From positions 124,001-188,000 of the forward strand of contig JANSYR010000010.1 of NCBI GenBank assembly GCA_024742285.1: DNA of 64,000 bases, in the 5' to 3' direction. A model generated the notes under the pieces. That model ran no database searches. It worked only from the letters and a program-made list of their open reading frames with translations, and was not told the DNA's origin. Positions 1 through 64,000 of this stretch are shown here, one piece after another. The DNA comes from a bacterium. Lineage in GTDB: Bacteria > Myxococcota_A > UBA9160 > UBA4427. The translations under genes were made by a program, and so were the position numbers. Position 1 is the first letter of the stretch, and every line of letters begins with the position of its first letter.

Positions 1-1852
1 AGCCGACCATTTCGTCGGCGCCGCCGGGCTTGCCGTGGCGGAGTGCCCAGGGCGTGTAGGTCCCGATGGGCGCCTGGAGCTCGACTGCGCGCAGACCCGT
101 CGCCTCGTTGCCGGTCGCGTCGATCCCCGGGACACGGATCGCGTAGGCCGCGCCGCGCTTCGGCGGCTGCACGTCGATGATCCGCTCCTCGAAGCGCGGA
201 CCGAAGTCGAGGCGATCGGCGACGTGGGGCGAGCGCGGGGGCACGAGGCTCGCAACGGGGTAGTCGAGTGATCCGGGGAGGACGAGGGTCCCGCTCTCGA
301 TTGTGGGGATCGACGACGCGGGCGGGGCGACGTCGGCCTCGACCCAGGCGAGCAGGTGCGTCAGGAGGGCGCGCTGGAAGGCGCGGGTGTCGATGCTGCT
401 TCCCACGAAGAGCCCCGGTTCGATCTCGCTTCGCGGATCCGGAGGGAAGGGCAGGGAGTAGTGGGGCGCGCTCGCGACGTGGTAGAGGCGTTCGTCGGCG
501 ACGGGCGCGACGTCCCGGGTTCCGTCCGGCGTCATGTGGATGAGGGAAGCGGCGCGGCCCCAGTATTCGTAGCCGGTGTTGATCTGGAAGATCTTCGGGA
601 GCGTGCCGCTCGCGATCGCCCGGTCGTAGAGCCCCGCCTCCCGGTCGCCGTCGCGGGTCGGGCGGCCGGTGAAGGGGAAGGCATCGCCGGGATAGAAGAA
701 GTTCGCGTAGGGATTGCCGACGCGTCCCGGGTGACCGAAACGATGGTTGAAGCCGCCGCGGCCGGCGCCGCCGATCTGGATCATCATGCCGTCGAAGACG
801 CGTTCGCTCCCGGTCCCCTCGTCCGCGGCGCCTTCGTTGAAGCCGTCGTAGAGGAAGTGGCGGAGGTAGCGGCCGGACTGGGAGAGCCCGTGCGCGACGA
901 GGGTCGCTGCGCGAAAGGGACAGTCCGGGTCGCCCTTCACGTAGCGGGCGAAGTCCCGGAACGCGGCGAAGCCGAGCCCGAGGAGCCGCGGCCGACTCGA
1001 CACGTAGACGAGCTCGTAGATCCAGCCGGCTTCGAAGGCGCCGTCGCTCGCCACGATCGATCCGCCTGCTTCGTCGAAGCGCCAGGTCGCGCGCGGGACG
1101 ACCTCACGCTCGGCGTTCCTTGCGCGCCGTCGCGTGAGCCGATTCTCGGGCGCGTCGGGCTCGCTCGCGACGTTGGGGAGGTGGCCGAGGGCTGCGAGGG
1201 GGAGCGTCGTGGCGTCCTCGTCGACGACCCAGTCCGAGCGCGCGAGCCCACGAATCGGCTGGCCCGCGGCGTCGGCGAGTGCGCTCGGAACGTCGAGGGT
1301 CATCGCGTCCGGGAAGCGCGGCGCATCCGCCTGCCAGCCGATCCAGACGACGGTCAGGCCTCGCCGCATCAGGAAACCGTCGCCCCAGTCGAGCGGAGAC
1401 GACGGGTCCAGGGTCGCCGAGGCGCCGAAGCTCCTCTCCACCCGGTTCATGAGCGCCAGGGCGAGTCGGCGGCCGCGGTTCGGGACGTCGAAGAGCGCGG
1501 TCCCGCTCCGCTGCTTCGGGTCGATGGCCTGGAGGACGGTGAAGTCACCGCTCGCCCGGACTTCGGCTTGCTCCGGCGAACGCGCGGCGGCGGCGAGGTC
1601 CGCCACGCGCGCGTTCCCGGGCGCGTCCGGGGCGAAGGCGTAGTGGACCCGACCTTCGATCAGCTCGTAGGGGATCGGCTTCCCGAGGTCGTCGCGAAAA
1701 GCGTCGGGCTCGAGGATCGGGACGCGACGCGTGATCTCGAGCTCGACGACGCGGGCGGCGCCCGGGGCGGCGGCGAGGAGGCCGGCCAGGGAGAGGAGGG
1801 CGACGAGGATTGCGACGGGGCGGAGAGCGACTGCGTGGGTACGGGCGATCAT
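1..1852 (-). CDS. Exported alpha/beta hydrolase domain protein (Abhydrolase_10-like), C-terminus cut by window edge
   Basis: The minus-strand frame is open from an ATG at 1852 to the left edge, so the C-terminus is missing. About 617 codons are visible. The N-terminus has a basic start and a hydrophobic, Ala/Leu-rich stretch of about 25 residues, consistent with a signal peptide and export. Around residue 326 a GLSQSGRYLR motif supplies the nucleophile elbow, with Ser326 as likely nucleophile. This motif and the overall length are typical of the 'alpha/beta hydrolase domain' family (PF20091), whose substrates are mostly unknown but presumed to be esters or lactones. The start codon overlaps the stop of the upstream amidohydrolase (ATGA, 1849-1852), so the two are translationally coupled and probably act on the same exported substrate class. 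Exact substrate cannot be told. Confidence 0.85.
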   Translation of the reverse strand, partial: MIARTHAVALRPVAILVALLSLAGLLAAAPGAARVVELEITRRVPILEPDAFRDDLGKPIPYELIEGRVHYAFAPDAPGNARVADLAAAARSPEQAEVRASGDFTVLQAIDPKQRSGTALFDVPNRGRRLALALMNRVERSFGASATLDPSSPLDWGDGFLMRRGLTVVWIGWQADAPRFPDAMTLDVPSALADAAGQPIRGLARSDWVVDEDATTLPLAALGHLPNVASEPDAPENRLTRRRARNAEREVVPRATWRFDEAGGSIVASDGAFEAGWIYELVYVSSRPRLLGLGFAAFRDFARYVKGDPDCPFRAATLVAHGLSQSGRYLRHFLYDGFNEGAADEGTGSERVFDGMMIQIGGAGRGGFNHRFGHPGRVGNPYANFFYPGDAFPFTGRPTRDGDREAGLYDRAIASGTLPKIFQINTGYEYWGRAASLIHMTPDGTRDVAPVADERLYHVASAPHYSLPFPPDPRSEIEPGLFVGSSIDTRAFQRALLTHLLAWVEADVAPPASSIPTIESGTLVLPGSLDYPVASLVPPRSPHVADRLDFGPRFEERIIDVQPPKRGAAYAIRVPGIDATGNEATGLRAVELQAPIGTYTPWALRHGKPGGADEMVG

Positions 1853-3384
1853 CGGACCTCCAGATTCAGGATTCTTCGGCCGGCCAATACGTCCTCGACG
1901 ACGCGTCCCTGCGCGAGAGCGACCTGGCCTGCGACGATCACGGCTTCGATCCCGTCCGAAGGCTGGAAGGGATCTCCGTAGGTCGCCCGGTCGATCACGG
2001 TCTCCGGGTCGAAGACCGTCAAGTCGGCGTCGGCCCCGACCGCGACGCGACCCTTCCGCTCGAAGGCTGGGAAGAAGGTCGCGAGTCGCTGGGCGGGAAG
2101 GGACGTCATCTTCGACAGCGCGGTCACGAGATCGAGGTCCCCGTATTCCCGGACGTGGCGCCCGAGGATCCGGGTGAACGCCCCGTTGTGCGGGGCGACC
2201 ATCGTCTCCTCGTCGACCATGGGGAGCAGGTCGCTCACCACGAGGACGCCCGGCTCGACGAGGGCGCGTCGCGTCCACTCGGGCTTCAGGTAGTGGTGGA
2301 CCACCTGGCCGCCGGGATGCTTCTCGCGGTACTCGTTCCAGGTCGCTTCGTCGAAGCGCATGCCCGTCGCCGCCCACTCGACGTCGGCGTAGTCGATCGC
2401 GAAGATCTCCCGCCAGTTCCGCGAGAAGACCGCCGACGAGATCAGGGCCGATCCCGCGTCGTAGGGCAGGAGCTCGGTCGTGACGTCGACGCCTTCGGAG
2501 CGTGCCTCGCGGATCTCGCGCAGGAAGAGGTCGATGTTGCGCATCGCGTTGTGGGAGATGTGGCAGACGTGGATCGCGGCGCCGGTCTCCCGGGCGAGTC
2601 GCAGCGCTTCGCGCAGGCCCGCCGGGTCGCCGTTGATGCCGCGGCGCACGTGGATGTAGAGCAGGCTGTTCGCAGCGGCGGTGACCTCGAAGACCATGCG
2701 GAGCTCGTCCTCGTCGGTGCCCTCGCTCAGATAGTCGAGGGGGACGCCGACGCCGAGCCCGCCCGCGGCGAGATCGTCCTCGAGCATCTCCCGCATCCGG
2801 GCTCGCTCGTCCGCGGTCGCGACGCTGGTGAAGGCTTCGGTCGGTCGGCCGCCGAAGAGGCCGCGGAGCATCGTCCAGACGCCGCGCAGGCTGACCGGCG
2901 TCGGCGTGCTCGACAGCAGGGTCTGGAAGCGGAGTCCCGCGATCGTCTCGACCCGGGTCGAGGCCCAGCCGACGGAGCTGCCGAAGTGGATCCGCGCTTC
3001 GTCCTCGAGCTCCACGGCGAAATCGGCGACGGGGTAGCTACCCGCCTCGAGCTCGAGGGCCGTCGTGACCCCGTCCTGGAGCTGGTAGCGCTGGCCGAGG
3101 GGCGTGGGGGAGTGGGTGTGGAGGTCGATGAAGCCGGGCGAAACGACGAGACCTGCGGCGTCGATCGTGCGGGCACCGTCGAGGGGGGATTCGCTCACGG
3201 CGGTGATCCGGTCGCCGGTGATCCCGACGTCTCGGACCGCGTCCAGACCGCTCGCGGGATCGATCACGCGTCCGCCGCGCACGACGAGGTCGTAGGCGGG
3301 CTCGGCGGCGGCGGACCCCGCGGAGAGGAGCCCCGCCAAGGCCCAGAGGAACGGGAGGACGAGCGCGGCCTTTCGGCATTGCAT
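1849..3384 (-). CDS. Exported amidohydrolase, D-aminoacylase / N-acyl-D-amino-acid deacylase-like
   Basis: A 511-residue protein with a signal peptide over residues 1-28 (basic MQCRK start, hydrophobic core, Ala-rich cleavage region). The amidohydrolase N-terminal strand (YDLVVRGGRVID) is followed by FIDLHTH, with metal ligands His89 and His91. The C-terminal part has an HNGAFTRILGRHVREYG stretch, as in D-aminoacylase relatives, and a final FDPETVID beta-sandwich segment. Family members hydrolyse N-acyl-D-amino acids or related amides. The exact substrate is inferred only from family. I chose the ATG at 3384 because it immediately precedes the signal peptide; the open frame extends upstream without conserved-looking sequence. 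It overlaps the next gene by 4 bp. Confidence 0.87.
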   Translation of the reverse strand: MQCRKAALVLPFLWALAGLLSAGSAAAEPAYDLVVRGGRVIDPASGLDAVRDVGITGDRITAVSESPLDGARTIDAAGLVVSPGFIDLHTHSPTPLGQRYQLQDGVTTALELEAGSYPVADFAVELEDEARIHFGSSVGWASTRVETIAGLRFQTLLSSTPTPVSLRGVWTMLRGLFGGRPTEAFTSVATADERARMREMLEDDLAAGGLGVGVPLDYLSEGTDEDELRMVFEVTAAANSLLYIHVRRGINGDPAGLREALRLARETGAAIHVCHISHNAMRNIDLFLREIREARSEGVDVTTELLPYDAGSALISSAVFSRNWREIFAIDYADVEWAATGMRFDEATWNEYREKHPGGQVVHHYLKPEWTRRALVEPGVLVVSDLLPMVDEETMVAPHNGAFTRILGRHVREYGDLDLVTALSKMTSLPAQRLATFFPAFERKGRVAVGADADLTVFDPETVIDRATYGDPFQPSDGIEAVIVAGQVALAQGRVVEDVLAGRRILNLEVR

Positions 3385-3758
3385 GAACACGTCGACCGCC
3401 CTCCCTCGCTCGTCGCTCCCCGACGGACGGTCGAGCATAGCGACGCGAACCGACTCCGGACGGCGACCGGAAGGCCGCCGGCAGTCGGCGCGAGGGCCGG
3501 GTGCAGAGACTGGTTTCCGGGGTCCCGTCCCGATCCGGACGGCGACTTCCTCTTCGGAGATCGGTTTCGACCCTCCGGTCCCGCACGCTCGGTAGAGGGG
3601 GCGACGGAGTGTCGGAGAGACCCTTGTTCGGCTGCGGGGCACCTGGCGCAGTCCAGGGTCTTCCTTCCAGGCCCCTGGCGGCGCTCCGCGTTGATGTACC
3701 CTCGTCTTCCCCGTGAGCGAAACCACGCTCCGACCCGCACCCAGCAGGAGAAGACGAC
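3385..3758. other. Divergent intergenic region between amidohydrolase and aldo/keto reductase
   Basis: This 374-bp stretch separates two divergently transcribed genes, so promoters for both must lie here. Short open frames exist on both strands but none has a ribosome-binding site or recognisable protein features. A clear AGGAG lies just ahead of the aldo/keto reductase ATG at its right end. I see no convincing -10/-35 pair, repeat or RNA structure. Confidence 0.5.
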
Positions 3759-4712
3759 ATGGAATTCCGCAACCTCGGCGACTCGGGCCTCAAGGTCTCG
3801 GTCGCGGGCATCGGCTGCAACAACTTCGGTTGGACGATCGACTACGAGCAGAGCGAGAAGGTGATCCGCGCGGCGCTCGATAGCGGGATCAACTTCTTCG
3901 ACACCGCCGACTGCTACGGCGCAGGTGGCTCGGAGACGAATCTCGGTCGCGCGCTCGGGGCCGAGCGGCAGAACGTGGTGATCGCGTCGAAGTTCGGGGT
4001 GCCGATGGGCGAAGGGCCGCTGATGGGCGGGGCGTCGCGGCGCTACGTGATGCAGGCGTGCGAAGCGAGTCTGAAGCGCCTCGGTACGGACTACATCGAT
4101 GTCTACATCATGCACATCCCGGATCCGGACACGCCGATCGCGGAGACCCTGGATGCGCTGAACATCCTCATCGACCAGGGCAAGGTTCGTTATGCGGGCT
4201 GCTCGAACCTCGCCGGCTGGCAGATCTCGAACGCCGCCTGGGAGGCCGACACTGCGGGTCTCAAGGGCTTCGTCACGGCCCAGAACGAATGGAGCCTGCT
4301 GAACCGTGACGTCGAGGCCGAGGTCGTGCCCGCCGCGGAGCATCACGGCCTCGGAATCATGCCCTACTTCCCGCTGGCCTCCGGCGCGCTGACGGGCAAG
4401 TACAAGCGCGGGCAGGACTTCGACAAGGACAGCCGCTACGGGGGCGGCGAAGGCCGCGAGATGTTCAGCCAGATGTACGGTCACTTCGTGTCCGACGACA
4501 ATCTCGCCAAGGTCGAGCGCCTCGAGGAGGTCGCCTCCGCCGCCGGCATCTCGCTGATCGAGCTCGCGCTCTCCTGGCTCGCCAGTCAGTCGTCGGTGTC
4601 CTCGGTGATCGCCGGCGCGACGAAGCCGGAGCAGGTCGAGAGCAACGCGAAGCTCACACACGGGGGGCTCGCCCGGGACGTGCTCGACGCAGTCGACAAG
4701 GCGCTGTCGTAG
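3759..4712 (+). CDS. Aldo/keto reductase
   Basis: A 317-residue TIM-barrel NAD(P)H-dependent oxidoreductase of the aldo/keto reductase superfamily, full length for the family. The catalytic tetrad is visible as Asp48 (FFDTAD), Tyr53 (CYG), Lys78 (ASKFG) and His119 (YIMHIPDPD). The C-terminal segment SVIAGATKPEQVESN matches the coenzyme-phosphate-binding region of the family. The physiological carbonyl or alcohol substrate is not predictable. Start ATG has AGGAG 8-10 bases upstream. It is followed 32 bp later by an ADP-ribosylglycohydrolase gene on the same strand, likely co-transcribed. Confidence 0.93.
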   Translation: MEFRNLGDSGLKVSVAGIGCNNFGWTIDYEQSEKVIRAALDSGINFFDTADCYGAGGSETNLGRALGAERQNVVIASKFGVPMGEGPLMGGASRRYVMQACEASLKRLGTDYIDVYIMHIPDPDTPIAETLDALNILIDQGKVRYAGCSNLAGWQISNAAWEADTAGLKGFVTAQNEWSLLNRDVEAEVVPAAEHHGLGIMPYFPLASGALTGKYKRGQDFDKDSRYGGGEGREMFSQMYGHFVSDDNLAKVERLEEVASAAGISLIELALSWLASQSSVSSVIAGATKPEQVESNAKLTHGGLARDVLDAVDKALS

Positions 4713-4718
4713 CCACCA

Positions 4719-4738
4719 CTCCTCCGCGGGCCGAGGAG
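4719..4738 (+). promoter_or_regulatory. Hairpin that can mask the ribosome-binding site of the ADP-ribosylglycohydrolase gene
   Basis: CTCCTC (4719-4724) is perfectly complementary to GAGGAG (4733-4738), giving a 6-bp stem with an 8-nt GC-rich loop. The 3' arm is the Shine-Dalgarno sequence for the ATG at 4745, so folding would hide it until ribosomes finish the upstream gene. The complementarity is seen directly; the regulatory role is inference. Confidence 0.45.
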
Positions 4739-4744
4739 GCGAGC

Positions 4745-5803
4745 ATGGGAGATCTCGAGGGGCGGCTCCGCAACGCATGGCAGGGCCGAGTCTCCGGCTG
4801 CATGTTGGGCAAGGCGGTCGAGGCCTTCTCGATGACTCAGGGGCACGCAAAGCTGACGGCGTATCTCGAGAGCGTCGGGGCGCTCCCGGTCCGGGACTAC
4901 ATTCCGCTCGCGGCGGAGCCGCCGCCGCTCTTGCTGGCTTCCTGCTGTCGCGATCGCTTCGAGGCGAGCGAGCCGGACGACGACATCAACTACTCGGTCC
5001 TGGCGCTCGGGATGCTCGAGGCCCACGGTGCTTCGCTCTCGACGATCGACGTCGCACGGACCTGGCTGATGAAGCTCCCGGTGGGCATGACCTTCACCGC
5101 GGAGCGCGCCGCCTACAAGACGCTCCTCGAGAAGGGGCACGAATGGTTCTCGATGGGGGCCGAGCCGGGCTTCGACCTGGCCGAGTGTGCCGACAACGAG
5201 TTCAACGAGTGGATCGGAGCGCAGATCCGCGCCGACGTCTACGGCTGGGCCACGCCCGGGAATCCCGCGCTGGCCGCGCGTCTCGCGCGGGCGGACGCGG
5301 CGCTCTCGCACGTGGGCGACGGCATCGATGGCGCGGTGATCGTGGCCGCGTGGGGGGCGGCGATTCCGGGCTGCTCCGAGCTCTCCTCCGCGCTCGACGT
5401 GGCGCTCGCGGAGGTTCCGGCGGAATCGGGCGCCGCCGCCGCCGCCCTGCTCGGGCGAAGACTCGCCCTGGCCGGCGAGGGGCCGGAGGCGATCCACCAG
5501 GCCTACGAAGACCTCTCGCCCGTCCACACGAACAACAATCTGGCGCTCGTGGTCTGGGCGCTGCTCTCGCATCCGGACGATTTCGGGGCCGCGATCGGGG
5601 ACGTCGTCGCCGCCGGCTGGGACACCGACTGCAACGGGGCGACGGTCGGGGCGCTCTGGGCGCTGCAGGAGAAGCGGATTCCCGAAGCCTGGACGGCGCC
5701 CTGGCAGGGGCGGGTCCGCGTCTCGTTGGCCGGAGAGGGCGAGCACGCCCTCGACGAGCTCGTCGCGCGGACCGCGGCGGTCGCGGCCCGCCTCGCTTCC
5801 TAG
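4745..5803 (+). CDS. ADP-ribosylglycohydrolase family protein
   Basis: A 352-residue all-alpha protein of the ADP-ribosylglycohydrolase family (DraG/ARH-like, PF03747). Two acidic metal sites are visible: the PDDDINYS segment around residues 78-85 and WDTDCNGATVG at residues 292-302, where Asp293 and Asp295 are the expected metal ligands. The GCMLGKAVEA segment near residue 20 matches the family's N-terminal helix. Family members remove ADP-ribose from proteins, nucleic acids or small molecules, or cleave related N-glycosides such as ribonucleosides; the target here is unknown. No partner ADP-ribosyltransferase is in the window, which weakens a toxin-immunity interpretation. The SD GAGGAG before the ATG lies in a potential hairpin. 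Confidence 0.87.
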   Translation: MGDLEGRLRNAWQGRVSGCMLGKAVEAFSMTQGHAKLTAYLESVGALPVRDYIPLAAEPPPLLLASCCRDRFEASEPDDDINYSVLALGMLEAHGASLSTIDVARTWLMKLPVGMTFTAERAAYKTLLEKGHEWFSMGAEPGFDLAECADNEFNEWIGAQIRADVYGWATPGNPALAARLARADAALSHVGDGIDGAVIVAAWGAAIPGCSELSSALDVALAEVPAESGAAAAALLGRRLALAGEGPEAIHQAYEDLSPVHTNNNLALVVWALLSHPDDFGAAIGDVVAAGWDTDCNGATVGALWALQEKRIPEAWTAPWQGRVRVSLAGEGEHALDELVARTAAVAARLAS

Positions 5804-5815
5804 CGAGGCCGGACG

Positions 5816-5833
5816 CTCGGGTCCAAGCCCGAG
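5816..5833 (+). terminator. Possible weak intrinsic terminator after the ADP-ribosylglycohydrolase gene
   Basis: CTCGGG (5816-5821) pairs with CCCGAG (5828-5833) around a 6-nt loop, 13 bp after the stop codon, followed by GGCCTTCT rather than a true U-run. It lies in a 165-bp gap before the next gene. The hairpin is real as sequence; its function as a terminator is uncertain. Confidence 0.3.
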
Positions 5834-5968
5834 GCCTTCTGGGGCAGATCCCGGAAATCGCGTCGTTTCCCTCGCCGGCACGCCGAAATCGCATAGGCAG
5901 CTCACCGGCAGATCCGATGAGAGCCCCACGCCGACCCGCTCCGGTCGCGCGAAGGGGAGACGTCGTCC

Positions 5969-7237
5969 ATGGAGAAGACCCTCGGCCTGATCCAGGCACA
6001 TGCACGCGGATGGGACGGAGCGCTCGATCACTCGTTGATCGAGGTCGAAGGCATGCCCGCCGTCCAGCGAACGATCGAGCGCCTGCTCGAGACCGAGGGA
6101 CTCGTGGCGAGCCAGTGTTGCCTGGCGGTTCCGGACGAGGGCGTGAACGATGCGTTCCTTCCCGTCGCCGAAGCGACGGGCGTCACGCTCTTCCGCGGCT
6201 CGACGAACGACGTCGCCCTCCGGCTGCTCCAGGCGGCGGATCACTTCGGCGCTTCGCGCATCCTCCATGTGATGGGGCAGCACATGTTCCTGATTCCCGA
6301 GCTGCTCGAGCGACTCGTCGCGATCCAGGACGAGGGCTCGTTCGATCTCGTGCAGGCCCCGATCAACTTCGAGACCCACTTCACCGGGATCGCGGTCCGG
6401 GTCGATGCGCTCCGCCGAGCGCGGGAGGAGATCCTGGCGCGGCCCGAGGACGAGCGATTGCGTCTGCTCGTGCGGCCTCTCTCGTACGTCTTCGACCGGA
6501 CCGACCGGTTCCGCTCCTTCGTCCTCGCCCCGGAAGCGCTCCCCCGCTACTCCGACGACGAGCTGCGCCGGTTTCGCGGGCTCGCCGAGGCGATGTTCGT
6601 CGGCACTGAACGCTCCGTGAGCGACACCGCCCGGGCGTACCAGCCCGGCAACTACTGTGCGCAGCGCTACGTGCACGTGGAGAAGGCGCTCCTGCCCACG
6701 GACGTCGTGCTCGATGCGGCGTGCGGCGACGGTTCCGGGTCGGAACGATTGGCACGGACGGTTCGACGGGTCGTCGGTGTCGACCTCGACGAAGACGTGA
6801 TCGCGACCAACCGGCGTGAGCGCACGTCGGACCGAGACAATCTCACCTTCGAGCGGGCCGACGTCTGTCGTCTCCCGTTTCCCGACGACGCCTTCACGGC
6901 GATCGTGAGTCTCGAGACGATCGAGCACGTGGAAGACGCGGAGGCCTACTGCCGCGAGCTGAGGCGGGTCCTCGCCCCGGGTGGGCGGCTCTTCTGCTCT
7001 ACGCCGCAGAATCTCTTCGGCGCGATTCCGATCAACCCCTGGCACCTGCGCGAGTACAGTGTGGCGGAGTTCCGGGCGATCCTGGAACGCCACTTCGATC
7101 GCGTGGAGATCCGCGGCGCGGTCAACGGCCTGCTGACCGAAGGCGAGGTCGGGAACAACATGATCGCGACGGCCGTTCGACCGGCGCCGGCGAGGCGGGC
7201 GCGCCCTGCGGCGGGCGTGGTTCCTCCGATCGGATGA
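5969..7237 (+). CDS. Fusion protein: degenerate cytidylyltransferase-like domain plus class I SAM methyltransferase
   Basis: A 422-residue two-domain protein. Residues 1-200 follow the layout of SpsF/NeuA-type nucleotidyltransferases: an N-terminal IQA strand, a conserved helix, VTLFRGSTNDVALRL (residues 72-86) and an RILHVMGQHMFLIPELL block (97-113). However, the usual nucleotide-binding loop (R-x-G-S-x-R-x-P-x-K) is replaced by HARGWDGALDHS and the metal-binding Asp of the GDxP block is Gln, so catalysis by this half is doubtful. Residues 240-400 are a methyltransferase with VVLDAACGDGSGS (SAM motif I), VVGVDLDED (motif II) and a VLAPGGRLFCSTP motif. SpsF-like enzymes work in surface-polysaccharide sugar activation, so a glycan or lipid-sugar methylation role is plausible. 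It is not obviously in an operon with glycan genes. Confidence 0.75.
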   Translation: MEKTLGLIQAHARGWDGALDHSLIEVEGMPAVQRTIERLLETEGLVASQCCLAVPDEGVNDAFLPVAEATGVTLFRGSTNDVALRLLQAADHFGASRILHVMGQHMFLIPELLERLVAIQDEGSFDLVQAPINFETHFTGIAVRVDALRRAREEILARPEDERLRLLVRPLSYVFDRTDRFRSFVLAPEALPRYSDDELRRFRGLAEAMFVGTERSVSDTARAYQPGNYCAQRYVHVEKALLPTDVVLDAACGDGSGSERLARTVRRVVGVDLDEDVIATNRRERTSDRDNLTFERADVCRLPFPDDAFTAIVSLETIEHVEDAEAYCRELRRVLAPGGRLFCSTPQNLFGAIPINPWHLREYSVAEFRAILERHFDRVEIRGAVNGLLTEGEVGNNMIATAVRPAPARRARPAAGVVPPIG

Positions 7238-7259
7238 AGCGGACCCGACGCCCGGTTTC

Positions 7260-7928
7260 CTACGGCGCGAGCAGTCGCAAGACGAGTTCGTCCGCCTCCT
7301 CCTGCATGCGAATGATCTCTTCCGCGTCGAGGCTGGACGAGCTCGCGGCAACCCCCGCGTCGTTCCGGTCGTCTTTGCGGTCGTCTTTGCGGTCGAACGG
7401 GAAGGTTCGCCAGACGACGGCCGCGGCGTAGCCGACGTAGAGCGCCTGCATGTAGGTCGAGAGCGCGATGGGCTTGATCTCGCCGCGCGAGATGGCTTCT
7501 TCGAAGGTGGTGCGCGTCCGCGCCGAGATCTCGACGTTCGAGGGCGCGAGCTCCGACCAGTCGGACGTACCGCGGCGGGCGGTCTCCCACAGGATCATCC
7601 GGGCGTGGGCCGGGTGCTCGGCCAGGAAGCCGACGTACTCCCGCGCGTTCCGGCGCAGGGCGTCGAGGGTCGTCTCGCCCGGCTCGCGGCGGATCCGCTC
7701 CGCCATCCGCTGCCCGCCCCGCGCGGCCACCTGGGCGATCAGGTCGTCGCGATCCCGGACGTGGTTGTAGATCGCCGGCGGCGTGATGCCGAGGGCTTCT
7801 GTCACCTGCTGAAGCTGGAATCGGTCGGGACCCAGCTCCGCGATGAGCGCTTCCGTGACGTCCAGGATCTTCTCGAGCGTGACCTTCCCGCGTCGCGTCT
7901 TGCGGGGCGATTCACTTCCGTCTGTCAT
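7260..7928 (-). CDS. TetR family transcriptional regulator
   Basis: A 222-residue regulator. Residues 18-67 hold the TetR helix-turn-helix (LQQVTEALGITPPAIYNHV), followed by an all-alpha ligand-binding domain. The sensor part has no recognisable ligand signature. Near the C-terminus a 12-bp unit is tandemly repeated (7366-7395), giving DRKDDRKDDR. It sits 105 bp downstream of a Rieske oxygenase gene on the same strand, with an inverted repeat and a possible -10 box in the gap, so it may autoregulate and control the oxygenase. It converges with the fusion methyltransferase gene (22 bp between ends). Confidence 0.9.
   Translation of the reverse strand: MTDGSESPRKTRRGKVTLEKILDVTEALIAELGPDRFQLQQVTEALGITPPAIYNHVRDRDDLIAQVAARGGQRMAERIRREPGETTLDALRRNAREYVGFLAEHPAHARMILWETARRGTSDWSELAPSNVEISARTRTTFEEAISRGEIKPIALSTYMQALYVGYAAAVVWRTFPFDRKDDRKDDRNDAGVAASSSSLDAEEIIRMQEEADELVLRLLAP
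7366..7395. repeat. 12-bp tandem repeat inside tetR (2.5 copies)
   Basis: The unit CGGTCGTCTTTG occurs at 7366-7377 and 7378-7389, with a partial copy at 7390-7395. It is in frame and adds DRKD units to the C-terminal part of the TetR protein. It looks like a replication-slippage duplication and would be prone to copy-number change. Confidence 0.85.
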
Positions 7929-8007
7929 CGAACCCGATTCCGCTCCGTCGAGGGGGCGAGCCGCGTGACCTCGGTCTTCGCCCGGGCTCAGTGCCCGTCC
8001 CGTGATC

Positions 8008-8027
8008 GTTATAACCCAACGTCGGGT
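8008..8027 (-). promoter_or_regulatory. Candidate tetR promoter/operator
   Basis: A 14-bp imperfect inverted repeat (8014-8027, ACCC and GGGT arms, 12 of 14 positions symmetric) overlaps the palindrome GTTATAAC (8008-8015). Read on the minus strand the latter gives TATAAC, a good -10 box, about 80 bp before the tetR start. No strong -35 is visible. The position, directly ahead of a tetR gene, suggests an autoregulatory operator. Confidence 0.4.
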
Positions 8028-8033
8028 ACGGGC

Positions 8034-9062
8034 CTATCGATCCGCTGGATCGGTCGCATCCGCGTTCGCTTTTTCCGAAGCGTCGCGCAGCTCGGGATAG
8101 AACTGTCGTGCCCAGCGCCTCAGGACCGGAAGCGGACCGTCGTCCTCGATGAGCGGCGGTCGCTCACGGTAGACCTTGTTCTCCCAGATCGGTACGTCCG
8201 GCTCGATCTGCGAGAAGGTCATCTCGACGGTCTGCCGCTGCGCATCGCTCAGCTCTCCGTGGCCCTCGGTGTCTTCGAGGAGCAGGTGGATCGCCATCTC
8301 ACAGAACTCGTCGTCGATCGGCGTCGTCGCGGTCAGGAAGAAGATGCTCGGAGACTGGGGGACGCGTAGCCAGACGAGCCCGAGCCCCCACGCCTCCTGG
8401 AGCGCGAAGACGTAGTCGTCGTCGCCCGTGCCCATCGACGCGCCGGGGACCGAGCTCCGCTGGTAGTAGACCGGGCCTTCGGTGCGCGCCTCGGCGCGAG
8501 GCAGCACCGGAAGGCCGTGCACCGTCTCGAAATGGGCGGTGTCCGGGACGTTCTCGGCGAGCTCCTGCACGTGCATGCGGATCTTCCAGCGCTTCGACGC
8601 GTAGCCGAGCCAGCCGGGATCCTCGTACTCGGGGATGTCGCGCATGAACCAGTCGGGCTCGGTGCCCTCGTCGCTGTGCCAGACGAGGACGAGGCCCGCA
8701 CGTTCGTCGACGATCTTCGTACGGACGGAGACGTCCGGCAGCTGGCCTCGCGAGAGATAGGGAATGCCGGAGCAGCGCCCCTCGCCGTCGAAGCGCCAGG
8801 CATGAAACGGGCAGACGAGCTCCTCGCCCTCGACGGTGCCGCCATGGCCGAAATGCGCGCCGAGGTGCGGGCAGTGCGCCTCCGTCACACGGGCTTCGCC
8901 GGACGCGGTCCGGTAGAGCACGAGGTCTTCGCCGAAGTAGCGGAGCGGCCGGACCCGTCCCGGGGCGATTTCGGCGGATGTCGCGACTGCGTACCAGCCG
9001 TCGGGGGTCGACGAGAAGGGATAGCGGGATCGGGAAGGAGCATCGTGGATCGGTTCGGCCAT
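8034..9062 (-). CDS. Rieske-type non-heme iron oxygenase, terminal oxygenase subunit
   Basis: A 342-residue oxygenase. The N-terminal Rieske [2Fe-2S] domain has ligands Cys64/His66 (CPH) and Cys84/His87 (CPFH). The catalytic domain has the mononuclear iron site in ENVPDTAHFETVHG, with Asp174, His177 and His182. The C-terminal segment IWENKVYRERPPL plus a GPLP..RRW..QFY motif is shared with the second Rieske protein at 35140-36102. It resembles the KshA / DAF-36-like branch acting on steroids and other large hydrophobic substrates, which is an assignment from recall of motifs. Electrons would come from a separate reductase not adjacent here. The downstream gene is a TetR regulator; a divergent SDR gene starts 116 bp away. 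Confidence 0.85.
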   Translation of the reverse strand: MAEPIHDAPSRSRYPFSSTPDGWYAVATSAEIAPGRVRPLRYFGEDLVLYRTASGEARVTEAHCPHLGAHFGHGGTVEGEELVCPFHAWRFDGEGRCSGIPYLSRGQLPDVSVRTKIVDERAGLVLVWHSDEGTEPDWFMRDIPEYEDPGWLGYASKRWKIRMHVQELAENVPDTAHFETVHGLPVLPRAEARTEGPVYYQRSSVPGASMGTGDDDYVFALQEAWGLGLVWLRVPQSPSIFFLTATTPIDDEFCEMAIHLLLEDTEGHGELSDAQRQTVEMTFSQIEPDVPIWENKVYRERPPLIEDDGPLPVLRRWARQFYPELRDASEKANADATDPADR

Positions 9063-9178
9063 GAGGGTCCTCGTCTCGGGCGCCGGCGGCGCCGATCGCA
9101 GGCGTTTAGACTAACCGAATCCGAGGCCCGGTCGCTGCGACGGCAACCGCGTCCCGGGAATCGAGGAGGTCGACGACG

Positions 9179-9955
9179 ATGGGCATGCACGAGGGGCGCG
9201 TGGCGCTCGTGACGGGCGCGGGGAGCGGAATCGGACGCGCGAGCGCACGGATCTTCGCGCGAGAAGGCGCGCGGGTCGCCGTCGTCGATCTGAACGAAGC
9301 CGGTGCGAAGGAGACGGTCGGGCTGATCGAGGCCGAGGGCGGGGAGGCGCTCGCGCTCGCGGTCGACGTCTCCGACGAGGCGCAGGTCGAGGCGATGGTC
9401 GCGACGACCGTCGAGCGCTTCGGTCGGCTCGACGCGGCGATGAACAACGCGGGGATCACGAGCCCGAGTTACGTCTTCCACGAGATGCCCCTCGAAGAAT
9501 GGCATCGCATGCTCGCGGTGAACCTGACGGCCGTCTTCCTCTGCATGAAGCACGAGCTCAAGCAGATGGTGACCCAGGACGTGGTCGGGGCGGGGCGGGG
9601 CGCGATCTGCAACACCTCGTCCGGCGCAGCCGTCGTGCCCGCGCCCGGGCAGCCCCACTACACGGCGGCGAAGCACGGCGTCGTCGGGATCATGAAGAAC
9701 GTGGCGCAGGAGTACGCTTCCCAGCAGATCCGCTGCAACTCGGTCCTGCCGGGGATCACCGATACGGCGATGCTCCAGGCCTCCTTCGAAGCGAACGGGC
9801 CGGAGCATCGCAAGCGCCTCGAGGCGACCGTCCCGGGCGGGGTCCTCGTGAGGCCGGAAGAGATCGGGGAGACCGCCGTCTGGCTCTGCTCCGATCGCGC
9901 GAGTCGTGTCAACGGTCAGGGCGTGATCGTCGACGGCGGCGGCGTCCTGCGTTAG
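9179..9955 (+). CDS. Short-chain dehydrogenase/reductase (SDR)
   Basis: A 258-residue classical SDR. The NAD(P)-binding motif TGAGSGIG is at residues 12-19, the NNAG motif at 89-92, and the catalytic residues Ser148, Tyr161 and Lys165 (YTAAK). The acidic residue at the end of the second strand (VVDLNE) suggests NAD(H) preference. The ATG is preceded by GAGGAGG, 8 bases upstream. Divergent from the Rieske oxygenase gene, so both may be controlled from the 9063-9178 region and act on the same hydroxylated intermediates. The alcohol substrate is unknown. Confidence 0.92.
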   Translation: MGMHEGRVALVTGAGSGIGRASARIFAREGARVAVVDLNEAGAKETVGLIEAEGGEALALAVDVSDEAQVEAMVATTVERFGRLDAAMNNAGITSPSYVFHEMPLEEWHRMLAVNLTAVFLCMKHELKQMVTQDVVGAGRGAICNTSSGAAVVPAPGQPHYTAAKHGVVGIMKNVAQEYASQQIRCNSVLPGITDTAMLQASFEANGPEHRKRLEATVPGGVLVRPEEIGETAVWLCSDRASRVNGQGVIVDGGGVLR

Positions 9956-10007
9956 GTGAGGGACCCAAGCGGGACGGACCAGCGCGGTCGGGCGAAGCGG
10001 GGCGGCG

Positions 10008-10751
10008 TCAGCGCTCGCTCGCCGCGTCGTCCTCGCTGGACGCCTCGGCGGCCTCGCCCTCGGCGGTGGCGGCGACCGGACCGCCTGCCGGATCCGCTTC
10101 GAGGCCGGCATCGCCGAAGGCGGCGCGGACGTCGGTCGACGTGATCAGTTGCTCATAGGCGTCGTCGAGGGCCTTGCCCAGGACGGCGCCGAAGTCCCGG
10201 CTACCGCGCCGGCTGCGCACCAGCGTCCCGCCCAGGAAGATGGGGAGCGCAGAGTCGACGACGCGGTGCTCCGCCTTGACCGACGTCGACCAGATCGGCG
10301 AGCCGTCGTCGGCGAAGAGGGCGAAGGACATCGTGAGCGCGGTGTCCACCGGCTCGGGGTCGATCACGCCGACGATCCCGTCCCAGTCGCGGTTGGCGGA
10401 GACGATGATGGCCTCGATCCAGGGGAGGCCGTTCGTCGAGCCGCATCCGTCGCCGTACACCGCAACGGCTTCCCGAAAGGCGGTCTTCGCCATCCGCTCG
10501 AAGTTGAGTGCGGCACGCTTGCCGAGCTCGATCCGATAGGGGTGGTCCGGGACGTTCCACTGTCGCTTGTAGAGCTTCGACGGAACGCAGATCTCGACGC
10601 TCCCGTCGATCGGCGGCGCCGGGTTCACGAAGGTCATCGTCGGGAGCTCGACGCTCAGGATCTCCCGCGTGCAGCCCATCGTCGCCAGCAACGCGAGGCA
10701 GGCGAGCAGCCGGGGCAGGGCGGTCGTCAGGAGGGGGGGCCAGGCGCGCAT
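10008..10751 (-). CDS. Predicted lipoprotein, function unknown
   Basis: A 247-residue protein with a lipoprotein signal: hydrophobic residues 12-23 and a lipobox ending at Cys27 (LATMGC), so it should be lipid-anchored in the inner or outer membrane. The mature part contains segments on the model of 'DGSVEICVPSKLYKRQWNVP' and 'IWSTSVKAEHRVVDS', and a Gly/Ala/Glu-rich tail of low complexity. I do not recognise the family. The pattern of alternating strands and a final helix could fit a small outer-membrane-associated assembly lipoprotein. It converges with the SDR gene and follows an MFS transporter gene on the same strand after 165 bp. Confidence 0.72.
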   Translation of the reverse strand: MRAWPPLLTTALPRLLACLALLATMGCTREILSVELPTMTFVNPAPPIDGSVEICVPSKLYKRQWNVPDHPYRIELGKRAALNFERMAKTAFREAVAVYGDGCGSTNGLPWIEAIIVSANRDWDGIVGVIDPEPVDTALTMSFALFADDGSPIWSTSVKAEHRVVDSALPIFLGGTLVRSRRGSRDFGAVLGKALDDAYEQLITSTDVRAAFGDAGLEADPAGGPVAATAEGEAAEASSEDDAASER

Positions 10752-10916
10752 CGTCGGATCCTCTCGGGCGCCCGTGTCGTCAGGGTTTCGGGGCGCTGGG
10801 GACGGAGAGTACAGCGGACCGCGCCCCCTGTCGGACTTCGTTCGATTCCCGGCGCTCGTCGAAGGGCCGCCTCGGGTCGCCGCGTCGAGCGAGGCCGCGG
10901 CCCGACGCGGCGTCCG

Positions 10917-12251
10917 TCAGTCGTTCCGCCGGTCGCCGAAGCTCGAGGTCGCTGCCAGGTCCCGCTCGATGGTGTGGCCGGCGAGGCCGAAGAGGACCGC
11001 ACCCACGCTGCAGGAGAGCAGTACGTAGAGGAGCGACCAACGGACGGCGAGGTCGCCGTAGCTCGGCTCGAGGAGGTCGTTCAGGATGCCGACGGCCCAG
11101 GGGCCGAGTCCCGTCCCGAGGAACGTGATGAAGATGATGATGAACGCGGAGGCGACGGCCCGCATGTGAGGCGGTGCCAGGTTCTGGGCGATGCCGTAGG
11201 CGACGGGGGCCCAGCCGGCGCTCGAGAGCGCCGCGGGGACGGCCCACCACATGGCGTCGCGTCCGTCCGGCCAGAGGAGCATCGCGCCCTGCCACGGGAT
11301 CATCAGGAAGACCGAGATCGCTCCGATCCAGGCGTACCACCTGAGACTGCGATGGCCGAGTCGGTCGGCGACCAGCCCCGTCAGCCAGGAGCCGACCAGG
11401 GCAGGCACGTACTGGATCGGGCCGAGCCGGGGGCCGATCTCCGATTGCGCCATGTCGTGGACGCGCTCGAAGAAGGTGGGCAACCACATGCCGAACCCGG
11501 TCCCCGCGAAGGACGCGATCCCCGCGCCGAGGCCGACGAGCCAGAACGTGGGCTTGGACGCGAGGAAGCGCGCGACCTCGGCGACCGTCGCCGTCTCGCC
11601 CTCGTCTCCTTCGTTCTTCGGGGCGCGCGCGGCGGGCGGCTCGAACTGACCGCGGGCGGGCTCCCGGACCGTCAGCCGAACGACGAGGGCGATCAGCAGT
11701 CCGGGCGCGCCGACGACGACGAACGTTATGCGCCAGCCGATCGCGTCGACGAGCAGCCCCCCGACGACCAGCCCGAGCATGCTTCCCCAGTACACGCCTC
11801 CCTGGAAGATCGAGAGTGCCGTCGCGCGCCTGTCGGCGGGAAAGTAGTCGGAGAGCAGCGCCTGAGCGGGGGCGGCCCCCGCGGCCTCGCCCACGCCCAC
11901 GAGGATCCGCGCGAGGAAGAGCTGGACCGCGTTCGTGACGAAGCCCGAGAGCGCCGTGAACGCGCTCCACATCGTCATGCCGATCGCGATGATGTCTCGG
12001 CGGGAGCCCTTGTCCGCCCAGCGGGCGATCGGGAGTCCCATGCCCGTGTAGAAGAATGCGAAGGTCGGTCCGAGCATCAGCCCGACCATCGAGTCCGAGA
12101 TCTCGAGGTCCTGCTTGATGTCCTGGATCATGACTGCGAGGACGTAGCGATCCAGGTAGTTGCACGTGTACATGATCACCATGATGGCGAGCACGTAGTT
12201 GGCGTAGCGCGGATTCGGGCGATCGCTGGGGGCGGCGGGCGGAGCGCTCAA
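10917..12251 (-). CDS. Major facilitator superfamily transporter (spinster / sugar-phosphate permease-like)
   Basis: About 444 residues with 12 predicted membrane helices. The first is YANYVLAIMVIMYTCNYLDRYVL, and the MFS A-motif follows as GLPIARWADKGSRRDII. The NYLDRY element at helix 1 and the RILVGVGEAAGAAPAQALL stretch in helix 4 are typical of the spinster-like/anion:cation symporter branch that exports lipids or organic acids. No ATG exists ahead of helix 1 except far inside the upstream gene. I chose a TTG at 12251, directly after the stop of the SDR gene; this start is uncertain. The tight spacing (1 bp) implies co-transcription with the SDR. Substrate unknown. Confidence 0.85.
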   Translation of the reverse strand: MSAPPAAPSDRPNPRYANYVLAIMVIMYTCNYLDRYVLAVMIQDIKQDLEISDSMVGLMLGPTFAFFYTGMGLPIARWADKGSRRDIIAIGMTMWSAFTALSGFVTNAVQLFLARILVGVGEAAGAAPAQALLSDYFPADRRATALSIFQGGVYWGSMLGLVVGGLLVDAIGWRITFVVVGAPGLLIALVVRLTVREPARGQFEPPAARAPKNEGDEGETATVAEVARFLASKPTFWLVGLGAGIASFAGTGFGMWLPTFFERVHDMAQSEIGPRLGPIQYVPALVGSWLTGLVADRLGHRSLRWYAWIGAISVFLMIPWQGAMLLWPDGRDAMWWAVPAALSSAGWAPVAYGIAQNLAPPHMRAVASAFIIIFITFLGTGLGPWAVGILNDLLEPSYGDLAVRWSLLYVLLSCSVGAVLFGLAGHTIERDLAATSSFGDRRND

Positions 12252-12252
12252 T

Positions 12253-13062
12253 TCAGGCTGGCTCGCCGATCCGGTCGATGCACTCGAGAACGAGGTCGAA
12301 GCGCGCCTTGAAGACCTCCCGCATGTCGTCGTGGGTGAAGATGTAGGGCAGGCCGCGGCGGATGCCGGAGAGGACGATCGGACCGATCTCGTCCGGAGCC
12401 ATCCCGCCGCGGATGAAGGGCGAGAGCGCTTCGGAGACGCCGCCGGTCTGGTCACCGGCATTCCGGAGGCGGTCGGACGCCGTCAGGTTGGTGTCGATCG
12501 GGCCGGGGCAGAGGGTGGAGACGCCGATCCCGTCGGGCTCGAGGTCCATGCGCATGGCGTCGCCGTAGGCGACCACACCGAACTTGCTGACCGCGTAGGC
12601 GAGGCCCGCGTTGTGAGAGGTGAAGCCGCCGATGGATGCGGTGTTCACGACGTAGCCGCCCCGTCCCTGCTCGCGCAGCACGGCGGCGGCCTTCTGCCCG
12701 ACGTGGAAGACGCCGTCCACGTTCACGTCCAGCACGAACTTCCAGTCGTCGAAGGTGCAGTCGCGCATCGCGCCGCCGAGATAGACCCCGGCGTTGTTGA
12801 AGACGAGATCGATCCCGCCGAACTCGGCCTTCGCGGCGTCGAAGAGTGCGTCCACCGAGGCGGGATCTCGCACGTCGGTCGCGACGGCAAGCGTTCGGGC
12901 ACCGCGTTCCTCGAGATTCGCGGCGGCGGATCGGGCGTTGTCCGGATCGATGTCGGCGATCACGAGGTGGGTCCCCTCGCCGGTGAGCGCGCGAGCGATC
13001 CCGAGGCCGATTCCAGAAGCACCGCCGGTGATGATCGCGACCTTGTCCTTGAAATCCTGCAT
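12253..13062 (-). CDS. Short-chain dehydrogenase/reductase (SDR)
   Basis: A 269-residue classical SDR with TGGASGIG at residues 12-19, NNAG at 89-92 and catalytic Ser143, Tyr156, Lys160 (YAVSK). The acidic residue after the second strand (IADIDP) points to NAD(H). GGAGG precedes the ATG. The long C-terminal helix region (FTHDDMREVFKARFDL) is common in SDRs that act on hydrophobic alcohols. It is the first gene of a two-gene run with the MFS transporter, so it may make or convert a transported compound. The substrate cannot be named. Confidence 0.92.
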   Translation of the reverse strand: MQDFKDKVAIITGGASGIGLGIARALTGEGTHLVIADIDPDNARSAAANLEERGARTLAVATDVRDPASVDALFDAAKAEFGGIDLVFNNAGVYLGGAMRDCTFDDWKFVLDVNVDGVFHVGQKAAAVLREQGRGGYVVNTASIGGFTSHNAGLAYAVSKFGVVAYGDAMRMDLEPDGIGVSTLCPGPIDTNLTASDRLRNAGDQTGGVSEALSPFIRGGMAPDEIGPIVLSGIRRGLPYIFTHDDMREVFKARFDLVLECIDRIGEPA

Positions 13063-13207
13063 GGGGCCTCCGGAGCAGCCTGCGCGAGGCAGACGATGGT
13101 TGCGTCCGACGATACACGGTCGACGGGCGGGCGCCGGCGGCCGTTTTTCACCGCTGCGTGCGGCTGGTAGGCTCGGGGCTCCCGACCTGGAGGACCGAGT
13201 GAACGTG

Positions 13208-14716
13208 ATGCCCGAGCCGACGTCCGGTGCCCCGAGACGCGTGGTCGCCTGTCTGATCTTGCTCGCGATCGGAACCGGTTGCGCTTCGGTCTCGCCCTGG
13301 AACCAGGGCTTCGTCGAGGTCGTGACCCCGAACTTCCGGGTGACGTCGAGCTTCGGTGAGGCCGCGGCGCGGTCGTTGGCCCTCGAGCTCGAGACCTTGC
13401 ATGCCGGCACCCTCTACGCCCTCGGTCTGCCCCCGGACGGCCGGCTCCCGAATCGCACGCGCGTGGTCGCCTTCGACGATCGTGGCTTCGGGCGCCCCTT
13501 CGCGATCCGTGGCGAGCCGGCCTCGTGGATCCCCTCGGTCGACGCGCCCATCCTCATGATCCGGGCGCCGGGGAGCTTCGCCGAGCGGGTCACCGCCGAC
13601 CTGCGCAATCGCTACGCCCGTCGCGTGCTCCGCGCGCTCTCCCGCGAACGCCCGCCGCTCTGGTATGCCGAGGGGCGTGGCTATCTGGCCAGCACGATCC
13701 GCGTCTCGGGCACCATCGCCGAGATCGGCCGACTCCATCCCGAGCATGCGCGCGCGATCATCGAGTGGAAGCGCAGCGATCTCGCGGACGTCTTCGACGT
13801 CACGCGCCTCGATGATCGATCGCGCGCGTCGCGCAGCGAGTTCGAGGCGGCGAGCTGGGCCCTCGTCCACACGATCCTCTTCGACGCGCCCCAGAAGCAG
13901 GCGGGGCGGCGGGCGCTCGAGCGGGTGCGCGTCGGCTTCGAGAGCGGCCGGACCGGACCTCTGGCCGACGCGATCGAGAAGCTGGGAACGCGGCGTGCGC
14001 TCGCGGAGCGTGTCTGGACCCATCTCGGCTCCGGGAAGCATCGGGTCGATCGCGTCCAGATCGCGGGTCCCGAGTCCGGCGAGATCGCTTCGAGAACGCT
14101 CTCGCCCCGGGAGGCCCACGTCGCCCTGGCGGAGCTGGCCCTCGACCTCGATCGACCCGCGCTCGCGCTCGAATACTTCGATCGCGCGCGCGAGGAAGCG
14201 CTGGGCGACGGCTCCGCGTCCCACCCCGACATCGAGCTGGGCCGCGCGCTGGCGCTGCTCCGACTCGGGCGGGCCGCGGAGGGTCGGGAGGCGCACGTCC
14301 AGCCTCGCCCGGACGCGTCCGTCGCGGCGCGGGCCGCCGAAGTCGAGCTCGAGCTGGCGCGCTCGAGCGGGGACGCTGGCGAACGGCAAGGGCACTTCGA
14401 TCTCGCCCTGGCGCATCTCCGTGCGGCGAGCAGCGGGGAAGGAGAGGGCGTCGCGCGCGTGTGGCTCGCGCTGGCTCGCCTCATCGACGGCGAGATCCCG
14501 ACCGGTCAGGGCGACACCCTGACGGCGGCGCGCTGTCTCGAGCTCGCCCGCGCGGAGGGGACCGGCGCGCTCGAGATCGATCTGGTCGACGCCGAGCTCC
14601 GGGCAGCGGACGGGCGCATGCGCGCCGCCGCCTTCGCGGCCCGCGAGGTCGTCTCGCGAAGCCACGATCCGATGCTCCGGAAGCGTGCGCGTCGCTATCT
14701 CGAGTCGGCGGACTGA
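13208..14716 (+). CDS. Lipoprotein with TPR-like C-terminal helices, possibly an inactive peptidase-like domain
   Basis: About 502 residues with a lipobox at Cys25 (AIGTGC). Residues 45-170 follow the layout of DUF1570/gluzincin-like surface proteins: a strand motif 'VEVVTPNFRVTSSF', then an RVVAFDDRGFGR block and an 'LWYAEGRGYLAS' motif equivalent to the conserved W-x-x-E-G. The expected HExxH zinc site before it is absent: the helix reads RYARRVLRALSRERPP. A non-catalytic role is therefore likely. Residues 290-500 contain paired Ala-rich helices resembling TPRs. The ATG at 13208 was preferred; GTG codons lie at 13199 and 13205. Its 3' end overlaps the convergent DUF3604 gene by 22 bp. Confidence 0.7.
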   Translation: MPEPTSGAPRRVVACLILLAIGTGCASVSPWNQGFVEVVTPNFRVTSSFGEAAARSLALELETLHAGTLYALGLPPDGRLPNRTRVVAFDDRGFGRPFAIRGEPASWIPSVDAPILMIRAPGSFAERVTADLRNRYARRVLRALSRERPPLWYAEGRGYLASTIRVSGTIAEIGRLHPEHARAIIEWKRSDLADVFDVTRLDDRSRASRSEFEAASWALVHTILFDAPQKQAGRRALERVRVGFESGRTGPLADAIEKLGTRRALAERVWTHLGSGKHRVDRVQIAGPESGEIASRTLSPREAHVALAELALDLDRPALALEYFDRAREEALGDGSASHPDIELGRALALLRLGRAAEGREAHVQPRPDASVAARAAEVELELARSSGDAGERQGHFDLALAHLRAASSGEGEGVARVWLALARLIDGEIPTGQGDTLTAARCLELARAEGTGALEIDLVDAELRAADGRMRAAAFAAREVVSRSHDPMLRKRARRYLESAD

Positions 14717-16641
14717 ACGCCGTCGGCGCCCGGGGTGTACCAGATCGGCGACGACCACGCCCGCTCCTGAGCCGTCCGCGGGATCTCCGGGTCGTCGCAC
14801 GCCGCCGGCCGATCCGCCCCCGAGAGGTTCAGGCACGTGCGCGCGTACGCTCGACAGCTCGGGTTCTCGACGACCCGCGCGTAGTAGGCGGCCCGCTCGG
14901 TGGGGTCGAAGTCGGGATCGGTCCAGCGCGCGCAGAGCGCGGCGGCGCCCGCCCCGATCGGCTCGCAGGTTCGTGGGTCGACGGTCGCCCCGTTCGCATC
15001 GCCGGCGACGTCGATCACCCGTTGCACGGCGCGCCCGTCGGCGTCCGACGTGACCTTGATGACCTGCAGGCGCTGGAGGAGACCGCCCGGGTGTCCCTCG
15101 ACGCCCGGGTCGGCGAGGGCGCTCGCGACGAAGTCCGGACCGCTTCGCGGAGCACGGGCCGGGAGGTCCGCGCCCATCGGAACGCCCGTCGCGTAGGCCC
15201 GCTTCGCCAGCTCCGGCTGGCTGCAGAGATCGCTCGGCAGGTCCCAGCCGCCGAAGAAACGGAGCTCGATCCGAGGGCCGCTCGTCGCGAAGGTCTCGCG
15301 CCGCTCGAGCGCGTCGAAGAGCGAGGAGCGGGTGTTCTCCTCGGCCCAGACGCCGGCGAGGCCGCCCGGGTTGTCGTTGCCGAAGCTGTTGGTTCGCTGG
15401 GGACGTGCAACACCGTCGCGGACCCAATCGTCGGCGTCCCCCGGGAGGCCCTCGTGGATGTCGGTCGACCCGATGAAGCCGACCTGGAAGGGGTTGGATC
15501 CGACCCGCTCGGCCTCGTGGAGGCCGCGGGCCACGGCGTAGCGCGCGAAGTCGCGACGCGTGAAGCAGCCACGGCCGAGGAGCGCGCCACCTCCGACGCC
15601 GTCGCCGCAGTCCGGGACGTCGCCTTCCCTCGGTCGTCGGTATTTCTCGAAGCCACACAGCTCGTCGGTCGCCCCGAGCACGCCGGCGAGTCCGTTCCGG
15701 CACTCCGAGTCGCCCTTGATCTGGAACATCTCGACGAGGGGCTCCATCCTTCGTCGCAGCAGCGTGTAGGCGCGCTGCTCCGCCGGCGTCCTGGTCCCCC
15801 CGTAGTCGAGGGAGAAGACGCGCCCGTTCGAGAGATTCGGGTTGTGCGGGATCGTGACGGCATCGCAGCCCGTGCCCGCGTCGACGCAGCTCTCCGCGAG
15901 CGACTGCCAGAGGCCGACGGCCTCCGGGGTGGTCCGCGAGGAGACGGGGAGGGCGGGGACGGTTTCGTTCCGGAAGATCACGTTGCGGTGGACCTTCGAC
16001 ATCTCCGGATTCGACGAGTACTCGTAAGCGACGAAGGTGCTGAACGCACAGGGCCGATCATGGCGCGCCGCTGCGTCCTGGATCTCCTGCCAGGCGGTGC
16101 GCATGCCTTCCATGCAGCGGGCGCCGCTCTCGACGCCGCCCGGGCCGCAAACGACCTCGCTGTCGAGGTCGTTCAGCAGGGCGACGATCTTCGCGACGCC
16201 GTCGGCGAGGTCGCCGACCGGGGCCCAGGGCGCACGGAAGCGGCGACAGATCTCGCTGTCGTAGGCGCCGCTGCCCGGCGTCGTGCAGACCCAGGGACCG
16301 CCGAGCATCTCGGCGTGATCGGTCACGGCAGCGAAGTCGAGCGGGCGCGGGATCGTGGCCTCGGCGGCGACGACGCCCGACTGCGTGATCACGCGCATGC
16401 CCGCGGGCCCGCGACCGCTCGCGAAGCGGTAGGCATCGTCCGGCCGCGTACGCGTCTGGAACACGTAGGCGTCGGAGGAGAGCGACGTGTGGACATGGAG
16501 GTCGCCGAAGAAGGCGCGTCGCTCGGGCGAATGATCGGCGCAGCGATCTCCCGCCGCGCTGCTCGGGGCCGCCGCCGCGACCGCGAGCAGCCCACAGGCG
16601 AGCGCCGAGCGGGCGCGCTTCGAACGGGGCGACGGGATCAC
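14695..16641 (-). CDS. Exported DUF3604 family protein (PHP-like metal-dependent fold)
   Basis: About 648 residues with a signal peptide (basic start, hydrophobic residues 12-30). The mature protein opens with FFGDLHVHTSLSSDAYV, where His49 and His51 are likely metal ligands, and continues with DFAAVTDHAEMLGG. This is the DUF3604 pattern, a family related to PHP-type phosphoesterases but without an assigned reaction. Many paired cysteines suit an exported, disulfide-bonded protein. The start is a GTG at 16641 overlapping the stop of the molybdopterin oxidoreductase (GTGA), so translation is coupled. The neighbour has no export signal, so the pair would act in different compartments, or one depends on the other in a way not seen here. 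Confidence 0.85.
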   Translation of the reverse strand: MIPSPRSKRARSALACGLLAVAAAAPSSAAGDRCADHSPERRAFFGDLHVHTSLSSDAYVFQTRTRPDDAYRFASGRGPAGMRVITQSGVVAAEATIPRPLDFAAVTDHAEMLGGPWVCTTPGSGAYDSEICRRFRAPWAPVGDLADGVAKIVALLNDLDSEVVCGPGGVESGARCMEGMRTAWQEIQDAAARHDRPCAFSTFVAYEYSSNPEMSKVHRNVIFRNETVPALPVSSRTTPEAVGLWQSLAESCVDAGTGCDAVTIPHNPNLSNGRVFSLDYGGTRTPAEQRAYTLLRRRMEPLVEMFQIKGDSECRNGLAGVLGATDELCGFEKYRRPREGDVPDCGDGVGGGALLGRGCFTRRDFARYAVARGLHEAERVGSNPFQVGFIGSTDIHEGLPGDADDWVRDGVARPQRTNSFGNDNPGGLAGVWAEENTRSSLFDALERRETFATSGPRIELRFFGGWDLPSDLCSQPELAKRAYATGVPMGADLPARAPRSGPDFVASALADPGVEGHPGGLLQRLQVIKVTSDADGRAVQRVIDVAGDANGATVDPRTCEPIGAGAAALCARWTDPDFDPTERAAYYARVVENPSCRAYARTCLNLSGADRPAACDDPEIPRTAQERAWSSPIWYTPGADGVQSADSR

Positions 16642-18830
16642 GACGCGCGGGTCACGTCGATCAGGATGCCCGAGAGGTGTGACATGCCCGAGAGGGCTTC
16701 GACGTGCTCGAGCCCGTCGCCGGCGAGAAGGTTCGAGTTGACGCCCGGATGCTTCGCCGCGTGCGAGAGACCGTCGGCCTTCGCGTGTCCCCAACACTGC
16801 GGGATCGCGACCGTCCGCGGCATCATCTCGTCGCTCACCCGAACCGGGATTCGGATCCTGCCGTGATCCGATCGCACGTCGACGTCGTCGCCGTTCGAGA
16901 CGCCGATCCGGGACGCATCCTCGGGATTCAGGTAGGCGTAGTTCGTGCTTTCGCGGACGAGGGCTTCGCTGTTGGAGGACGCCGTGTTCATTCGCTTGAT
17001 CTGGCGCAGGCCGATCAGCTTGAGGCGGTCGCGGTTCGCGAGCTCCTCGGCGTAGAAGCGCTCGGTGTTCTCTTCGAAGGCCTCGACGACGGGCGTCGGC
17101 GCCAGGGCGACCTTCTTGTCCCGGGTCAGGACGCGGTCCGTTCCGAGGAAATTGTCGCCCTCGTTCTCCGGGAGGAGGAGGCCGTGCGGGTGATCCCTTC
17201 GCATCGCGGCGATCCCGGGCATCCCGGCCCCCTTGAGCATCCCGTCCATCAGGCGTTCGATGCCGGGAAGGATACGACGCAGCGGCGAGTAGAGGGCCTT
17301 CGCATAGGTCTTCGCGAGGGTGGAGAGGAGCTTCTTCCCGAAGAGGTCGACGCCGAGCTCGTCGGCCAGTCGCACGTAGATCCACCACTCCGGACGGACG
17401 TCCGGCGGCGCCTCGAGGACGGGATCGGCGTAGATGATGTAGGGCGTGGGACAGGTGCCGGCGAAGCTCTGGAGCGCATAGGGCATCTCGGGACGCTCCA
17501 TCCACGTCTGCGCGGGAAGCACGTAGTCCGCCATCGAACCGACCTCGTTCCGGAAGAGATCGATCGTGACCAGGAGATCGAGGGAAGCGAAGGCTTCGTC
17601 GAGTCGGCCGTTCGGGTTGCTGCAGGCGAGGAGTGGATTGCTCGCTTCGACGATCATGGCGGTCACCCGCCCGGGCGCGTCGTTCAGGATGTCGTCCGCG
17701 AGCATGCCCGAGGGCTGGATCCCGGAGACCGTGGGCAGTCCGTCTTCGCGGTCGAAGGTCAGGCCGAGCTCGCCCATCGCTTCGCCCATGTCGATCAATC
17801 CGCTGCCGAGGAGGGTGCCGCCGCGGCGGTCGAGATTTCCGCTGATGGCGTTGATCGCCTCGAGGAGCCAGAAGCAGGGCGAGCCGCTGCGCCCCTGGTT
17901 CACGCCCGTGGCCATGTAGAGGGCGGCACCGCCCTGACCGTCCTCGCTTCGCCGGCTCGCCTCGGCGTGGGCGCGGACGAGATCCCGGAGCGTCTCGGCG
18001 GGAACACCGGTGACTTCTGCCTGTCGCTCCGCGGTCCAGGGCCCGACGGAGCGGGCGAGGGTCTCGAAGCCGGTCATGTGTGCCTCGACGCGCTCGCGAT
18101 CGACGTGGCCGCCGCGGATCAGCTCGTTCGCGAAGGCCGCCAGGAAGTAGACGTCCGTGTCCGGTCGGATGAAGAGATGCTCGCCGGCGCGGGCGGTCTC
18201 GATCCTTCGCGGATTGACGAAGACGACGCGGCCGCCGCGTCGCGTGATCTCCGCGAAGCGTTCCTGCGCGCGCGGGAGGTGGTAGAGCGTGTTCCCGGAG
18301 ATCGCGGGATTCCCGCCCAGGACCATCATGAACGACGCGCGCTCGACGTCCGGGTACATGAGGCGCATCGGTGCGCCGTACATCTCCCCGTTGACCCGGA
18401 ACTTGTTCATCGTGTCGCAGGTCCCCGTTCCGTACATGCGTCGCGTTCCGAGCCCCTCGTAGAGGGCGGTCCGGAACATCGGGGACATCAGGATCGCGCC
18501 CCCCGCCGAGCCGACGAAGTGGGCGAAGGTCTCGGGGCCGTGGCGATCGATCTGCGTCCGGATCCGGTCGGCGATCTCGCGGATCGCCTGGTCCCAGGAG
18601 ATCTCCTCCCACCGGTCGCCCGTCCGCTTCATCGGATGGAGCACGCGGTCCGGGCTGTGCTGGGTCGCGCCCCAGCGCGTGCCCTTCACGCAGGCGTAGC
18701 CCTTGCTGACCACGTGCTTCGGGTCGGGTCGGATGTCGACCACGCGGTTCTCGTCGACCTCGACGTCGACCTCCAGGCCGCAGGTGGCTTCGCAGACGCG
18801 GCAGAAAGTGATCTTCGTCTCGACGGCCAT
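16638..18830 (-). CDS. Molybdopterin-dependent oxidoreductase (DMSO reductase superfamily), catalytic subunit
   Basis: A 730-residue bis-MGD enzyme. The N-terminal [4Fe-4S] site has Cys10, Cys13, Cys17 and Cys47. The Mo-ligand position falls in GTGTCDTMNKF, making Cys138 the probable molybdenum ligand, as in the nitrate reductase/NapA-like and related branches. The typical VFVNPRR block (substrate/cofactor) and the C-terminal molydopterin dinucleotide-binding domain (NGDDVDVRSDHGRIR) are complete. There is no Tat signal, so it should be cytoplasmic. No electron-transfer or membrane subunit is adjacent. The reaction is not predictable; family members oxidise or reduce small oxoanions, hydroxylate aromatics or hydrate unsaturated compounds. 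The gene is coupled to the downstream DUF3604 gene and divergent from an alcohol dehydrogenase. Confidence 0.88.
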   Translation of the reverse strand: MAVETKITFCRVCEATCGLEVDVEVDENRVVDIRPDPKHVVSKGYACVKGTRWGATQHSPDRVLHPMKRTGDRWEEISWDQAIREIADRIRTQIDRHGPETFAHFVGSAGGAILMSPMFRTALYEGLGTRRMYGTGTCDTMNKFRVNGEMYGAPMRLMYPDVERASFMMVLGGNPAISGNTLYHLPRAQERFAEITRRGGRVVFVNPRRIETARAGEHLFIRPDTDVYFLAAFANELIRGGHVDRERVEAHMTGFETLARSVGPWTAERQAEVTGVPAETLRDLVRAHAEASRRSEDGQGGAALYMATGVNQGRSGSPCFWLLEAINAISGNLDRRGGTLLGSGLIDMGEAMGELGLTFDREDGLPTVSGIQPSGMLADDILNDAPGRVTAMIVEASNPLLACSNPNGRLDEAFASLDLLVTIDLFRNEVGSMADYVLPAQTWMERPEMPYALQSFAGTCPTPYIIYADPVLEAPPDVRPEWWIYVRLADELGVDLFGKKLLSTLAKTYAKALYSPLRRILPGIERLMDGMLKGAGMPGIAAMRRDHPHGLLLPENEGDNFLGTDRVLTRDKKVALAPTPVVEAFEENTERFYAEELANRDRLKLIGLRQIKRMNTASSNSEALVRESTNYAYLNPEDASRIGVSNGDDVDVRSDHGRIRIPVRVSDEMMPRTVAIPQCWGHAKADGLSHAAKHPGVNSNLLAGDGLEHVEALSGMSHLSGILIDVTRAS

Positions 18831-18973
18831 CGCGGGCTTCCCTCCGATCGCCCATGGTGGCCGGGCGACCCGTCCGAGCGTACCGGATTCGCGAGTGTGC
18901 GCGTGGCTCGATTTCCATAGACTGGGGAGCCCGCGACCCCGCTCTCCGGCGGTCGCCCACGAAAGGAAATGCG

Positions 18974-20056
18974 ATGCGCGCAGCCGTGCTGACCGAGGTG
19001 AACAAGCCGCTCGAGATCCTCGACGTCGACGTGGACGGACCCCAGGCGAACGAGGTGCTGATCCGGACGGCGGCGGCCGGCGTCTGCCACAGCGACATGC
19101 ACTTCCAGGAAGGGAAGTACCCGAGCGCGCTGCCGATCGTGCTGGGGCACGAGGGAGCCGGGGTCGTCGAGGCCGTCGGTTCGGACGTGTCCTACGTGCA
19201 GCCCGGCGATCACGTGATCACCTGCGTGTCGATGTCCTGCGGCGAGTGTCGGAACTGTCTGCGGGGCAAGCCCTACCTCTGCCCGCACGAGAACCTGGTG
19301 CGAACCCCGGACGCCCCGCCCCGTCTCTCCCATGGAGGAGAGGTCGTTCATCAGCTGACCGAGCTCTCCTGCTATGCCGAACAGATGCTGGTCCACGAGA
19401 AGGCGGTCGTGAAGGTGACGAAGGAATTGCCGCTGGACCGGGCGGCGCTGATCGGCTGCGCGGTCACGACCGGCGTCGGCGCGGCGCAGAACACGGCGAA
19501 GATCGGACCCGGCGACATCGTCGCGGTCGTCGGCTGCGGCGGGATCGGCCTGAACGCGATCCAGGGCGCTCGGCTCGCCGGCGCCGAGCGGGTCATCGCC
19601 GTCGACATGCTCGCCGACAAGCTCGAGCTCGCCCGGACCTTCGGCGCGACCGACACCGTCGATGCCAGCCAGGGAACCTCGGTGGCGGAGATCCTCGAGA
19701 TGACCGGCGGCGGCGTCGACCACGCGATCGAGGCGGTCGGACTCAAGCAGACCGCCGAGGACTGCTTCAACATGCTCGCCAGCGGCGGGACGGCGACGGT
19801 GATCGGCATGATCCCGATCGGGACGACCGTCGAAGTCCAGGGCGTGGCCCTCCTCGCCGAGAAGAAGCTGCAAGGCTCGACGATGGGCTCGAACCGCTTC
19901 CGGATCGACATGCCGACCTACGCGAATCTCTACCTGCAGGGGCGGCTCAAGCTCGACGAGCTCGTCTCGCGGACGCTCCGCCTCGACGAGATCAACGCCG
20001 GATTCGAAGCGCTCCGGAAGGGCGAGGTGGCCCGCTCCGTGATCGCCTTCGACTAG
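18974..20056 (+). CDS. Zinc-dependent alcohol dehydrogenase (MDR family)
   Basis: A 360-residue medium-chain dehydrogenase. Catalytic zinc ligands are Cys38 (GVCHSD), His59 (GHEG) and Cys162; structural zinc ligands are Cys89, Cys92, Cys95 and Cys103 (CGECRNC..C). The coenzyme motif is GCGGIG at 187-192 with an Asp at the end of the next strand (AVDML), favouring NAD. It is closest in pattern to class III / aryl-alcohol type enzymes. The second of two close ATG codons fits the frame, with GAAAGGA upstream. It heads a plus-strand run (amidohydrolase 4 bp later, then lipoprotein). Confidence 0.92.
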   Translation: MRAAVLTEVNKPLEILDVDVDGPQANEVLIRTAAAGVCHSDMHFQEGKYPSALPIVLGHEGAGVVEAVGSDVSYVQPGDHVITCVSMSCGECRNCLRGKPYLCPHENLVRTPDAPPRLSHGGEVVHQLTELSCYAEQMLVHEKAVVKVTKELPLDRAALIGCAVTTGVGAAQNTAKIGPGDIVAVVGCGGIGLNAIQGARLAGAERVIAVDMLADKLELARTFGATDTVDASQGTSVAEILEMTGGGVDHAIEAVGLKQTAEDCFNMLASGGTATVIGMIPIGTTVEVQGVALLAEKKLQGSTMGSNRFRIDMPTYANLYLQGRLKLDELVSRTLRLDEINAGFEALRKGEVARSVIAFD

Positions 20057-20060
20057 CGGG

Positions 20061-21098
20061 ATGGAGGAGGAAGCCGGCGAGGTTTCGCGGATGGCGCTTC
20101 GCGAGGACTGGCTCGCCTCGGTCGAGGAGGAGATCCTCGATCCAGAGCGACCGATCCTCGATCCCCACTTCCATCTCTTCGAAGAGAATCCGACCTTTCC
20201 GAGGTATGCCCTCGCCGATCTCCAGCGGGACACGTCGCGCCACGCCGTCACCGGCGCGATCTACATGGAGTGTGAGGAGGGCTATCGCCGGGACGGGCCC
20301 GAGCATCTCCGACCGGTCGGGGAGATCGAGCGGGTCGACCGACGCGCGCGGGAGGCGGCGGCTTCGCCGGACGGCGTCCAGATCGTCGGGATCGTCGGCG
20401 ACGCGTGGCTGGTGAACGGGGCGGATCGCGTCGCGGAGACCCTCGACGCCCAGCTCGAGGCGAGTCCGCTCTTCCGGGGCGTGCGGGACATGGGCATCTG
20501 GGATCCGAGCCCGGAGATCGCACGGGTCGACTACGCGACCGACGGCGACTGGTACGGCGAGCCCGGGTTTCGCGCGGGCTTTGCGGAGATCGCGAAACGC
20601 AGCCTGGTCTTCGACGGCTACCAGTATCACACGCAGCTGCCTTCCCTCGCCGCGCTGGCGCGCGCGTTCCCGGAAACGACGATCGTCGTCGATCATCTCG
20701 GAGCGCCGCTCGGGGCGGGTCCCTACGCAGGGAAGGCGGAGGAAATCTTCCCGGATTGGCGGGCGAAGCTCGCAGCGATCGCGACGTGCCCGAACGTCGC
20801 GATCAAGCTCGGTGGGATGGCGATGCCGTGGAATGGCTTCGGCTGGGAGAGGCGGGCGAAGCCGCCGACCAGCGACGAGTTCGTCGCGACCTACGCGCGC
20901 TACTACGACCACGCGATCCAGACCTTCGGGCCGGATCGCTGTATGTTCGAGAGCAATTTTCCGGTCGACAAGCTCTCGCTCTCGTACGAGGTGCTCTGGA
21001 ATGGCTTCAAGAAGCTCGCCGCCGGCTACTCCGACGACGAGAAGGACGCGCTCTTCGGCGGAACGGCGCGTCGTGTCTATCGGATCGGAGGCGAATAG
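20061..21098 (+). CDS. Amidohydrolase family protein (Amidohydro_2 type, LigI/decarboxylase-like)
   Basis: A 345-residue TIM-barrel metal-dependent hydrolase. The HxH motif is His36/His38 (LDPHFHLF); VVDHLGAPLG and IKLGGM follow in the barrel; CMFESNFPVDK near the C-terminus carries the usual end motif of the PF04909 family, whose members hydrolyse lactones or decarboxylate hydroxy-acids. The start is uncertain. ATG 20061 is 4 bp after the alcohol dehydrogenase stop, and an alternative ATG at 20091 follows GGAGGAGGAAG. The tight linkage with the alcohol dehydrogenase suggests consecutive steps in the catabolism of a ring-derived acid or lactone. Confidence 0.86.
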   Translation: MEEEAGEVSRMALREDWLASVEEEILDPERPILDPHFHLFEENPTFPRYALADLQRDTSRHAVTGAIYMECEEGYRRDGPEHLRPVGEIERVDRRAREAAASPDGVQIVGIVGDAWLVNGADRVAETLDAQLEASPLFRGVRDMGIWDPSPEIARVDYATDGDWYGEPGFRAGFAEIAKRSLVFDGYQYHTQLPSLAALARAFPETTIVVDHLGAPLGAGPYAGKAEEIFPDWRAKLAAIATCPNVAIKLGGMAMPWNGFGWERRAKPPTSDEFVATYARYYDHAIQTFGPDRCMFESNFPVDKLSLSYEVLWNGFKKLAAGYSDDEKDALFGGTARRVYRIGGE

Positions 21099-21099
21099 G

Positions 21100-21996
21100 A
21101 TGGGCAGCGCGCGTTCGCGACGCTGGATCGGCGCCGTGCTCGGCACACTCGTTCTCGGCTGCGCAGGGAGCGGAGCGACGCAGCGCGATCCTGATTCATC
21201 CGCGAGTCAGGAAGTCCAGATCGAGACCTCCAATCGCTACGCGAAGGTCACGCGTCTCGACGGTCGGGCGATGGACGACCGGAAGACTCGCTTCCCTCCC
21301 GGCAAGCATACGATCGACTTCGAGTGGCAATCTCGGCAGAAGCTCATCGGACCTCTTTCGCTGATGACGACGACGTGTCGGATCGAAGCAGACCTGGTCG
21401 CAGGTGAGAGGTACGTGTTCGATCCCAACCTCGAGCGCACCCGCCTCGAGCGAATGCCGACGCACGAGCGGCGTTGGACGCGATACCGCATCGCGCCCAC
21501 CCTGCGTGCTTCGTCGACGGGCGAATCGCTCCCCGGCCTACAATGCGCACCCCTCTGCCGCGTGGCCTCCCGCCGTGGAACGAACACGGAGACGAGGAGC
21601 TGCAACGTCGTCGACGGAGCGGGGACCGACGAGTCGGTACCGCTGAGAGGGACTCCCGATTTCGAGCGCATCCAGAGAGGGGAGTCTCCGACTGCGATCG
21701 AGGATCGGGACTTCGCCGCAGAGGCCTTGGCGCGGGAAGCCGTCGAACGCGTCCGGGACTCCTGTCGCGAACCGGAGGGCGAGACGCGAAACGCGTGCCT
21801 CTTCAGGTCGATGCAATACATACCGTTTCGCGTAGGGCAGCGAGGGCTGTTGGTCTTCGTGCCCGGACGAGCATCGGACCCCGCGCCGGGTGCCTACCGT
21901 CGCGCGAGGGACGCGTGTACCTCTGATCTTTCCGGCCGCGAGCTCAAGGAGTGCCTCGCCGGGTTCGGATGGGAGCTGCTCCCGCCGCCCGACTGA
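21100..21996 (+). CDS. Predicted lipoprotein, function unknown
   Basis: A 298-residue protein with a lipoprotein signal ending at Cys21 (VLGCAG). The mature part includes a beta-rich 'FPPGKHTIDFEWQ' segment like the PEGA/DUF-type surface domains, then a Cys-containing second half (LQCAPLCRV, RSCNVV, DSCREPEG, DACTSDLSG) that suggests disulfides outside the cytoplasm. I do not recognise the family. It starts 1 bp after the amidohydrolase stop, so it is co-transcribed, but its base composition is slightly less GC-rich than its neighbours. Confidence 0.7.
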   Translation: MGSARSRRWIGAVLGTLVLGCAGSGATQRDPDSSASQEVQIETSNRYAKVTRLDGRAMDDRKTRFPPGKHTIDFEWQSRQKLIGPLSLMTTTCRIEADLVAGERYVFDPNLERTRLERMPTHERRWTRYRIAPTLRASSTGESLPGLQCAPLCRVASRRGTNTETRSCNVVDGAGTDESVPLRGTPDFERIQRGESPTAIEDRDFAAEALAREAVERVRDSCREPEGETRNACLFRSMQYIPFRVGQRGLLVFVPGRASDPAPGAYRRARDACTSDLSGRELKECLAGFGWELLPPPD

Positions 21997-22019
21997 GGCG
22001 ATCGGCTCGAGCCTGAGTC
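21991..22019 (+). terminator. Possible terminator hairpin at the end of the alcohol dehydrogenase run
   Basis: GACTGAGGC (21991-21999) and GCCTGAGTC (22011-22019) pair in 8 of 9 positions around an 11-nt loop, overlapping the lipoprotein stop codon. No U-run follows. Placed between a gene run and the next gene's leader, it could be a weak or factor-assisted terminator. Confidence 0.35.
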
Positions 22020-22055
22020 GGCTAGTCTTGCGGCCTACGTGTTGGAGGATCCCTC

Positions 22056-23261
22056 ATGACTGCCCCCCTCGCTGGAATCAAGGTCGTCGAGATCGCCAGC
22101 TTCGTCGCGGTCCCTGCCGCGGGAGCGCTGCTCGCCGACATGGGCGCCGAGGTCGTGAAGGTCGAGGTGCCGTGGGGGGAGGTCTACCGTCACGCTTCAC
22201 CGAAGCTCGCCGGCTTCGACTCGGACTTTCCGGCGGGCGCCCCCTATCAGATGGACAACCGGGGGAAGCGCTCGCTCGGCCTCGACCTGGCGCTTCCCCA
22301 GGCGCAAGAGGCGCTCCGGAAGGTGATCGCCGGAGCCGACGTGGTGATCACGAACGTGCTGCCCGCGCGCCTCGAGAAGTACGGGCTCGATCCCGAGACG
22401 CTCCAGCGCGATCAGCCCTCGCTGATCTTCGCGCGGCTCTCCGGCTACGGGCCCGACGGTGATCGCGCGAACGATCCGGCCTTCGACTACACGGCCTTCT
22501 GGTCCCTCTCCGGGCTGATGGATCATCTCCGGGACCTCGATGCGCCGCCCGGCTGGATGCGTCCGGGGGTCGGCGACCACTCGGCCGCGATGGCGATGGT
22601 CACCGGGATCCTCGGCGCGCTTCGCGTACGCGATCAGGGTGGGGACGGACAGGTGATCGACGTCGCGCTCCAACAGATCGGGTACTACATCAACGGCAAC
22701 GACGCGGCGAACGCTCTCGCGACGGGGGAGACACCTCCCCGGCACGACCGAAAGGAGCCGCGCAATCCGCTCTGGAACCACTACGAGACCCGGGACGGGC
22801 GCTGGCTCTTCCTCGTGATGATCGAGGCCGACCGCTACTGGCCGACGTTCACGAAGCTGATCGAGCGACCGGATCTCGCCGCCGACGAGCGCTTCGCGAA
22901 CGCAGGCGAGCGCTTCCGGAACAGCCGGGCGCTGGTCGAACTCCTCGACGCGCTCTTCAAGGAGCGGAGCCTGGCGGAGTGGGAGGACGTCCTGAACGGG
23001 GGACGGCTCATCTGGGCGCCGGTCCGGACCCTGGCCGAGGCGATCCAGGACGAGAACGCGAACGCGACCGGAATGTTCGCGACGGTCGACCACCCCGAGT
23101 TCGGGAAGTTCAAGACCGTCGCCCCGCCATTCCGGATGTCGGGACATGCCATGACCGGGGACGCGCCGGCGCCGCTCCTCGCGGTTGACACGGCCGACGT
23201 CCTCGGCGAGGCCGGCGTCGACGACGAGACGATCGCGCTGATCGTCTCGTCGTCGAGCTAG
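22056..23261 (+). CDS. CoA transferase family III (CaiB/BaiF type)
   Basis: A 401-residue enzyme of formyl-CoA transferase type. The N-terminal GIKVVEIASFVAVPAAGALLADMGAEVVKVE block is diagnostic, and the probable catalytic aspartate is Asp144 in DPAFDYTAFW. These enzymes move CoA between carboxylic acids without an energy cost and often activate bile-acid side chains, carnitine or aromatic acids. GGAGG lies 8 bases before the ATG. It is followed 13 bp later by a Baeyer-Villiger monooxygenase, so the pair probably acts in the same degradative pathway. Confidence 0.93.
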   Translation: MTAPLAGIKVVEIASFVAVPAAGALLADMGAEVVKVEVPWGEVYRHASPKLAGFDSDFPAGAPYQMDNRGKRSLGLDLALPQAQEALRKVIAGADVVITNVLPARLEKYGLDPETLQRDQPSLIFARLSGYGPDGDRANDPAFDYTAFWSLSGLMDHLRDLDAPPGWMRPGVGDHSAAMAMVTGILGALRVRDQGGDGQVIDVALQQIGYYINGNDAANALATGETPPRHDRKEPRNPLWNHYETRDGRWLFLVMIEADRYWPTFTKLIERPDLAADERFANAGERFRNSRALVELLDALFKERSLAEWEDVLNGGRLIWAPVRTLAEAIQDENANATGMFATVDHPEFGKFKTVAPPFRMSGHAMTGDAPAPLLAVDTADVLGEAGVDDETIALIVSSSS

Positions 23262-23274
23262 GCGGAGGCGCATC

Positions 23275-24792
23275 GTGGCAGTAGCGGCACAGCTCGCGGT
23301 CGAGACGGTCGCGCTGGACCATGACATCGTGATCGTCGGCTCCGGCTTCTCGGGGATCGGCGCCGCCGTCGAACTCCAGCGCCGCGGATTCCACGACTAC
23401 GTGATCCTCGAGAAGTCGGAAGAGATCGGCGGGACCTGGCGCGATGCGACCTATCCGGGCCTCGAAGTCGACATGCCGTCGTTCATCTACTCCTATCCGT
23501 TCGCGATGAGCGCCGACTGGGACCACGTCTATCCGCGCGGCAAGCAGATCCTCGAGTACACGCTGTCGACCGCCGAGCGCTTCGGCATCGACGCCCACGT
23601 CCGGACCGGGTGTCCCGTCCGGCGTTCGAGCTGGGACGACGAAGAGGGCGTCTGGACCACGGAGCTCCAGGACGGCGAACGGATCCGGTCGCGCTATCTC
23701 GTCAGCGCTTCGGGGCTGCTCGTCGATCCACAGCTCCCCGACATCCCGGGAATCGACACCTTCGCGGGATCCGTCATCCACACCGGACGCTGGGACCACG
23801 ATGTCGCGCTGAAGGACGAGCGGGTGGGGGTGATCGGAACGGGCGCGAGCGCGATCCAGGTCGTGCCCGCGATCGTCGACGACGTGTCTGCGCTCTCGAT
23901 CTTCCAGCGCACGCCGATCTGGCTCATGTCGAAGCCCGACGCCGAGATCTCCGATCGGACGAAGCGCCTCTTCGCCCGGCTGCCCTTCCTCCAGCGGCTC
24001 GCGCGCTGGGCGCTCTTCGCGATCGTCGAGCTGACCCTCGGCCCCGGCTTCATCCACTACAAGAAGTTCCCCTTCCTGCTCGAGCGTCTCGAGCGGAGTC
24101 TCGTCGAATGGATGCGGTCCCAGGTCGATGATCCCGAGATCCAGGAGAAGCTGATCCCCGACTACAACTTCTTCTGCAAGCGGCCGAGTTTCTCCAATAC
24201 CTACTACCCTTGCTTCAATCGCGAGCACGTCGAGCTCGTCACCGATCCGATCGAGAAGATCGAGTCCGCCGGGATCCGGACGGCGGATGGTCGCCTCCAC
24301 GAGTTCGACGTCCTCGTCTGCGCGACCGGCTACAGCGTCTTCGATCCGAGCTGCATGCCGAACTTCGAGATCCTCGGGCGGGGAGAGCGCTCCCTCGGAG
24401 AGGAGTGGGCACGGGACCGATACCGCGCCTACGAGGGCGCGACGGTTCCCGGCTACCCGAATTTCTTCCTCTTCATGGGGCCGTACTCGGCGGCGGGGGC
24501 GTCGTACTTCACGATGATCGACACCCAGAGCCGGCACATGAGTCGGGTACTCGTCGAGGCGCGGCGTCGGGGGGCGTCACGGGTGGAGGTGCGCGAAGAG
24601 GCGTTCCGCGCGGACTTCCGGCGCGTCGAGCAGCGACGCGCGGACACGCTGCCGTTCGCGGGGAACTGTGATTCGTCGAACAGCTACTACTTCGACGCAC
24701 ACGGAGACACGCCCGGACTCCGCCCGGTAACGGGCGGGCAGCACTGGCTGCGCAGCCGGACGTTCCCGCTTCGGGACTACCGTTTCGGCTGA
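23275..24792 (+). CDS. Flavin-containing (Baeyer-Villiger type) monooxygenase
   Basis: A 505-residue FAD/NADPH monooxygenase. The FAD motif GSGFSG is at residues 22-27. The Baeyer-Villiger fingerprint FxGxxxHxxxW(D) is complete at residues 163-174 (Phe163, Gly165, His169, Trp173). The second Rossmann motif GTGASA follows at 188-193. Such enzymes insert oxygen next to ketones to give esters or lactones. GTG at 23275 is the start, 13 bp after the CoA transferase stop. The downstream gene was originally the convergent repeat protein; an insertion sequence now separates them. Substrate unknown; cyclic or steroid ketones would fit the window's other genes. Confidence 0.9.
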   Translation: MAVAAQLAVETVALDHDIVIVGSGFSGIGAAVELQRRGFHDYVILEKSEEIGGTWRDATYPGLEVDMPSFIYSYPFAMSADWDHVYPRGKQILEYTLSTAERFGIDAHVRTGCPVRRSSWDDEEGVWTTELQDGERIRSRYLVSASGLLVDPQLPDIPGIDTFAGSVIHTGRWDHDVALKDERVGVIGTGASAIQVVPAIVDDVSALSIFQRTPIWLMSKPDAEISDRTKRLFARLPFLQRLARWALFAIVELTLGPGFIHYKKFPFLLERLERSLVEWMRSQVDDPEIQEKLIPDYNFFCKRPSFSNTYYPCFNREHVELVTDPIEKIESAGIRTADGRLHEFDVLVCATGYSVFDPSCMPNFEILGRGERSLGEEWARDRYRAYEGATVPGYPNFFLFMGPYSAAGASYFTMIDTQSRHMSRVLVEARRRGASRVEVREEAFRADFRRVEQRRADTLPFAGNCDSSNSYYFDAHGDTPGLRPVTGGQHWLRSRTFPLRDYRFG

Positions 24793-24803
24793 CGGCCGAC
24801 GTC

Positions 24804-24814
24804 CTAAGGCGCGA
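24804..24814. repeat. Target site duplication, left copy (CTAAGGCGCGA)
   Basis: An 11-bp direct repeat identical to 26033-26043, immediately outside the left terminal inverted repeat of the insertion sequence. With the chance-matching five bases before it, the identity covers 16 bp (24799-24814). Identical copies suggest a recent insertion. Confidence 0.8.
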
Positions 24815-26032
24815 GACGTGGGCCGTAGAATGCACCCGGCACGCATCCTGCGAGGCCGGTCTGCATGCCGACTCCGCCCTTCCTGCGCCGCCCACCTCAC
24901 TGCCCCAACCTCGACTGCGATTTCCATGCAGATCCAACCGGTTGGCGCTTTCAGAAGAAAGGCTTCTACGAACGAGAGGCCCGGCCGCGCCGGATCCAGC
25001 GGTACCGCTGTACCCGTTGCGGCCGCTACTTCAGTTCACAGACCTTCTCTCCGTCCTACTGGCTGAGGCGCGGCGATCTCCTCGAGGACGTGTTCCACCT
25101 CTTAGTGAGTTGCGCGGGCTTCCGCCAGATCGCCCGAGCCAAGCGCGTCTCGCACTCGACGGTTCGGCGTCTGAGTGATCGCTTGGGCCGGCACTGTCTT
25201 CTGTTCCACGAGGCCATGAGGCCGAGGATGTGTCCCAACGAGCCTCTCGTCCTGGACGGCTTCCGGACCTTCGAGCACAGCCAGTACTGGCCGATGGACT
25301 TGAATCTGGTCGTGGGAAGAAGCCTTTTCGTCTACGGCTTCAACGATGCCGAGCTCAGGCGAAGCGGTACGATGAGGCCCGCCCAGGCCGTGAAACGGCA
25401 GATCCTGGAACGAAAGTTTGGGAGACCGGACCCGCAGGCGACGCGGAAGAGAACCGAAGAGCTGCTTCGCAGAGTGGTTCCGCCCGGCGGCGTGGTCGAG
25501 CTCCGGAGCGACGAGCACCAGGCCTACCCACGGGCGATGGCGGGGCTCACGGATAGGACGTTCGTTCATGGTCAGACGAGTTCGAAGGAAGCGCGGACGC
25601 CGGAGAATCCGCTCTTCCCCGTAAACCTGTCGGACATGCTGATTCGGCACTCGAGTGCGAACCACAAGCGGGAGACGATCGCGTTCTCTAAACGGAGACA
25701 ATCCGCTCTCTATCGCCTGGCGATCTGGGTGGTGTGGCGGAACTACCTGAAGGATCGATCAGAGAACCGTCGGAGGGGGACGCCGGCGCAGACGCTGGGA
25801 ATCACCAAGAGGGTGATGGATCTGAAGGACGTCCTTCGTGGGCGTCTCTTCGCCAGCCGGATCCCGTCGGTTCGGGGCTGGCTGGCGGAGTGTTACTTCG
25901 GTCGGATCCGGACGCGGGCGATCGAGAGCTGCGTCGAGCATCGGGCGAGGTTCGCGATCTAGCGAGCACGGGCACGCGGAGCATTCTTCGGGAGGAACAC
26001 GCCCGAAAGAGGCGCAATCCTCGGTCCACGTC
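24815..26032 (+). mobile_element. Insertion sequence, 1218 bp, with 22-bp terminal inverted repeats
   Basis: The left end (from 24815, GACGTGG...) and the reverse complement of the right end (to 26032) match at 17 of the first 22 positions, starting with seven identical bases. Directly outside the ends lies an 11-bp direct repeat (24804-24814 and 26033-26043), the expected target duplication. A single transposase gene fills the element. Five more bases (24799-24803) match the element's right end, extending the apparent direct repeat to 16 bp; this may be chance or target preference. The insertion falls between the monooxygenase gene and the stop codon of the repeat protein, disrupting neither. 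Family is not certain; the zinc-ribbon transposase resembles the IS1/IS1595 group. Confidence 0.82.
24865..25962 (+). CDS. Transposase with N-terminal zinc ribbon and DDE-like domain
   Basis: A 365-residue protein. Residues 13-52 form a zinc ribbon (Cys13, Cys18, Cys49, Cys52). Residues 80-108 form a helix-turn-helix with FRQIARAKRVSHSTVRRL. The catalytic domain has candidate acidic residues Asp131 (LVLDGF) and Asp216 (LRSDEH); a later conserved acid is not obvious, with Glu270 in NHKRETIAFSKR a candidate. Base composition is visibly lower in GC than the neighbours, consistent with transfer. The gene fills an element bounded by inverted repeats, so it is the transposase; it appears intact. 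ATG 24865 is chosen, 50 bp inside the left end. Confidence 0.83.
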   Translation: MPTPPFLRRPPHCPNLDCDFHADPTGWRFQKKGFYEREARPRRIQRYRCTRCGRYFSSQTFSPSYWLRRGDLLEDVFHLLVSCAGFRQIARAKRVSHSTVRRLSDRLGRHCLLFHEAMRPRMCPNEPLVLDGFRTFEHSQYWPMDLNLVVGRSLFVYGFNDAELRRSGTMRPAQAVKRQILERKFGRPDPQATRKRTEELLRRVVPPGGVVELRSDEHQAYPRAMAGLTDRTFVHGQTSSKEARTPENPLFPVNLSDMLIRHSSANHKRETIAFSKRRQSALYRLAIWVVWRNYLKDRSENRRRGTPAQTLGITKRVMDLKDVLRGRLFASRIPSVRGWLAECYFGRIRTRAIESCVEHRARFAI

Positions 26033-26043
26033 CTAAGGCGCGA
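26033..26043. repeat. Target site duplication, right copy, overlapping the repeat protein's stop codon
   Basis: Identical to 24804-24814. Its first three bases (CTA) are the reverse complement of the TAG stop of the minus-strand repeat protein, so the element inserted precisely at the end of that gene and left its coding sequence intact. Confidence 0.8.
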
Positions 26044-26512
26044 AGTTGAAGAGCGGGAAGACGGGAAGGAACCCCTCGTCGTTGAAGTTGAGGACGCCGA
26101 GCTGGAGTCCCTTCATCGACTTCGCCCGGTTCAGCACGCCGAGCTGCAGTCCATACCCGTGGTCGACGCCGTTCGCGACTCCGAGCTGGACGCCCTGCAT
26201 CTTTCCGAGCACCTGGTTGCCGATCCCCGCCTGCACGCCCTTGAGCGCGTAGGCGTCGGAGAAGAAGCCGGTGTCGAGGCCGTAGACCTTCTTCTGGGTC
26301 CCGTAGAAGAGCGACAGGCGCCAGCCGTAGACCTTCGTCTCCTTATGGAAGAGCTGGACGCCCCCCGGCGACACGGCCAGCTGGAAGGGCGTCATCGCCG
26401 TCTTGATGAAGCCCTTCGGCCCGCCGGCTGCGGCGGACGGCCCGCCGAGGGCGAGGATCCCCAGGATCGCGAGGAGCGGAATCGCCCGGCGCGAGAGTGC
26501 CCTACGTCGCAT
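26033..26512 (-). CDS. Exported small protein with GLQLGVLN repeats (LA_2272/LA_2273-like surface repeat)
   Basis: A 159-residue protein with a signal peptide (residues 1-29, MRRRALSRRAIPLLAILGIL...). The mature part contains repeated elements of the form G-(V/L)-Q-(L/A)-G-(V/I)-(L/A/G)-N at about 15-19-residue intervals: GVQAGIGN, GVQLGVAN, GLQLGVLN, GLQLGVLN. This is the pattern of the surface-repeat proteins known from Leptospira and Bacteroidetes and predicts a small beta-solenoid or stacked-strand structure at the cell surface. GGAAGGGGGA precedes the ATG. The gene ends exactly at an insertion sequence and originally converged with the Baeyer-Villiger monooxygenase gene. Function unknown. 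Confidence 0.72.
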   Translation of the reverse strand: MRRRALSRRAIPLLAILGILALGGPSAAAGGPKGFIKTAMTPFQLAVSPGGVQLFHKETKVYGWRLSLFYGTQKKVYGLDTGFFSDAYALKGVQAGIGNQVLGKMQGVQLGVANGVDHGYGLQLGVLNRAKSMKGLQLGVLNFNDEGFLPVFPLFNFAP

Positions 26513-26544
26513 CGTTTCGGTCCCCCTTCCAGCAGGTCCGGGTT

Positions 26545-27876
<1,332 letters not shown>

Positions 27877-28013
27877 GGCGGGTCCTTTCTCGGTTCTCGC
27901 GGCCGAGGCGCATGATGGCACACCGCGTGTCAGAAGATCAGGCGCCCCTTGCGACTCGTCGTCCAGCGCCGCCGGACCGTGCCCCGCGCGCCTCGAAGCC
28001 GCATACTCCGACC

Positions 28014-29378
28014 ATGTCGATCCTCGGCGACGCTCGCTTCTACGTGCAGTTCCTGCGCGATCCGGTCGACTGCCTGATCCGACTCGACCGGGAGCCGGGC
28101 GCCAAGCGAAACTTCGTACGGAAGGGGCGACAGGTCGCGTTCCTCCTCGGACGACGCGAGAACGAGGCGATCCTGGGCGACCCGGACACGTTCCACGTCC
28201 TGCCGATCACGCTGCCCGGGCCCGAGGGCTCCGCCCAGCGGCGGATCGGCGAAGGGCTCGTGAACCTCAACGGACCGATCCACAAGCGCCACCGGAGCCT
28301 GCTCGTCCCGCCCCTCGCCGGGTCGGCCCTCGACGCGTACCACGCTCCGGTCGTGGCGGCGGTGGACGCAATGCTCGCCGGCTGGCGCGCCGGGGAGACC
28401 CGGGATCTCCTCGACGACATGAACCGGCTCGCGATTCGCGTGAGCAGCGCGACGCTCTTCGCGATGGACGACGCCGCCGAGGCGGATCGGGTCGCGGCGA
28501 CGATCGACCGCTGGTTCAAGATGAACACGGCCCTCGGCGTTCGACTCTTCCAGCGGGATCTGCCCGGCACGCCCTACGCACGGATGCTGCGAGCGGCAGA
28601 AGAGGTCGAGGCGACGATGCTCGCGCTGGTGGCGAAGCGCCGGGCGGAAGGTGCGGCGGGGGAGGACATCCTCTCCCGTCTGATCCGGGCGAAGGACGAG
28701 GTGGGCGCGCCGATCGGCGACGCGGAGCTGGTGGGCGAGTCGACGATCGCGTTCATCGCCAGCCACGAGACGACGTCGAAGGCCCTCGCCTGGACGCTGT
28801 TCCTGGTGGCGCAGCATCCGGCGGAGGCGCGGCGCCTCGTCGACGAGATCCGGCGGGTCGTGGGCGACGGCGCCCCCTCGGTCGAGGACCTCGGGCGCCT
28901 GCCGGCGCTCGATCGCGCGCTCAAGGAGAGCCTGCGGATCCTCCCGCCCGTCGCGTTCAACGTGCGTCGCGCGAACCGGGACACCGAGGTCCTCGGGCAG
29001 ACCCTGCCGGTCGGCTCGACCGCGGTCTTCAGCCACTACATCACGCACCACGACCCGGCGATCTATCCGGAGCCCGAGCGCTTCCGCCCCGATCGCTGGG
29101 AGGGGCTCAAGCCGACCCAGTACGAGTACCTGCCCTTCAGCGCCGGTCCGCGTCGCTGTATCGGCGAGGGCTTCACGACGCGGATGCAGAAGATCACGCT
29201 GATCCGGCTGCTCCAGCGCTTCCGCTTCACCGTCGTCGCCGGCAGCCGCTTCGATCGCCACCAGGCGGTCACCGTCGCGCCCCGCGAAGGCGTCCCCGTC
29301 ACCCTCCACCCCCCGGACGGCGCCTTCGAGCGCGTCCCGGTGGCGGGCGCGATCCACCAGATGGTGAAGCTCGACTGA
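28014..29378 (+). CDS. Cytochrome P450
   Basis: A 454-residue soluble P450. The I-helix motif AFIASHETTS contains the acid-alcohol pair for oxygen activation; the K-helix KESLR gives Glu-x-x-Arg; the heme-binding loop FSAGPRRCIG places the thiolate at Cys382. It resembles the HETT-type fatty-acid/terpene P450s (CYP110/120-like) more than the CYP51-like one at 37220. An upstream in-frame ATG at 27912 exists, but 28014 leaves room for the divergent promoters. No ferredoxin is adjacent, so it may use the ferredoxin at 34937 or another carrier. Followed by a convergent epoxide hydrolase; an oxidised product could be handed to it. Confidence 0.92.
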   Translation: MSILGDARFYVQFLRDPVDCLIRLDREPGAKRNFVRKGRQVAFLLGRRENEAILGDPDTFHVLPITLPGPEGSAQRRIGEGLVNLNGPIHKRHRSLLVPPLAGSALDAYHAPVVAAVDAMLAGWRAGETRDLLDDMNRLAIRVSSATLFAMDDAAEADRVAATIDRWFKMNTALGVRLFQRDLPGTPYARMLRAAEEVEATMLALVAKRRAEGAAGEDILSRLIRAKDEVGAPIGDAELVGESTIAFIASHETTSKALAWTLFLVAQHPAEARRLVDEIRRVVGDGAPSVEDLGRLPALDRALKESLRILPPVAFNVRRANRDTEVLGQTLPVGSTAVFSHYITHHDPAIYPEPERFRPDRWEGLKPTQYEYLPFSAGPRRCIGEGFTTRMQKITLIRLLQRFRFTVVAGSRFDRHQAVTVAPREGVPVTLHPPDGAFERVPVAGAIHQMVKLD

Positions 29379-29416
29379 CCGTCGGCGCCGGCCCCCCGTC
29401 CCCGTTCCCACCCCCG

Positions 29417-30571
29417 TCAGGATCGTCCGGCGAAGAAGGTGCGCAGGTCGTCGACGAGGAGTGCCGGCTGCTCCGCGGGGGCGAAGTGGCCTCCCCGCGG
29501 CATCACTGTCCAGTGCTCGATATTCGCGTGTCGCGCCGCGATCCGTCTCGGCACGAGGATCGTCTCCTTCGGGAAGACACCGATCCCGGTCGGTGCCTCG
29601 CAGGGGGGCTGGCGATCGTGGACGGGCTGCCAGGGGTGGTGGGCCGTCTCCCAGTAGAAGCGGAGGCTCGACGTGATCGTGCCGGTCAGCCAGTAGATCG
29701 AGATCGTGGTGAGGAGGTCGTCCTTCGAGAAACAGTTCTCGACGTCGCCGTCGCAGTCGCTCCAGGCACGACGGCGCTCGAGGATCCAGGCCGCGAGACC
29801 GGCCGGAGAGTCCGAGAGCGCATAGCCCAGGGTCTGCGGATCGAGGGAATGGACCGCCATGTGCGAGGTGATCGTCGACTTCATGGACACGTGATGGTCC
29901 CACCATCCCGTTTCGTCCGCTGCGTAGTCTTCTTCGCGCAGGGCTTCGTAGTCGAGGCCGAGATAGCCGGGCAGGCTCTCGTAGACCGCGATCAGGTGGT
30001 CGGCGAACCGGTGACCCATCGCGGCGGTCACGAGGGCGCCCCAGTCACCGCCATAGGCCGCATAGCGTTCGAAGCCGAGCGTCTCGCGCATCAACCGGTC
30101 CCACAGGACGGCGGTCTCGGGATAGCCGATCCCGGTCCGGGTGAGCGGGGACGAGAAGCCGAAGCCCGGAAGCGACGGCACGATCAGCTCGAAGGCCGGG
30201 GCGTCCGGGCGAGCGTGGGCGTCCGGGTCCGAGAGCGGCCCGAGGACGTGCTGAAAGTCCCAGAACGTCCACGGCCAGCCGTGGGTCATGATCAGCGGGA
30301 TCGCGTCGGCCCGCGGCGACGGGACACGCAGGAAGTGGATCGGCGCGTCGTCGATCGTCGTTCGGAAATGCGCGTACCGATTCATGGCGGCTTCGTGGGC
30401 GCGCCAGTCGTACCCGTTCCGCCAATGGTCGAGCAGGGACGCGAGGTAGGTCCGTTCGGTCCCGTAGCGCCAGTCTTCGTTCGACGGGTCCGCGGGGAGG
30501 ACGGCCCGATCGAGGCGTGCACGGAGATCTTCGAGCGAGGCATCGGGAATCGCGATCTCGAAAGCTTCCAT
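29417..30571 (-). CDS. Epoxide hydrolase (EHN-type alpha/beta hydrolase)
   Basis: A 384-residue microsomal-type epoxide hydrolase. Residues 1-110 are the EHN domain (MEAFEIAIPDASLEDLRARL at the start). The oxyanion motif HGWP is at 97-100, nucleophile Asp176 (YGGDWGA) and the catalytic His362 (RGGHFAP) near the end. It opens epoxides to diols, a frequent next step after P450 or monooxygenase action. The gene is convergent with a P450 gene and divergent from a thioesterase gene, which supports an oxidative catabolic neighbourhood. Substrate unknown. Confidence 0.92.
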   Translation of the reverse strand: MEAFEIAIPDASLEDLRARLDRAVLPADPSNEDWRYGTERTYLASLLDHWRNGYDWRAHEAAMNRYAHFRTTIDDAPIHFLRVPSPRADAIPLIMTHGWPWTFWDFQHVLGPLSDPDAHARPDAPAFELIVPSLPGFGFSSPLTRTGIGYPETAVLWDRLMRETLGFERYAAYGGDWGALVTAAMGHRFADHLIAVYESLPGYLGLDYEALREEDYAADETGWWDHHVSMKSTITSHMAVHSLDPQTLGYALSDSPAGLAAWILERRRAWSDCDGDVENCFSKDDLLTTISIYWLTGTITSSLRFYWETAHHPWQPVHDRQPPCEAPTGIGVFPKETILVPRRIAARHANIEHWTVMPRGGHFAPAEQPALLVDDLRTFFAGRS

Positions 30572-30637
30572 GCCGGCCAGTATGGACCGATGCGCGCGAA
30601 GGCGCCCCCGGCTCGGCCGCGACGGCGCGGGCCGGAT

Positions 30638-31063
30638 ATGACATCCTCGGCGCCCATGAGCCAACCGACTTCCGATTTCAACGGCTTCGTGGGCATCGCG
30701 TTCGACCGCGCCGAGGAGGGGATCTGCGAGATGACCCTCGACGTCGACGACCGCCATCTGTCGATCGCCGAGCGCGTCCACGGCGGCGTCTTCTTCACGA
30801 TGATCGACACGGCGATGGGCCGCTCGGTCATCTCGACGCTCCCAGCGGGTCGGGGCTGCGCGACCATCGAGGCAAAGATCAACTACTTCCGCCCGGTCCA
30901 GCAGGGTCGCGTTCGCGTCGTCGCGCGATGCGTCAACACGTCGCGCCGCACGGCCTACGCGGAGGCCGAGATCCGGGACGACGAGGACCGCCTGATCTGC
31001 AAGGCCACGGGCACGTTCATGCTGACCGAGACCATGGCTCAGAAGGAACGCGAACGGTTCTGA
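30638..31063 (+). CDS. Hotdog-fold thioesterase (PaaI-like)
   Basis: A protein of about 141 residues. The hotdog signature HGGVFFTMIDTAMGRSV and the strand ATIEAKINYFRPVQQG identify a PaaI/acyl-CoA thioesterase, which releases acids from CoA thioesters, often hydroxylated aromatic ones. Two in-frame ATG starts exist, 30638 and 30656; neither has a convincing ribosome-binding site. It is divergent from the epoxide hydrolase and convergent with pyruvate carboxylase (10 bp apart). Confidence 0.87.
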   Translation: MTSSAPMSQPTSDFNGFVGIAFDRAEEGICEMTLDVDDRHLSIAERVHGGVFFTMIDTAMGRSVISTLPAGRGCATIEAKINYFRPVQQGRVRVVARCVNTSRRTAYAEAEIRDDEDRLICKATGTFMLTETMAQKERERF

Positions 31064-31073
31064 GGCGCGGTCG

Positions 31074-34000
31074 CTACTCCGCAGCCTCCAGCGTGTAGAG
31101 CAGATCGCCCGTCTCGATCTGTTCCCCGGCGGCGATGTGGATCTTCTTGATCCGACCGGCGACCGGCGCGGTCACGCTCGACTCCATCTTCATGGCCTCG
31201 ATCACGGCGAGGATCTCGCCGGCGGGGACCGCGTCCCCTTCGCCGTGGGCGTGGCTCGCGAGCAGGCCCGGGAGCGGCGCGCCGACCTGGAGCGGATCGT
31301 CCGAGTCGGCCTTGGCGTGACGCTCGATCTGGATTCCGAGCGTCCGGTCGTGCACCAGGATGCGTCGGGGCTGGCCGTTCAGATCGAAGAAGACCTGACG
31401 CTGGCCCTCGGAGTCCGGGTCGCCGATCGCAACGAGGCGGACGACGAGGCCCTGTCCGGGCTCGGTCTCGAGATGGATTTCCTGGCCGAGGCCCATGCCG
31501 TGGAAGAAGGCGACGGTCGGCAGGACCGTGAGGTGCTCGCCGTGCTCGCGCCTTCGTTCGACGTAGTCGAGGAAGACCCGAGGGTAGAGGACGTAGGCGA
31601 GGACCTCGGCCTTCGTCGCCTCACGGCCGAGCTTGTTCGTGAGCTCCGCGGCCGCGGCCTCGAGGTCCGCGTCGGCGAGATCCGCGCCGGGGCGTGCGTC
31701 GAGGGGCGTGCGGTCCTTGAGGACGAGCTTCTGCAGCTCTTCCGGGAAGCCATAGGCGGGCTGCCCGATCCGTCCCTCGAAGAACTCGATCACGCTGTCG
31801 GGGAAGGTCAGGTCGCGGCCGCGATCCATGACGTCCTTCGGTGTGAGACCGTTCGACAGCATGTAGAGGGCCATGTCGCCGACGACCTTCGAGGACGGGG
31901 TCACCTTCACGACGTCGCCGAAGAGCTTGTTGACCTCGGCGTACATCTTCATGACGTCGCGCCAGCGCTCACCGAGACCCATCGCGACCGCCTGCGTCCG
32001 CAGGTTCGTGTACTGCCCGCCCGGGATTTCGTGCTCGTAGACCTCCGCGGAGCCGTGGTACGGCCCCTTGTCGAAGGCGTGGTAGTTCGACCGGACCGAC
32101 TCCCAGTAGGCGTCGAAGGGCAGCAGCTGGTCGAGGTCGAGCTCCGAGGACCGCGGCGATTGCGCGAGCATGGCGACCACGCTCTGGAGGTTCGGCTGGC
32201 TCGTCGATCCCGAAAGCGGTCCGAAGGCGCAGTCGATCGCATCGACTCCGGCCTCGACCGCCTGGAGGTAGGCCGCCCCCTGGATGCCTGCGGAGTCGTG
32301 GGAGTGGAGGTGGATCGGAACTTCGACCTCGTCGCGCAGGGCCGAGACCAGCTTCTTCGCCGCGTAGGGCTTGAGCAGGCCCGCCATGTCCTTGATGCAG
32401 AGGATGTGCGCGCCACGGTCGACGAGGTCCTTCGCGAGGTCCACGTAGTAGTTCAGCGCGTACCGCTCGCGACCCGGCTCGAGGATGTCGCCCGTGTAGC
32501 AGATGGCGACCTCGGCGATCGCGCCGGACTCGCGGGTGGCATCGATCGCGACCTGCATCTGATCGGCCCAGTTGAGGGAGTCGAAGATGCGGAAGAGGTC
32601 GATGCCGCGCTCGTGGGCTTCCTTCACGAACTCGCGGACGACGTTGTCCGGGTAGGTCGTGTAGCCGACCGCGTTCGCGCCGCGGAGCAGCATCTGGAAG
32701 AGGACGTTCGGGATCGCCTTGCGCAGGACCTCGAGGCGCTGCCACGGATCCTCGTCGAGGAAGCGCATCGCGACATCGAAGGTCGCGCCGCCCCACATCT
32801 CGAGGGAGAGGAGCTGGGGCGCGAGACGCGCGAGGGCGGGGGCGACCGCCAGCATGTCCTGGGTCCGCAGGCGCGTCGCGAGGAGCGACTGGTGGGCGTC
32901 GCGGAAGGTCGTGTCGGTCACGAGGGTGGCCTCGTGGCTCCGCATCCACGCGGCGAAGCCCTCGGCACCGAGCTCCTCGAACTTCTGCTTCGAGCCGGCC
33001 GGCGGCTCGGCTTTGCGGTCGTAGGAGGGGATCTGCGGCGTCTGGCGGAGCGCGTCCGGGTCGAGGCGCTCGACGTTCGGGCGGCCGTTCACGGTCACGT
33101 CGGCCAGGTAGGTCAGCAGACGCGTGCCGATCCCGCGGTCCTCGTCGAACTCGAGGAGCTCGGGCGTCTCGGCGATGAAGTGCGTGTCGCACTCGCCGGC
33201 CTGGAAGGTCGGGTGATCGATCAAGCGCCGCAGGTAGGAGACGTTGGTCTCTACGCCGCGGACGCGGAACTCGCCGAGGGCGCGCAGCGCGCGGGACGAC
33301 GCTTCCTCGAGGTCACGGCCTCGGGTCGTGAGCTTCGCGAGGAGCGAGTCGTAGTAGGGCGTGATGATCGCGCCGGGGAAGGCGTTGCCCGCATCGAGGC
33401 GGACGCCGAGGCCGCCGGGGGATCGGTAGGAGATGAGTCGGCCGTAGTCCGGGAGGAAGCCGTTCTCCGGATTCTCGGTCGTCACGCGGCACTGGATCGC
33501 GAAATCTCGCGGCGCGAGGGTCTCCTGGGAGATCCCCATCGACTCGAGGGTCTGGCCGGCGGCGACGCGGATCTGGGAGCCGACGATGTCGACGCCGGTG
33601 ATCTCCTCGCTGACCGTGTGCTCGACCTGCACGCGGGGATTCATCTCGATGAAGTAGTAGTCGTCGCCGGAGACGAGGAACTCGACGGTGCCCGCGTTCT
33701 GGTAGCCGACGTGCCGCGCGAACTCGACCGCGGAGTCGCAGAGCTTCTCGCGGAGCTCCTGCGGCAGGTTCGGTGCCGGGGCGAGCTCGACGACCTTCTG
33801 GTGGCGTCGCTGGATCGAACAGTCGCGCTCGAAGAGGTGGACCACGTTGCCGTGCTTGTCCGCGAGGATCTGGACCTCGATGTGCTTCGGGCGGGTGACG
33901 AGCTTCTCGACGAAGACCTCGTCGTTGCCGAAGGCGCTGGCGGCTTCCCGGCGCGCGGCCTCGAAGTTCTCGACGAACTCCGCCTCGGTGTTGGTGACGC

Positions 34001-34520
34001 GCATGCCGCGGCCGCCGCCTCCGCCGCTCGCCTTGACCATGACCGGGAAGCCGATCTCGCGGGCGTACTCGAGTCCCGCCTGGGCGTCTTCGATCGGCGG
34101 CGAGCCGGGGATGATCGGGAGGCCGGCTTCGATCGCCGCGTTGCGGGCGCTCACCTTGTCGCCGACGGAGGAGAGGACGCTCGCCGGGGGGCCGACGAAC
34201 TGGATCCCCGCAGCGGTCACGGCTTCGGCGAAGTCCGCGCGCTCGGAGAGGAAGCCGTAGCCCGGATGGATGGCCTGGGCGCCGGTCGCCTCGGCGATCT
34301 CGAGGATCCGCGGGATGTCGAGGTAGACGCCGACCGGATTGCCCCCCTCGCCGAGGGAATAGGCCTCGTCCGCCTTGAAGCGGTGGAGCGCGTAGCGGTC
34401 CTCGTCGGAGTGGATGCCGATCGTGCGGATGCCGAGCTCGGCACAGGCGCGGTGGATCCGGATGGCGATCTCGCCGCGATTGGCGATCAGCAGGCGTTCG
34501 AAGGGCATCGGGTCAGGCAT
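31074..34520 (-). CDS. pyc: Pyruvate carboxylase
   Basis: A 1148-residue multidomain enzyme. Residues 5-455 are the biotin carboxylase (FERLLIANRGEIAIR, glycine-rich ATP loop GGGGRGM). Residues 535-830 are the carboxyltransferase (TTFRDAHQSLLATRLRTQDM). The C-terminus holds the biotin carrier with AMKM and biotinyl Lys1111. This is the standard single-chain order. It makes oxaloacetate from pyruvate and refills the TCA cycle. The ATG at 34520 gives the usual N-terminus; no strong SD is present. An AT-rich stretch at 34580-34615 upstream is a likely promoter area. It is flanked by catabolic genes but is probably a core metabolic gene. Confidence 0.95.
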   Translation of the reverse strand: MPDPMPFERLLIANRGEIAIRIHRACAELGIRTIGIHSDEDRYALHRFKADEAYSLGEGGNPVGVYLDIPRILEIAEATGAQAIHPGYGFLSERADFAEAVTAAGIQFVGPPASVLSSVGDKVSARNAAIEAGLPIIPGSPPIEDAQAGLEYAREIGFPVMVKASGGGGGRGMRVTNTEAEFVENFEAARREAASAFGNDEVFVEKLVTRPKHIEVQILADKHGNVVHLFERDCSIQRRHQKVVELAPAPNLPQELREKLCDSAVEFARHVGYQNAGTVEFLVSGDDYYFIEMNPRVQVEHTVSEEITGVDIVGSQIRVAAGQTLESMGISQETLAPRDFAIQCRVTTENPENGFLPDYGRLISYRSPGGLGVRLDAGNAFPGAIITPYYDSLLAKLTTRGRDLEEASSRALRALGEFRVRGVETNVSYLRRLIDHPTFQAGECDTHFIAETPELLEFDEDRGIGTRLLTYLADVTVNGRPNVERLDPDALRQTPQIPSYDRKAEPPAGSKQKFEELGAEGFAAWMRSHEATLVTDTTFRDAHQSLLATRLRTQDMLAVAPALARLAPQLLSLEMWGGATFDVAMRFLDEDPWQRLEVLRKAIPNVLFQMLLRGANAVGYTTYPDNVVREFVKEAHERGIDLFRIFDSLNWADQMQVAIDATRESGAIAEVAICYTGDILEPGRERYALNYYVDLAKDLVDRGAHILCIKDMAGLLKPYAAKKLVSALRDEVEVPIHLHSHDSAGIQGAAYLQAVEAGVDAIDCAFGPLSGSTSQPNLQSVVAMLAQSPRSSELDLDQLLPFDAYWESVRSNYHAFDKGPYHGSAEVYEHEIPGGQYTNLRTQAVAMGLGERWRDVMKMYAEVNKLFGDVVKVTPSSKVVGDMALYMLSNGLTPKDVMDRGRDLTFPDSVIEFFEGRIGQPAYGFPEELQKLVLKDRTPLDARPGADLADADLEAAAAELTNKLGREATKAEVLAYVLYPRVFLDYVERRREHGEHLTVLPTVAFFHGMGLGQEIHLETEPGQGLVVRLVAIGDPDSEGQRQVFFDLNGQPRRILVHDRTLGIQIERHAKADSDDPLQVGAPLPGLLASHAHGEGDAVPAGEILAVIEAMKMESSVTAPVAGRIKKIHIAAGEQIETGDLLYTLEAAE

Positions 34521-34936
34521 GGGGAGGGGTCCGCAGAGATGGGTGGGCGCCGAGTGTACAGGTTTCCCCGTTTCGTGCATTGTTCACTGAAATCAAGTAG
34601 ATAAAGACGTTTCTCGCGAGGCCGGACGGCCTTTTCGGGCGAACCGGCGGGAGCTCTAGGGGCCGCTCCCGCTCCTCCGGACGCGGGTCGCCCGGACCGC
34701 GCTCCAGGCCGTCGCGATCCGGTCGTAGGTTCTCGCCCGGGACGCCGAGGCGATCGCGGGGGGCTTGCTCGACGACGTCGTCGGTCCGGGAAGGGGCGAG
34801 AAGCGCGCCCTCGGGCGGCTCGAAGGGCTCCGGTCGCTCGCCGCGAAGGCCTACGCGGCGACGAAGCTTGGCCTGCGTGCGGACGCGCTCGCAGCGATGG
34901 ACGCGGGACTCGGGCGCCGGCCCTCGCCGGACGCGC
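34521..34936. other. Intergenic region with an enoyl-CoA-hydratase-like remnant
   Basis: The stretch between the pyruvate carboxylase start and the ferredoxin stop has no intact gene. At 34580-34615 is an unusually AT-rich run, probably the pyruvate carboxylase promoter. Further right, a plus-strand frame from 34729 has a protein-like stretch described in its own entry. The rest shows no repeat or RNA gene. Confidence 0.5.
34729..34932 (+). pseudogene. Possible C-terminal remnant of an enoyl-CoA hydratase/isomerase
   Basis: This frame, preceded by an in-frame TAG at 34726, encodes a run resembling the C-terminal helices of crotonase proteins: a GLLDDVV segment, then LRSLAAKAYAATKLGLRA and DALAAMDAG. 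In intact members the same order precedes the C-terminus. There is no start codon or upstream domain, so it would be a decayed gene end. The resemblance is by eye only and may be chance in a high-GC frame. Confidence 0.35.
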
Positions 34937-35143
34937 TCACGCCTCGATCGAAAGGGCGCGATTCGGGCAGTAGCGAACCGCTTCCTCGACCTTCTCTCGA
35001 AGCCCCTCGTCCGCCTCCGCCACGACCAGCTCGACGTGGGAGTAGGACCCGTCGTCGGACTCGACGACGCGGAACACCTCGGGCGCGGTGTCCTCGCACA
35101 TGCCGTGCCCCTGGCAGAGGTCCAGGTCCGTCTTCACCTTCAT
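34937..35143 (-). CDS. [3Fe-4S] ferredoxin
   Basis: A 68-residue ferredoxin of the P450-partner type. Cluster ligands are Cys10, Cys16 and Cys59 (the last in YCPNRAL). The place of a fourth cysteine is His13 (C-x-x-H-x-x-C), so a [3Fe-4S] cluster is expected. These proteins pass electrons to P450s and sometimes to Rieske oxygenases. It is the last gene of the tetR-CYP51-like run, with a 4-bp start overlap (ATGA, 35140-35143) with the Rieske oxygenase, so it probably feeds one or both oxygenases of the operon. Confidence 0.9.
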   Translation of the reverse strand: MKVKTDLDLCQGHGMCEDTAPEVFRVVESDDGSYSHVELVVAEADEGLREKVEEAVRYCPNRALSIEA

Positions 35144-36102
35144 CGATCCGTCTCCGTCTGCACGTAGAACTGGCTGGCCCATTTCCGGTAGTCACCGACC
35201 GGTCCGTCGCCGTCACAGAGGCGCGGCCGGTCGTAGTAGGTCTTGTTCTCCCAGATCGGGAAGTCCTGCTCGACGGCGGCCGCCATGTCGTCCGAGTAGG
35301 CCTGGTGGAAGGCGGCCATCTCCCGGTCGCTCCGGCCCGCCTTCTTGCCGATCACGCCGAAGCGCATGTGGAGCATCTCGTCGTCGACCGGCGTCATGCC
35401 CATGAGGATCACCGTATCCCCCATCCCGGTGTATTTGACGTAGCTGCAGCCGAGGCCGGGGTTGCGGCCGGTGATTACGATGTCGTCGTGCTCGTCGTCC
35501 ATCGTCGTGACGTGCTTGCTCGTCACCGTCTGCCATTGGATCTCGTGCCCGACGAATTCGACGGTGCGGTTGGGCGGTGGCTCCATCAGGTGGACCTGGG
35601 TCAGGTGGGGCCAGTCGACGCTGTTCTCGGAGATCTCCTGGGGATGGGTCCGGATCGTCCAGTCGTACTGGGTCCAGTCCGCCGTCCAGTCCGCGGCGCC
35701 GAACTCCGGAATCGATGGCGGATCGAAGGTCGGGGCCGCTCCGTCGGGGTGGTACCAGGCCCAGACGACGCCGGCGACCTCGCGGGTCGGGTAGGTCCGC
35801 GCACGCACGCCCTGCGGCTTCCGCTTGGCGTAGGGCACGTCGAGGCAGGACCCGTCGCCGCCGAACCTCCAGCCGTGAAAGGGACAGCGGATCCCCTCGC
35901 CGTCGACCTTGCCCCCCACGCCGAGGTGGGCTCCGAGGTGGGGACAGTAGGCGTCCAGCACGCTCGCCTCGCCGTCCTCCGTCCGGAACACCACGAGCTC
36001 CTCGCCGAAGTAGGCGCGCCGGATGATCTGGCCGGGTGCGATCTCGGAGCTCCAGGCGACGGGATACCAGCTGAAGGGCGTGCCGAAGGGGAAGCGGGGC
36101 AT
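35140..36102 (-). CDS. Rieske-type non-heme iron oxygenase in CYP51-like operon
   Basis: A 320-residue oxygenase. Rieske ligands are Cys53/His55 (CPH) and Cys73/His76 (CPFH). The mononuclear iron site is SENSVDWPHLTQVH, with Asp163, His166 and His171. The C-terminal IWENKTYYDRPRL plus DGPVGDYRKWASQFY block is shared with the other Rieske protein at 8034-9062 and resembles the KshA/DAF-36-type branch acting on sterols and other large hydrophobic substrates. AAGGAG precedes the ATG. It sits between a reductase-like gene (20 bp upstream) and the ferredoxin (overlap), so it should receive electrons locally. A sterol-type substrate is inference from the operon. Confidence 0.87.
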   Translation of the reverse strand: MPRFPFGTPFSWYPVAWSSEIAPGQIIRRAYFGEELVVFRTEDGEASVLDAYCPHLGAHLGVGGKVDGEGIRCPFHGWRFGGDGSCLDVPYAKRKPQGVRARTYPTREVAGVVWAWYHPDGAAPTFDPPSIPEFGAADWTADWTQYDWTIRTHPQEISENSVDWPHLTQVHLMEPPPNRTVEFVGHEIQWQTVTSKHVTTMDDEHDDIVITGRNPGLGCSYVKYTGMGDTVILMGMTPVDDEMLHMRFGVIGKKAGRSDREMAAFHQAYSDDMAAAVEQDFPIWENKTYYDRPRLCDGDGPVGDYRKWASQFYVQTETDR

Positions 36103-36122
36103 CGTCGACTCCTTCGCGCGAC

Positions 36123-37181
36123 CTAGCGCTCGCTCGGGCGAACGAAGCGGCCGTGGGCGGCGATCGGCGGCAGGTCGAGGGTGGTGCGCATCCCCGGCTC
36201 CGCCGCGCAGACCGGGGCGATCGCGTTCACGCAGTTCATGGCCGTCGCCAGCAGGCCGAACTCGGTCGAGCTGCCGTCGGTGACCGGGCCGAACGAGAGC
36301 TGGAGCGGCGGATCGCCGTCGATCTCGACGCGATACTCGAGGATCGCGTCGTAGGGCCAGTTCGGTTCCAGGTCGGGCGTCATCCGCCAGTAGGTCTGGA
36401 ACTCGATCACCGCCTCGTCGTCGACGAAGCCGAGATACTCGTAGTGCTGACCGGCGACGTGGCCCGCCGGAATCGTACCGGCGGAGACCTCGACGTCGTG
36501 GGGGCAGGTCGCGAACTCGAAGCGCTTCTCGTATCGCTCGATCTCGAAGCCCAGGCTCGCGGCGACCATGTCCATCGACTGGAAGAAGATCGTGCTCATG
36601 ACGTCGAGGAGCGGCGGGGGATTCTTGCGCGCCTCGTCCGCCGGCAGGCCGAAGCCGAGCTGGTCCATGACCATCTCGGGGCTCTCGCTCATGACCGACA
36701 TGTTGCAGATCTCGATTACGCGCACGCGATCGACCCGACGCGAGAGGCCCGATAGGACGACGGGCAGACGGTCGCCGCTGAAGCCCGGGTGGATCCCCGT
36801 GCCGTGGAAGGACACGCCCCCAGCGGCACACGCCTTGTCGAGGCGTTGCTTCTCGGCGCCGTCCTTGAGATACGCCCAGCCCGCCGGCGTGATCACGTTG
36901 AGTCCCGCTTCGAGGAGGCGACAGATCTCGCCCACGTCCGCGAGGAGCGGCGCGTAGAGCACGCAGTCGGCGTCAAGAGCGAGGAGCGCGTCCACGTCGC
37001 GAGTCGCGGTGATCCCGATCGGGTCGATCCCGACGAGGGAGCCCGCGTCCTTTCCTTCCTTGGCTTCGGAGTAGACCTTCACGCCGACGAGCTCGAGGCC
37101 CGGATCCTCGAGGATGGCGGGGATGGCGTGGGTGCCGATGCTCCCCGTCGCCCACTGGATCACGCGAATTGGCGCCGCCAT
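36123..37181 (-). CDS. Dihydrodipicolinate-reductase-like NAD(P)-binding oxidoreductase
   Basis: About 352 residues. The N-terminal Rossmann segment IRVIQWATGSIGTHAIPAI is the pattern of DapB-like and 2,4-diaminopentanoate dehydrogenase-like proteins, followed by a C-terminal alpha/beta domain with HGTGIHPGFSGDRLP. These proteins are often found next to P450s and Rieske oxygenases in Actinobacteria and related genomes, but their reaction is unknown. The start is ambiguous: a 27-bp unit containing the SD-like GGTGAAG and ATGGCGGCGCC is duplicated, giving ATG codons at 37220 and 37181. The upstream one overlaps the P450 stop (TGATG). Likely an NAD(P)H-dependent step in the same oxidation pathway. 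Confidence 0.8.
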   Translation of the reverse strand: MAAPIRVIQWATGSIGTHAIPAILEDPGLELVGVKVYSEAKEGKDAGSLVGIDPIGITATRDVDALLALDADCVLYAPLLADVGEICRLLEAGLNVITPAGWAYLKDGAEKQRLDKACAAGGVSFHGTGIHPGFSGDRLPVVLSGLSRRVDRVRVIEICNMSVMSESPEMVMDQLGFGLPADEARKNPPPLLDVMSTIFFQSMDMVAASLGFEIERYEKRFEFATCPHDVEVSAGTIPAGHVAGQHYEYLGFVDDEAVIEFQTYWRMTPDLEPNWPYDAILEYRVEIDGDPPLQLSFGPVTDGSSTEFGLLATAMNCVNAIAPVCAAEPGMRTTLDLPPIAAHGRFVRPSER

Positions 37182-37236
37182 CGCTTCACCCGCCGCGCTT
37201 CGCGGAATCGGCGCCGCCATCACTTCACCCGCCGCG
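37171..37236. repeat. Duplicated translation-start segment of the DapB-like gene
   Basis: A 27-bp sequence at 37171-37197 recurs with one mismatch at 37210-37236, spaced 39 bp, i.e. 13 codons. Each copy carries an SD-like element, an ATG and the codons for MAAPI. The gene therefore has two alternative in-frame starts. Confidence 0.85.
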
Positions 37237-38566
37237 TGTAGCGGAGGTTGCAGGGGTCGCTCGGGCGGAGGATCAGCGAGGGCATGACCTCGCGGTAGCT
37301 CTCCGGCGGATCGACGCAGGAGAGCTCGTAGCGCGAGAGCAGGGCGGTCAGGATCGACTTCACCTGGAGGTAGGCGAACGCGTTGCCCACGCACTTGCGC
37401 TTCCCGCCGCCGAAGGGGATCAGCGCGAAGAGGTGCTCCGGAAGCGGGCGATGGGGATCGAAGCGCTCCGGATCCGGGAAGTGTTCGGGGAGGCGGTGGG
37501 ACACGTAGGGCGAGATCACCAGGTTCGTCCCGACCTCGAAGGTGTTGCCCTTGTACTCGAAGGGCTCGTTCACGACCTGGCGCATGAGCGTGAGAAGCGG
37601 CGGGTGGAGCCGCAGGGTCTCGCTCAGGAAGCCCTCCATCACGGGCATCTCGCGCAGCGACGTGAACGAGAGATCCCCGCCGTCTCCGTAGATCGCGTCG
37701 ACCTCCTCGATCACCTCGCGCTGGTACTCCGGATGACGCGCGAGCTCGACGCAGCACCAGGCGGCGGTGTTCGAGCTGGTGTGGAAGCCGCCGAACATGA
37801 TCCAGATGATCATGCCGGGGATCAGCTCGTGGGCCATCGCGCTGCCGTCCTTGTAGCGCGCATCGAGGAAGCTCTGGAGCATGTCCGTCGGCGGTTCCTC
37901 GCCGCGGGCGTTCGCTTCGAGCCGATCGTTCACCGCCTCCATCAGCATGTCCTGGAGCCGCGCCCGCGCCTCGTCGCGCTTGGCGAAGGCGTCCGCCTCG
38001 GACTTGAAGTCGATCACCGCCTCCGGCGAGATCGCGTGCTCGAGCTGGGCGAAGAGCACGCCGAATTCGTCCGTCAGCCGCTCGCGAAACTCCCTGCCCA
38101 TCAGACAGTGGGTCGAGGTACGCAGGACCATGTCCTTGAACGTGTCGTGGAATTCCCGGACGCCCTCGTCGCCCCAGTCGGCGATGAAGTCCTCGACTTC
38201 CTCGGCCACGACCTGGGCATAGGTCTTCATGCGCTTGGGGCGGAGCGCGTCGGACATGAAGCGGACCTGCTGGCGCTCGATCTCGAGCGGCGCGCCGTAC
38301 TGGATCCCCTCGCCGAAGACGGGGACCATGTACTGATAGGGTGCCGCGGTGGAGACGCGATCGTCCGGCGACCGGTAGACCGCTTCCTGGGCGTCGGCGC
38401 TCCCGAGCAGGACGTGCTTGGCGCCGAAGAGGTCGAACTCCGCGAGCTCGCCGCATTCCTGGTAGGCCCGGTAGAGGAAGTGGGCCGCGTGGGCCATGAA
38501 CTCGTCGTAGTGGCCCGACTCGGGCTTCGCGCCACTCACGACCTTGGGGCGGGGCTGATCACTCAT
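37220..38566 (-). CDS. CYP51-like cytochrome P450 (sterol 14-alpha-demethylase clan)
   Basis: A 448-residue P450 with strong CYP51 features. Substrate-recognition site 1 reads YQYMVPVFGEG (residues 77-87), close to the YxxxxPxFGxGV pattern of mycobacterial CYP51. The I-helix is MFGGFHTSS with His262-Thr263-Ser264 (HTS) rather than the usual acid-Thr pair, a CYP51 hallmark. SETLRLHPPLLTLMRQV holds Glu316-x-x-Arg319. The heme loop FGGGKRKCVG gives thiolate Cys392. CYP51 enzymes remove the 14-alpha methyl of sterols. The ATG at 38566 has AGAGGA 6 bases upstream. It lies 60 bp after tetR and overlaps the reductase gene. Whether the substrate is a sterol, hopanoid or an exogenous terpenoid is unknown. 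Confidence 0.82.
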   Translation of the reverse strand: MSDQPRPKVVSGAKPESGHYDEFMAHAAHFLYRAYQECGELAEFDLFGAKHVLLGSADAQEAVYRSPDDRVSTAAPYQYMVPVFGEGIQYGAPLEIERQQVRFMSDALRPKRMKTYAQVVAEEVEDFIADWGDEGVREFHDTFKDMVLRTSTHCLMGREFRERLTDEFGVLFAQLEHAISPEAVIDFKSEADAFAKRDEARARLQDMLMEAVNDRLEANARGEEPPTDMLQSFLDARYKDGSAMAHELIPGMIIWIMFGGFHTSSNTAAWCCVELARHPEYQREVIEEVDAIYGDGGDLSFTSLREMPVMEGFLSETLRLHPPLLTLMRQVVNEPFEYKGNTFEVGTNLVISPYVSHRLPEHFPDPERFDPHRPLPEHLFALIPFGGGKRKCVGNAFAYLQVKSILTALLSRYELSCVDPPESYREVMPSLILRPSDPCNLRYTRRVK

Positions 38567-38626
38567 GGGCATTCCTCTCGTGTTGACTCTCGTGTCGTCT
38601 CGTGGTGTCGACCCGAAGGAGAGCGC

Positions 38627-39295
38627 CTAACGCGGGCGCCCCGCCTCGGTACAGAAGGCGCGCCGGAGCAGCACCTCCACTTCGTTCAGGATGGCCTCGT
38701 CGGACGGATCCGCGCCGGCCTCGTACCAGTCCGCGAGCAGCACCTGCTGCATCGCGAGCATCGTGCGCGCCAGCCGATCCGGATTCCCCGGCTCGAAGAC
38801 GCCTTCCTCGATTCCGCGCTCGAAGATCGCGGCCAGTTGGGCCACGCCATCGCCCCAGACCGCCGCGCGCCGGGACTCGCGATCCATCGAGCGCCGTACG
38901 CCCCAGTTCGCGCCCTCGTCGAGGTACATCCGCAGGTACTCGGGCCGCTCCATGAAGTACGCGAGGTAGGCGCGGCTTCCGGCGAGGAGCGATTCGAGCG
39001 GATCCGACGCCGCGTCCTCGGCGGAGATCGACGCCGTGTGGATCTCCCGGAGCCGGGCTTCGTGGAGGGCGTCGACGATCTCGGCCTTGCCCTTGTAGAC
39101 GGAGTAGAGCGTTCCGAGCGAGATCCCCGCGGCCTCCGCCAGCTGTTCCATGCGCGTCGCGGCGACGCCGTCCCGCGCGAACGCCTCGGAGGCGGCCTCG
39201 ACGACGAGATCGCGATAGGCGGCGTGGCGCGCGTTCTTCGCGTGCTCGCGGGCCGCGGCTCGGCGGCCACCGGGGGAGGGGGAGGCGCTCGTCAT
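38627..39295 (-). CDS. TetR family regulator of the CYP51-like operon
   Basis: A 222-residue TetR protein; the helix-turn-helix is at about residues 47-76 (RMEQLAEAAGISLGTLYSVY). It lies first in the minus-strand run with CYP51-like, reductase, Rieske and ferredoxin genes and divergent from the DUF1214 gene. The ATG at 39295 has no SD. The bases just before it belong to an inverted-repeat operator with a -10-like AATATC placed so that transcription would start at or next to the A of the ATG. A leaderless mRNA is therefore likely. It probably represses both arms. Confidence 0.9.
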   Translation of the reverse strand: MTSASPSPGGRRAAAREHAKNARHAAYRDLVVEAASEAFARDGVAATRMEQLAEAAGISLGTLYSVYKGKAEIVDALHEARLREIHTASISAEDAASDPLESLLAGSRAYLAYFMERPEYLRMYLDEGANWGVRRSMDRESRRAAVWGDGVAQLAAIFERGIEEGVFEPGNPDRLARTMLAMQQVLLADWYEAGADPSDEAILNEVEVLLRRAFCTEAGRPR

Positions 39296-39333
39296 AATCT
39301 GATATTGACAGATTAGAATCAGATTTCAATCCT
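39296..39333. promoter_or_regulatory. Divergent promoters and TetR operator of the CYP51-like/DUF1214 locus
   Basis: An AT-rich segment in very GC-rich surroundings. AATCTGAT (39296-39303) and ATCAGATT (39318-39325) form a perfect 8-bp inverted repeat, and CAGATT (39309-39314) adds another half-site. On the plus strand, TTGACA (39305-39310) and AATCCT (39328-39333) are a -35/-10 pair with 17-bp spacing for the DUF1214 gene. On the minus strand, TTGAAA (39329-39324) and AATATC (39306-39301), also 17 bp apart, would start transcription at the tetR ATG. The operator overlaps both promoters. Boxes are seen directly; binding by the adjacent TetR is inference. Confidence 0.65.
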
Positions 39334-39418
39334 GGATCGACCGCATTTCTGCCATCGTCCGGGGACGCCCCGGGGCGTCCGCTCCGCGGCGGCCCCACGC
39401 GGGCGATGAGGAGGGGCC

Positions 39419-40522
39419 ATGCCCGACGTCGACGAGCGCCTGCAGAGCCTGATGGACGGCTCCGCCTGGGACGAATTCTGTGATCGCCTGAAGCAGGTCG
39501 GGCGCCACGTCCTGCGCCCCGAGGTCCCCGCGGACCCCTTCACCCGGGCCGAGGGCTACCGCTACCTGACCCGGGTTCTGCGTTCGTCCTTCGACATCTT
39601 CACCGAGCATGCCGATCCGGAGTTCCCGGTCATCTACCGCCCCTGCGACGAGATGGTGAAGTACGGCGGGGACGATCCGGACAAGTACCTCCAGAAGTGC
39701 GCGCTCTCCGGCGCCTTCGAGTACCGGATCCGCGGCCATCGCGGCACGATCCAGTCCGTCAGCTTCCTGACCCAGGGCAGCAACTTCGGGCAGGGTGGGA
39801 CGATGCTCCCGACGGGCTTCCTCGACACGGACGGGCTCGAGGTCGCGGACGACGGCACGTTCGAGATCATCGTCAGCACGAAGGAGCACCCTGGGAACTG
39901 GCTTCCGATGACCGACGAGACGCAGGTGCTGCTCATTCGGCAGACCTTCGGCGATCGTTCGAAGGAGACCATCGCCGAGCTCGAGATCGAGTGTCTCTCG
40001 GCGCGCGAGATCCCGGATCCGCTGGATCCCGCGAAGTTCGCCGAAGGGCTCGGCTCCGCCGTCGGCTTCCTCGACGGCACGGCGAATCTCTTCTGTGACT
40101 GGGCGGCGCGCTATCAGGCGCACCCGAACGAGCTTCCCCGGGAAGATCCCGAGATCACCCGTCGCGTCGGTGGCGATCCGGCGATCGCCTACTTCAACTC
40201 GTACTGGACCCTGGCCGAAGGCGAGGCACTCGTGGTCGAGCTGGATCACGTTCCGCCGTGTCGCGCGTGGAGCCTTCAGGTCTGCAACTACTGGATGGAG
40301 AGCCTCGACTACCGGTACCACCGGACGAACGTGAACAAGGACACCGCCCACGTCGAGCCCGACGGCTCCGTCCGGATCGTGATCACCGAGAAGGACCCCG
40401 GCTGGCCGAACTGGCTCACGACCGCCGGCCACACGAACGGCACCTTCCTCTTTCGCCTGACCGGCGCGGAGGAGATCGTCGAGCCGAGGACGCGGGTCGT
40501 GAAGGCGAGCGAGCTCGCGTGA
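39419..40522 (+). CDS. DUF1214 domain protein
   Basis: A 367-residue soluble protein. The C-terminal third matches the DUF1214 pattern, with NYWMESLDYRYHRTNVNKDTA and an ITEKDPGWPNWL stretch. DUF1214 proteins are common in terpenoid- and steroid-using bacteria but have no assigned reaction. The N-terminal part is helix-rich. GAGGAGGGG lies ahead of the ATG. It is the first gene of a divergent operon with a quinoprotein dehydrogenase (4-bp overlap, GTGA). Its position opposite the CYP51-like operon across a shared operator suggests it belongs to the same pathway. Confidence 0.8.
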   Translation: MPDVDERLQSLMDGSAWDEFCDRLKQVGRHVLRPEVPADPFTRAEGYRYLTRVLRSSFDIFTEHADPEFPVIYRPCDEMVKYGGDDPDKYLQKCALSGAFEYRIRGHRGTIQSVSFLTQGSNFGQGGTMLPTGFLDTDGLEVADDGTFEIIVSTKEHPGNWLPMTDETQVLLIRQTFGDRSKETIAELEIECLSAREIPDPLDPAKFAEGLGSAVGFLDGTANLFCDWAARYQAHPNELPREDPEITRRVGGDPAIAYFNSYWTLAEGEALVVELDHVPPCRAWSLQVCNYWMESLDYRYHRTNVNKDTAHVEPDGSVRIVITEKDPGWPNWLTTAGHTNGTFLFRLTGAEEIVEPRTRVVKASELA

Positions 40523-42501
40523 GGGGCGTCGCAACGGCGGTGCTTCCGTTGCTGGCCCTCGCGCTCTCGGGCTGCGCCGAGGATCCGTCCTGTGAGCCGG
40601 CGACGAGCGGCGGGCCGGCCAGCGAGTGGCCGAGCTACGGGAACGACTCCGGCGGCACCCGGTACTCGCCCCTCGCGCAGATCCGCTCGGAGAACGTCGC
40701 CTGCCTCGAGGAGGTATGGCGGTTCGAAACGGGGGATCTGCCGGGCGCGCGCGGCGGGCAGACGCGGTCGCCCTTCGCGTCCGAGACCACGCCGATCCTC
40801 GTCGACGAGACGCTCTATCTCTGTACGCCGACCAACTTCGTGATCGCGGTGGACCCGGCGACCGGGGAGGAGCGCTGGCGCTTCGATCCGGGGTTCGACC
40901 TCGACAGTCGATACGGCAACCAGCTCGTCTGCCGCGGCGTTTCGAGCTGGCGCGACCCGGCGGCCGACGAAGGCGCGACTTGCGGGCGTCGGATCTTCAC
41001 GGCGACGAACGACGCGCGATTGATCGCGCTCGACGCGTCGACCGGCGACCCCTGCCCGGGCTTCGGCGAGGCTGGACAGGTCGACCTGAACCCCGGCGTC
41101 GGGCGCCAGGACTGGAAGGGCGAGTACCAGGTCACCTCGCCGCCAGCCGTCGGACGCGACGTCGTGGTGGTCGGAGCGGCGATCGCGGACAACAAGCGGA
41201 CCGATGCGCCGAGTGGCGTCGTGCGGGCCTACGACGCGCGGACGGGCACGCTCCGGTGGGCCTGGGACCTGCGCTCGCCGGGCTTCGTCCCGACGACCGA
41301 GAACACGAGCGAGGCCGGCTACGCGCTCGGGACGCCGAACGTCTGGGCACCGATGTCCGTCGATCTCGAGCGTGATCTGCTCTTCGTGCCGACGGGGAAT
41401 CCGGCCCCGGACTACTATCGGGGCGATCTCGACGTCGACTACTACGGAAGCTCCGTCGTCGCGATCCATCTGGCGAGCGGCGAAGTCGCCTGGCGATTCC
41501 AGACCGTGCACCACGACCTCTGGGACTTCGACGTTCCCGCGCAGCCGACCCTCTTCACTCTGCGTCGGGACGGGCGCGAGATTCCGGCCCTCGTCCAGGC
41601 GACGAAGATGGGGATGCTCTTCATCCTCCATCGCGAGACCGGCCAGCCGCTCTTCCCCGTCGAGGAACGGCCGGTCCCACAGGTCCGCGTCGCGGGGGAG
41701 GCGCTCGCGCCGACGCAGCCCTTCACCGTCAAGCCAGCGCCCCTCGTCCGCCATTCGCTCTCGCCCGACGACGCCTGGGGACTCACGCCCTTCGATCGCG
41801 CGGCCTGTCGCGACGCAATCGCTGCGCTCCGCTTCGAGGGGATCTACACGCCGCCGACCCTCGAAGGGACCCTGATGGTGCCCGGCAACGCGGGCGGGCA
41901 GAACTGGGGCGGACTCGCCGTCGACGAGGAGCGCCAGCGGATCCTGGTCAACCAGCAGGACTTCCCATGGAAGGTCGCCCTCGTCGAACGGAAGGACATG
42001 CCGGAGGACCTGAAGTTCTCCGGCGAAGGCTACGTCGAGCTCCAGCCCATGAAGGGCACGCCCTACGGCATGACCCGCGAGATGATCACGTCGCCCCTCG
42101 GCGTGCCCTGCAGCACGCCGCCCTGGGGCACGCTCGCGAGCGTCGACCTGAGTTCCGGCGACATCGACTGGCAGGTTCCGCTCGGCGGACTCCGCACCCT
42201 CGCGCCGCTCCCGATTCCCTGGGACCTGGGCGTGCCGAACATCGGTGGGCCCCTCGCCACGGGGGGCGGTCTCGTCTTCATCGGCGCCGCGATGGAGAAC
42301 CGGTTCCGCGCCTTCGACGCCGAGACCGGCGACCTTCTCTGGGGAACGGACACGCCCTACGCCCCGATCGCGACGCCCATGACCTACCGCGTGGGCGGGC
42401 GTCAATACGTGGTGATCGGCGCGACCGGCTATGAGCGCGTCGGCCTCCCGCCCGGCGACGTCTTCATCGCGTACGCGCTCCCGGACGAGGGCGCGCCCTA
42501 G
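40519..42501 (+). CDS. Lipoprotein quinoprotein (PQQ-dependent type) dehydrogenase
   Basis: A 660-residue protein with lipobox Cys19 (LALSGC), so anchored on the periplasmic side of a membrane. The mature part is a PQQ-type beta-propeller: repeated AxD..TGE..W segments (AVDPATGEERWRF, ALDASTGDPC, AYDARTGTLRW, AFDAETGDLLW). The TVHHDLWDFDVPAQP motif is typical of the glucose/quinate-type membrane quinoprotein branch. It oxidises alcohols or sugars and passes electrons to ubiquinone or cytochromes. The GTG start overlaps the DUF1214 stop. It converges with tamB, overlapping its end by 4 bp. No PQQ biosynthesis genes are present here. The substrate could be an alcohol released in the oxygenase pathway. 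Confidence 0.87.
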   Translation: MRGVATAVLPLLALALSGCAEDPSCEPATSGGPASEWPSYGNDSGGTRYSPLAQIRSENVACLEEVWRFETGDLPGARGGQTRSPFASETTPILVDETLYLCTPTNFVIAVDPATGEERWRFDPGFDLDSRYGNQLVCRGVSSWRDPAADEGATCGRRIFTATNDARLIALDASTGDPCPGFGEAGQVDLNPGVGRQDWKGEYQVTSPPAVGRDVVVVGAAIADNKRTDAPSGVVRAYDARTGTLRWAWDLRSPGFVPTTENTSEAGYALGTPNVWAPMSVDLERDLLFVPTGNPAPDYYRGDLDVDYYGSSVVAIHLASGEVAWRFQTVHHDLWDFDVPAQPTLFTLRRDGREIPALVQATKMGMLFILHRETGQPLFPVEERPVPQVRVAGEALAPTQPFTVKPAPLVRHSLSPDDAWGLTPFDRAACRDAIAALRFEGIYTPPTLEGTLMVPGNAGGQNWGGLAVDEERQRILVNQQDFPWKVALVERKDMPEDLKFSGEGYVELQPMKGTPYGMTREMITSPLGVPCSTPPWGTLASVDLSSGDIDWQVPLGGLRTLAPLPIPWDLGVPNIGGPLATGGGLVFIGAAMENRFRAFDAETGDLLWGTDTPYAPIATPMTYRVGGRQYVVIGATGYERVGLPPGDVFIAYALPDEGAP

Positions 42502-45500
42502 AAGTCGTGCCGGAGGATCAGGTCGAGGCCGGCATCGCCGGTCGTCGAGACGCTGCTGCCGACGCTGATCAGATCGTTCACCCGGTACTCGACGCCGACC
42601 CGGTCCGCCGGTTCGTCCCCGAGCACGTGCACGTACCGCAGGTAGAGGTTGGGCTGCAGGTACTTTCCGAAGCCGAGCTCGCTCGTGTTGCCCTCGTCGT
42701 CGGCGCCGATCTCGATGGAGTCGACCGGCATCGCGTCGCCGAGCAGCTCGCGCAGCTCGCGCTCGGCGACCCCCGCGACCAGACGCGCCGCCGCCGCGTC
42801 CATCGCGCCGCTCTGGCTCGCGCCGACCTCGTCCGCGGGGCGTCCGAAGATCAGGTAGGCCAGGACGTCCTGCTCGCTGCGCTCGGGTTCGGAGCGCAGG
42901 CGGACGATCGGGGACGAGAGGCGGCCCGTCACGTCGACGATCGCGACGATGTCGCCGGTCGGCAGACGAGCCTCCACGTCGAGGACGGGATCGACCTCCC
43001 GGTCGCCGACGAGCCGGACGCTTCCTCGGCGGACCTGGAAGCGGCGCCCCTGGAGCGTGTACGTGCCGTTGACGACCTCTCCCTCGCCGAAGACCCGCAA
43101 GGCCTCGCCTGGGCGGGAAGCGATCCGGGCGTTTCCCTTCACGTAGAGATGGGCGCCCTGGCCGCGGATCCGCGCGCCTTCGGGAACCTCGAACTCGACG
43201 TCGATGAAGGACGAAGTGACGAAGTCGTCGGCGCCGGGCGCAGACTCGACGAGCGCGTCGCCGGCGGCCGCGGTCAGGCGGATCTCTCGAAGGAGAGGAT
43301 CCTGGGCCGCGGGCACCCGCACCCGTACACCGGGCAGCGTCAGTCGACCCTCGATCTTCGGTCGCGCCAGGGACCCCGAGAGCGAGAGGCGCCCGTCGAC
43401 GTCGGCGTGCAGGAGCGGCGACCGGGAGACCGGCAGGTTCAGCAAGGCGAGCTCCGCGTCGATCGGCAGGCCGGCGTCGGGGGCGAGGTCGACGAATCCC
43501 GTCAGTCGAGCGCCCGCCTCGTCGTCGCCCAGACGCAGCTCGCGGAGCTCCAGCCTCGATTCGTCGAGGACGGCCAGGCCGTCGAGCGGGGCGAAGCGTC
43601 GGCGGAGGAGGGGAACGGTGATGCCGGCGTCCGCGACCTCGAGGCGGCCGGAGAGTCGCGGGCGTCCGTCTTCGAGCCGTCCTTCGAGTCGTCCGCGGAG
43701 CTCTCCGGCGGGATCGCGCAGGGTACGAGGGATCGCGGGAGCGAGCAGCGCGAGATCGAAGCCGTCGAGCTTCGCCACGAAGGTGGTCTGGTTCAGGACG
43801 GCGCCGCGGATCCGCTCGGGATCCGACGGCACGAGAGGCAGACGCGCCTCGATCTCGATCGGGGTCGCCGCCGCCATCTGGACGACGAGGCGCGAAAGGG
43901 TCGCCTTCGCCTCTTCGTTCGTTTCCCAGGAGAGGGAGACGTCGTCGAAGCTGCGTGCCGCGAGCGTCGGGGCCTCGATCGTCCCTTCGCCTGCGGTGAA
44001 GAGGACGCCGTTCCGGGCGTCCAGGCGGGCTTCGAGAGAGAGGCGTCCGCTCAGGGGCGGGGGAGCTTCGAGGTGCGCGGTGATCGCTTCGATCGGAAGC
44101 GCGCGCAGCACGAGAGCGACCGAATCCGGCGTGCCGGCGCGACCGTCGGCCGTCAGTACGATCGCGGCGCCCGGGTTCGGTCCGCCGTCGGTGGACCCGG
44201 ATTCGACGGGCCCCTCGGCGTCGAAGTCGGTGGACACGGATTCGACGGTCCCCTCGTCTTCGAAGTCGAGCGCGAAGGCCAGGTCGTCGATCTTCCAGCG
44301 CTGCGAAGCCTCGAGCGTGAGGGAGGCCGGCCGCTCCAGACGGATTCGCGGGAACCGCGCCGATCCGGTTCCGGTCTCGAGTCGTGTCAGGTCGACCTCG
44401 ATCCGATCCGGGGTGGCTGGCGCGCGCGTTCGTCCGGCGAGGTCGAGCGAGCCGAACGACGTCGTGTCGACGATGACCTCCTCTCCGCGAAGCTGCGCTT
44501 CGACCCGCAGACCATCGCCCTCCGCTTCGGTTCGGCCGTCGAGCGTGAACGCGCCCGAGAACGGGGTGGGGACGGCGCCCGACTGCGAGACGAAGGTGCC
44601 GTCGAACGCCGCGCCGAAGGTCGCCCGTCGGCCGACGGGATCGATCTCGGCTTCGATCCGGAGCGGGACGGAGGGAGCGCGTGGATCCGGTCGGGGAGAC
44701 CCCGTCGCCCAGGCCAGCGCGTGGAGCCGGGCCGGGGCCGTACCGTTTCGCCGGAGCGAGACCGCGAGGTCCGTCGGCGCGAGGTCACCGAGGGTGAGCC
44801 CCCGCGCGTTCACCACGACGGCGCCGCTCGGCGCGTCGATCGGTCCGTCGAGGTCGGCCGTGAGCTCGAGCGTTCGACCGCGCAGATCCTCGACCTCGGG
44901 AAGGAGCGCTCGAGTCCACACGCCCAGGTCTTCGACCCGCGCGGCGACGGATGCGTCCTCGAGGTGCGTCTGCGATGCGGTCCCGGAGAGCGTCGCCTGG
45001 AGCCCCCGGGCGTGGGAGAGCGTCGCCCCTTCCACGAGAATCCGGCCCGCGTCGACGCGCGCCCGGGCCTGGATCTCGAGCAGGCCGGGGGGCAGTGATC
45101 GACCCCGAATCGGCGGGAGTCCGTCGATCGCGGCGTCGACCGTCAGGCGGCCATCGAGCGCGTCGCGCTCGAAGATCGTCGGCGCATCGAGCCGGAAGCC
45201 TTCGAGCTCGCCTTCGATCCGGGCGCGACCGAGGAGGTTCTCCGCGCGAGGGACCCAGCGCGCCAGCGAGCCGAGGTCGTCGACGCGCAGCGCGAATCGC
45301 ACGGGGCCGGGCGTCCCGGTCGTCCCCTCGACGGTCGCATCGAGGGTGAGACCCGGGCCGCGCGCTTCGAGCGTGGTGGACAGACCGCCTTCCGCCGTGA
45401 GGCCGACGATGATTCGCGCGGCGTCCAACGCGGGCAGCGTCGACCCGACGCGCATCGCCTCGACCAGCTCGAGCTCGAGGTCCGCACGCTCGACGGGCAG

Positions 45501-46103
45501 GCCGACTTCCGTGTCGGGGCGGATTCCGGTGGCCTCGGCCTCGACGGCGAACACGATCCGATCGGCGCCTTCCGCGCCGTCGTTCGGGTCGCTCGCGTCC
45601 GTGGACGTCGCAGTGAGGGCGATCTGCGAATCACGAATCGCGAGTCGCCGGACCAGGATCGGGGGGAGCGCTTCGGCGTCCGCGGCCGGCGCCGGCGGCT
45701 GCCGGTCGGCAAGGCGATCGAGCACATCGTCGAGCGTTCGCCACCGCCCGTCCGCGTCGCGTTCCAGGGAGAGCCTCGCTCTCTCGACCTCGATTCGTTC
45801 GATCCGGAGCTCGTCGTCGAGGAGCCATCGCCAGATCCGCCATTCGGCGCGCACTCGATCGATCTCCGCGAGGGGCGCGGCCTCGGGGCCGATCCGGACG
45901 CCGTGCAGCTCGAGGCCCCGGCTCGCGCGACCGTCGACCCGATCGACCGCGACTTCGAGCCCGAGCTCGTCGCGGACGATCGACAGCGCGGCGTCTCGCA
46001 AACGATCGCGTTGGAAGCCGACGTCGATCGCGATCACGATCACCGTCGCCGCGACGATCGCCGAGAACACGAGCCAGCCGAGCAGGGAGAAGAGTCTTCT
46101 CAT
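42498..46103 (-). CDS. tamB: TamB-like translocation and assembly module subunit (AsmA/DUF490 family)
   Basis: A 1201-residue protein: an N-terminal membrane anchor (residues 5-27), a very long beta-rich repeat region of the bridge-like lipid-transfer type, and a C-terminal TamB/DUF490 domain ending in LILRHDF. TamB spans the periplasm and works with the TamA barrel in outer-membrane protein assembly and phospholipid transport. The ATG at 46103 overlaps the TamA stop by one base (TGATG). A 39-bp unit is tandemly duplicated at 44190-44267, adding 13 residues. It is the last gene of the DUF432-to-tamB run. Confidence 0.9.
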   Translation of the reverse strand: MRRLFSLLGWLVFSAIVAATVIVIAIDVGFQRDRLRDAALSIVRDELGLEVAVDRVDGRASRGLELHGVRIGPEAAPLAEIDRVRAEWRIWRWLLDDELRIERIEVERARLSLERDADGRWRTLDDVLDRLADRQPPAPAADAEALPPILVRRLAIRDSQIALTATSTDASDPNDGAEGADRIVFAVEAEATGIRPDTEVGLPVERADLELELVEAMRVGSTLPALDAARIIVGLTAEGGLSTTLEARGPGLTLDATVEGTTGTPGPVRFALRVDDLGSLARWVPRAENLLGRARIEGELEGFRLDAPTIFERDALDGRLTVDAAIDGLPPIRGRSLPPGLLEIQARARVDAGRILVEGATLSHARGLQATLSGTASQTHLEDASVAARVEDLGVWTRALLPEVEDLRGRTLELTADLDGPIDAPSGAVVVNARGLTLGDLAPTDLAVSLRRNGTAPARLHALAWATGSPRPDPRAPSVPLRIEAEIDPVGRRATFGAAFDGTFVSQSGAVPTPFSGAFTLDGRTEAEGDGLRVEAQLRGEEVIVDTTSFGSLDLAGRTRAPATPDRIEVDLTRLETGTGSARFPRIRLERPASLTLEASQRWKIDDLAFALDFEDEGTVESVSTDFDAEGPVESGSTDGGPNPGAAIVLTADGRAGTPDSVALVLRALPIEAITAHLEAPPPLSGRLSLEARLDARNGVLFTAGEGTIEAPTLAARSFDDVSLSWETNEEAKATLSRLVVQMAAATPIEIEARLPLVPSDPERIRGAVLNQTTFVAKLDGFDLALLAPAIPRTLRDPAGELRGRLEGRLEDGRPRLSGRLEVADAGITVPLLRRRFAPLDGLAVLDESRLELRELRLGDDEAGARLTGFVDLAPDAGLPIDAELALLNLPVSRSPLLHADVDGRLSLSGSLARPKIEGRLTLPGVRVRVPAAQDPLLREIRLTAAAGDALVESAPGADDFVTSSFIDVEFEVPEGARIRGQGAHLYVKGNARIASRPGEALRVFGEGEVVNGTYTLQGRRFQVRRGSVRLVGDREVDPVLDVEARLPTGDIVAIVDVTGRLSSPIVRLRSEPERSEQDVLAYLIFGRPADEVGASQSGAMDAAAARLVAGVAERELRELLGDAMPVDSIEIGADDEGNTSELGFGKYLQPNLYLRYVHVLGDEPADRVGVEYRVNDLISVGSSVSTTGDAGLDLILRHDF
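44190..44267. repeat. 39-bp in-frame tandem duplication inside tamB
   Basis: Copies at 44190-44228 and 44229-44267 agree at 35 of 39 positions, giving two related 13-residue blocks with an E-x-V-E-S-x-S-T-D core. It fits the size of repeats seen in the DapB-like (39 bp) and MscK-like (36 bp) genes. Confidence 0.8.
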
Positions 46104-48022
46104 CAGAATGCGTGCCCCACGGACAGATGAATACGCCACGGATCCGTGTCGCGCGGCGGGTTCAGCAGGAAACCGACGTCGAGCCGGAGCGGGCCGACGG
46201 GCGTATCGACGCGGAGGCCGGGCCCGGCCGCGGCGCGCAGCGCGCTCGGGTGGAACGCGAAGGGACGGGACCGGACGTCCCCGGCCTCGACGAAGCCCAC
46301 GAGCGCGAAGGGGCCGTAGACGCGTAGGCGCAGCTCGGTCCCGAGCTCCATCCGCGAGAGCCCGCCGATCGGGTCGTTCGCCGCGTCCTCCGGGCCGAGC
46401 TTCTGGAACCCGAAGCCTCGGATCGACTGCGTGCCACCGGAATAGAGTCGCCGCGTGAGAGGAACGTCGTCGCGCGAACCGTCGATCGGATCGAGGGTGG
46501 TCGCCGCGGCGCGCGCGGCGAGGACGACGGGACCGAGGGCGCGATAGGCCCGAAGGTCCAGACTCCATTGGTGGTAGTCGAGGTCGGAGCCGAGCGGGAA
46601 CCCACCGAGCTCGGCTTCGAGGGTCGCCCGGAAGCCGTGGCGCGGGTCGAGACGGTCGTCGACGCCGTCGTAGCGGATGCCGCCGAAGCCATTCACGATC
46701 ACGCTGTCTTCGGGGCCACGCACCGCGGGCGAGGTGCTGATCTCGAAGCTCAGGATGTCGGACAGCTCGTAGCCGAGTCCGCCGAAGACGGTGACCGGCC
46801 CGTCGCGACGGAGCGCGTGCGAGACGATCCCGCTCGCCCCGGTCACGAAGGCCTCGTATCCGGGACGCGCCCGACGCAGGGCGGAGACCGAGAGGTCGAC
46901 CCGCGTCTTGGGACCGAAGAAGTGCGGCTGCCCGAGGGTCCCCTCGAAACCGACGTCGAGGAACGAGCCGAAGGCGCGGAGCCGAAGCCTTCGCGCGTCG
47001 CCCAGGAAGTTGCGCCAGTCGAGGGACACCTCTGCGCGGGGGCCGTCTTCCCTTCCGTAGCCGATCGACGCGCGCGCCGACCGGGGCGGCGCTTCCTCCA
47101 GGAAGATCTCGAGATCGACGACGCCGTCGACGCGGGCGCCGTCTCCGCCCTTCGGCTCGCCGACCACGACGCTCCGGAAGAGCGCGGTCTCGATCAGCCG
47201 TCGCTCCGAGTCGCGGAGCATCGAAGCCCGCAGGACCTCACCTCGCTCGAGCCGAAGCTCGCGCGCGACGACGTGCCTCGAGACCCTCTCGAGGCCAGTG
47301 AACGAGATCGCACCGACCGTCGCGCGTCGGCCGATCCGCAGCTGCCAGTCGACGCGTGCAGAGAGGGTCTCCGTCGAGACGCTCGCTCGACCCTCGATCC
47401 GCGCGAAGAGGAAGCCCATCTCGGCGCAGGCGAGCAGCAGCGCCTCGCGTCGCTCCCGATAGAGTCGCGTCCCGAAGCGCCCCTCGTCGCGCGGCTCGAC
47501 GATCGCCTGCAGCGCGGTCCGTTCGGCGTCGGAGAGCGGTCGCGCCGCGTCCGCCGGCTCGACGATCGTGAGGTCCCAGCCGTCGAGTCGGGTCGCCGGT
47601 CCCTCGACGATCGTGAGGTGGACGTCGACGCGCTCCGCCGAGCGGCTGGGCGCGAGCGGGACGACGTCGGCCTGGATCTCCGCTTCGAAGTGGCCGACCG
47701 AGCGGTACAGATCGCGGATACGGTCCAGATCGTCTTCCAGCGTGAACGGATCGAGCCGCGGGGCGGGGCGCCAGAACCGCGGGTCGAGCGCGGCGCGTTC
47801 CGAGGTGACGATCTGCTCGGCGATCTCGGACTCCTCGAAGAGGGTCAGCCCGTCGAAGCGGAGGTGCTCGATGATCGGGCCGGACGGCGCGGAATCATCG
47901 GTGCCCCCGGTCTGTGCAGGCGCCCCCTGCGGGAGCAGGATCACGACGAGCACCGTCACGAGGGACAGGACTTGCTTCCTCGCTCGGATTCCGACCGCCG
48001 CGGGCGTGGGGCCGCCGCCCAT
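46103..48022 (-). CDS. tamA: TamA/BamA-type outer-membrane beta-barrel assembly protein
   Basis: A 639-residue Omp85 protein. The signal peptide is in residues 1-35. Then come about three POTRA-like domains, including IIEHLRFDGLTLFEES and a GAISFTGLERVSRHVVARELRL stretch, and a C-terminal 16-strand barrel with GGTQSIRGFGFQKLGP (the conserved RGF loop motif) and a terminal Phe. Three POTRAs and the adjacent tamB indicate TamA rather than BamA. The ATG at 48022 was preferred over upstream starts for its GAGGAG SD and the signal peptide. The gap to the diadenylate cyclase is 121 bp; overlap with tamB is one base. Confidence 0.88.
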   Translation of the reverse strand: MGGGPTPAAVGIRARKQVLSLVTVLVVILLPQGAPAQTGGTDDSAPSGPIIEHLRFDGLTLFEESEIAEQIVTSERAALDPRFWRPAPRLDPFTLEDDLDRIRDLYRSVGHFEAEIQADVVPLAPSRSAERVDVHLTIVEGPATRLDGWDLTIVEPADAARPLSDAERTALQAIVEPRDEGRFGTRLYRERREALLLACAEMGFLFARIEGRASVSTETLSARVDWQLRIGRRATVGAISFTGLERVSRHVVARELRLERGEVLRASMLRDSERRLIETALFRSVVVGEPKGGDGARVDGVVDLEIFLEEAPPRSARASIGYGREDGPRAEVSLDWRNFLGDARRLRLRAFGSFLDVGFEGTLGQPHFFGPKTRVDLSVSALRRARPGYEAFVTGASGIVSHALRRDGPVTVFGGLGYELSDILSFEISTSPAVRGPEDSVIVNGFGGIRYDGVDDRLDPRHGFRATLEAELGGFPLGSDLDYHQWSLDLRAYRALGPVVLAARAAATTLDPIDGSRDDVPLTRRLYSGGTQSIRGFGFQKLGPEDAANDPIGGLSRMELGTELRLRVYGPFALVGFVEAGDVRSRPFAFHPSALRAAAGPGLRVDTPVGPLRLDVGFLLNPPRDTDPWRIHLSVGHAF

Positions 48023-48143
48023 CCTGGACTCCTCGACCGGGTCACCGGGGCGACGGTCCTCGTCGCGAACGGCCGCTGGATGGTCCGCTCTCCCCTTCTC
48101 GTTTCGTGCCCTGCCCATGATCATGCCGTCGCGGCGCGATTCG

Positions 48144-49328
48144 TCACCGAGCGGCGTCGCCCGGTTCGTTCTCGTCCTCGGAAGCGCCGGGCGCGGAGAG
48201 GGGGGCAGGGACGGGCTCGAGATCGATTCGGACGCGATCGGGCTGGATCGAAGCAACCCCCACGCCGTCCACGTCCTGGACCATCGCCGTCTCGAGGTTG
48301 AACGTGCGTCGGCCCATCCGCGCGAGGTAGGCGTCGATCTGGACCTCGAGTCCGCCTCGCTCGGCGAGCAGGAGGGCTCGGCGCGGCCCGCGCACGACGA
48401 GCGTCGCCTCGGTGGGATCGCTCGCGACGAACCGCAGATCCGGGGGCAGGTTGTGGACGACGATCCGTCCGGGGATGGTCCGCTCGACGATCTCTGCGCC
48501 GGGCACGACGAAGCCCCAGAGGAGCAGTGCCGCGGCCAGCGCGACGGCGATCTCGCGCACCTCGCGGCGATGGTGGAGCGGGAGCGGATCGTCTTCCCTG
48601 GTCTCGACGGTGAGCTCCTCGAGCAACGCCTCGGCCCCGGGCAGCCTTCGCAGGACCCCTCCTTTCGCGACCGAGATCGTCCCGCGCTCCTCGGAAACGA
48701 TGACGATCGTCGCGTCGCAACGTTCCGAGAGACCGAGACCCGCGGCATGGCGTGTTCCGCCCGGTCCGACCTCCGAGTGGTTCGCCGAGAGCGGGAGATG
48801 CGCAGCGAATCGTTCGATCGTGTCACCCCGCAGCACCAATGCGCCGTCGTGTCCGGGAGAGCTGCTGTCGAAGAGCGAGAGGAGCAGCGGTTCGCTCGCG
48901 CGACCGCCGAGGGGGACGCCGCCGGTGAGATGGAGGTCGACGGGGTCGAGGCCCGGGACGACGATCAGCGCGCCCGTGCGCGCGGAGGCCAGTCGAGCGA
49001 CGGTCCGGACGAGGACGTCGGTGGCGGGCACGGGAGCGGACCGGCCGCGGCGGTCGGGTCGGAAGCTCCCGAGATCCTCGAAGAGTCGCCGGAGATCCTC
49101 CTGGAAGACGACGACGAGGACGAGGATGGCGACGGCGGCGAAGCCCTGCAGGAGGAGAGCCATCAGCGTGAGGTCCAGCGCCCGGACCAGCAGGAAGAGG
49201 GCGGCCAGAATGGCGCCGCCGATCAGTGCCTTCCGTGCGCGCGTACGGACGACCGTCCGATAGAGCAGCCAGAGCACGCCGGCGACGAGCAGGATGTCCA
49301 GGAGGTCGAGGGGGCTGGGAAGGACCAT
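48144..49328 (-). CDS. Membrane diadenylate cyclase (CdaA-like) fused to a YbbR/CdaR-like domain
   Basis: A 394-residue protein. Three N-terminal membrane helices (residues 10-75), a DisA_N cyclase domain (100-225), another membrane helix (about 250-275) and a YbbR-like beta domain (285-360). The DGA motif is at 161-163 (GHDGALVL). The second motif, normally RHR, reads RHA (193-195), so a conserved Arg is Ala. If active, it makes c-di-AMP, which controls K+ and osmotic balance in many bacteria. CdaR (YbbR) is usually a separate regulator gene; here it is fused. Located in a run with mscS, corA and tam genes, 10 bp after a barrel protein. Activity is doubtful because of the Arg loss. Confidence 0.85.
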   Translation of the reverse strand: MVLPSPLDLLDILLVAGVLWLLYRTVVRTRARKALIGGAILAALFLLVRALDLTLMALLLQGFAAVAILVLVVVFQEDLRRLFEDLGSFRPDRRGRSAPVPATDVLVRTVARLASARTGALIVVPGLDPVDLHLTGGVPLGGRASEPLLLSLFDSSSPGHDGALVLRGDTIERFAAHLPLSANHSEVGPGGTRHAAGLGLSERCDATIVIVSEERGTISVAKGGVLRRLPGAEALLEELTVETREDDPLPLHHRREVREIAVALAAALLLWGFVVPGAEIVERTIPGRIVVHNLPPDLRFVASDPTEATLVVRGPRRALLLAERGGLEVQIDAYLARMGRRTFNLETAMVQDVDGVGVASIQPDRVRIDLEPVPAPLSAPGASEDENEPGDAAR

Positions 49329-49338
49329 CCGCCGGATG

Positions 49339-50352
49339 CTAGAGCCGCAGGTCGACGCCGACCATCAGCTGGGCGCTGGGGTCTCGATTTCGTCGCCGCT
49401 CGGTCGTGATGCCGTCCCCGTCGGACAGCTCGATCTCCTCGTCGACGACGACCCCGACCCGACCGCGCAGGCGCAGGTGCGGTCCGATGCGGTGGAGGAG
49501 GCCGAGATCGATCCGGGTCTGTCTTCGCTGCAGCGTTCCGTCGCCCGCACCCGCGGGAGGATTGCCGCGTTTGTCCAGCCGGTACTGCGTGCTGTCGGCG
49601 TGCCCCCCGATCGAAAGCTGCGTGGTGTCCGTCGCGTCCCACTCGATCGTCGCGCCCAGACCGCTGGACTCGACGGCAACCCGCGGATGGGGGCGCACGA
49701 CGATCCGGTAGACGGGAGAGAAGCGCGCGCGTCGATCGTCGAGATCGGCGCCCAGGCCGAGGCCCAGACGCAGGCGCAGCCAGCGCCCACGGCGATACGT
49801 CGCGGAGAGACTGCCCCCGATCTGCGAACCGTCCAACACGTTCGCACCCCGCTCGTGCCGCGCACTCCACCCCGCGAGCGCCTCGAGCCCGAAGCCGCGC
49901 GGCAGGTCGAAGCGCGTCCCGAGACGGAGCCCGGAGTCGTAGAAATCGGTGAAGTCTTCCTCGCGACCGGATCGGGAGACGAGGAACGCATCGTTGCCGC
50001 TCACGCTGAGACGCTCCCAGGCGAAGCTCGGCGAGATGCCCAGGCTGACCCGTCCATCGAAGAGCGGCGCGCCGGCTTCCAGTCCGACTTCGGTCCGCGT
50101 CCAGGCGAGACGGGATCCCTCGAATTCGCCCGTCGAGAGCAGATCCTGCCGCAGCCGGACACGGAGGCCGGCGGCGCGCGCGCGCAGCAACTCCCAGAGG
50201 CCCGTCAGTCCTTCGGTCCGCTCCGTGACCTGCGCGCGGGACGGGCCGCGATCCTGCGCGGCGACGAGCCCGGGGCAAGCGAGGACGACCGAGAGACCGA
50301 TCGTCGCCAATCCGACCGATCGGGATCGCCTCGCCGGAGTCCTGCGGACCAT
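49339..50352 (-). CDS. Predicted outer-membrane beta-barrel protein, function unknown
   Basis: A 337-residue protein with a signal peptide ending in the LVAAQ region. The rest consists of alternating amphipathic strands with Arg/Gly turns (e.g. TRTEVGLEAGAPLF, LRLRLGLGLGADL, TRIDLGLLHRIGPHLRLRG) and a C-terminal strand ending in VGVDLRL, as in outer-membrane barrels. No specific family recognised. The ATG at 50352 follows AGGAG by 8 bases; an upstream ATG at 50403 lies inside the corA gene's end. Same strand as corA (26 bp before) and the cyclase (10 bp after), so it belongs to that operon. May be a porin or a TAM client. Confidence 0.7.
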   Translation of the reverse strand: MVRRTPARRSRSVGLATIGLSVVLACPGLVAAQDRGPSRAQVTERTEGLTGLWELLRARAAGLRVRLRQDLLSTGEFEGSRLAWTRTEVGLEAGAPLFDGRVSLGISPSFAWERLSVSGNDAFLVSRSGREEDFTDFYDSGLRLGTRFDLPRGFGLEALAGWSARHERGANVLDGSQIGGSLSATYRRGRWLRLRLGLGLGADLDDRRARFSPVYRIVVRPHPRVAVESSGLGATIEWDATDTTQLSIGGHADSTQYRLDKRGNPPAGAGDGTLQRRQTRIDLGLLHRIGPHLRLRGRVGVVVDEEIELSDGDGITTERRRNRDPSAQLMVGVDLRL

Positions 50353-50378
50353 CCGGGGTCTCCTCGCGACCTCGTCGC

Positions 50379-51440
50379 CTAGCGAGGCCCGCTTCCGAGC
50401 CATCCGCGCTTGCGGAAGTACAAGACCATGCCGATGGCCACGATCGCCATGGAGCCCATCAACGTGGGGTAGCCCATGCGGATCTTGAGCTCCGGCATGT
50501 ACTCGAAGTTCATCCCGTAGATCCCCGCCATGAACGTGAGGGGGATGAAGATCGCGCCGACGAGCGTGAGGAGCTTCATGACTTCGTTCTGTCGGTGGCC
50601 GAGGGTCGCGAGGACGGCGCTCATGAGATCGGTCGCGACGTCCCGGGCGGCGTCGAGGCGACCGAGGATCTGGCGCGCGTGGTCTTCGGCGTCCTTCAGG
50701 AAGACGGCGGCGGCCTCGGGAACGATCGCCGAATCGAGGTGGGAGAGCCTGTACAACGCGTCGACCTGGGGGCGCGCCACGCGCCGGAGAGCCGTGATCT
50801 GCCGTTGCAGGCCGTGGAGCTCGGCGACGAGGTCGGGCGTCGGGTCGTCGAGGATCTTCTCTTCGAGGCCGTCCAGGTCGTCCGCGATGGCGTCGACGAT
50901 CGGGTAGTACTGATCGACGAGCGCATTCGCGAGGGCGTAGGTCAGCTGGGCAGGGCCCCCGCTGCGTTCGAGGCTCCGCGGGTTCCGGATCCGCTCGCGC
51001 ACGCCGTCGAAGAACGCGAAGTAGCGCTCCTGGAAGGTGACGATGTAGCGCTCGGAGACGAGGATGCAGACCTGCGGGATGCCGTCCGCGACGGCGAAGG
51101 GACAGAGCGGCGCGCGGAGGACGGTAAGGATGTGCTCGGGATATTCGTGGGTCTTCGCGCGCTGGGGGATGTGGACCGCGTCGCCGAGCGCCAGATCGTG
51201 GATCCCGAGGATGTGCGCGACCGCGCGTAGCCGTTCCTCGTTCCCCAGGCCCTGGATGTCGATCCAGGTGGTGTTGTCGGTGTGCGTGTAGGGCTCGAGC
51301 TCGGTCGGGTCCTCGACTTCGCTCTCGATGAGCGTTTCGCCGCTGAACTCCATCAGCCGGATCTTCGGCGGCGGCGAGCCCTTCGGAACGTTGAGCTCGC
51401 GAACGGCGAGGGACTCGACGGTCGGATCGATCGGGTTCAT
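50379..51440 (-). CDS. corA: CorA-type magnesium/cobalt transporter
   Basis: A 353-residue CorA. The cytoplasmic N-terminal domain is full length. Two C-terminal helices follow, with the selectivity motif Gly309-Met310-Asn311 (YGMNFEYMPEL) and a short basic end. It imports Mg2+ passively and closes when cytosolic Mg2+ is high. The start overlaps the MscS stop by 4 bp (ATGA, 51437-51440). Co-occurrence with mechanosensitive channels and a diadenylate cyclase points to ionic or turgor homeostasis. Confidence 0.94.
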   Translation of the reverse strand: MNPIDPTVESLAVRELNVPKGSPPPKIRLMEFSGETLIESEVEDPTELEPYTHTDNTTWIDIQGLGNEERLRAVAHILGIHDLALGDAVHIPQRAKTHEYPEHILTVLRAPLCPFAVADGIPQVCILVSERYIVTFQERYFAFFDGVRERIRNPRSLERSGGPAQLTYALANALVDQYYPIVDAIADDLDGLEEKILDDPTPDLVAELHGLQRQITALRRVARPQVDALYRLSHLDSAIVPEAAAVFLKDAEDHARQILGRLDAARDVATDLMSAVLATLGHRQNEVMKLLTLVGAIFIPLTFMAGIYGMNFEYMPELKIRMGYPTLMGSMAIVAIGMVLYFRKRGWLGSGPR

Positions 51441-52300
51441 GAGTTTTCTCCTGGATCGGCGGCGTCCGATCGCGTGGCAGGGGAGTGTGGAAGGGCATCG
51501 TCGCGGAGCTCGACGATCCGATTCGGATAGCCGAGCGGAATCCGAGCGCGTTGGAGGGCGAGGGCGACGTCGCGGTGGAGTCGATTCCTCATCTCGAGGA
51601 AGTTCTCGCGGAGCGCCCAGGCCGAGAGCTGGACCTCGAGGCCCGCTTCGCTCCAGCCGTGGAAGATCACCACGGGGGCCGGCTCGCTCAGGACGATCGG
51701 TGCTTCGGCGGCGCCGAGCAGGACGGTCTCGAGCGTCTCGAGGTCGACGACCGGGTCGACGCGGAACCGGAGGTCATGGCGCCGGATCGGGAACCGCGTG
51801 TAGTTGACGACCTCGGACTTCATGACGGACTCGTTCGGGATCCGCACGAGCAGGTTGTCGAAGGTCCGGAGGCGGATCGAGAGGGTGTCGATCGACAGGA
51901 CGACGCCGGTCGTGCCGGCGATCTGGATCGTCTCCCCGACTTCGAAGGGGCGCTCGCCCAGCAGGAAGACGCCGCTCACGAAATTCGACGCCGCCGTCTG
52001 CGCCGCAAAGCCGATCGCGACCGTCAGGAGGCCCGCGGCCCCGAGCAGGACCGAGAGCTCGATCCCGACCTGGTGGAGCGCGCTCATCGCGAAGAGACCG
52101 GCGATCCCGTAGGTCACGACCCGCTGGAGAACGAGCGTCCGGTGGTTCCCGAGCGGGTCGCTCAGCGCGCGGGCGAGGGTGACGCTCGCGAGCCGCGCGA
52201 GCACGAAGCCGAGCAGGAGCAGACCGAGGGCGAGCAGCAGCGTCCCGGGGTCCGAGACGAGGCCGGGGTCGGTTTCCTGAGTGATCGCTTCCGGGTCCAT
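51437..52300 (-). CDS. Small mechanosensitive channel (MscS family)
   Basis: A 287-residue MscS-type channel with three N-terminal membrane helices. The pore helix and beta domain follow as LLTVAIGFAAQTAASNFVSGVFLLGERPF and VGETIQIAGTTGVVLSIDTLSIRLRTFDNLLVRIPNE. The Gly/Ala packing of the TM3 pore (AVAIGFAAQ-type) is preserved. It opens under membrane tension and releases solutes during hypo-osmotic shock. It heads or nearly heads the minus-strand operon, 59 bp after the DUF432 gene and overlapping corA. Confidence 0.94.
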   Translation of the reverse strand: MDPEAITQETDPGLVSDPGTLLLALGLLLLGFVLARLASVTLARALSDPLGNHRTLVLQRVVTYGIAGLFAMSALHQVGIELSVLLGAAGLLTVAIGFAAQTAASNFVSGVFLLGERPFEVGETIQIAGTTGVVLSIDTLSIRLRTFDNLLVRIPNESVMKSEVVNYTRFPIRRHDLRFRVDPVVDLETLETVLLGAAEAPIVLSEPAPVVIFHGWSEAGLEVQLSAWALRENFLEMRNRLHRDVALALQRARIPLGYPNRIVELRDDALPHSPATRSDAADPGENS

Positions 52301-52359
52301 CGCCGCCTGCGTTCACGCCCTCGATGGGGCGCGGAGTTCGGGGTGCCGAGAGGTCGTGC

Positions 52360-53172
52360 CTAGAATACGTCCGCGAGCAGGCGCCCGAGGCCGCCGGCCG
52401 GCGCCGTCTCTCGCGCCGCCGCGACGACCCGTCCGTCGACGGCGTCCTCCGGTGCGCCCGGTACGATCCGCGATTCCGACTCGTCGGTCCGGATCGTGAG
52501 CTCGATCCGCTCGGTCCACAGTCGATTCGTGCCGGTCGCGAAGACCGCCAGGTAGGGGACGGCGAGCATGAGCCGCTCGAGCGCGCGCGGCTCCCGGCTG
52601 CGGTTGTGCACGACCACGGGCGTCAGGACCCGATGGGGGCGGACGGGAATCTCGTCGAGCTGTTGTCGACACTGGGTCCGATTCGCATAGCCGGCCTCGC
52701 CCGGCCCGGTCGTCGGGCCGATCCAGATGTCGCGCGGCCGGAGCGTCGGGACCTCGAGCGCGGTCTCGCCGTCGATGCGGACGTCGAGCCAGAGCGGCGT
52801 GCTCACGAAGAGCGTGACGGTCGTCGATTGCGGGACGACGAACGGGTCCGCGGGCAGGCTGACGATCGGTCGGTCGGCGGTTCGCGGGAGCACGGCGAGC
52901 CCATCGGCGTGGGACGATCCGCCGATCCGCTTGACCGTGGACCAGCCGTCCCCCTCGTCGGGTGCGGTCCCCTCGGAGAGCGTGCATCGGTCCTCGGCCG
53001 CGGTCGGGACCTCACGATGACGGAGTCGCCACTCGTGCGATCGACGCTCCGCGGCGAGCTCGCTCGGGCCCAGGGCCAGCGTCCGGCAGCAGTCGACGTC
53101 CACCTGCATCGGACCCCACCAGGGATCCGCTTCCGACGGCCGGGCCGAGCTCGATTCGGGGTCGACAGACAC
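52360..53172 (-). CDS. DUF432 domain protein
   Basis: About 270 residues. The N-terminal part has a W-G...LGP..L..ER..HEW pattern (DPWWGPMQVD, LALGPSELAAERRSHEW), and later PFVVPQSTTVTLFVSTPLWLDV, RDIWIGPTTGPGEAGYANRT and RVLTPVVVHNRSREPRALER. These are the hallmarks of DUF432, a family found beside mscS genes in archaea and bacteria, of unknown function. No signal or membrane helix, so probably cytoplasmic. The start is uncertain; a GTG at 53172 keeps the conserved N-terminus, an ATG at 53109 would trim it. Lies 59 bp ahead of mscS, the same-strand partner. Confidence 0.72.
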   Translation of the reverse strand: MSVDPESSSARPSEADPWWGPMQVDVDCCRTLALGPSELAAERRSHEWRLRHREVPTAAEDRCTLSEGTAPDEGDGWSTVKRIGGSSHADGLAVLPRTADRPIVSLPADPFVVPQSTTVTLFVSTPLWLDVRIDGETALEVPTLRPRDIWIGPTTGPGEAGYANRTQCRQQLDEIPVRPHRVLTPVVVHNRSREPRALERLMLAVPYLAVFATGTNRLWTERIELTIRTDESESRIVPGAPEDAVDGRVVAAARETAPAGGLGRLLADVF

Positions 53173-53357
53173 GTCGCTCGTATAGCGAACGCTTCGGTGA
53201 AGTGCTGCCGTCCGGCGCCGCTCGCCGCGGGCGTGGTACGAACGGGCGTGCGCGACGGATCTGCCGTATACGAGCAGCAGCGAGGTGCGCCTCTTCGAGC
53301 AGGGCGCTTCGCGCTGCGGCACGTCCTCATGGACGTCGCCCGGGAGGAGGGCGGGGC

Positions 53358-55610
53358 ATGCGAGAGTCGACCGGCGAGGCCGGTGCCGTGAGGGGTCGAA
53401 CGAGTCGGAGTCCGCGTGAACGGCGTGGCGGGAAGTCGATTCGGCGTCCGCGTGAACGGCGTGGCGGAAGATCGGTTCGGTTCTGGCTCGGGCTGGCGAC
53501 GCTCTTCGTGGCGATCGCCGCGAGCGGCGCGAAGTCGTCGGACCACGACACGGCGGACCCGCTTGCCCTCGACGCGATCGAGTCACGGCTCGCCGAAGTC
53601 CGGGCGGAACGCGAGGCGACCACGGCCACAGGCGAGATCCGGGAATCCCTGCTCGCCCTCGAAACGCTGCTGTTGGAGGAGAAGGAGCTCGCCGAGCGTC
53701 TGAGCGACGCTTCGCAGGCCGAGGCGCCGTCCGCATTCGCCGAAGCGGCGCCGTCGATCGGCACGCTCGCCGCTCTCCATCTCGAGCGCGTCGCGCTTCG
53801 CGAGGAAGCCTCGCTCGGCGAGGCGGCGCTCGCCGAGGCCGAGCGAGAGCGATCGCTCGCGACCGAGGAGGCCGAGGCGCTCGAACGGCAGCTGGGGACG
53901 CTTCGCGAACGGATTTCCTCCGAGTCCGGCGCGAGCGAAGCGAAGGAGATCCGGCTCGCCCGGCTGGCGATCAGACTCGCCCGCGAACGCGTCCACGAGC
54001 GAACGCTCACGCTGAGGAGTCTGCGCGCGAACCGCCCGCAGCCGGCGCGGCTCGAGGCGATCGACTCACGGATCGCCGAAGTGACCGCTTCGCTTCGGCG
54101 TGGGGAGGCGGTCGAGCAGGGGACGGAACGGAGCACCGTGGCGCTCGAGACGGCGCTCGTGCGCGAGCGGGAGCTTCGTGCCCGAGAGCTCGCTGGTCTC
54201 GCGCTCCGGATCGAGGCCGTCGAGTCGCGATTCGCGTCCGGTGGCGGGAGCGACGCTTCGCTCCTCTCGGCAGCGGACGCACTTCGCGCAGCCCGGGACG
54301 GCCTGCAGGGCGCGCTCGAGGTGCTCGACGCGCGCCTCGAGCGGCTTCGAGACCGCCCGACGCTCCTCGCGCCGTGGGAGCGGATGCTGCGGGGTGCGCT
54401 CTCGAGCGACGAGCAGGACGAGGCACTCGCGAACGTGCGGTCCCGCCTCGCGGTGATCGCCCAGACCGCGAGTCGCCTCGAGGTCCGGATCGAGGCTCGG
54501 CAGCGGGCGCTCGACGCGCTCGACCGGCGGATCGAGGAGAGCACGCCTTCGCCCGTCGTCGCCGAGGCGCTCCTCGTCCAGCGCGCGAGCGCGCGTGCGC
54601 TGCAGCGCGCCGAGGTCGCAGCGATGTCCGAACTCGAGGACGAGCGTTCGCTGGGCCAGGCGTGCCTCGAGGCGCTCGAAGGCGATCAGCTCGATCCGGC
54701 GCGGATTGCGCGAACGGCGCTCGAGCGTGGACGGGCGATCTGGCGCTACGAGCTGGCGACCGTCCAGGAGAGTCCCATCACGCTCGGCGCGCTGATCACC
54801 GCGCTGGCGATGCTGTGGGTCGGAGTCTTCGTCTCGCGCCGGTTGTCGCGCTTCCTGGCGGGCGCGATCGCCCGCCGCCTGCGGATCGATGCCGGTGCGG
54901 CGCACGCGATCGAGACGCTCGCGTTCTATCTCCTGGTCGCGAGCTTCGCGCTCTTCGCCCTCCGCTTCGTCCACTTTCCGCTGACCGCCTTCACGGTCGC
55001 CGGCGGTGCGCTCGCGATCGGTCTCGGCTTCGGCAGCCAGAACGTGATGAACAACTTCATCAGCGGGCTCATCCTGATGCTCGAGCGCCCGGTCCGCGCG
55101 CGCGACACGGTCGAGATCGACGGAACCTACGGCTCGATCGAGCAGATCGGCGCGCGAAGCACCCGGATCCGTGCGAACGACGGTCGGCAGCTGATCGTCC
55201 CGAACAGCTTCTTCCTCGAATCGAACGTGGTGAACTGGACGCTGTCGGACGACCTGATCCGAACGAAGGTCGTCGTCGGCGTGGCCTACGGTTCGCCCAC
55301 GCGCCTCGTCGCGGACCTGATCTCGGAGGTGGTCCGGAACGAGCCTGACGCGCTCGAGCAGCCGCCGCCGATCCTCCTCTTCGACGAGTTCGGCAACGAC
55401 GCGCTCATCTTCGAGATCTATTTCTGGGTACAGGCGCGGGCGCCGATGCGCCTCAGCCAGGTCGAGAGTCGCGTGCGTTTCGCGATCGACGACGCCTTCC
55501 GGGAGCACGGGATCGTCATTGCGTTCCCGCAGCGCGACGTCCACCTGGATGCGCCGCGGCCGCTCGACGTCCGCCTCGTGCCGGGCGAGGCGGAGTCACA
55601 CGAGGGGTAG
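53358..55610 (+). CDS. Large mechanosensitive channel (MscK/MscS family) with coiled-coil periplasmic domain
   Basis: About 750 residues. The Arg-rich N-terminus (with a 12-residue tandem duplication) precedes a membrane anchor or signal (residues 40-60). Residues 70-480 are Ala/Glu/Arg-rich, predicted long coiled coil, in the position of the periplasmic domain of MscK/YbdG/YnaI-like giants. Then two to three membrane helices and the MscS core with [57 protein letters not shown]. Releases ions on tension; may be gated by ligands or K+ in related members. GGGAGGAGGG upstream of the ATG. Divergent from the DUF432/mscS operon across 185 bp. Confidence 0.87.
53410..53467. repeat. 36-bp-spaced tandem duplication in the MscK-like gene's N-terminus
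   Basis: A 22-bp sequence at 53410-53431 recurs exactly at 53446-53467, a spacing of 36 bp or 12 codons, giving two [10 protein letters not shown]-like / [10 protein letters not shown] blocks before the membrane anchor. Confidence 0.85.
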
Positions 55611-55827
55611 GCGAAGCGCGGCTCGCTCGGCGGGCGTGCGCCCCGGTCGATCGGACTCCCAGCCTCCGATGGGGCCCCCGGGCGACGGAGGGGGCGCTCC
55701 GCGCGGGCCTCTCGGCGCGTCTCTCCGGCCGCTGCGCAGCACGTGCCGTCCTGGTACTGGTATGTGGATTGCAATTCCGGCTCACGCCGACGGTCGCCTG
55801 CCTCGCGACCGCAGGCGAGGAGACCCA

Positions 55828-57323
<1,496 letters not shown>

Positions 57324-57327
<4 letters not shown>

Positions 57328-58322
57328 TCTCGCGGGTGGCGGAAAGCTGCTTCTGGCTCAACCGATACGTCGAGCGCGTCGAGGTCCTCGCGCGGATCCT
57401 CGGCGTGAACGCCGCGTTCCAGCTCGATTCCGGTCTCGACGACGAAGCGTGTTGGCGCCCCGTCGTGATCGTCGTCGGGCAGGAGAAGGACTATCTCGAG
57501 CGGGTCGCGCCAACGCTCGCGGACGGGTCCGAGGGCGAGATCGTCCAGGACTATCTCACGTGGGACGACGACAACCCGAGCTCCCTCCGGTCGTCGCTCC
57601 GCCTGGCGCGTGAGAACGCCCGGACCATTCGCGAGACGATCAGCCTCGAGATGTGGGAGACCCTGAACGATCTCTGGGTCTGGCTCGGGGAGCGCGAGGC
57701 GTGGAAGCTCTACCAGAAGGACCGGGCCGCGTTCTACCTGCGCCTGCGCAACCAGTGCCTCCTCTACCACGGCGTGGCGCGCAACACGATGCTCCACGAG
57801 GATCCCTTCGAGTTCATGCGGCTCGGGACGGCGCTCGAGCGAATGGGACAGGTCGCGCGGGTCCTCGACATCAAGCACCACGGCGTCGCGGAGGTGCACC
57901 ACGTCGAGGAGTCGGCCGAGGAGATCGCGCAGTGGCTGGCGATCCTCCGGTTCTGCTCGGGCGTCGAGCCCTTCCTGAAGCGTCACAACGCGGCGCCGTC
58001 GGGTCGCGCGGTCGCGGAGTTCATGCTCTTCGACCCCGCCTTCGCGCGATCGGTCCGCCACAACGTCGATCAGCTCTGCGAGCTGCTCGGACTGCTCGCG
58101 ATCGACGCCGACGAGGGGGTCGGGGTTCGCGCGCTCTCGCTCGCGCACGAGATCCAGCGGGGGCTCGAACGCGCGACGATGGATTCGGTGCTCGAGCAGG
58201 GGCTCCACGAGGTGCTGACGCAGCTCGTCGAACAGTCGGCGGAGCTCTCGGACGCGATCTACCGCGACTTCCTCGACCCGGTGCCGGTCGAGGCGGTGAT
58301 TCAGGCCGAATCGCCGGCCTGA
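57324..58322 (+). CDS. Alpha-E (DUF403) protein (COG2307)
   Basis: A 332-residue all-helical protein starting [20 protein letters not shown], the signature of DUF403/alpha-E. It lacks obvious catalytic residues and is thought to be a scaffold or partner of the permuted ATP-grasp. Overlaps that gene's stop by 4 bp and is convergent with the transglutaminase gene (22-bp overlap of the 3' ends). Confidence 0.93.
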
Positions 58323-59656
58323 GCGAGCGCGCTCGCGTCCGGCAGGGCCGAGGCGTCGAGGCGTTCGACGCGGACGTCGATCGCGAGGGTCTCGGTCCCG
58401 CCGCCGCGGTAGATCGTGCCCGAGGTCGGGGTCGCGTCCCGGTAGTTCCGGCCGCATGCGACGCGGACGTGATCGAGGCCGATCTGGACGCCGTTGGTCG
58501 GATCCAGGCCCTGCCAGCCGACCTGCGGCACGTAGGTCTCGACCCAGGCGTGGGACGCGTCGGACTGCGCGGTGTTCACGTAGTCCGCGCCCGTATGGAC
58601 GTATCCCATGCGATAGCGCGCCGGGACCTGGAGCAGGCGGGCGAGGCAGATCATCAGGTTCGCGAAGTCCTGGCAGACGCCACGCCGTGACTCGTAGACC
58701 TCGAAGGGCGTCGTCGCGTGGGTGGTGGATCCGCTGACGTACTCGAAGTCGCGAAAGAGGGTCCGGTTCAGGTCGAGCAGCGTCGCCACCAGGTCCCGAT
58801 CGTTGCGCTCGGACAGGGCGGTGGCGAAGGACGTGAGCTCGCGCAGCTGCGATTCGGGGAGCTCCGGCGGGAGCAGATAGGCCGACAGCATCTGGCGCTG
58901 CCAGGGCATCCACGACATCGGCAGGGAGAGCGGCTGGCGCCCGGCCCGCGACTCCAGGGAGGGCGCCGCCGAGACGAGGATCGTCGCCTCGCTCCGGATC
59001 GAAAGGCGGTCGAAGGGCTCGTCGATCTCGAGCCCGAGGGCGGCGTTGCCGAAGACGTCCTCGTACGCGATGCGCGGCACGTCCGGCTCGACGACGAGGC
59101 GATGGTCGAGGACCTGCTGGGTGCGATCGGAGAGCGGCCGCAGGAGCAGACGATGCGAGCTGCGCTCCACCGGCTGCTCGTATTCGTAGCGGGTGTCGTG
59201 GACGACGCGGAGGAGACGCTGCGTCTCTCCTGGCGCGTCCGTCGGGTCGCTCGCGACCCGACCGTCCGCGAGCGCCACGCGGTCGTTCGGGCTCGTGCCG
59301 GGCGGTTCGGAGGGGGAGCCGGCCTCGGTCGGTGCGCTCGACCAGCGGATCGAGCCTCGCCGCGCGATCACGAGCTCCCCCGGCGTCAGGGCTTGCCACG
59401 GGTCGAGGCTCATGGGGGTGCTCGCGAAGGCGAGCAGCGTCCGGTTCGGGTCCTCCGGCGCGTCGTGGGAGATCACCAGCCCGGCAGCGGCGAAGTCGGT
59501 CCGCCCGTGCGGCGGGATGCGGCGCGTCCAGAAGAGCTCGCCCGTTCGATGCGCGTCGTGGTACACGGCGACGTCGACCCCATCGGTGAGGATCGCGTTC
59601 AGCTGGCCATCGGCGTTCAGCTCCCGGAACCACGCGTGCAGCGACTCCGGCGGCAC
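58301..59656 (-). CDS. Transglutaminase-like protein, C-terminal part of a GATase-transglutaminase fusion split by an in-frame stop
   Basis: The visible frame, opening at a GTG at 59656, encodes the end of a class-II glutamine-amidotransferase-like domain in residues 1-110 (LHAWFRELNADGQLNAILTDG). A transglutaminase fold of the COG1305 type follows, with N-terminal beta domain (VVHDTRYEYEQPV) and catalytic Cys (RRGVCQDFANL), His (SHAWVETYVP) and Asp (GLDPTNG). The upstream open reading frame (59672-60142) is in the same frame, interrupted only by a TAG at 59672-59674. The two together would be about 613 residues. The GTG start has no SD, so this part may be poorly translated on its own. The transglutaminase half looks catalytically complete. 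Confidence 0.8.
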   Translation of the reverse strand: MPPESLHAWFRELNADGQLNAILTDGVDVAVYHDAHRTGELFWTRRIPPHGRTDFAAAGLVISHDAPEDPNRTLLAFASTPMSLDPWQALTPGELVIARRGSIRWSSAPTEAGSPSEPPGTSPNDRVALADGRVASDPTDAPGETQRLLRVVHDTRYEYEQPVERSSHRLLLRPLSDRTQQVLDHRLVVEPDVPRIAYEDVFGNAALGLEIDEPFDRLSIRSEATILVSAAPSLESRAGRQPLSLPMSWMPWQRQMLSAYLLPPELPESQLRELTSFATALSERNDRDLVATLLDLNRTLFRDFEYVSGSTTHATTPFEVYESRRGVCQDFANLMICLARLLQVPARYRMGYVHTGADYVNTAQSDASHAWVETYVPQVGWQGLDPTNGVQIGLDHVRVACGRNYRDATPTSGTIYRGGGTETLAIDVRVERLDASALPDASALAQAGDSA

Positions 59657-59671
59657 GTCGGCGAGGGAGCG

Positions 59672-60142
59672 CTACCGCTTCTCGTGGAGTCGCGACAGGA
59701 TCAGGCAGAAGGCGTGCTCGCTGTCCGTCATGCCGAGCGGGTCGAACGCGGGATCGTCGCGGAGCGGGAAGCGCGTCGACCACTCGGACGCGAGGTCTCC
59801 GTCGTGCGCGAAGATCCACTGCCGCCCGCCGTAGCTCCGCACGAAGGGCTGGGCATCCTCCTGCTTGCGAGGTCGGCGGTGACCGCGCAGGTGGGCGAGG
59901 AAGAGGGTCGAGCGGAAGCGGTGCCAGTCCCCCAGCACGGGGCCCACCGCTGCGCCGCCCGAGGAGGTCGGGTCCTTGATGACCGACGCGCCCCGTTCGC
60001 TCGAAGGGTACCAGCCCACCCCCCAGCCGAAGAGCTCGCCGGGCGTCGGAAGGTTCTCGTTCCCGTTCGGGGCGAGGGGGGCGTCGAAGCGGATCGAGGG
60101 CGACGCGTCGGCGTCGAAGCAGAGCCCGACGAGCTCGCTCAT
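59672..60142 (-). CDS. Class II glutamine-amidotransferase-like fragment, nucleophile and oxyanion residues altered
   Basis: 156 residues of an Ntn-fold GATase-II-like domain beginning MSELVGL and containing FGWGVGWYP, an R-x-x-L-F-L-A-H block and FAHDGDL. In active enzymes the second residue is Cys and the later motif FAHNG. Here the codons give Ser2 and Asp, so classical glutaminase activity is unlikely. The frame ends in a TAG at 59672, but the domain continues in the same frame beyond it. Overlaps the DUF2126 gene by 4 bp (ATGA). Either a pseudo-enzyme lineage with a further nonsense mutation, or a readthrough case. Confidence 0.75.
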   Translation of the reverse strand: MSELVGLCFDADASPSIRFDAPLAPNGNENLPTPGELFGWGVGWYPSSERGASVIKDPTSSGGAAVGPVLGDWHRFRSTLFLAHLRGHRRPRKQEDAQPFVRSYGGRQWIFAHDGDLASEWSTRFPLRDDPAFDPLGMTDSEHAFCLILSRLHEKR

Positions 60143-63100
60143 CGGCCCCGTCCCGTCGCGACACGGCGCAGATCGAGGGTCATCGGAAACTCCGGGTCGG
60201 GCTCCCACGGCGCGGGTTGCATCGCGCCCGGGGTGTGTCCGCCGCTCTCGAAGCGCGCGAGTCGCCGACCCTCGGCTTCGAATGCGTTGACCGGGAAGCG
60301 TTCGTGGTTGCGTCCGCCGGGATGACCGACGTGATAGCGCGCGCCGGCCACGGCACGTCCGGACCAGGTGTCGACGAGGTCGAAGGTGAGCGGGGAGTGG
60401 ACGGGAATCGTCGGATGCAGGCAGTGGGCGGGCTGCCACGCCCGGTAGCGCACGCCGGCGACCGCTTCGTCCTGCCGGGCCGTCCGGTGGAGCGGGACCC
60501 GGATTCCGTTGCAGGCGAGCACCCAGCGGTCGCCGATCAGGCCGGTCGTACGCAGCTGGAGCCGCTCGAGGGAGGAGTCGACGAAGCGGGCGGTACCGCC
60601 GGTCGTGCCCTCTTCGCCGAGCACGTGCCACGGCTCGAGCGCCTGCCGGACCTCGACTTCGACGTCGTCGTAGCGGAACGAGCCGAAGCGCGGGAACCGG
60701 AACTCGAAATGCGCCCGGAACCACTCGGGGTCGAAGTCGAAGCCGTGCTCGCGCAGGTCCTCGAGGACGTGGAGGAAGTCGACCCAGACGAAGTGCGGGA
60801 GCATGAAGCGATCGTGCAGGGCCGTCCCCCATCGCGTGAGCGGCGAGGGCCGCGGGGCTTCCCAGAAGCGCGCGATCAGCGCACGCAGCAGGAGCTGCTG
60901 CACCAGACTCATCCGCGCGTGCGGGGGCATCTCGAAGGCCCGGAACTCCACGAGGCCGAGGCGCCCCATCGAGGAGTCGGGCGAGTAGAGCTTGTCGATG
61001 CAGATCTCGGCGCGGTGGGTGTTGCCGGTCACGTCGACGAGCAGGTTGCGCAGACACCGGTCGACCAGCCAGGGGGGCGGGGCGGGGGCCGCCGCATGCA
61101 GCTGGGCGAGCGCGATGTCCAGCTCGTAGAGCGCATCGTGCCGGGCCTCGTCGACGCGCGGGGCCTGGCTGGTCGGGCCGATGAAGAGTCCCGAGAAGAG
61201 ATAGGAGAGCGAAGGATGGTCGATCCAGGCTCCGAGCAGGCTGGCCAGCAGGTCGGGCCTCCGCAGGAACGGGCTGTCGAGGGGCGTCGGGCCCCCGACC
61301 ACCACGTGGTTGCCGCCGCCGGTTCCCGAGTGGCGTCCGTCCAGCAGGAACTTCTCGGTTCCCAGCCGCGCCGCGCGCGCCTCCTCGTAGAGGACCTGGG
61401 TGCGATCGACCAGCTCCGTCCAGCTCGCCGACGGATGGACGTTCACTTCGATCACGCCGGGGTCCGGCGTGATCTTGAAGTGTTCGATGCGCGCGTCGGG
61501 GGGCGGGGGATAGCCCTCGATCCGAACGGGGACGTCGATCTTCTCCGCCGCCCGCTCGAGCGCCGCCACGAGCAGGACGAAGTCGTCGCCGCTCTCCACC
61601 GGGGGCAGGAAGGCGTTCAGGTGTCCGTCTCGCGACTCGAAGACGAGGGCGGTCCGGACCGGACTGCCGCCGGCCGCCGTCGAAGGCCCGTTCGGCGGGG
61701 GCGCCGGGCTCCCTCCGCGACCGCCGCGCGTCGGGCGCTGCCGTAGCGGGACCGGCAGCGCCGCGAGATGCCGGGTGGGGTCGGCGGCCATCACGTGCGG
61801 GTAGCGGCTCTCCGGAAGGAAGGGCAGCGCGTCGAGGGGCAGGCGGAACCCCGCCGGCGAGTCGCCGCTCACGAGGAAGAGTCGGCCTCGGCGCGTCGGC
61901 CACGCCTCGCTCCGCCAGGCCCGCCCCTGGTCACGGGCATTCCAGGCCTGCACCGGGAGGACGAAGGCCGCGGGGGTCTGCGCCCCTTCGGACAGCGTGC
62001 GCGCGAGCCGCGCGCGCTCCGCCGGCGCATCGAGGTCGGCCCGGCTCGGATCGAGACCCACCGGCAGTCCCGCTTCGGTCTCGAGGAGGACGAGCGGATC
62101 CTCGAAAGCCGGGACCGCGAAGTCCGGTTCGATCCCGAGCTCCTCCGCCGCCTGGCGCGCGAAGGCTTCGGTCTGATCGAGGGTCGGCGGGCGCGGAGCA
62201 CGTTCGTCGCCGAGCAGGGCTTCGTTCCGCCAGAGCGGGACGCCGTCCTCGCGCCAGTAGACCGAGAAGGCCCAGCGCGGAAGCGCTTCACCCGGGTACC
62301 ACTTGCCCTGGCCACAGTGGAGGAGCGCGCCGGGCGCGAAGCGCGAACGGAGACGTCTCGTCAGGTCCTCGGCGAGCGCGCGCTTGTTCGGTCCGATGGC
62401 CTCGGTGTTCCACTCTTCGCCCTGCATGTCGTCGATCGAGACGAAGGTGGGCTCTCCGCCCATCGTGAGGCGGACGTCGCCTGCGTCGAGGCGTGCATCG
62501 ACGGCGCGCCCGAGGGCGTCGACGGCTTCCCACGCGTCGTCCGAGTAGGGCTTGGTGACCCGCGGCGTCTCGGCGATCCGCTCGACGTGCATCGCGTGTT
62601 CGAACTCGACCTCGCAGGGCTCGAGTCCGCCCGAGATCGGCGCGGCGGAGCCGGGAAAGGGGCTGCAGGCGACGGGGATGTGCCCCTCGCCGGCGAGCAG
62701 GCCGGAGGTCGGATCGAGCCCGATCCAGCCGGCGCCCGGGAGGTAGACCTCGGCCCAGGCGTGGAGGTCGGTGAAGTCGTGATCGGTTCCGGAGGGGCCG
62801 TCGAGCGAGCGCACGTCGGGCGTCAGCTGGATGAGGTATCCGGACGTGAAGCGGGCGGCGAGACCGAGGTGACGCAGGATCTGGACGAGCAGCCAGGCGC
62901 TGTCGCGACAGGAGCCGCTCTTCGTCGTGAGCGTCTCTTCGGGGCTCTGGACGCCCGGCTCCATGCGGATCAGGTATCGGATCTCGCGTTCCAGCCGCTG
63001 GTTCAGGTCCACGAGGAAGTCGACGGTCGGTCGCTTCGCGGTCGGCACGCCCCGAAGCCAGCGGCGGAGGACGGGCGGGGCGGGCTCCTTCTCGAGGAAG

Positions 63101-63447
63101 GGCGCGAGCTCCTTTTCGAGCGCCGCCTCGTAGTCGAAGGGGTGGTGCCCGGCGCTCTCCTCGAGGAAGAAGTCGAAGGGGTTCCGGATGGCGAGCTCGG
63201 CGACGAGGTCGACCACCACGCGGAAGGACGTCGTCGGCTCCGGCACGACGACGCGCGCGAGGAAGTTGCCCTGGGGATCCTGCTGCCAGTTCAGGAAGTG
63301 GGACTCGGGCTCGATCCGAAGGGAGTAGGCGTGGATCGGCGTGCGCGCGTGCACGGCCGGCCGCAGGCGGATGCTCTGGGCACCGAGTCGGACCGGTCGG
63401 TCGTAGCGGTAGCGAGTCTCGTGATGGAGGGCGACTCGGATGGCCAA
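60139..63447 (-). CDS. Transglutaminase-DUF2126 protein
   Basis: About 1102 residues, the usual length for this architecture. Residues 1-290 are a bacterial transglutaminase N-domain plus catalytic core (RVALHHETRYRYDRPV; Cys in KSGSCRDSAW; His in DLHAWAEVYLPG; Asp in GLDPTSG). The remainder is DUF2126, with GGEPTFVSIDDMQGEEWN and RHSGTGGGNHVVVGGPTPLDSP blocks. No ATG precedes the conserved N-terminus; a TTG at 63447 with AGGA upstream fits. Part of the peptide-processing cluster with permuted ATP-grasp, alpha-E and GATase-transglutaminase genes. Predicted roles are peptide amide-bond formation or cleavage; the substrate is unknown. Confidence 0.92.
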   Translation of the reverse strand: MAIRVALHHETRYRYDRPVRLGAQSIRLRPAVHARTPIHAYSLRIEPESHFLNWQQDPQGNFLARVVVPEPTTSFRVVVDLVAELAIRNPFDFFLEESAGHHPFDYEAALEKELAPFLEKEPAPPVLRRWLRGVPTAKRPTVDFLVDLNQRLEREIRYLIRMEPGVQSPEETLTTKSGSCRDSAWLLVQILRHLGLAARFTSGYLIQLTPDVRSLDGPSGTDHDFTDLHAWAEVYLPGAGWIGLDPTSGLLAGEGHIPVACSPFPGSAAPISGGLEPCEVEFEHAMHVERIAETPRVTKPYSDDAWEAVDALGRAVDARLDAGDVRLTMGGEPTFVSIDDMQGEEWNTEAIGPNKRALAEDLTRRLRSRFAPGALLHCGQGKWYPGEALPRWAFSVYWREDGVPLWRNEALLGDERAPRPPTLDQTEAFARQAAEELGIEPDFAVPAFEDPLVLLETEAGLPVGLDPSRADLDAPAERARLARTLSEGAQTPAAFVLPVQAWNARDQGRAWRSEAWPTRRGRLFLVSGDSPAGFRLPLDALPFLPESRYPHVMAADPTRHLAALPVPLRQRPTRGGRGGSPAPPPNGPSTAAGGSPVRTALVFESRDGHLNAFLPPVESGDDFVLLVAALERAAEKIDVPVRIEGYPPPPDARIEHFKITPDPGVIEVNVHPSASWTELVDRTQVLYEEARAARLGTEKFLLDGRHSGTGGGNHVVVGGPTPLDSPFLRRPDLLASLLGAWIDHPSLSYLFSGLFIGPTSQAPRVDEARHDALYELDIALAQLHAAAPAPPPWLVDRCLRNLLVDVTGNTHRAEICIDKLYSPDSSMGRLGLVEFRAFEMPPHARMSLVQQLLLRALIARFWEAPRPSPLTRWGTALHDRFMLPHFVWVDFLHVLEDLREHGFDFDPEWFRAHFEFRFPRFGSFRYDDVEVEVRQALEPWHVLGEEGTTGGTARFVDSSLERLQLRTTGLIGDRWVLACNGIRVPLHRTARQDEAVAGVRYRAWQPAHCLHPTIPVHSPLTFDLVDTWSGRAVAGARYHVGHPGGRNHERFPVNAFEAEGRRLARFESGGHTPGAMQPAPWEPDPEFPMTLDLRRVATGRGR

Positions 63448-63877
63448 GGCGTCGTTCCTGGTCGGCGCGGGAGCGCGTGGGTCGGGGGCCGCGTCGAGCG
63501 CGCCCGGGGTCGTGCTGGGCCTCGCTCGATTGCAAGCCGGGGACCAACTCTGCGACGCCAGGCGGCGCCTGGGGCGGTCTCTGGCGCGCGATTCGGAGCC
63601 CGGGGTCGAGGATCGGAGTCGCTGCACCCGACCGGATCGTCGCTCGACACCCCGATCACGTTTCGAGCGGGCATGCGACTTGCTAACCCTGCGGGCGTTG
63701 CGTTCGCGCGAGGCGGGAGCGGCGGGTCCGGAAGGCCACGGAAGGCATGATCGACGCGGTTCCCGGGTCGGCCTGGACCGTGTCCGTCGTCTTCGCGATG
63801 GTCAGGGCGACCACCGCACGTTCGAGGCCGGGCGCAGCGTGACGACGGACCTTCGTCCGGTGGGGTGACGTACGACG
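63448..63877. other. Intergenic region before the CNNM/DUF21 gene
   Basis: About 430 bp between divergent genes. It should hold the promoters of the DUF2126 gene (leftward) and of the CNNM gene (rightward). Small open frames are present without SD or recognisable features. I see no clear boxes, repeats or RNA. Confidence 0.45.
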
Positions 63878-64000
63878 ATGGATTTCGAAGCCTTGATTCC
63901 TGCCGAGATCGCCTGGGCGCCCTTCATCTGGGCGGGCATCGGTCTCTGCCTCATCCAGTCGGGCCTCTTCTCGGGACTCAATCTCGCCCTGCTCGGTCTC
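63878..64000 (+). CDS. CNNM/DUF21 transporter, N-terminal fragment cut by window edge
   Basis: 41 codons are visible from an ATG at 63878. After a short amphipathic start (MDFEALIPAEIAWAPF) comes a membrane segment IWAGIGLCLIQSGLFSGLNLALLGL, the pattern of the first helix of CNNM/DUF21 proteins, which handle Mg2+ or other divalent cations. The S-G-L-N-L-A-L core matches the family. The C-terminal CBS and CorC-like parts would lie outside the window. Assignment rests on one helix. Confidence 0.68.
   Translation, partial: MDFEALIPAEIAWAPFIWAGIGLCLIQSGLFSGLNLALLGL

Follow-up and report, generated by a model that had tools for sequence, protein, structure and literature searches.

The closest described systems are bacterial CYP51s, namely the CYP51-ferredoxin of M. 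capsulatus and CYP51B1 (Rv0764c) of M. tuberculosis. Bacterial CYP51, with its ferredoxin adjacent or fused, is known as one half of a pair with the sterol reductase 8,14-Bsr (Lee, Giner and Welander 2026, PMC13277303). The same work raised, for Mycobacteriales, the question of why sterol degraders that do not produce sterols keep CYP51. Two Rieske systems also serve for comparison: KshA, the oxygenase of 3-ketosteroid 9-alpha-hydroxylase (4qdc, 2zyl), and the SdmA/SdmB proteins of C-4 demethylation. We analyzed here a stretch of 64,000 nucleotides from a myxococcotal genome (the window) in which a CYP51-like gene is clustered with ferredoxin, Rieske and NAD(P)-dependent oxidoreductase genes.

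Layout of the locus

Seven genes make up the locus (Table 1). The genes for TetR, P450, DapB-like protein, Rieske protein and ferredoxin follow one another on the minus strand, spaced by 54 bp or less or overlapping, the Rieske gene with the ferredoxin gene by 4 bp. The DUF1214 and PQQ dehydrogenase genes are divergent. The initial annotation had described this tight operon and the divergent pair; all members are present and confirmed by Pfam, and the motifs of the ferredoxin, Rieske protein and P450 are intact.

Table 1. Features of the locus, with positions in the window
Feature	Coordinates	Strand	Evidence
[3Fe-4S]-type ferredoxin, 68 aa; putative P450 electron donor	34937..35143	-	Pfam Fer4_15 41.9 bits; CxxHxxC...CP
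Rieske non-heme iron oxygenase with KshA_C, 320 aa	35140..36102	-	Pfam KshA_C 141.7 bits, Rieske 80.8 bits
DAP_DH_C / DapB_N NAD(P)-dependent oxidoreductase, 365 aa (352 aa if start 37181)	36123..37220	-	Pfam
CYP51-family cytochrome P450, 450 aa, clade A branch	37220..38572	-	Pfam p450 212.9 bits; phmmer; tree; AlphaFold model
TetR-family regulator, 222 aa, first gene of the operon	38627..39295	-	Pfam TetR_N
Operator-like AT-rich block, two GATTNNAATC elements at 39311-39331	39296..39336	.	Sequence conservation (L040, L041); predicted function
DUF1214 protein, 367 aa, divergent	39419..40522	+	Pfam 41.2 bits
PQQ-dependent dehydrogenase-type lipoprotein, 657 aa	40528..42501	+	Pfam PQQ 769 bits; lipobox LALSGC

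A distinct branch of the CYP51 family

The proposal that the P450 is CYP51-like was borne out by identity, fold, invariant residues and phylogeny. The protein is 41.7% identical to M. capsulatus CYP51 (374 bits in phmmer) and 38.3% identical to the M. tuberculosis enzyme, which is marginal against the rule of thumb that P450s sharing about 40% or more identity with a characterized member belong to the same family. Below the CYP51s, the next matches were CYP204A3 (9wat) at 179 bits and another at 112 bits. The AlphaFold model (pLDDT 87.5) superimposes on 6mcw with a Z score of 48.1 and an rmsd of 1.9 across 440 residues, and the first 13 entries of the structure comparison are CYP51 without exception. 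The ExxR and FGGGKRKCVG motifs are intact. Residues Y76, F83 and H259 (M. tuberculosis numbering), described as invariant among CYP51s (PMC2629123), are retained in the window P450, as are G84 and T260; the former three are also present in 30/30 members of its branch.

That branch, which we call clade A, is monophyletic (support 100/99) and nested among bacterial CYP51s, including those of M. capsulatus and M. tuberculosis, in a tree with one eukaryotic CYP51 and a Planktothrix CYP51-like P450 as outgroup. The phylogenetic check proposed for this gene thus places it inside the CYP51s. Hosts of clade A are uncultured Myxococcota, Halieaceae, Spongiibacteraceae and Croceicoccus estronivorus. By these comparisons the window P450 is a member of the CYP51 family in a distinct branch, with putative sterol 14-alpha-demethylase activity. 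It shares a paired ferredoxin gene with the described bacterial enzymes, although in the window the 3Fe-4S ferredoxin is encoded by a separate gene. We also considered a relationship with EdcA-like estrogen P450s. The best matches on Novosphingobium plasmids, among which EdcA itself was not identified, are only 27% identical and therefore do not belong to clade A.

The active-site region departs from that of described bacterial CYP51s. The CYP51 signature in the B-C loop ends in F/Y followed by D/A. In 30/30 clade A members it ends in Y-G, with Gly at the position of M. tuberculosis D90 and a fixed Q91; the loop of this branch reads GIQYGA where described bacterial CYP51s have GVVFDA. M. capsulatus Y186, which hydrogen-bonds to the sterol 3-OH, is likewise lost in 30/30, and L324 is replaced by Thr or Ala. 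In the Myxococcota branch of clade A, Phe takes the place of H259 (M. capsulatus numbering), adjoining the signature His. The aligned residues thus indicate that the pocket is altered. We did not retain the view that D90G and the missing Y186 prove a loss of CYP51 function, because the eukaryotic CYP51 6q2c (Acanthamoeba castellanii) also has Gly at the D90 site, the end of its B-C loop signature, and eukaryotic CYP51s have non-polar residues rather than Tyr at the Y186 site.

Redox partners, regulator and gene neighborhoods

The ferredoxin has only three Cys residues and is therefore of the 3Fe-4S type. Its gene lies directly 3′ of the clade A P450 gene in nearly all related loci, while the full five-gene arrangement recurs in two close relatives only. 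The conserved neighborhood that had been anticipated thus holds for the P450 and ferredoxin, which form a unit kept across related loci. The Rieske and DapB-like genes are a local insertion, found in the window and those two relatives.

The Rieske protein has the Rieske plus KshA_C architecture of KshA, with intact CxH...CxxH and NxxDxxHx4H motifs, and its best PDB match is KshA 4qdc (164 bits). Unlike KshA, it sits on a separate, supported branch outside the characterized KshA clade, and the operon has no KshB-type reductase. The initial annotation had drawn an analogy with SdmA-type C-4 demethylation. The locus does combine a Rieske protein and an NAD(P)-dependent enzyme with a CYP51-type P450, but the analogy failed: this KshA_C-type protein scored 71.4 bits against the SdmA model NF052579 (NCBIfam; curated cut-off 600), and the operon contains no SdmB-like gene.

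The DapB-like protein combines a Rossmann-type N-terminal domain with DAP_DH_C, and its PDB relatives are dihydrodipicolinate reductase-like proteins and amine dehydrogenases. It is better described as a member of the DAP_DH_C, or NAD(P)-dependent amine-dehydrogenase-like, family than as DapB-like. Pfam and PDB comparisons detected no flavin or Fe-S domain. It is therefore unlikely to be the reductase of the Rieske protein. No specific link between DapB-like proteins and steroid catabolism came up in a search of the literature. The window genome encodes nine KshA_C and eight DAP_DH-type family members.

An AT-rich block with the paired GATTNNAATC elements lies just 5′ of tetR and is conserved in loci L040 and L041. 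This conservation makes the shared operator postulated earlier plausible, its function being a prediction from sequence. In loci L030, L035 and L039, a homologue of the window TetR (47-53%) stands ahead of the canonical CYP51-ferredoxin genes. The DUF1214 gene is divergent in L041 (86%), and L040 gives fragmentary matches only; no PQQ gene was found beside DUF1214 in either locus. The window PQQ protein scored 717 bits against TIGR03074, below the cut-off of 832. We rejected its orthology with the PQQ proteins near the clade A P450 in gammaproteobacteria because the window genome encodes a paralogue (C1:28104) that resembles them more closely (55% against 49%).

In gammaproteobacteria, the clade A P450 is flanked by LLM oxidoreductase, 3bHSD/SdmB-like, ALDH, OYE and f17 families, and the same families flank canonical CYP51/8,14-Bsr in Myxococcota, with identities of 53-63% for ALDH, 54% for OYE and 50-56% for f17. 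The TetRs of the two P450 types are also homologous. In one MAG (L044), 2 bp separate the clade A P450 from an 8,14-Bsr homologue upstream of it, and in another genome (G001) the two P450 types are about 12 kb apart. Some gammaproteobacterial loci have KstD-like and KshA_C-like genes near the clade A P450. Unlike the described pair, however, the window P450 comes from a genome without 8,14-Bsr and belongs to a branch separate from that of the P450s that neighbor 8,14-Bsr in most of the Myxococcota relatives.

A probable role in steroid or triterpenoid catabolism

The window genome (95% complete) has no PF13243 match indicative of a squalene/oxidosqualene cyclase, no 8,14-Bsr match at E 1e-10 and no ERG24-type C14 reductase. 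It does contain one operon with equivalogs of HsaA (514 bits, cut-off 450) and HsaD (419 bits, cut-off 400), a protein for which HsaC is the best family (333 bits, below the cut-off of 450), HsaF, HsaG and a hydratase. The three markers of 9,10-seco steroid degraders are thus found together, HsaC below its cut-off. A KstD-like protein reaches 720 bits (cut-off 789). The genome search suggested earlier therefore returned ring-degradation genes and no cyclase, which favors scavenging or catabolism over synthesis, as first supposed. Against catabolism counts that HsaA is present in only 5/13 clade A relatives (versus 11/135 others; Fisher test, p = 0.006, relatedness ignored) and that HsaC-like genes scoring more than 60 bits are missing from some clade A MAGs. 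Halieaceae and Spongiibacteraceae, two clade A host families, include isolates growing on cholesterol (PMC5790920).

We propose, with a probability of roughly 0.5, that the operon serves catabolism and encodes enzymes oxidizing a scavenged sterol or a triterpenoid resembling one, the substrate class being putative. Ligand binding by TetR would derepress the operon and possibly also the DUF1214-PQQ pair. A ferredoxin reductase encoded elsewhere in the genome would reduce the 3Fe-4S ferredoxin and, through it, the P450, which would most likely oxidize the 14-alpha-methyl or its vicinity on the putative substrate, a group that would otherwise block ordinary steroid degradation. The KshA_C-type Rieske protein may oxidize the rings at a second position, and a carbonyl may be interconverted by the DAP_DH-type enzyme, before the product enters the 9,10-seco (HsaA-HsaC-HsaD) route. 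That the P450 is a CYP51-family monooxygenase of steroid or triterpenoid catabolism is probable; 14-alpha-demethylation as its specific reaction falls slightly short of even odds.

The altered pocket and the lack of 8,14-Bsr in most clade A genomes count against this proposal. A neofunctionalized CYP51 that keeps the fold but acts away from the 14-alpha-methyl, hydroxylating some other site on a steroid or bile-acid intermediate (e.g., a 3-oxo steroid, the side chain or ring D), is a possible, though less probable, reading. It would account for the disappearance of L324 and of Y186 with its contact to the 3-OH, the fixed D90G and Q91, the Phe that the window's branch has beside the signature His, and the KstD-like and KshA_C-like neighbors in some gammaproteobacterial loci. 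It also fits the near-general absence of 8,14-Bsr, missing from 20/28 clade A genomes searched as well as from the window genome; a 14-demethylated diene would therefore need another reductase in most of them. The retention of CYP51-invariant residues in 30/30 members argues against it, as do the variation of genuine eukaryotic CYP51s at the D90 and Y186 sites, the module held in common with canonical CYP51/8,14-Bsr, and the L044 operon.

CYP51 likeness could reflect ancestry only and the operon be a local assembly for a diterpenoid, xenobiotic or secondary metabolite, in line with the restriction of the Rieske and DapB-like genes to two close relatives and the expansion of both families in the genome. 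We regard this as improbable in view of the HsaA/HsaD equivalogs and because P450 and ferredoxin are conserved alongside steroid-type genes in two phyla. That the cell modifies a sterol or hopanoid for its own use, whether imported or self-made, is implied by the SdmA comparison but appears more improbable still: the CYP51 family, the Rieske and reductase genes and a squalene/oxidosqualene cyclase-type gene in many relatives within the same order would suit it, but the missing cyclase, ERG24 and 8,14-Bsr, the SdmA score and the catabolic gene surroundings speak against it.

A broader form of the catabolic reading, which we consider rather unlikely, is that clade A represents an undescribed ferredoxin-paired CYP51 subfamily that demethylates A-ring-modified (e.g., 3-oxo) 14-methylsterols in cyclase-less bacteria and can replace canonical CYP51/8,14-Bsr in one mobile catabolic module common to Myxococcota and Gammaproteobacteria. 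Clade A also provides naturally occurring substitutions at the residues that are thought to hold the sterol 3-OH. It includes described cultured strains of Parahaliea and Litorivivens as well as Croceicoccus estronivorus; the cyclase search covered the window genome and its relatives among the Myxococcota. With clade A in cyclase-less steroid degraders and in a neighborhood shared with the CYP51/8,14-Bsr pair, the idea of a CYP51 for catabolism becomes directly testable.

Placement of the P450 in the CYP51 family

The best-supported reading of the operon P450 is a catabolic CYP51-family monooxygenase, which would receive its electrons from the operon's own ferredoxin. In phmmer searches of the PDB, it matched the Methylococcus capsulatus (374 bits) and Mycobacterium tuberculosis (333 bits) CYP51s, followed by eukaryotic CYP51s; the best non-CYP51 match was CYP204A3 (9wat; 179 bits), and the next reached 112 bits. 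Its AlphaFold model (pLDDT 87.5) also had CYP51s as top structural matches (Z 48.1 to 6mcw). A 55-row tree placed it inside a 30-sequence branch, clade A, with support of 100/99. The CYP51 affinity proposed in the initial annotation held in a 42-row tree rooted on its one eukaryotic CYP51 (PDB 6q2c) and a CYP51-like P450 from Planktothrix, where clade A was nested among bacterial CYP51s, including those of M. capsulatus and M. tuberculosis. Clade A hosts are uncultured Myxococcota/Deltaproteobacteria MAGs, Halieaceae, Spongiibacteraceae, Litorivivens and Croceicoccus estronivorus.

A CYP51-like P450 gene of Planktothrix agardhii (409 bits to M. capsulatus and 400 to Acanthamoeba CYP51) lies on plasmid p2 (NZ_LR882940.1, ~37.4-52.1 kb) with a squalene/phytoene synthase-family gene, two more P450s, an SDR, an FAD oxidoreductase and three Rieske genes. 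This locus looks like a plasmid-borne cyanobacterial biosynthesis cluster for a sterol or triterpenoid.

Active-site residues and the proposed reaction

Y76, F83 and H259 (M. tuberculosis numbering), described as invariant in CYP51 (PMC2629123), are kept in all 30 clade A sequences. All 30 also have Gly at D90 (same numbering), Gln in place of the B-C loop V/I/L two residues before it (window Q91), and V/L/T/M/I at the site where the M. capsulatus enzyme uses Y186 to bind the sterol 3-OH (PMC9519919). L324 is replaced by Thr or Ala in the clade, and H259 (M. capsulatus numbering) by Phe in the Myxococcota branch (11/30). These substitutions point to a pocket modified at the 3-OH end. Such a pocket is compatible with CYP51 chemistry, because Gly also occupies the D90 site of the Acanthamoeba castellanii CYP51 (6q2c), and the residue at the Y186 site of eukaryotic CYP51s is Trp, Phe or Val. 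Oxidation of a 14-alpha-methyl group is the likeliest reaction, at a probability of roughly 0.45; its main rival, action on another steroid position, is possible at lower odds.

Operon parts and neighbourhood

Family searches and motif inspection agreed with the families and motifs initially assigned to the window genes, with two refinements. The ferredoxin motif, CxxHxxC...CP, has three Cys and one His, fitting a predicted 3Fe-4S cluster, and the DapB-like protein falls in the DAP_DH_C family, with dihydrodipicolinate reductase-like proteins and amine dehydrogenases as PDB relatives. Minus-strand operon genes are at most 54 bp apart or overlap slightly, and an AT-rich block near tetR with two GATTNNAATC elements is kept in two relatives. 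For the Rieske, DapB-like, DUF1214 and PQQ proteins, we infer functions only from their families and their place in the operon.

Features of the window and of C20 from the same genome (G000)
Feature	Position	Strand	Remark
TetR	39295-38627	-	operon gene 1
P450	38572-37220	-	operon gene 2
DapB-like oxidoreductase	37220-36123	-	operon gene 3
Rieske	36102-35140	-	operon gene 4
Ferredoxin	35143-34937	-	operon gene 5
DUF1214	39419-40522	+	divergent from TetR operon
PQQ lipoprotein dehydrogenase	40528-42501	+	divergent from TetR operon
Second KshA_C Rieske oxygenase	8034-9062	-	110.9 bits; 26 kb from operon
Second P450	28014-29378	+	nearest NCBIfam models ApyO, albaflavenone monooxygenase
Steroid-ring operon	L091 (G000:C20) 9459-15187	-	HsaA/HsaC/HsaD-type, aldolase, aldehyde dehydrogenase, hydratase

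The pair P450 then ferredoxin is general among related loci; the order TetR-P450-DapB-like-Rieske-ferredoxin occurs only in the window and two close relatives (L040 and L041). The suggestion of a compact oxidation machine was not borne out as a conserved unit, the P450's association with Rieske and DapB-like genes being specific to this lineage. L043, L044 and L047 likewise carry DapB-like homologues (36-38%) close to clade A P450s. Elsewhere (L136, 14017-16625, plus strand), a DAP_DH_C gene precedes one with a DUF1214-resembling start and no NCBIfam match, hinting that the DapB-like/DUF1214 pairing recurs.

Comparisons beyond the window used a simple codon-based gene caller, MAGs that are incomplete and in some cases misnamed, and automatically clustered neighbour families whose counts are inflated by near relatives. 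Gammaproteobacterial clade A P450s neighbour LLM oxidoreductases, a 3bHSD/SdmB-like enzyme, KstD-like flavoproteins, KshA_C Rieske enzymes, OYE, ALDH, a membrane FA_hydroxylase-family protein and TonB receptors. In Myxococcota, these ALDH, OYE, LLM and 3bHSD families, together with f17, which is likewise found beside the gammaproteobacterial P450, surround the canonical CYP51-ferredoxin fusion and 8,14-sterol reductase (8,14-Bsr) homologue. We identified 8,14-Bsr by its adjoining CYP51-ferredoxin, length, SnoaL/NTF2-like fold family and published description (PMC13277303), matching the description rather than a published sequence. In L044, a homologue lies 2 bp upstream of the clade A P450, and the canonical CYP51 of that MAG has no adjoining 8,14-Bsr. 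Both P450 types occur ~12 kb apart in genome G001, and the TetRs 5′ of each type are homologous (47-53%). One MAG titled Klebsiella pneumoniae (L051) has steroid-type genes matching marine gammaproteobacteria; the bin is probably misnamed.

Probable catabolic role and a natural P450 pair

The window genome (6.5 Mb, 95% complete) yielded no PF13243 cyclase, 8,14-Bsr or ERG4/ERG24-type reductase. Its C20 operon scored above the cut-off for HsaA (514 bits) and HsaD (419 bits) and below it for HsaC (333 bits), and a KstD-like gene reached 720 bits against a cut-off of 789. The genome also encodes nine KshA_C Rieske proteins, eight DAP_DH_C proteins and several PQQ dehydrogenases. Among clade A relatives, 5 of 13 had an HsaA above its cut-off, vs 11 of 135 others (p = 0.006, not corrected for relatedness). 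The missing synthesis enzymes, the Hsa operon, the KstD-like and KshA_C genes and the HsaA co-occurrence make catabolism much more likely than synthesis. Cholesterol supports growth of Halieaceae and Spongiibacteraceae isolates (PMC5790920).

The sister to clade A, L064_1, comes from Halioglobus; this P450 carries canonical CYP51 motifs and shares its locus with a clade A gene. Each of the two belongs to a P450+ferredoxin pair (4747-6297 and 10001-11514), and the duo is a natural pair for comparing canonical CYP51 with clade A.
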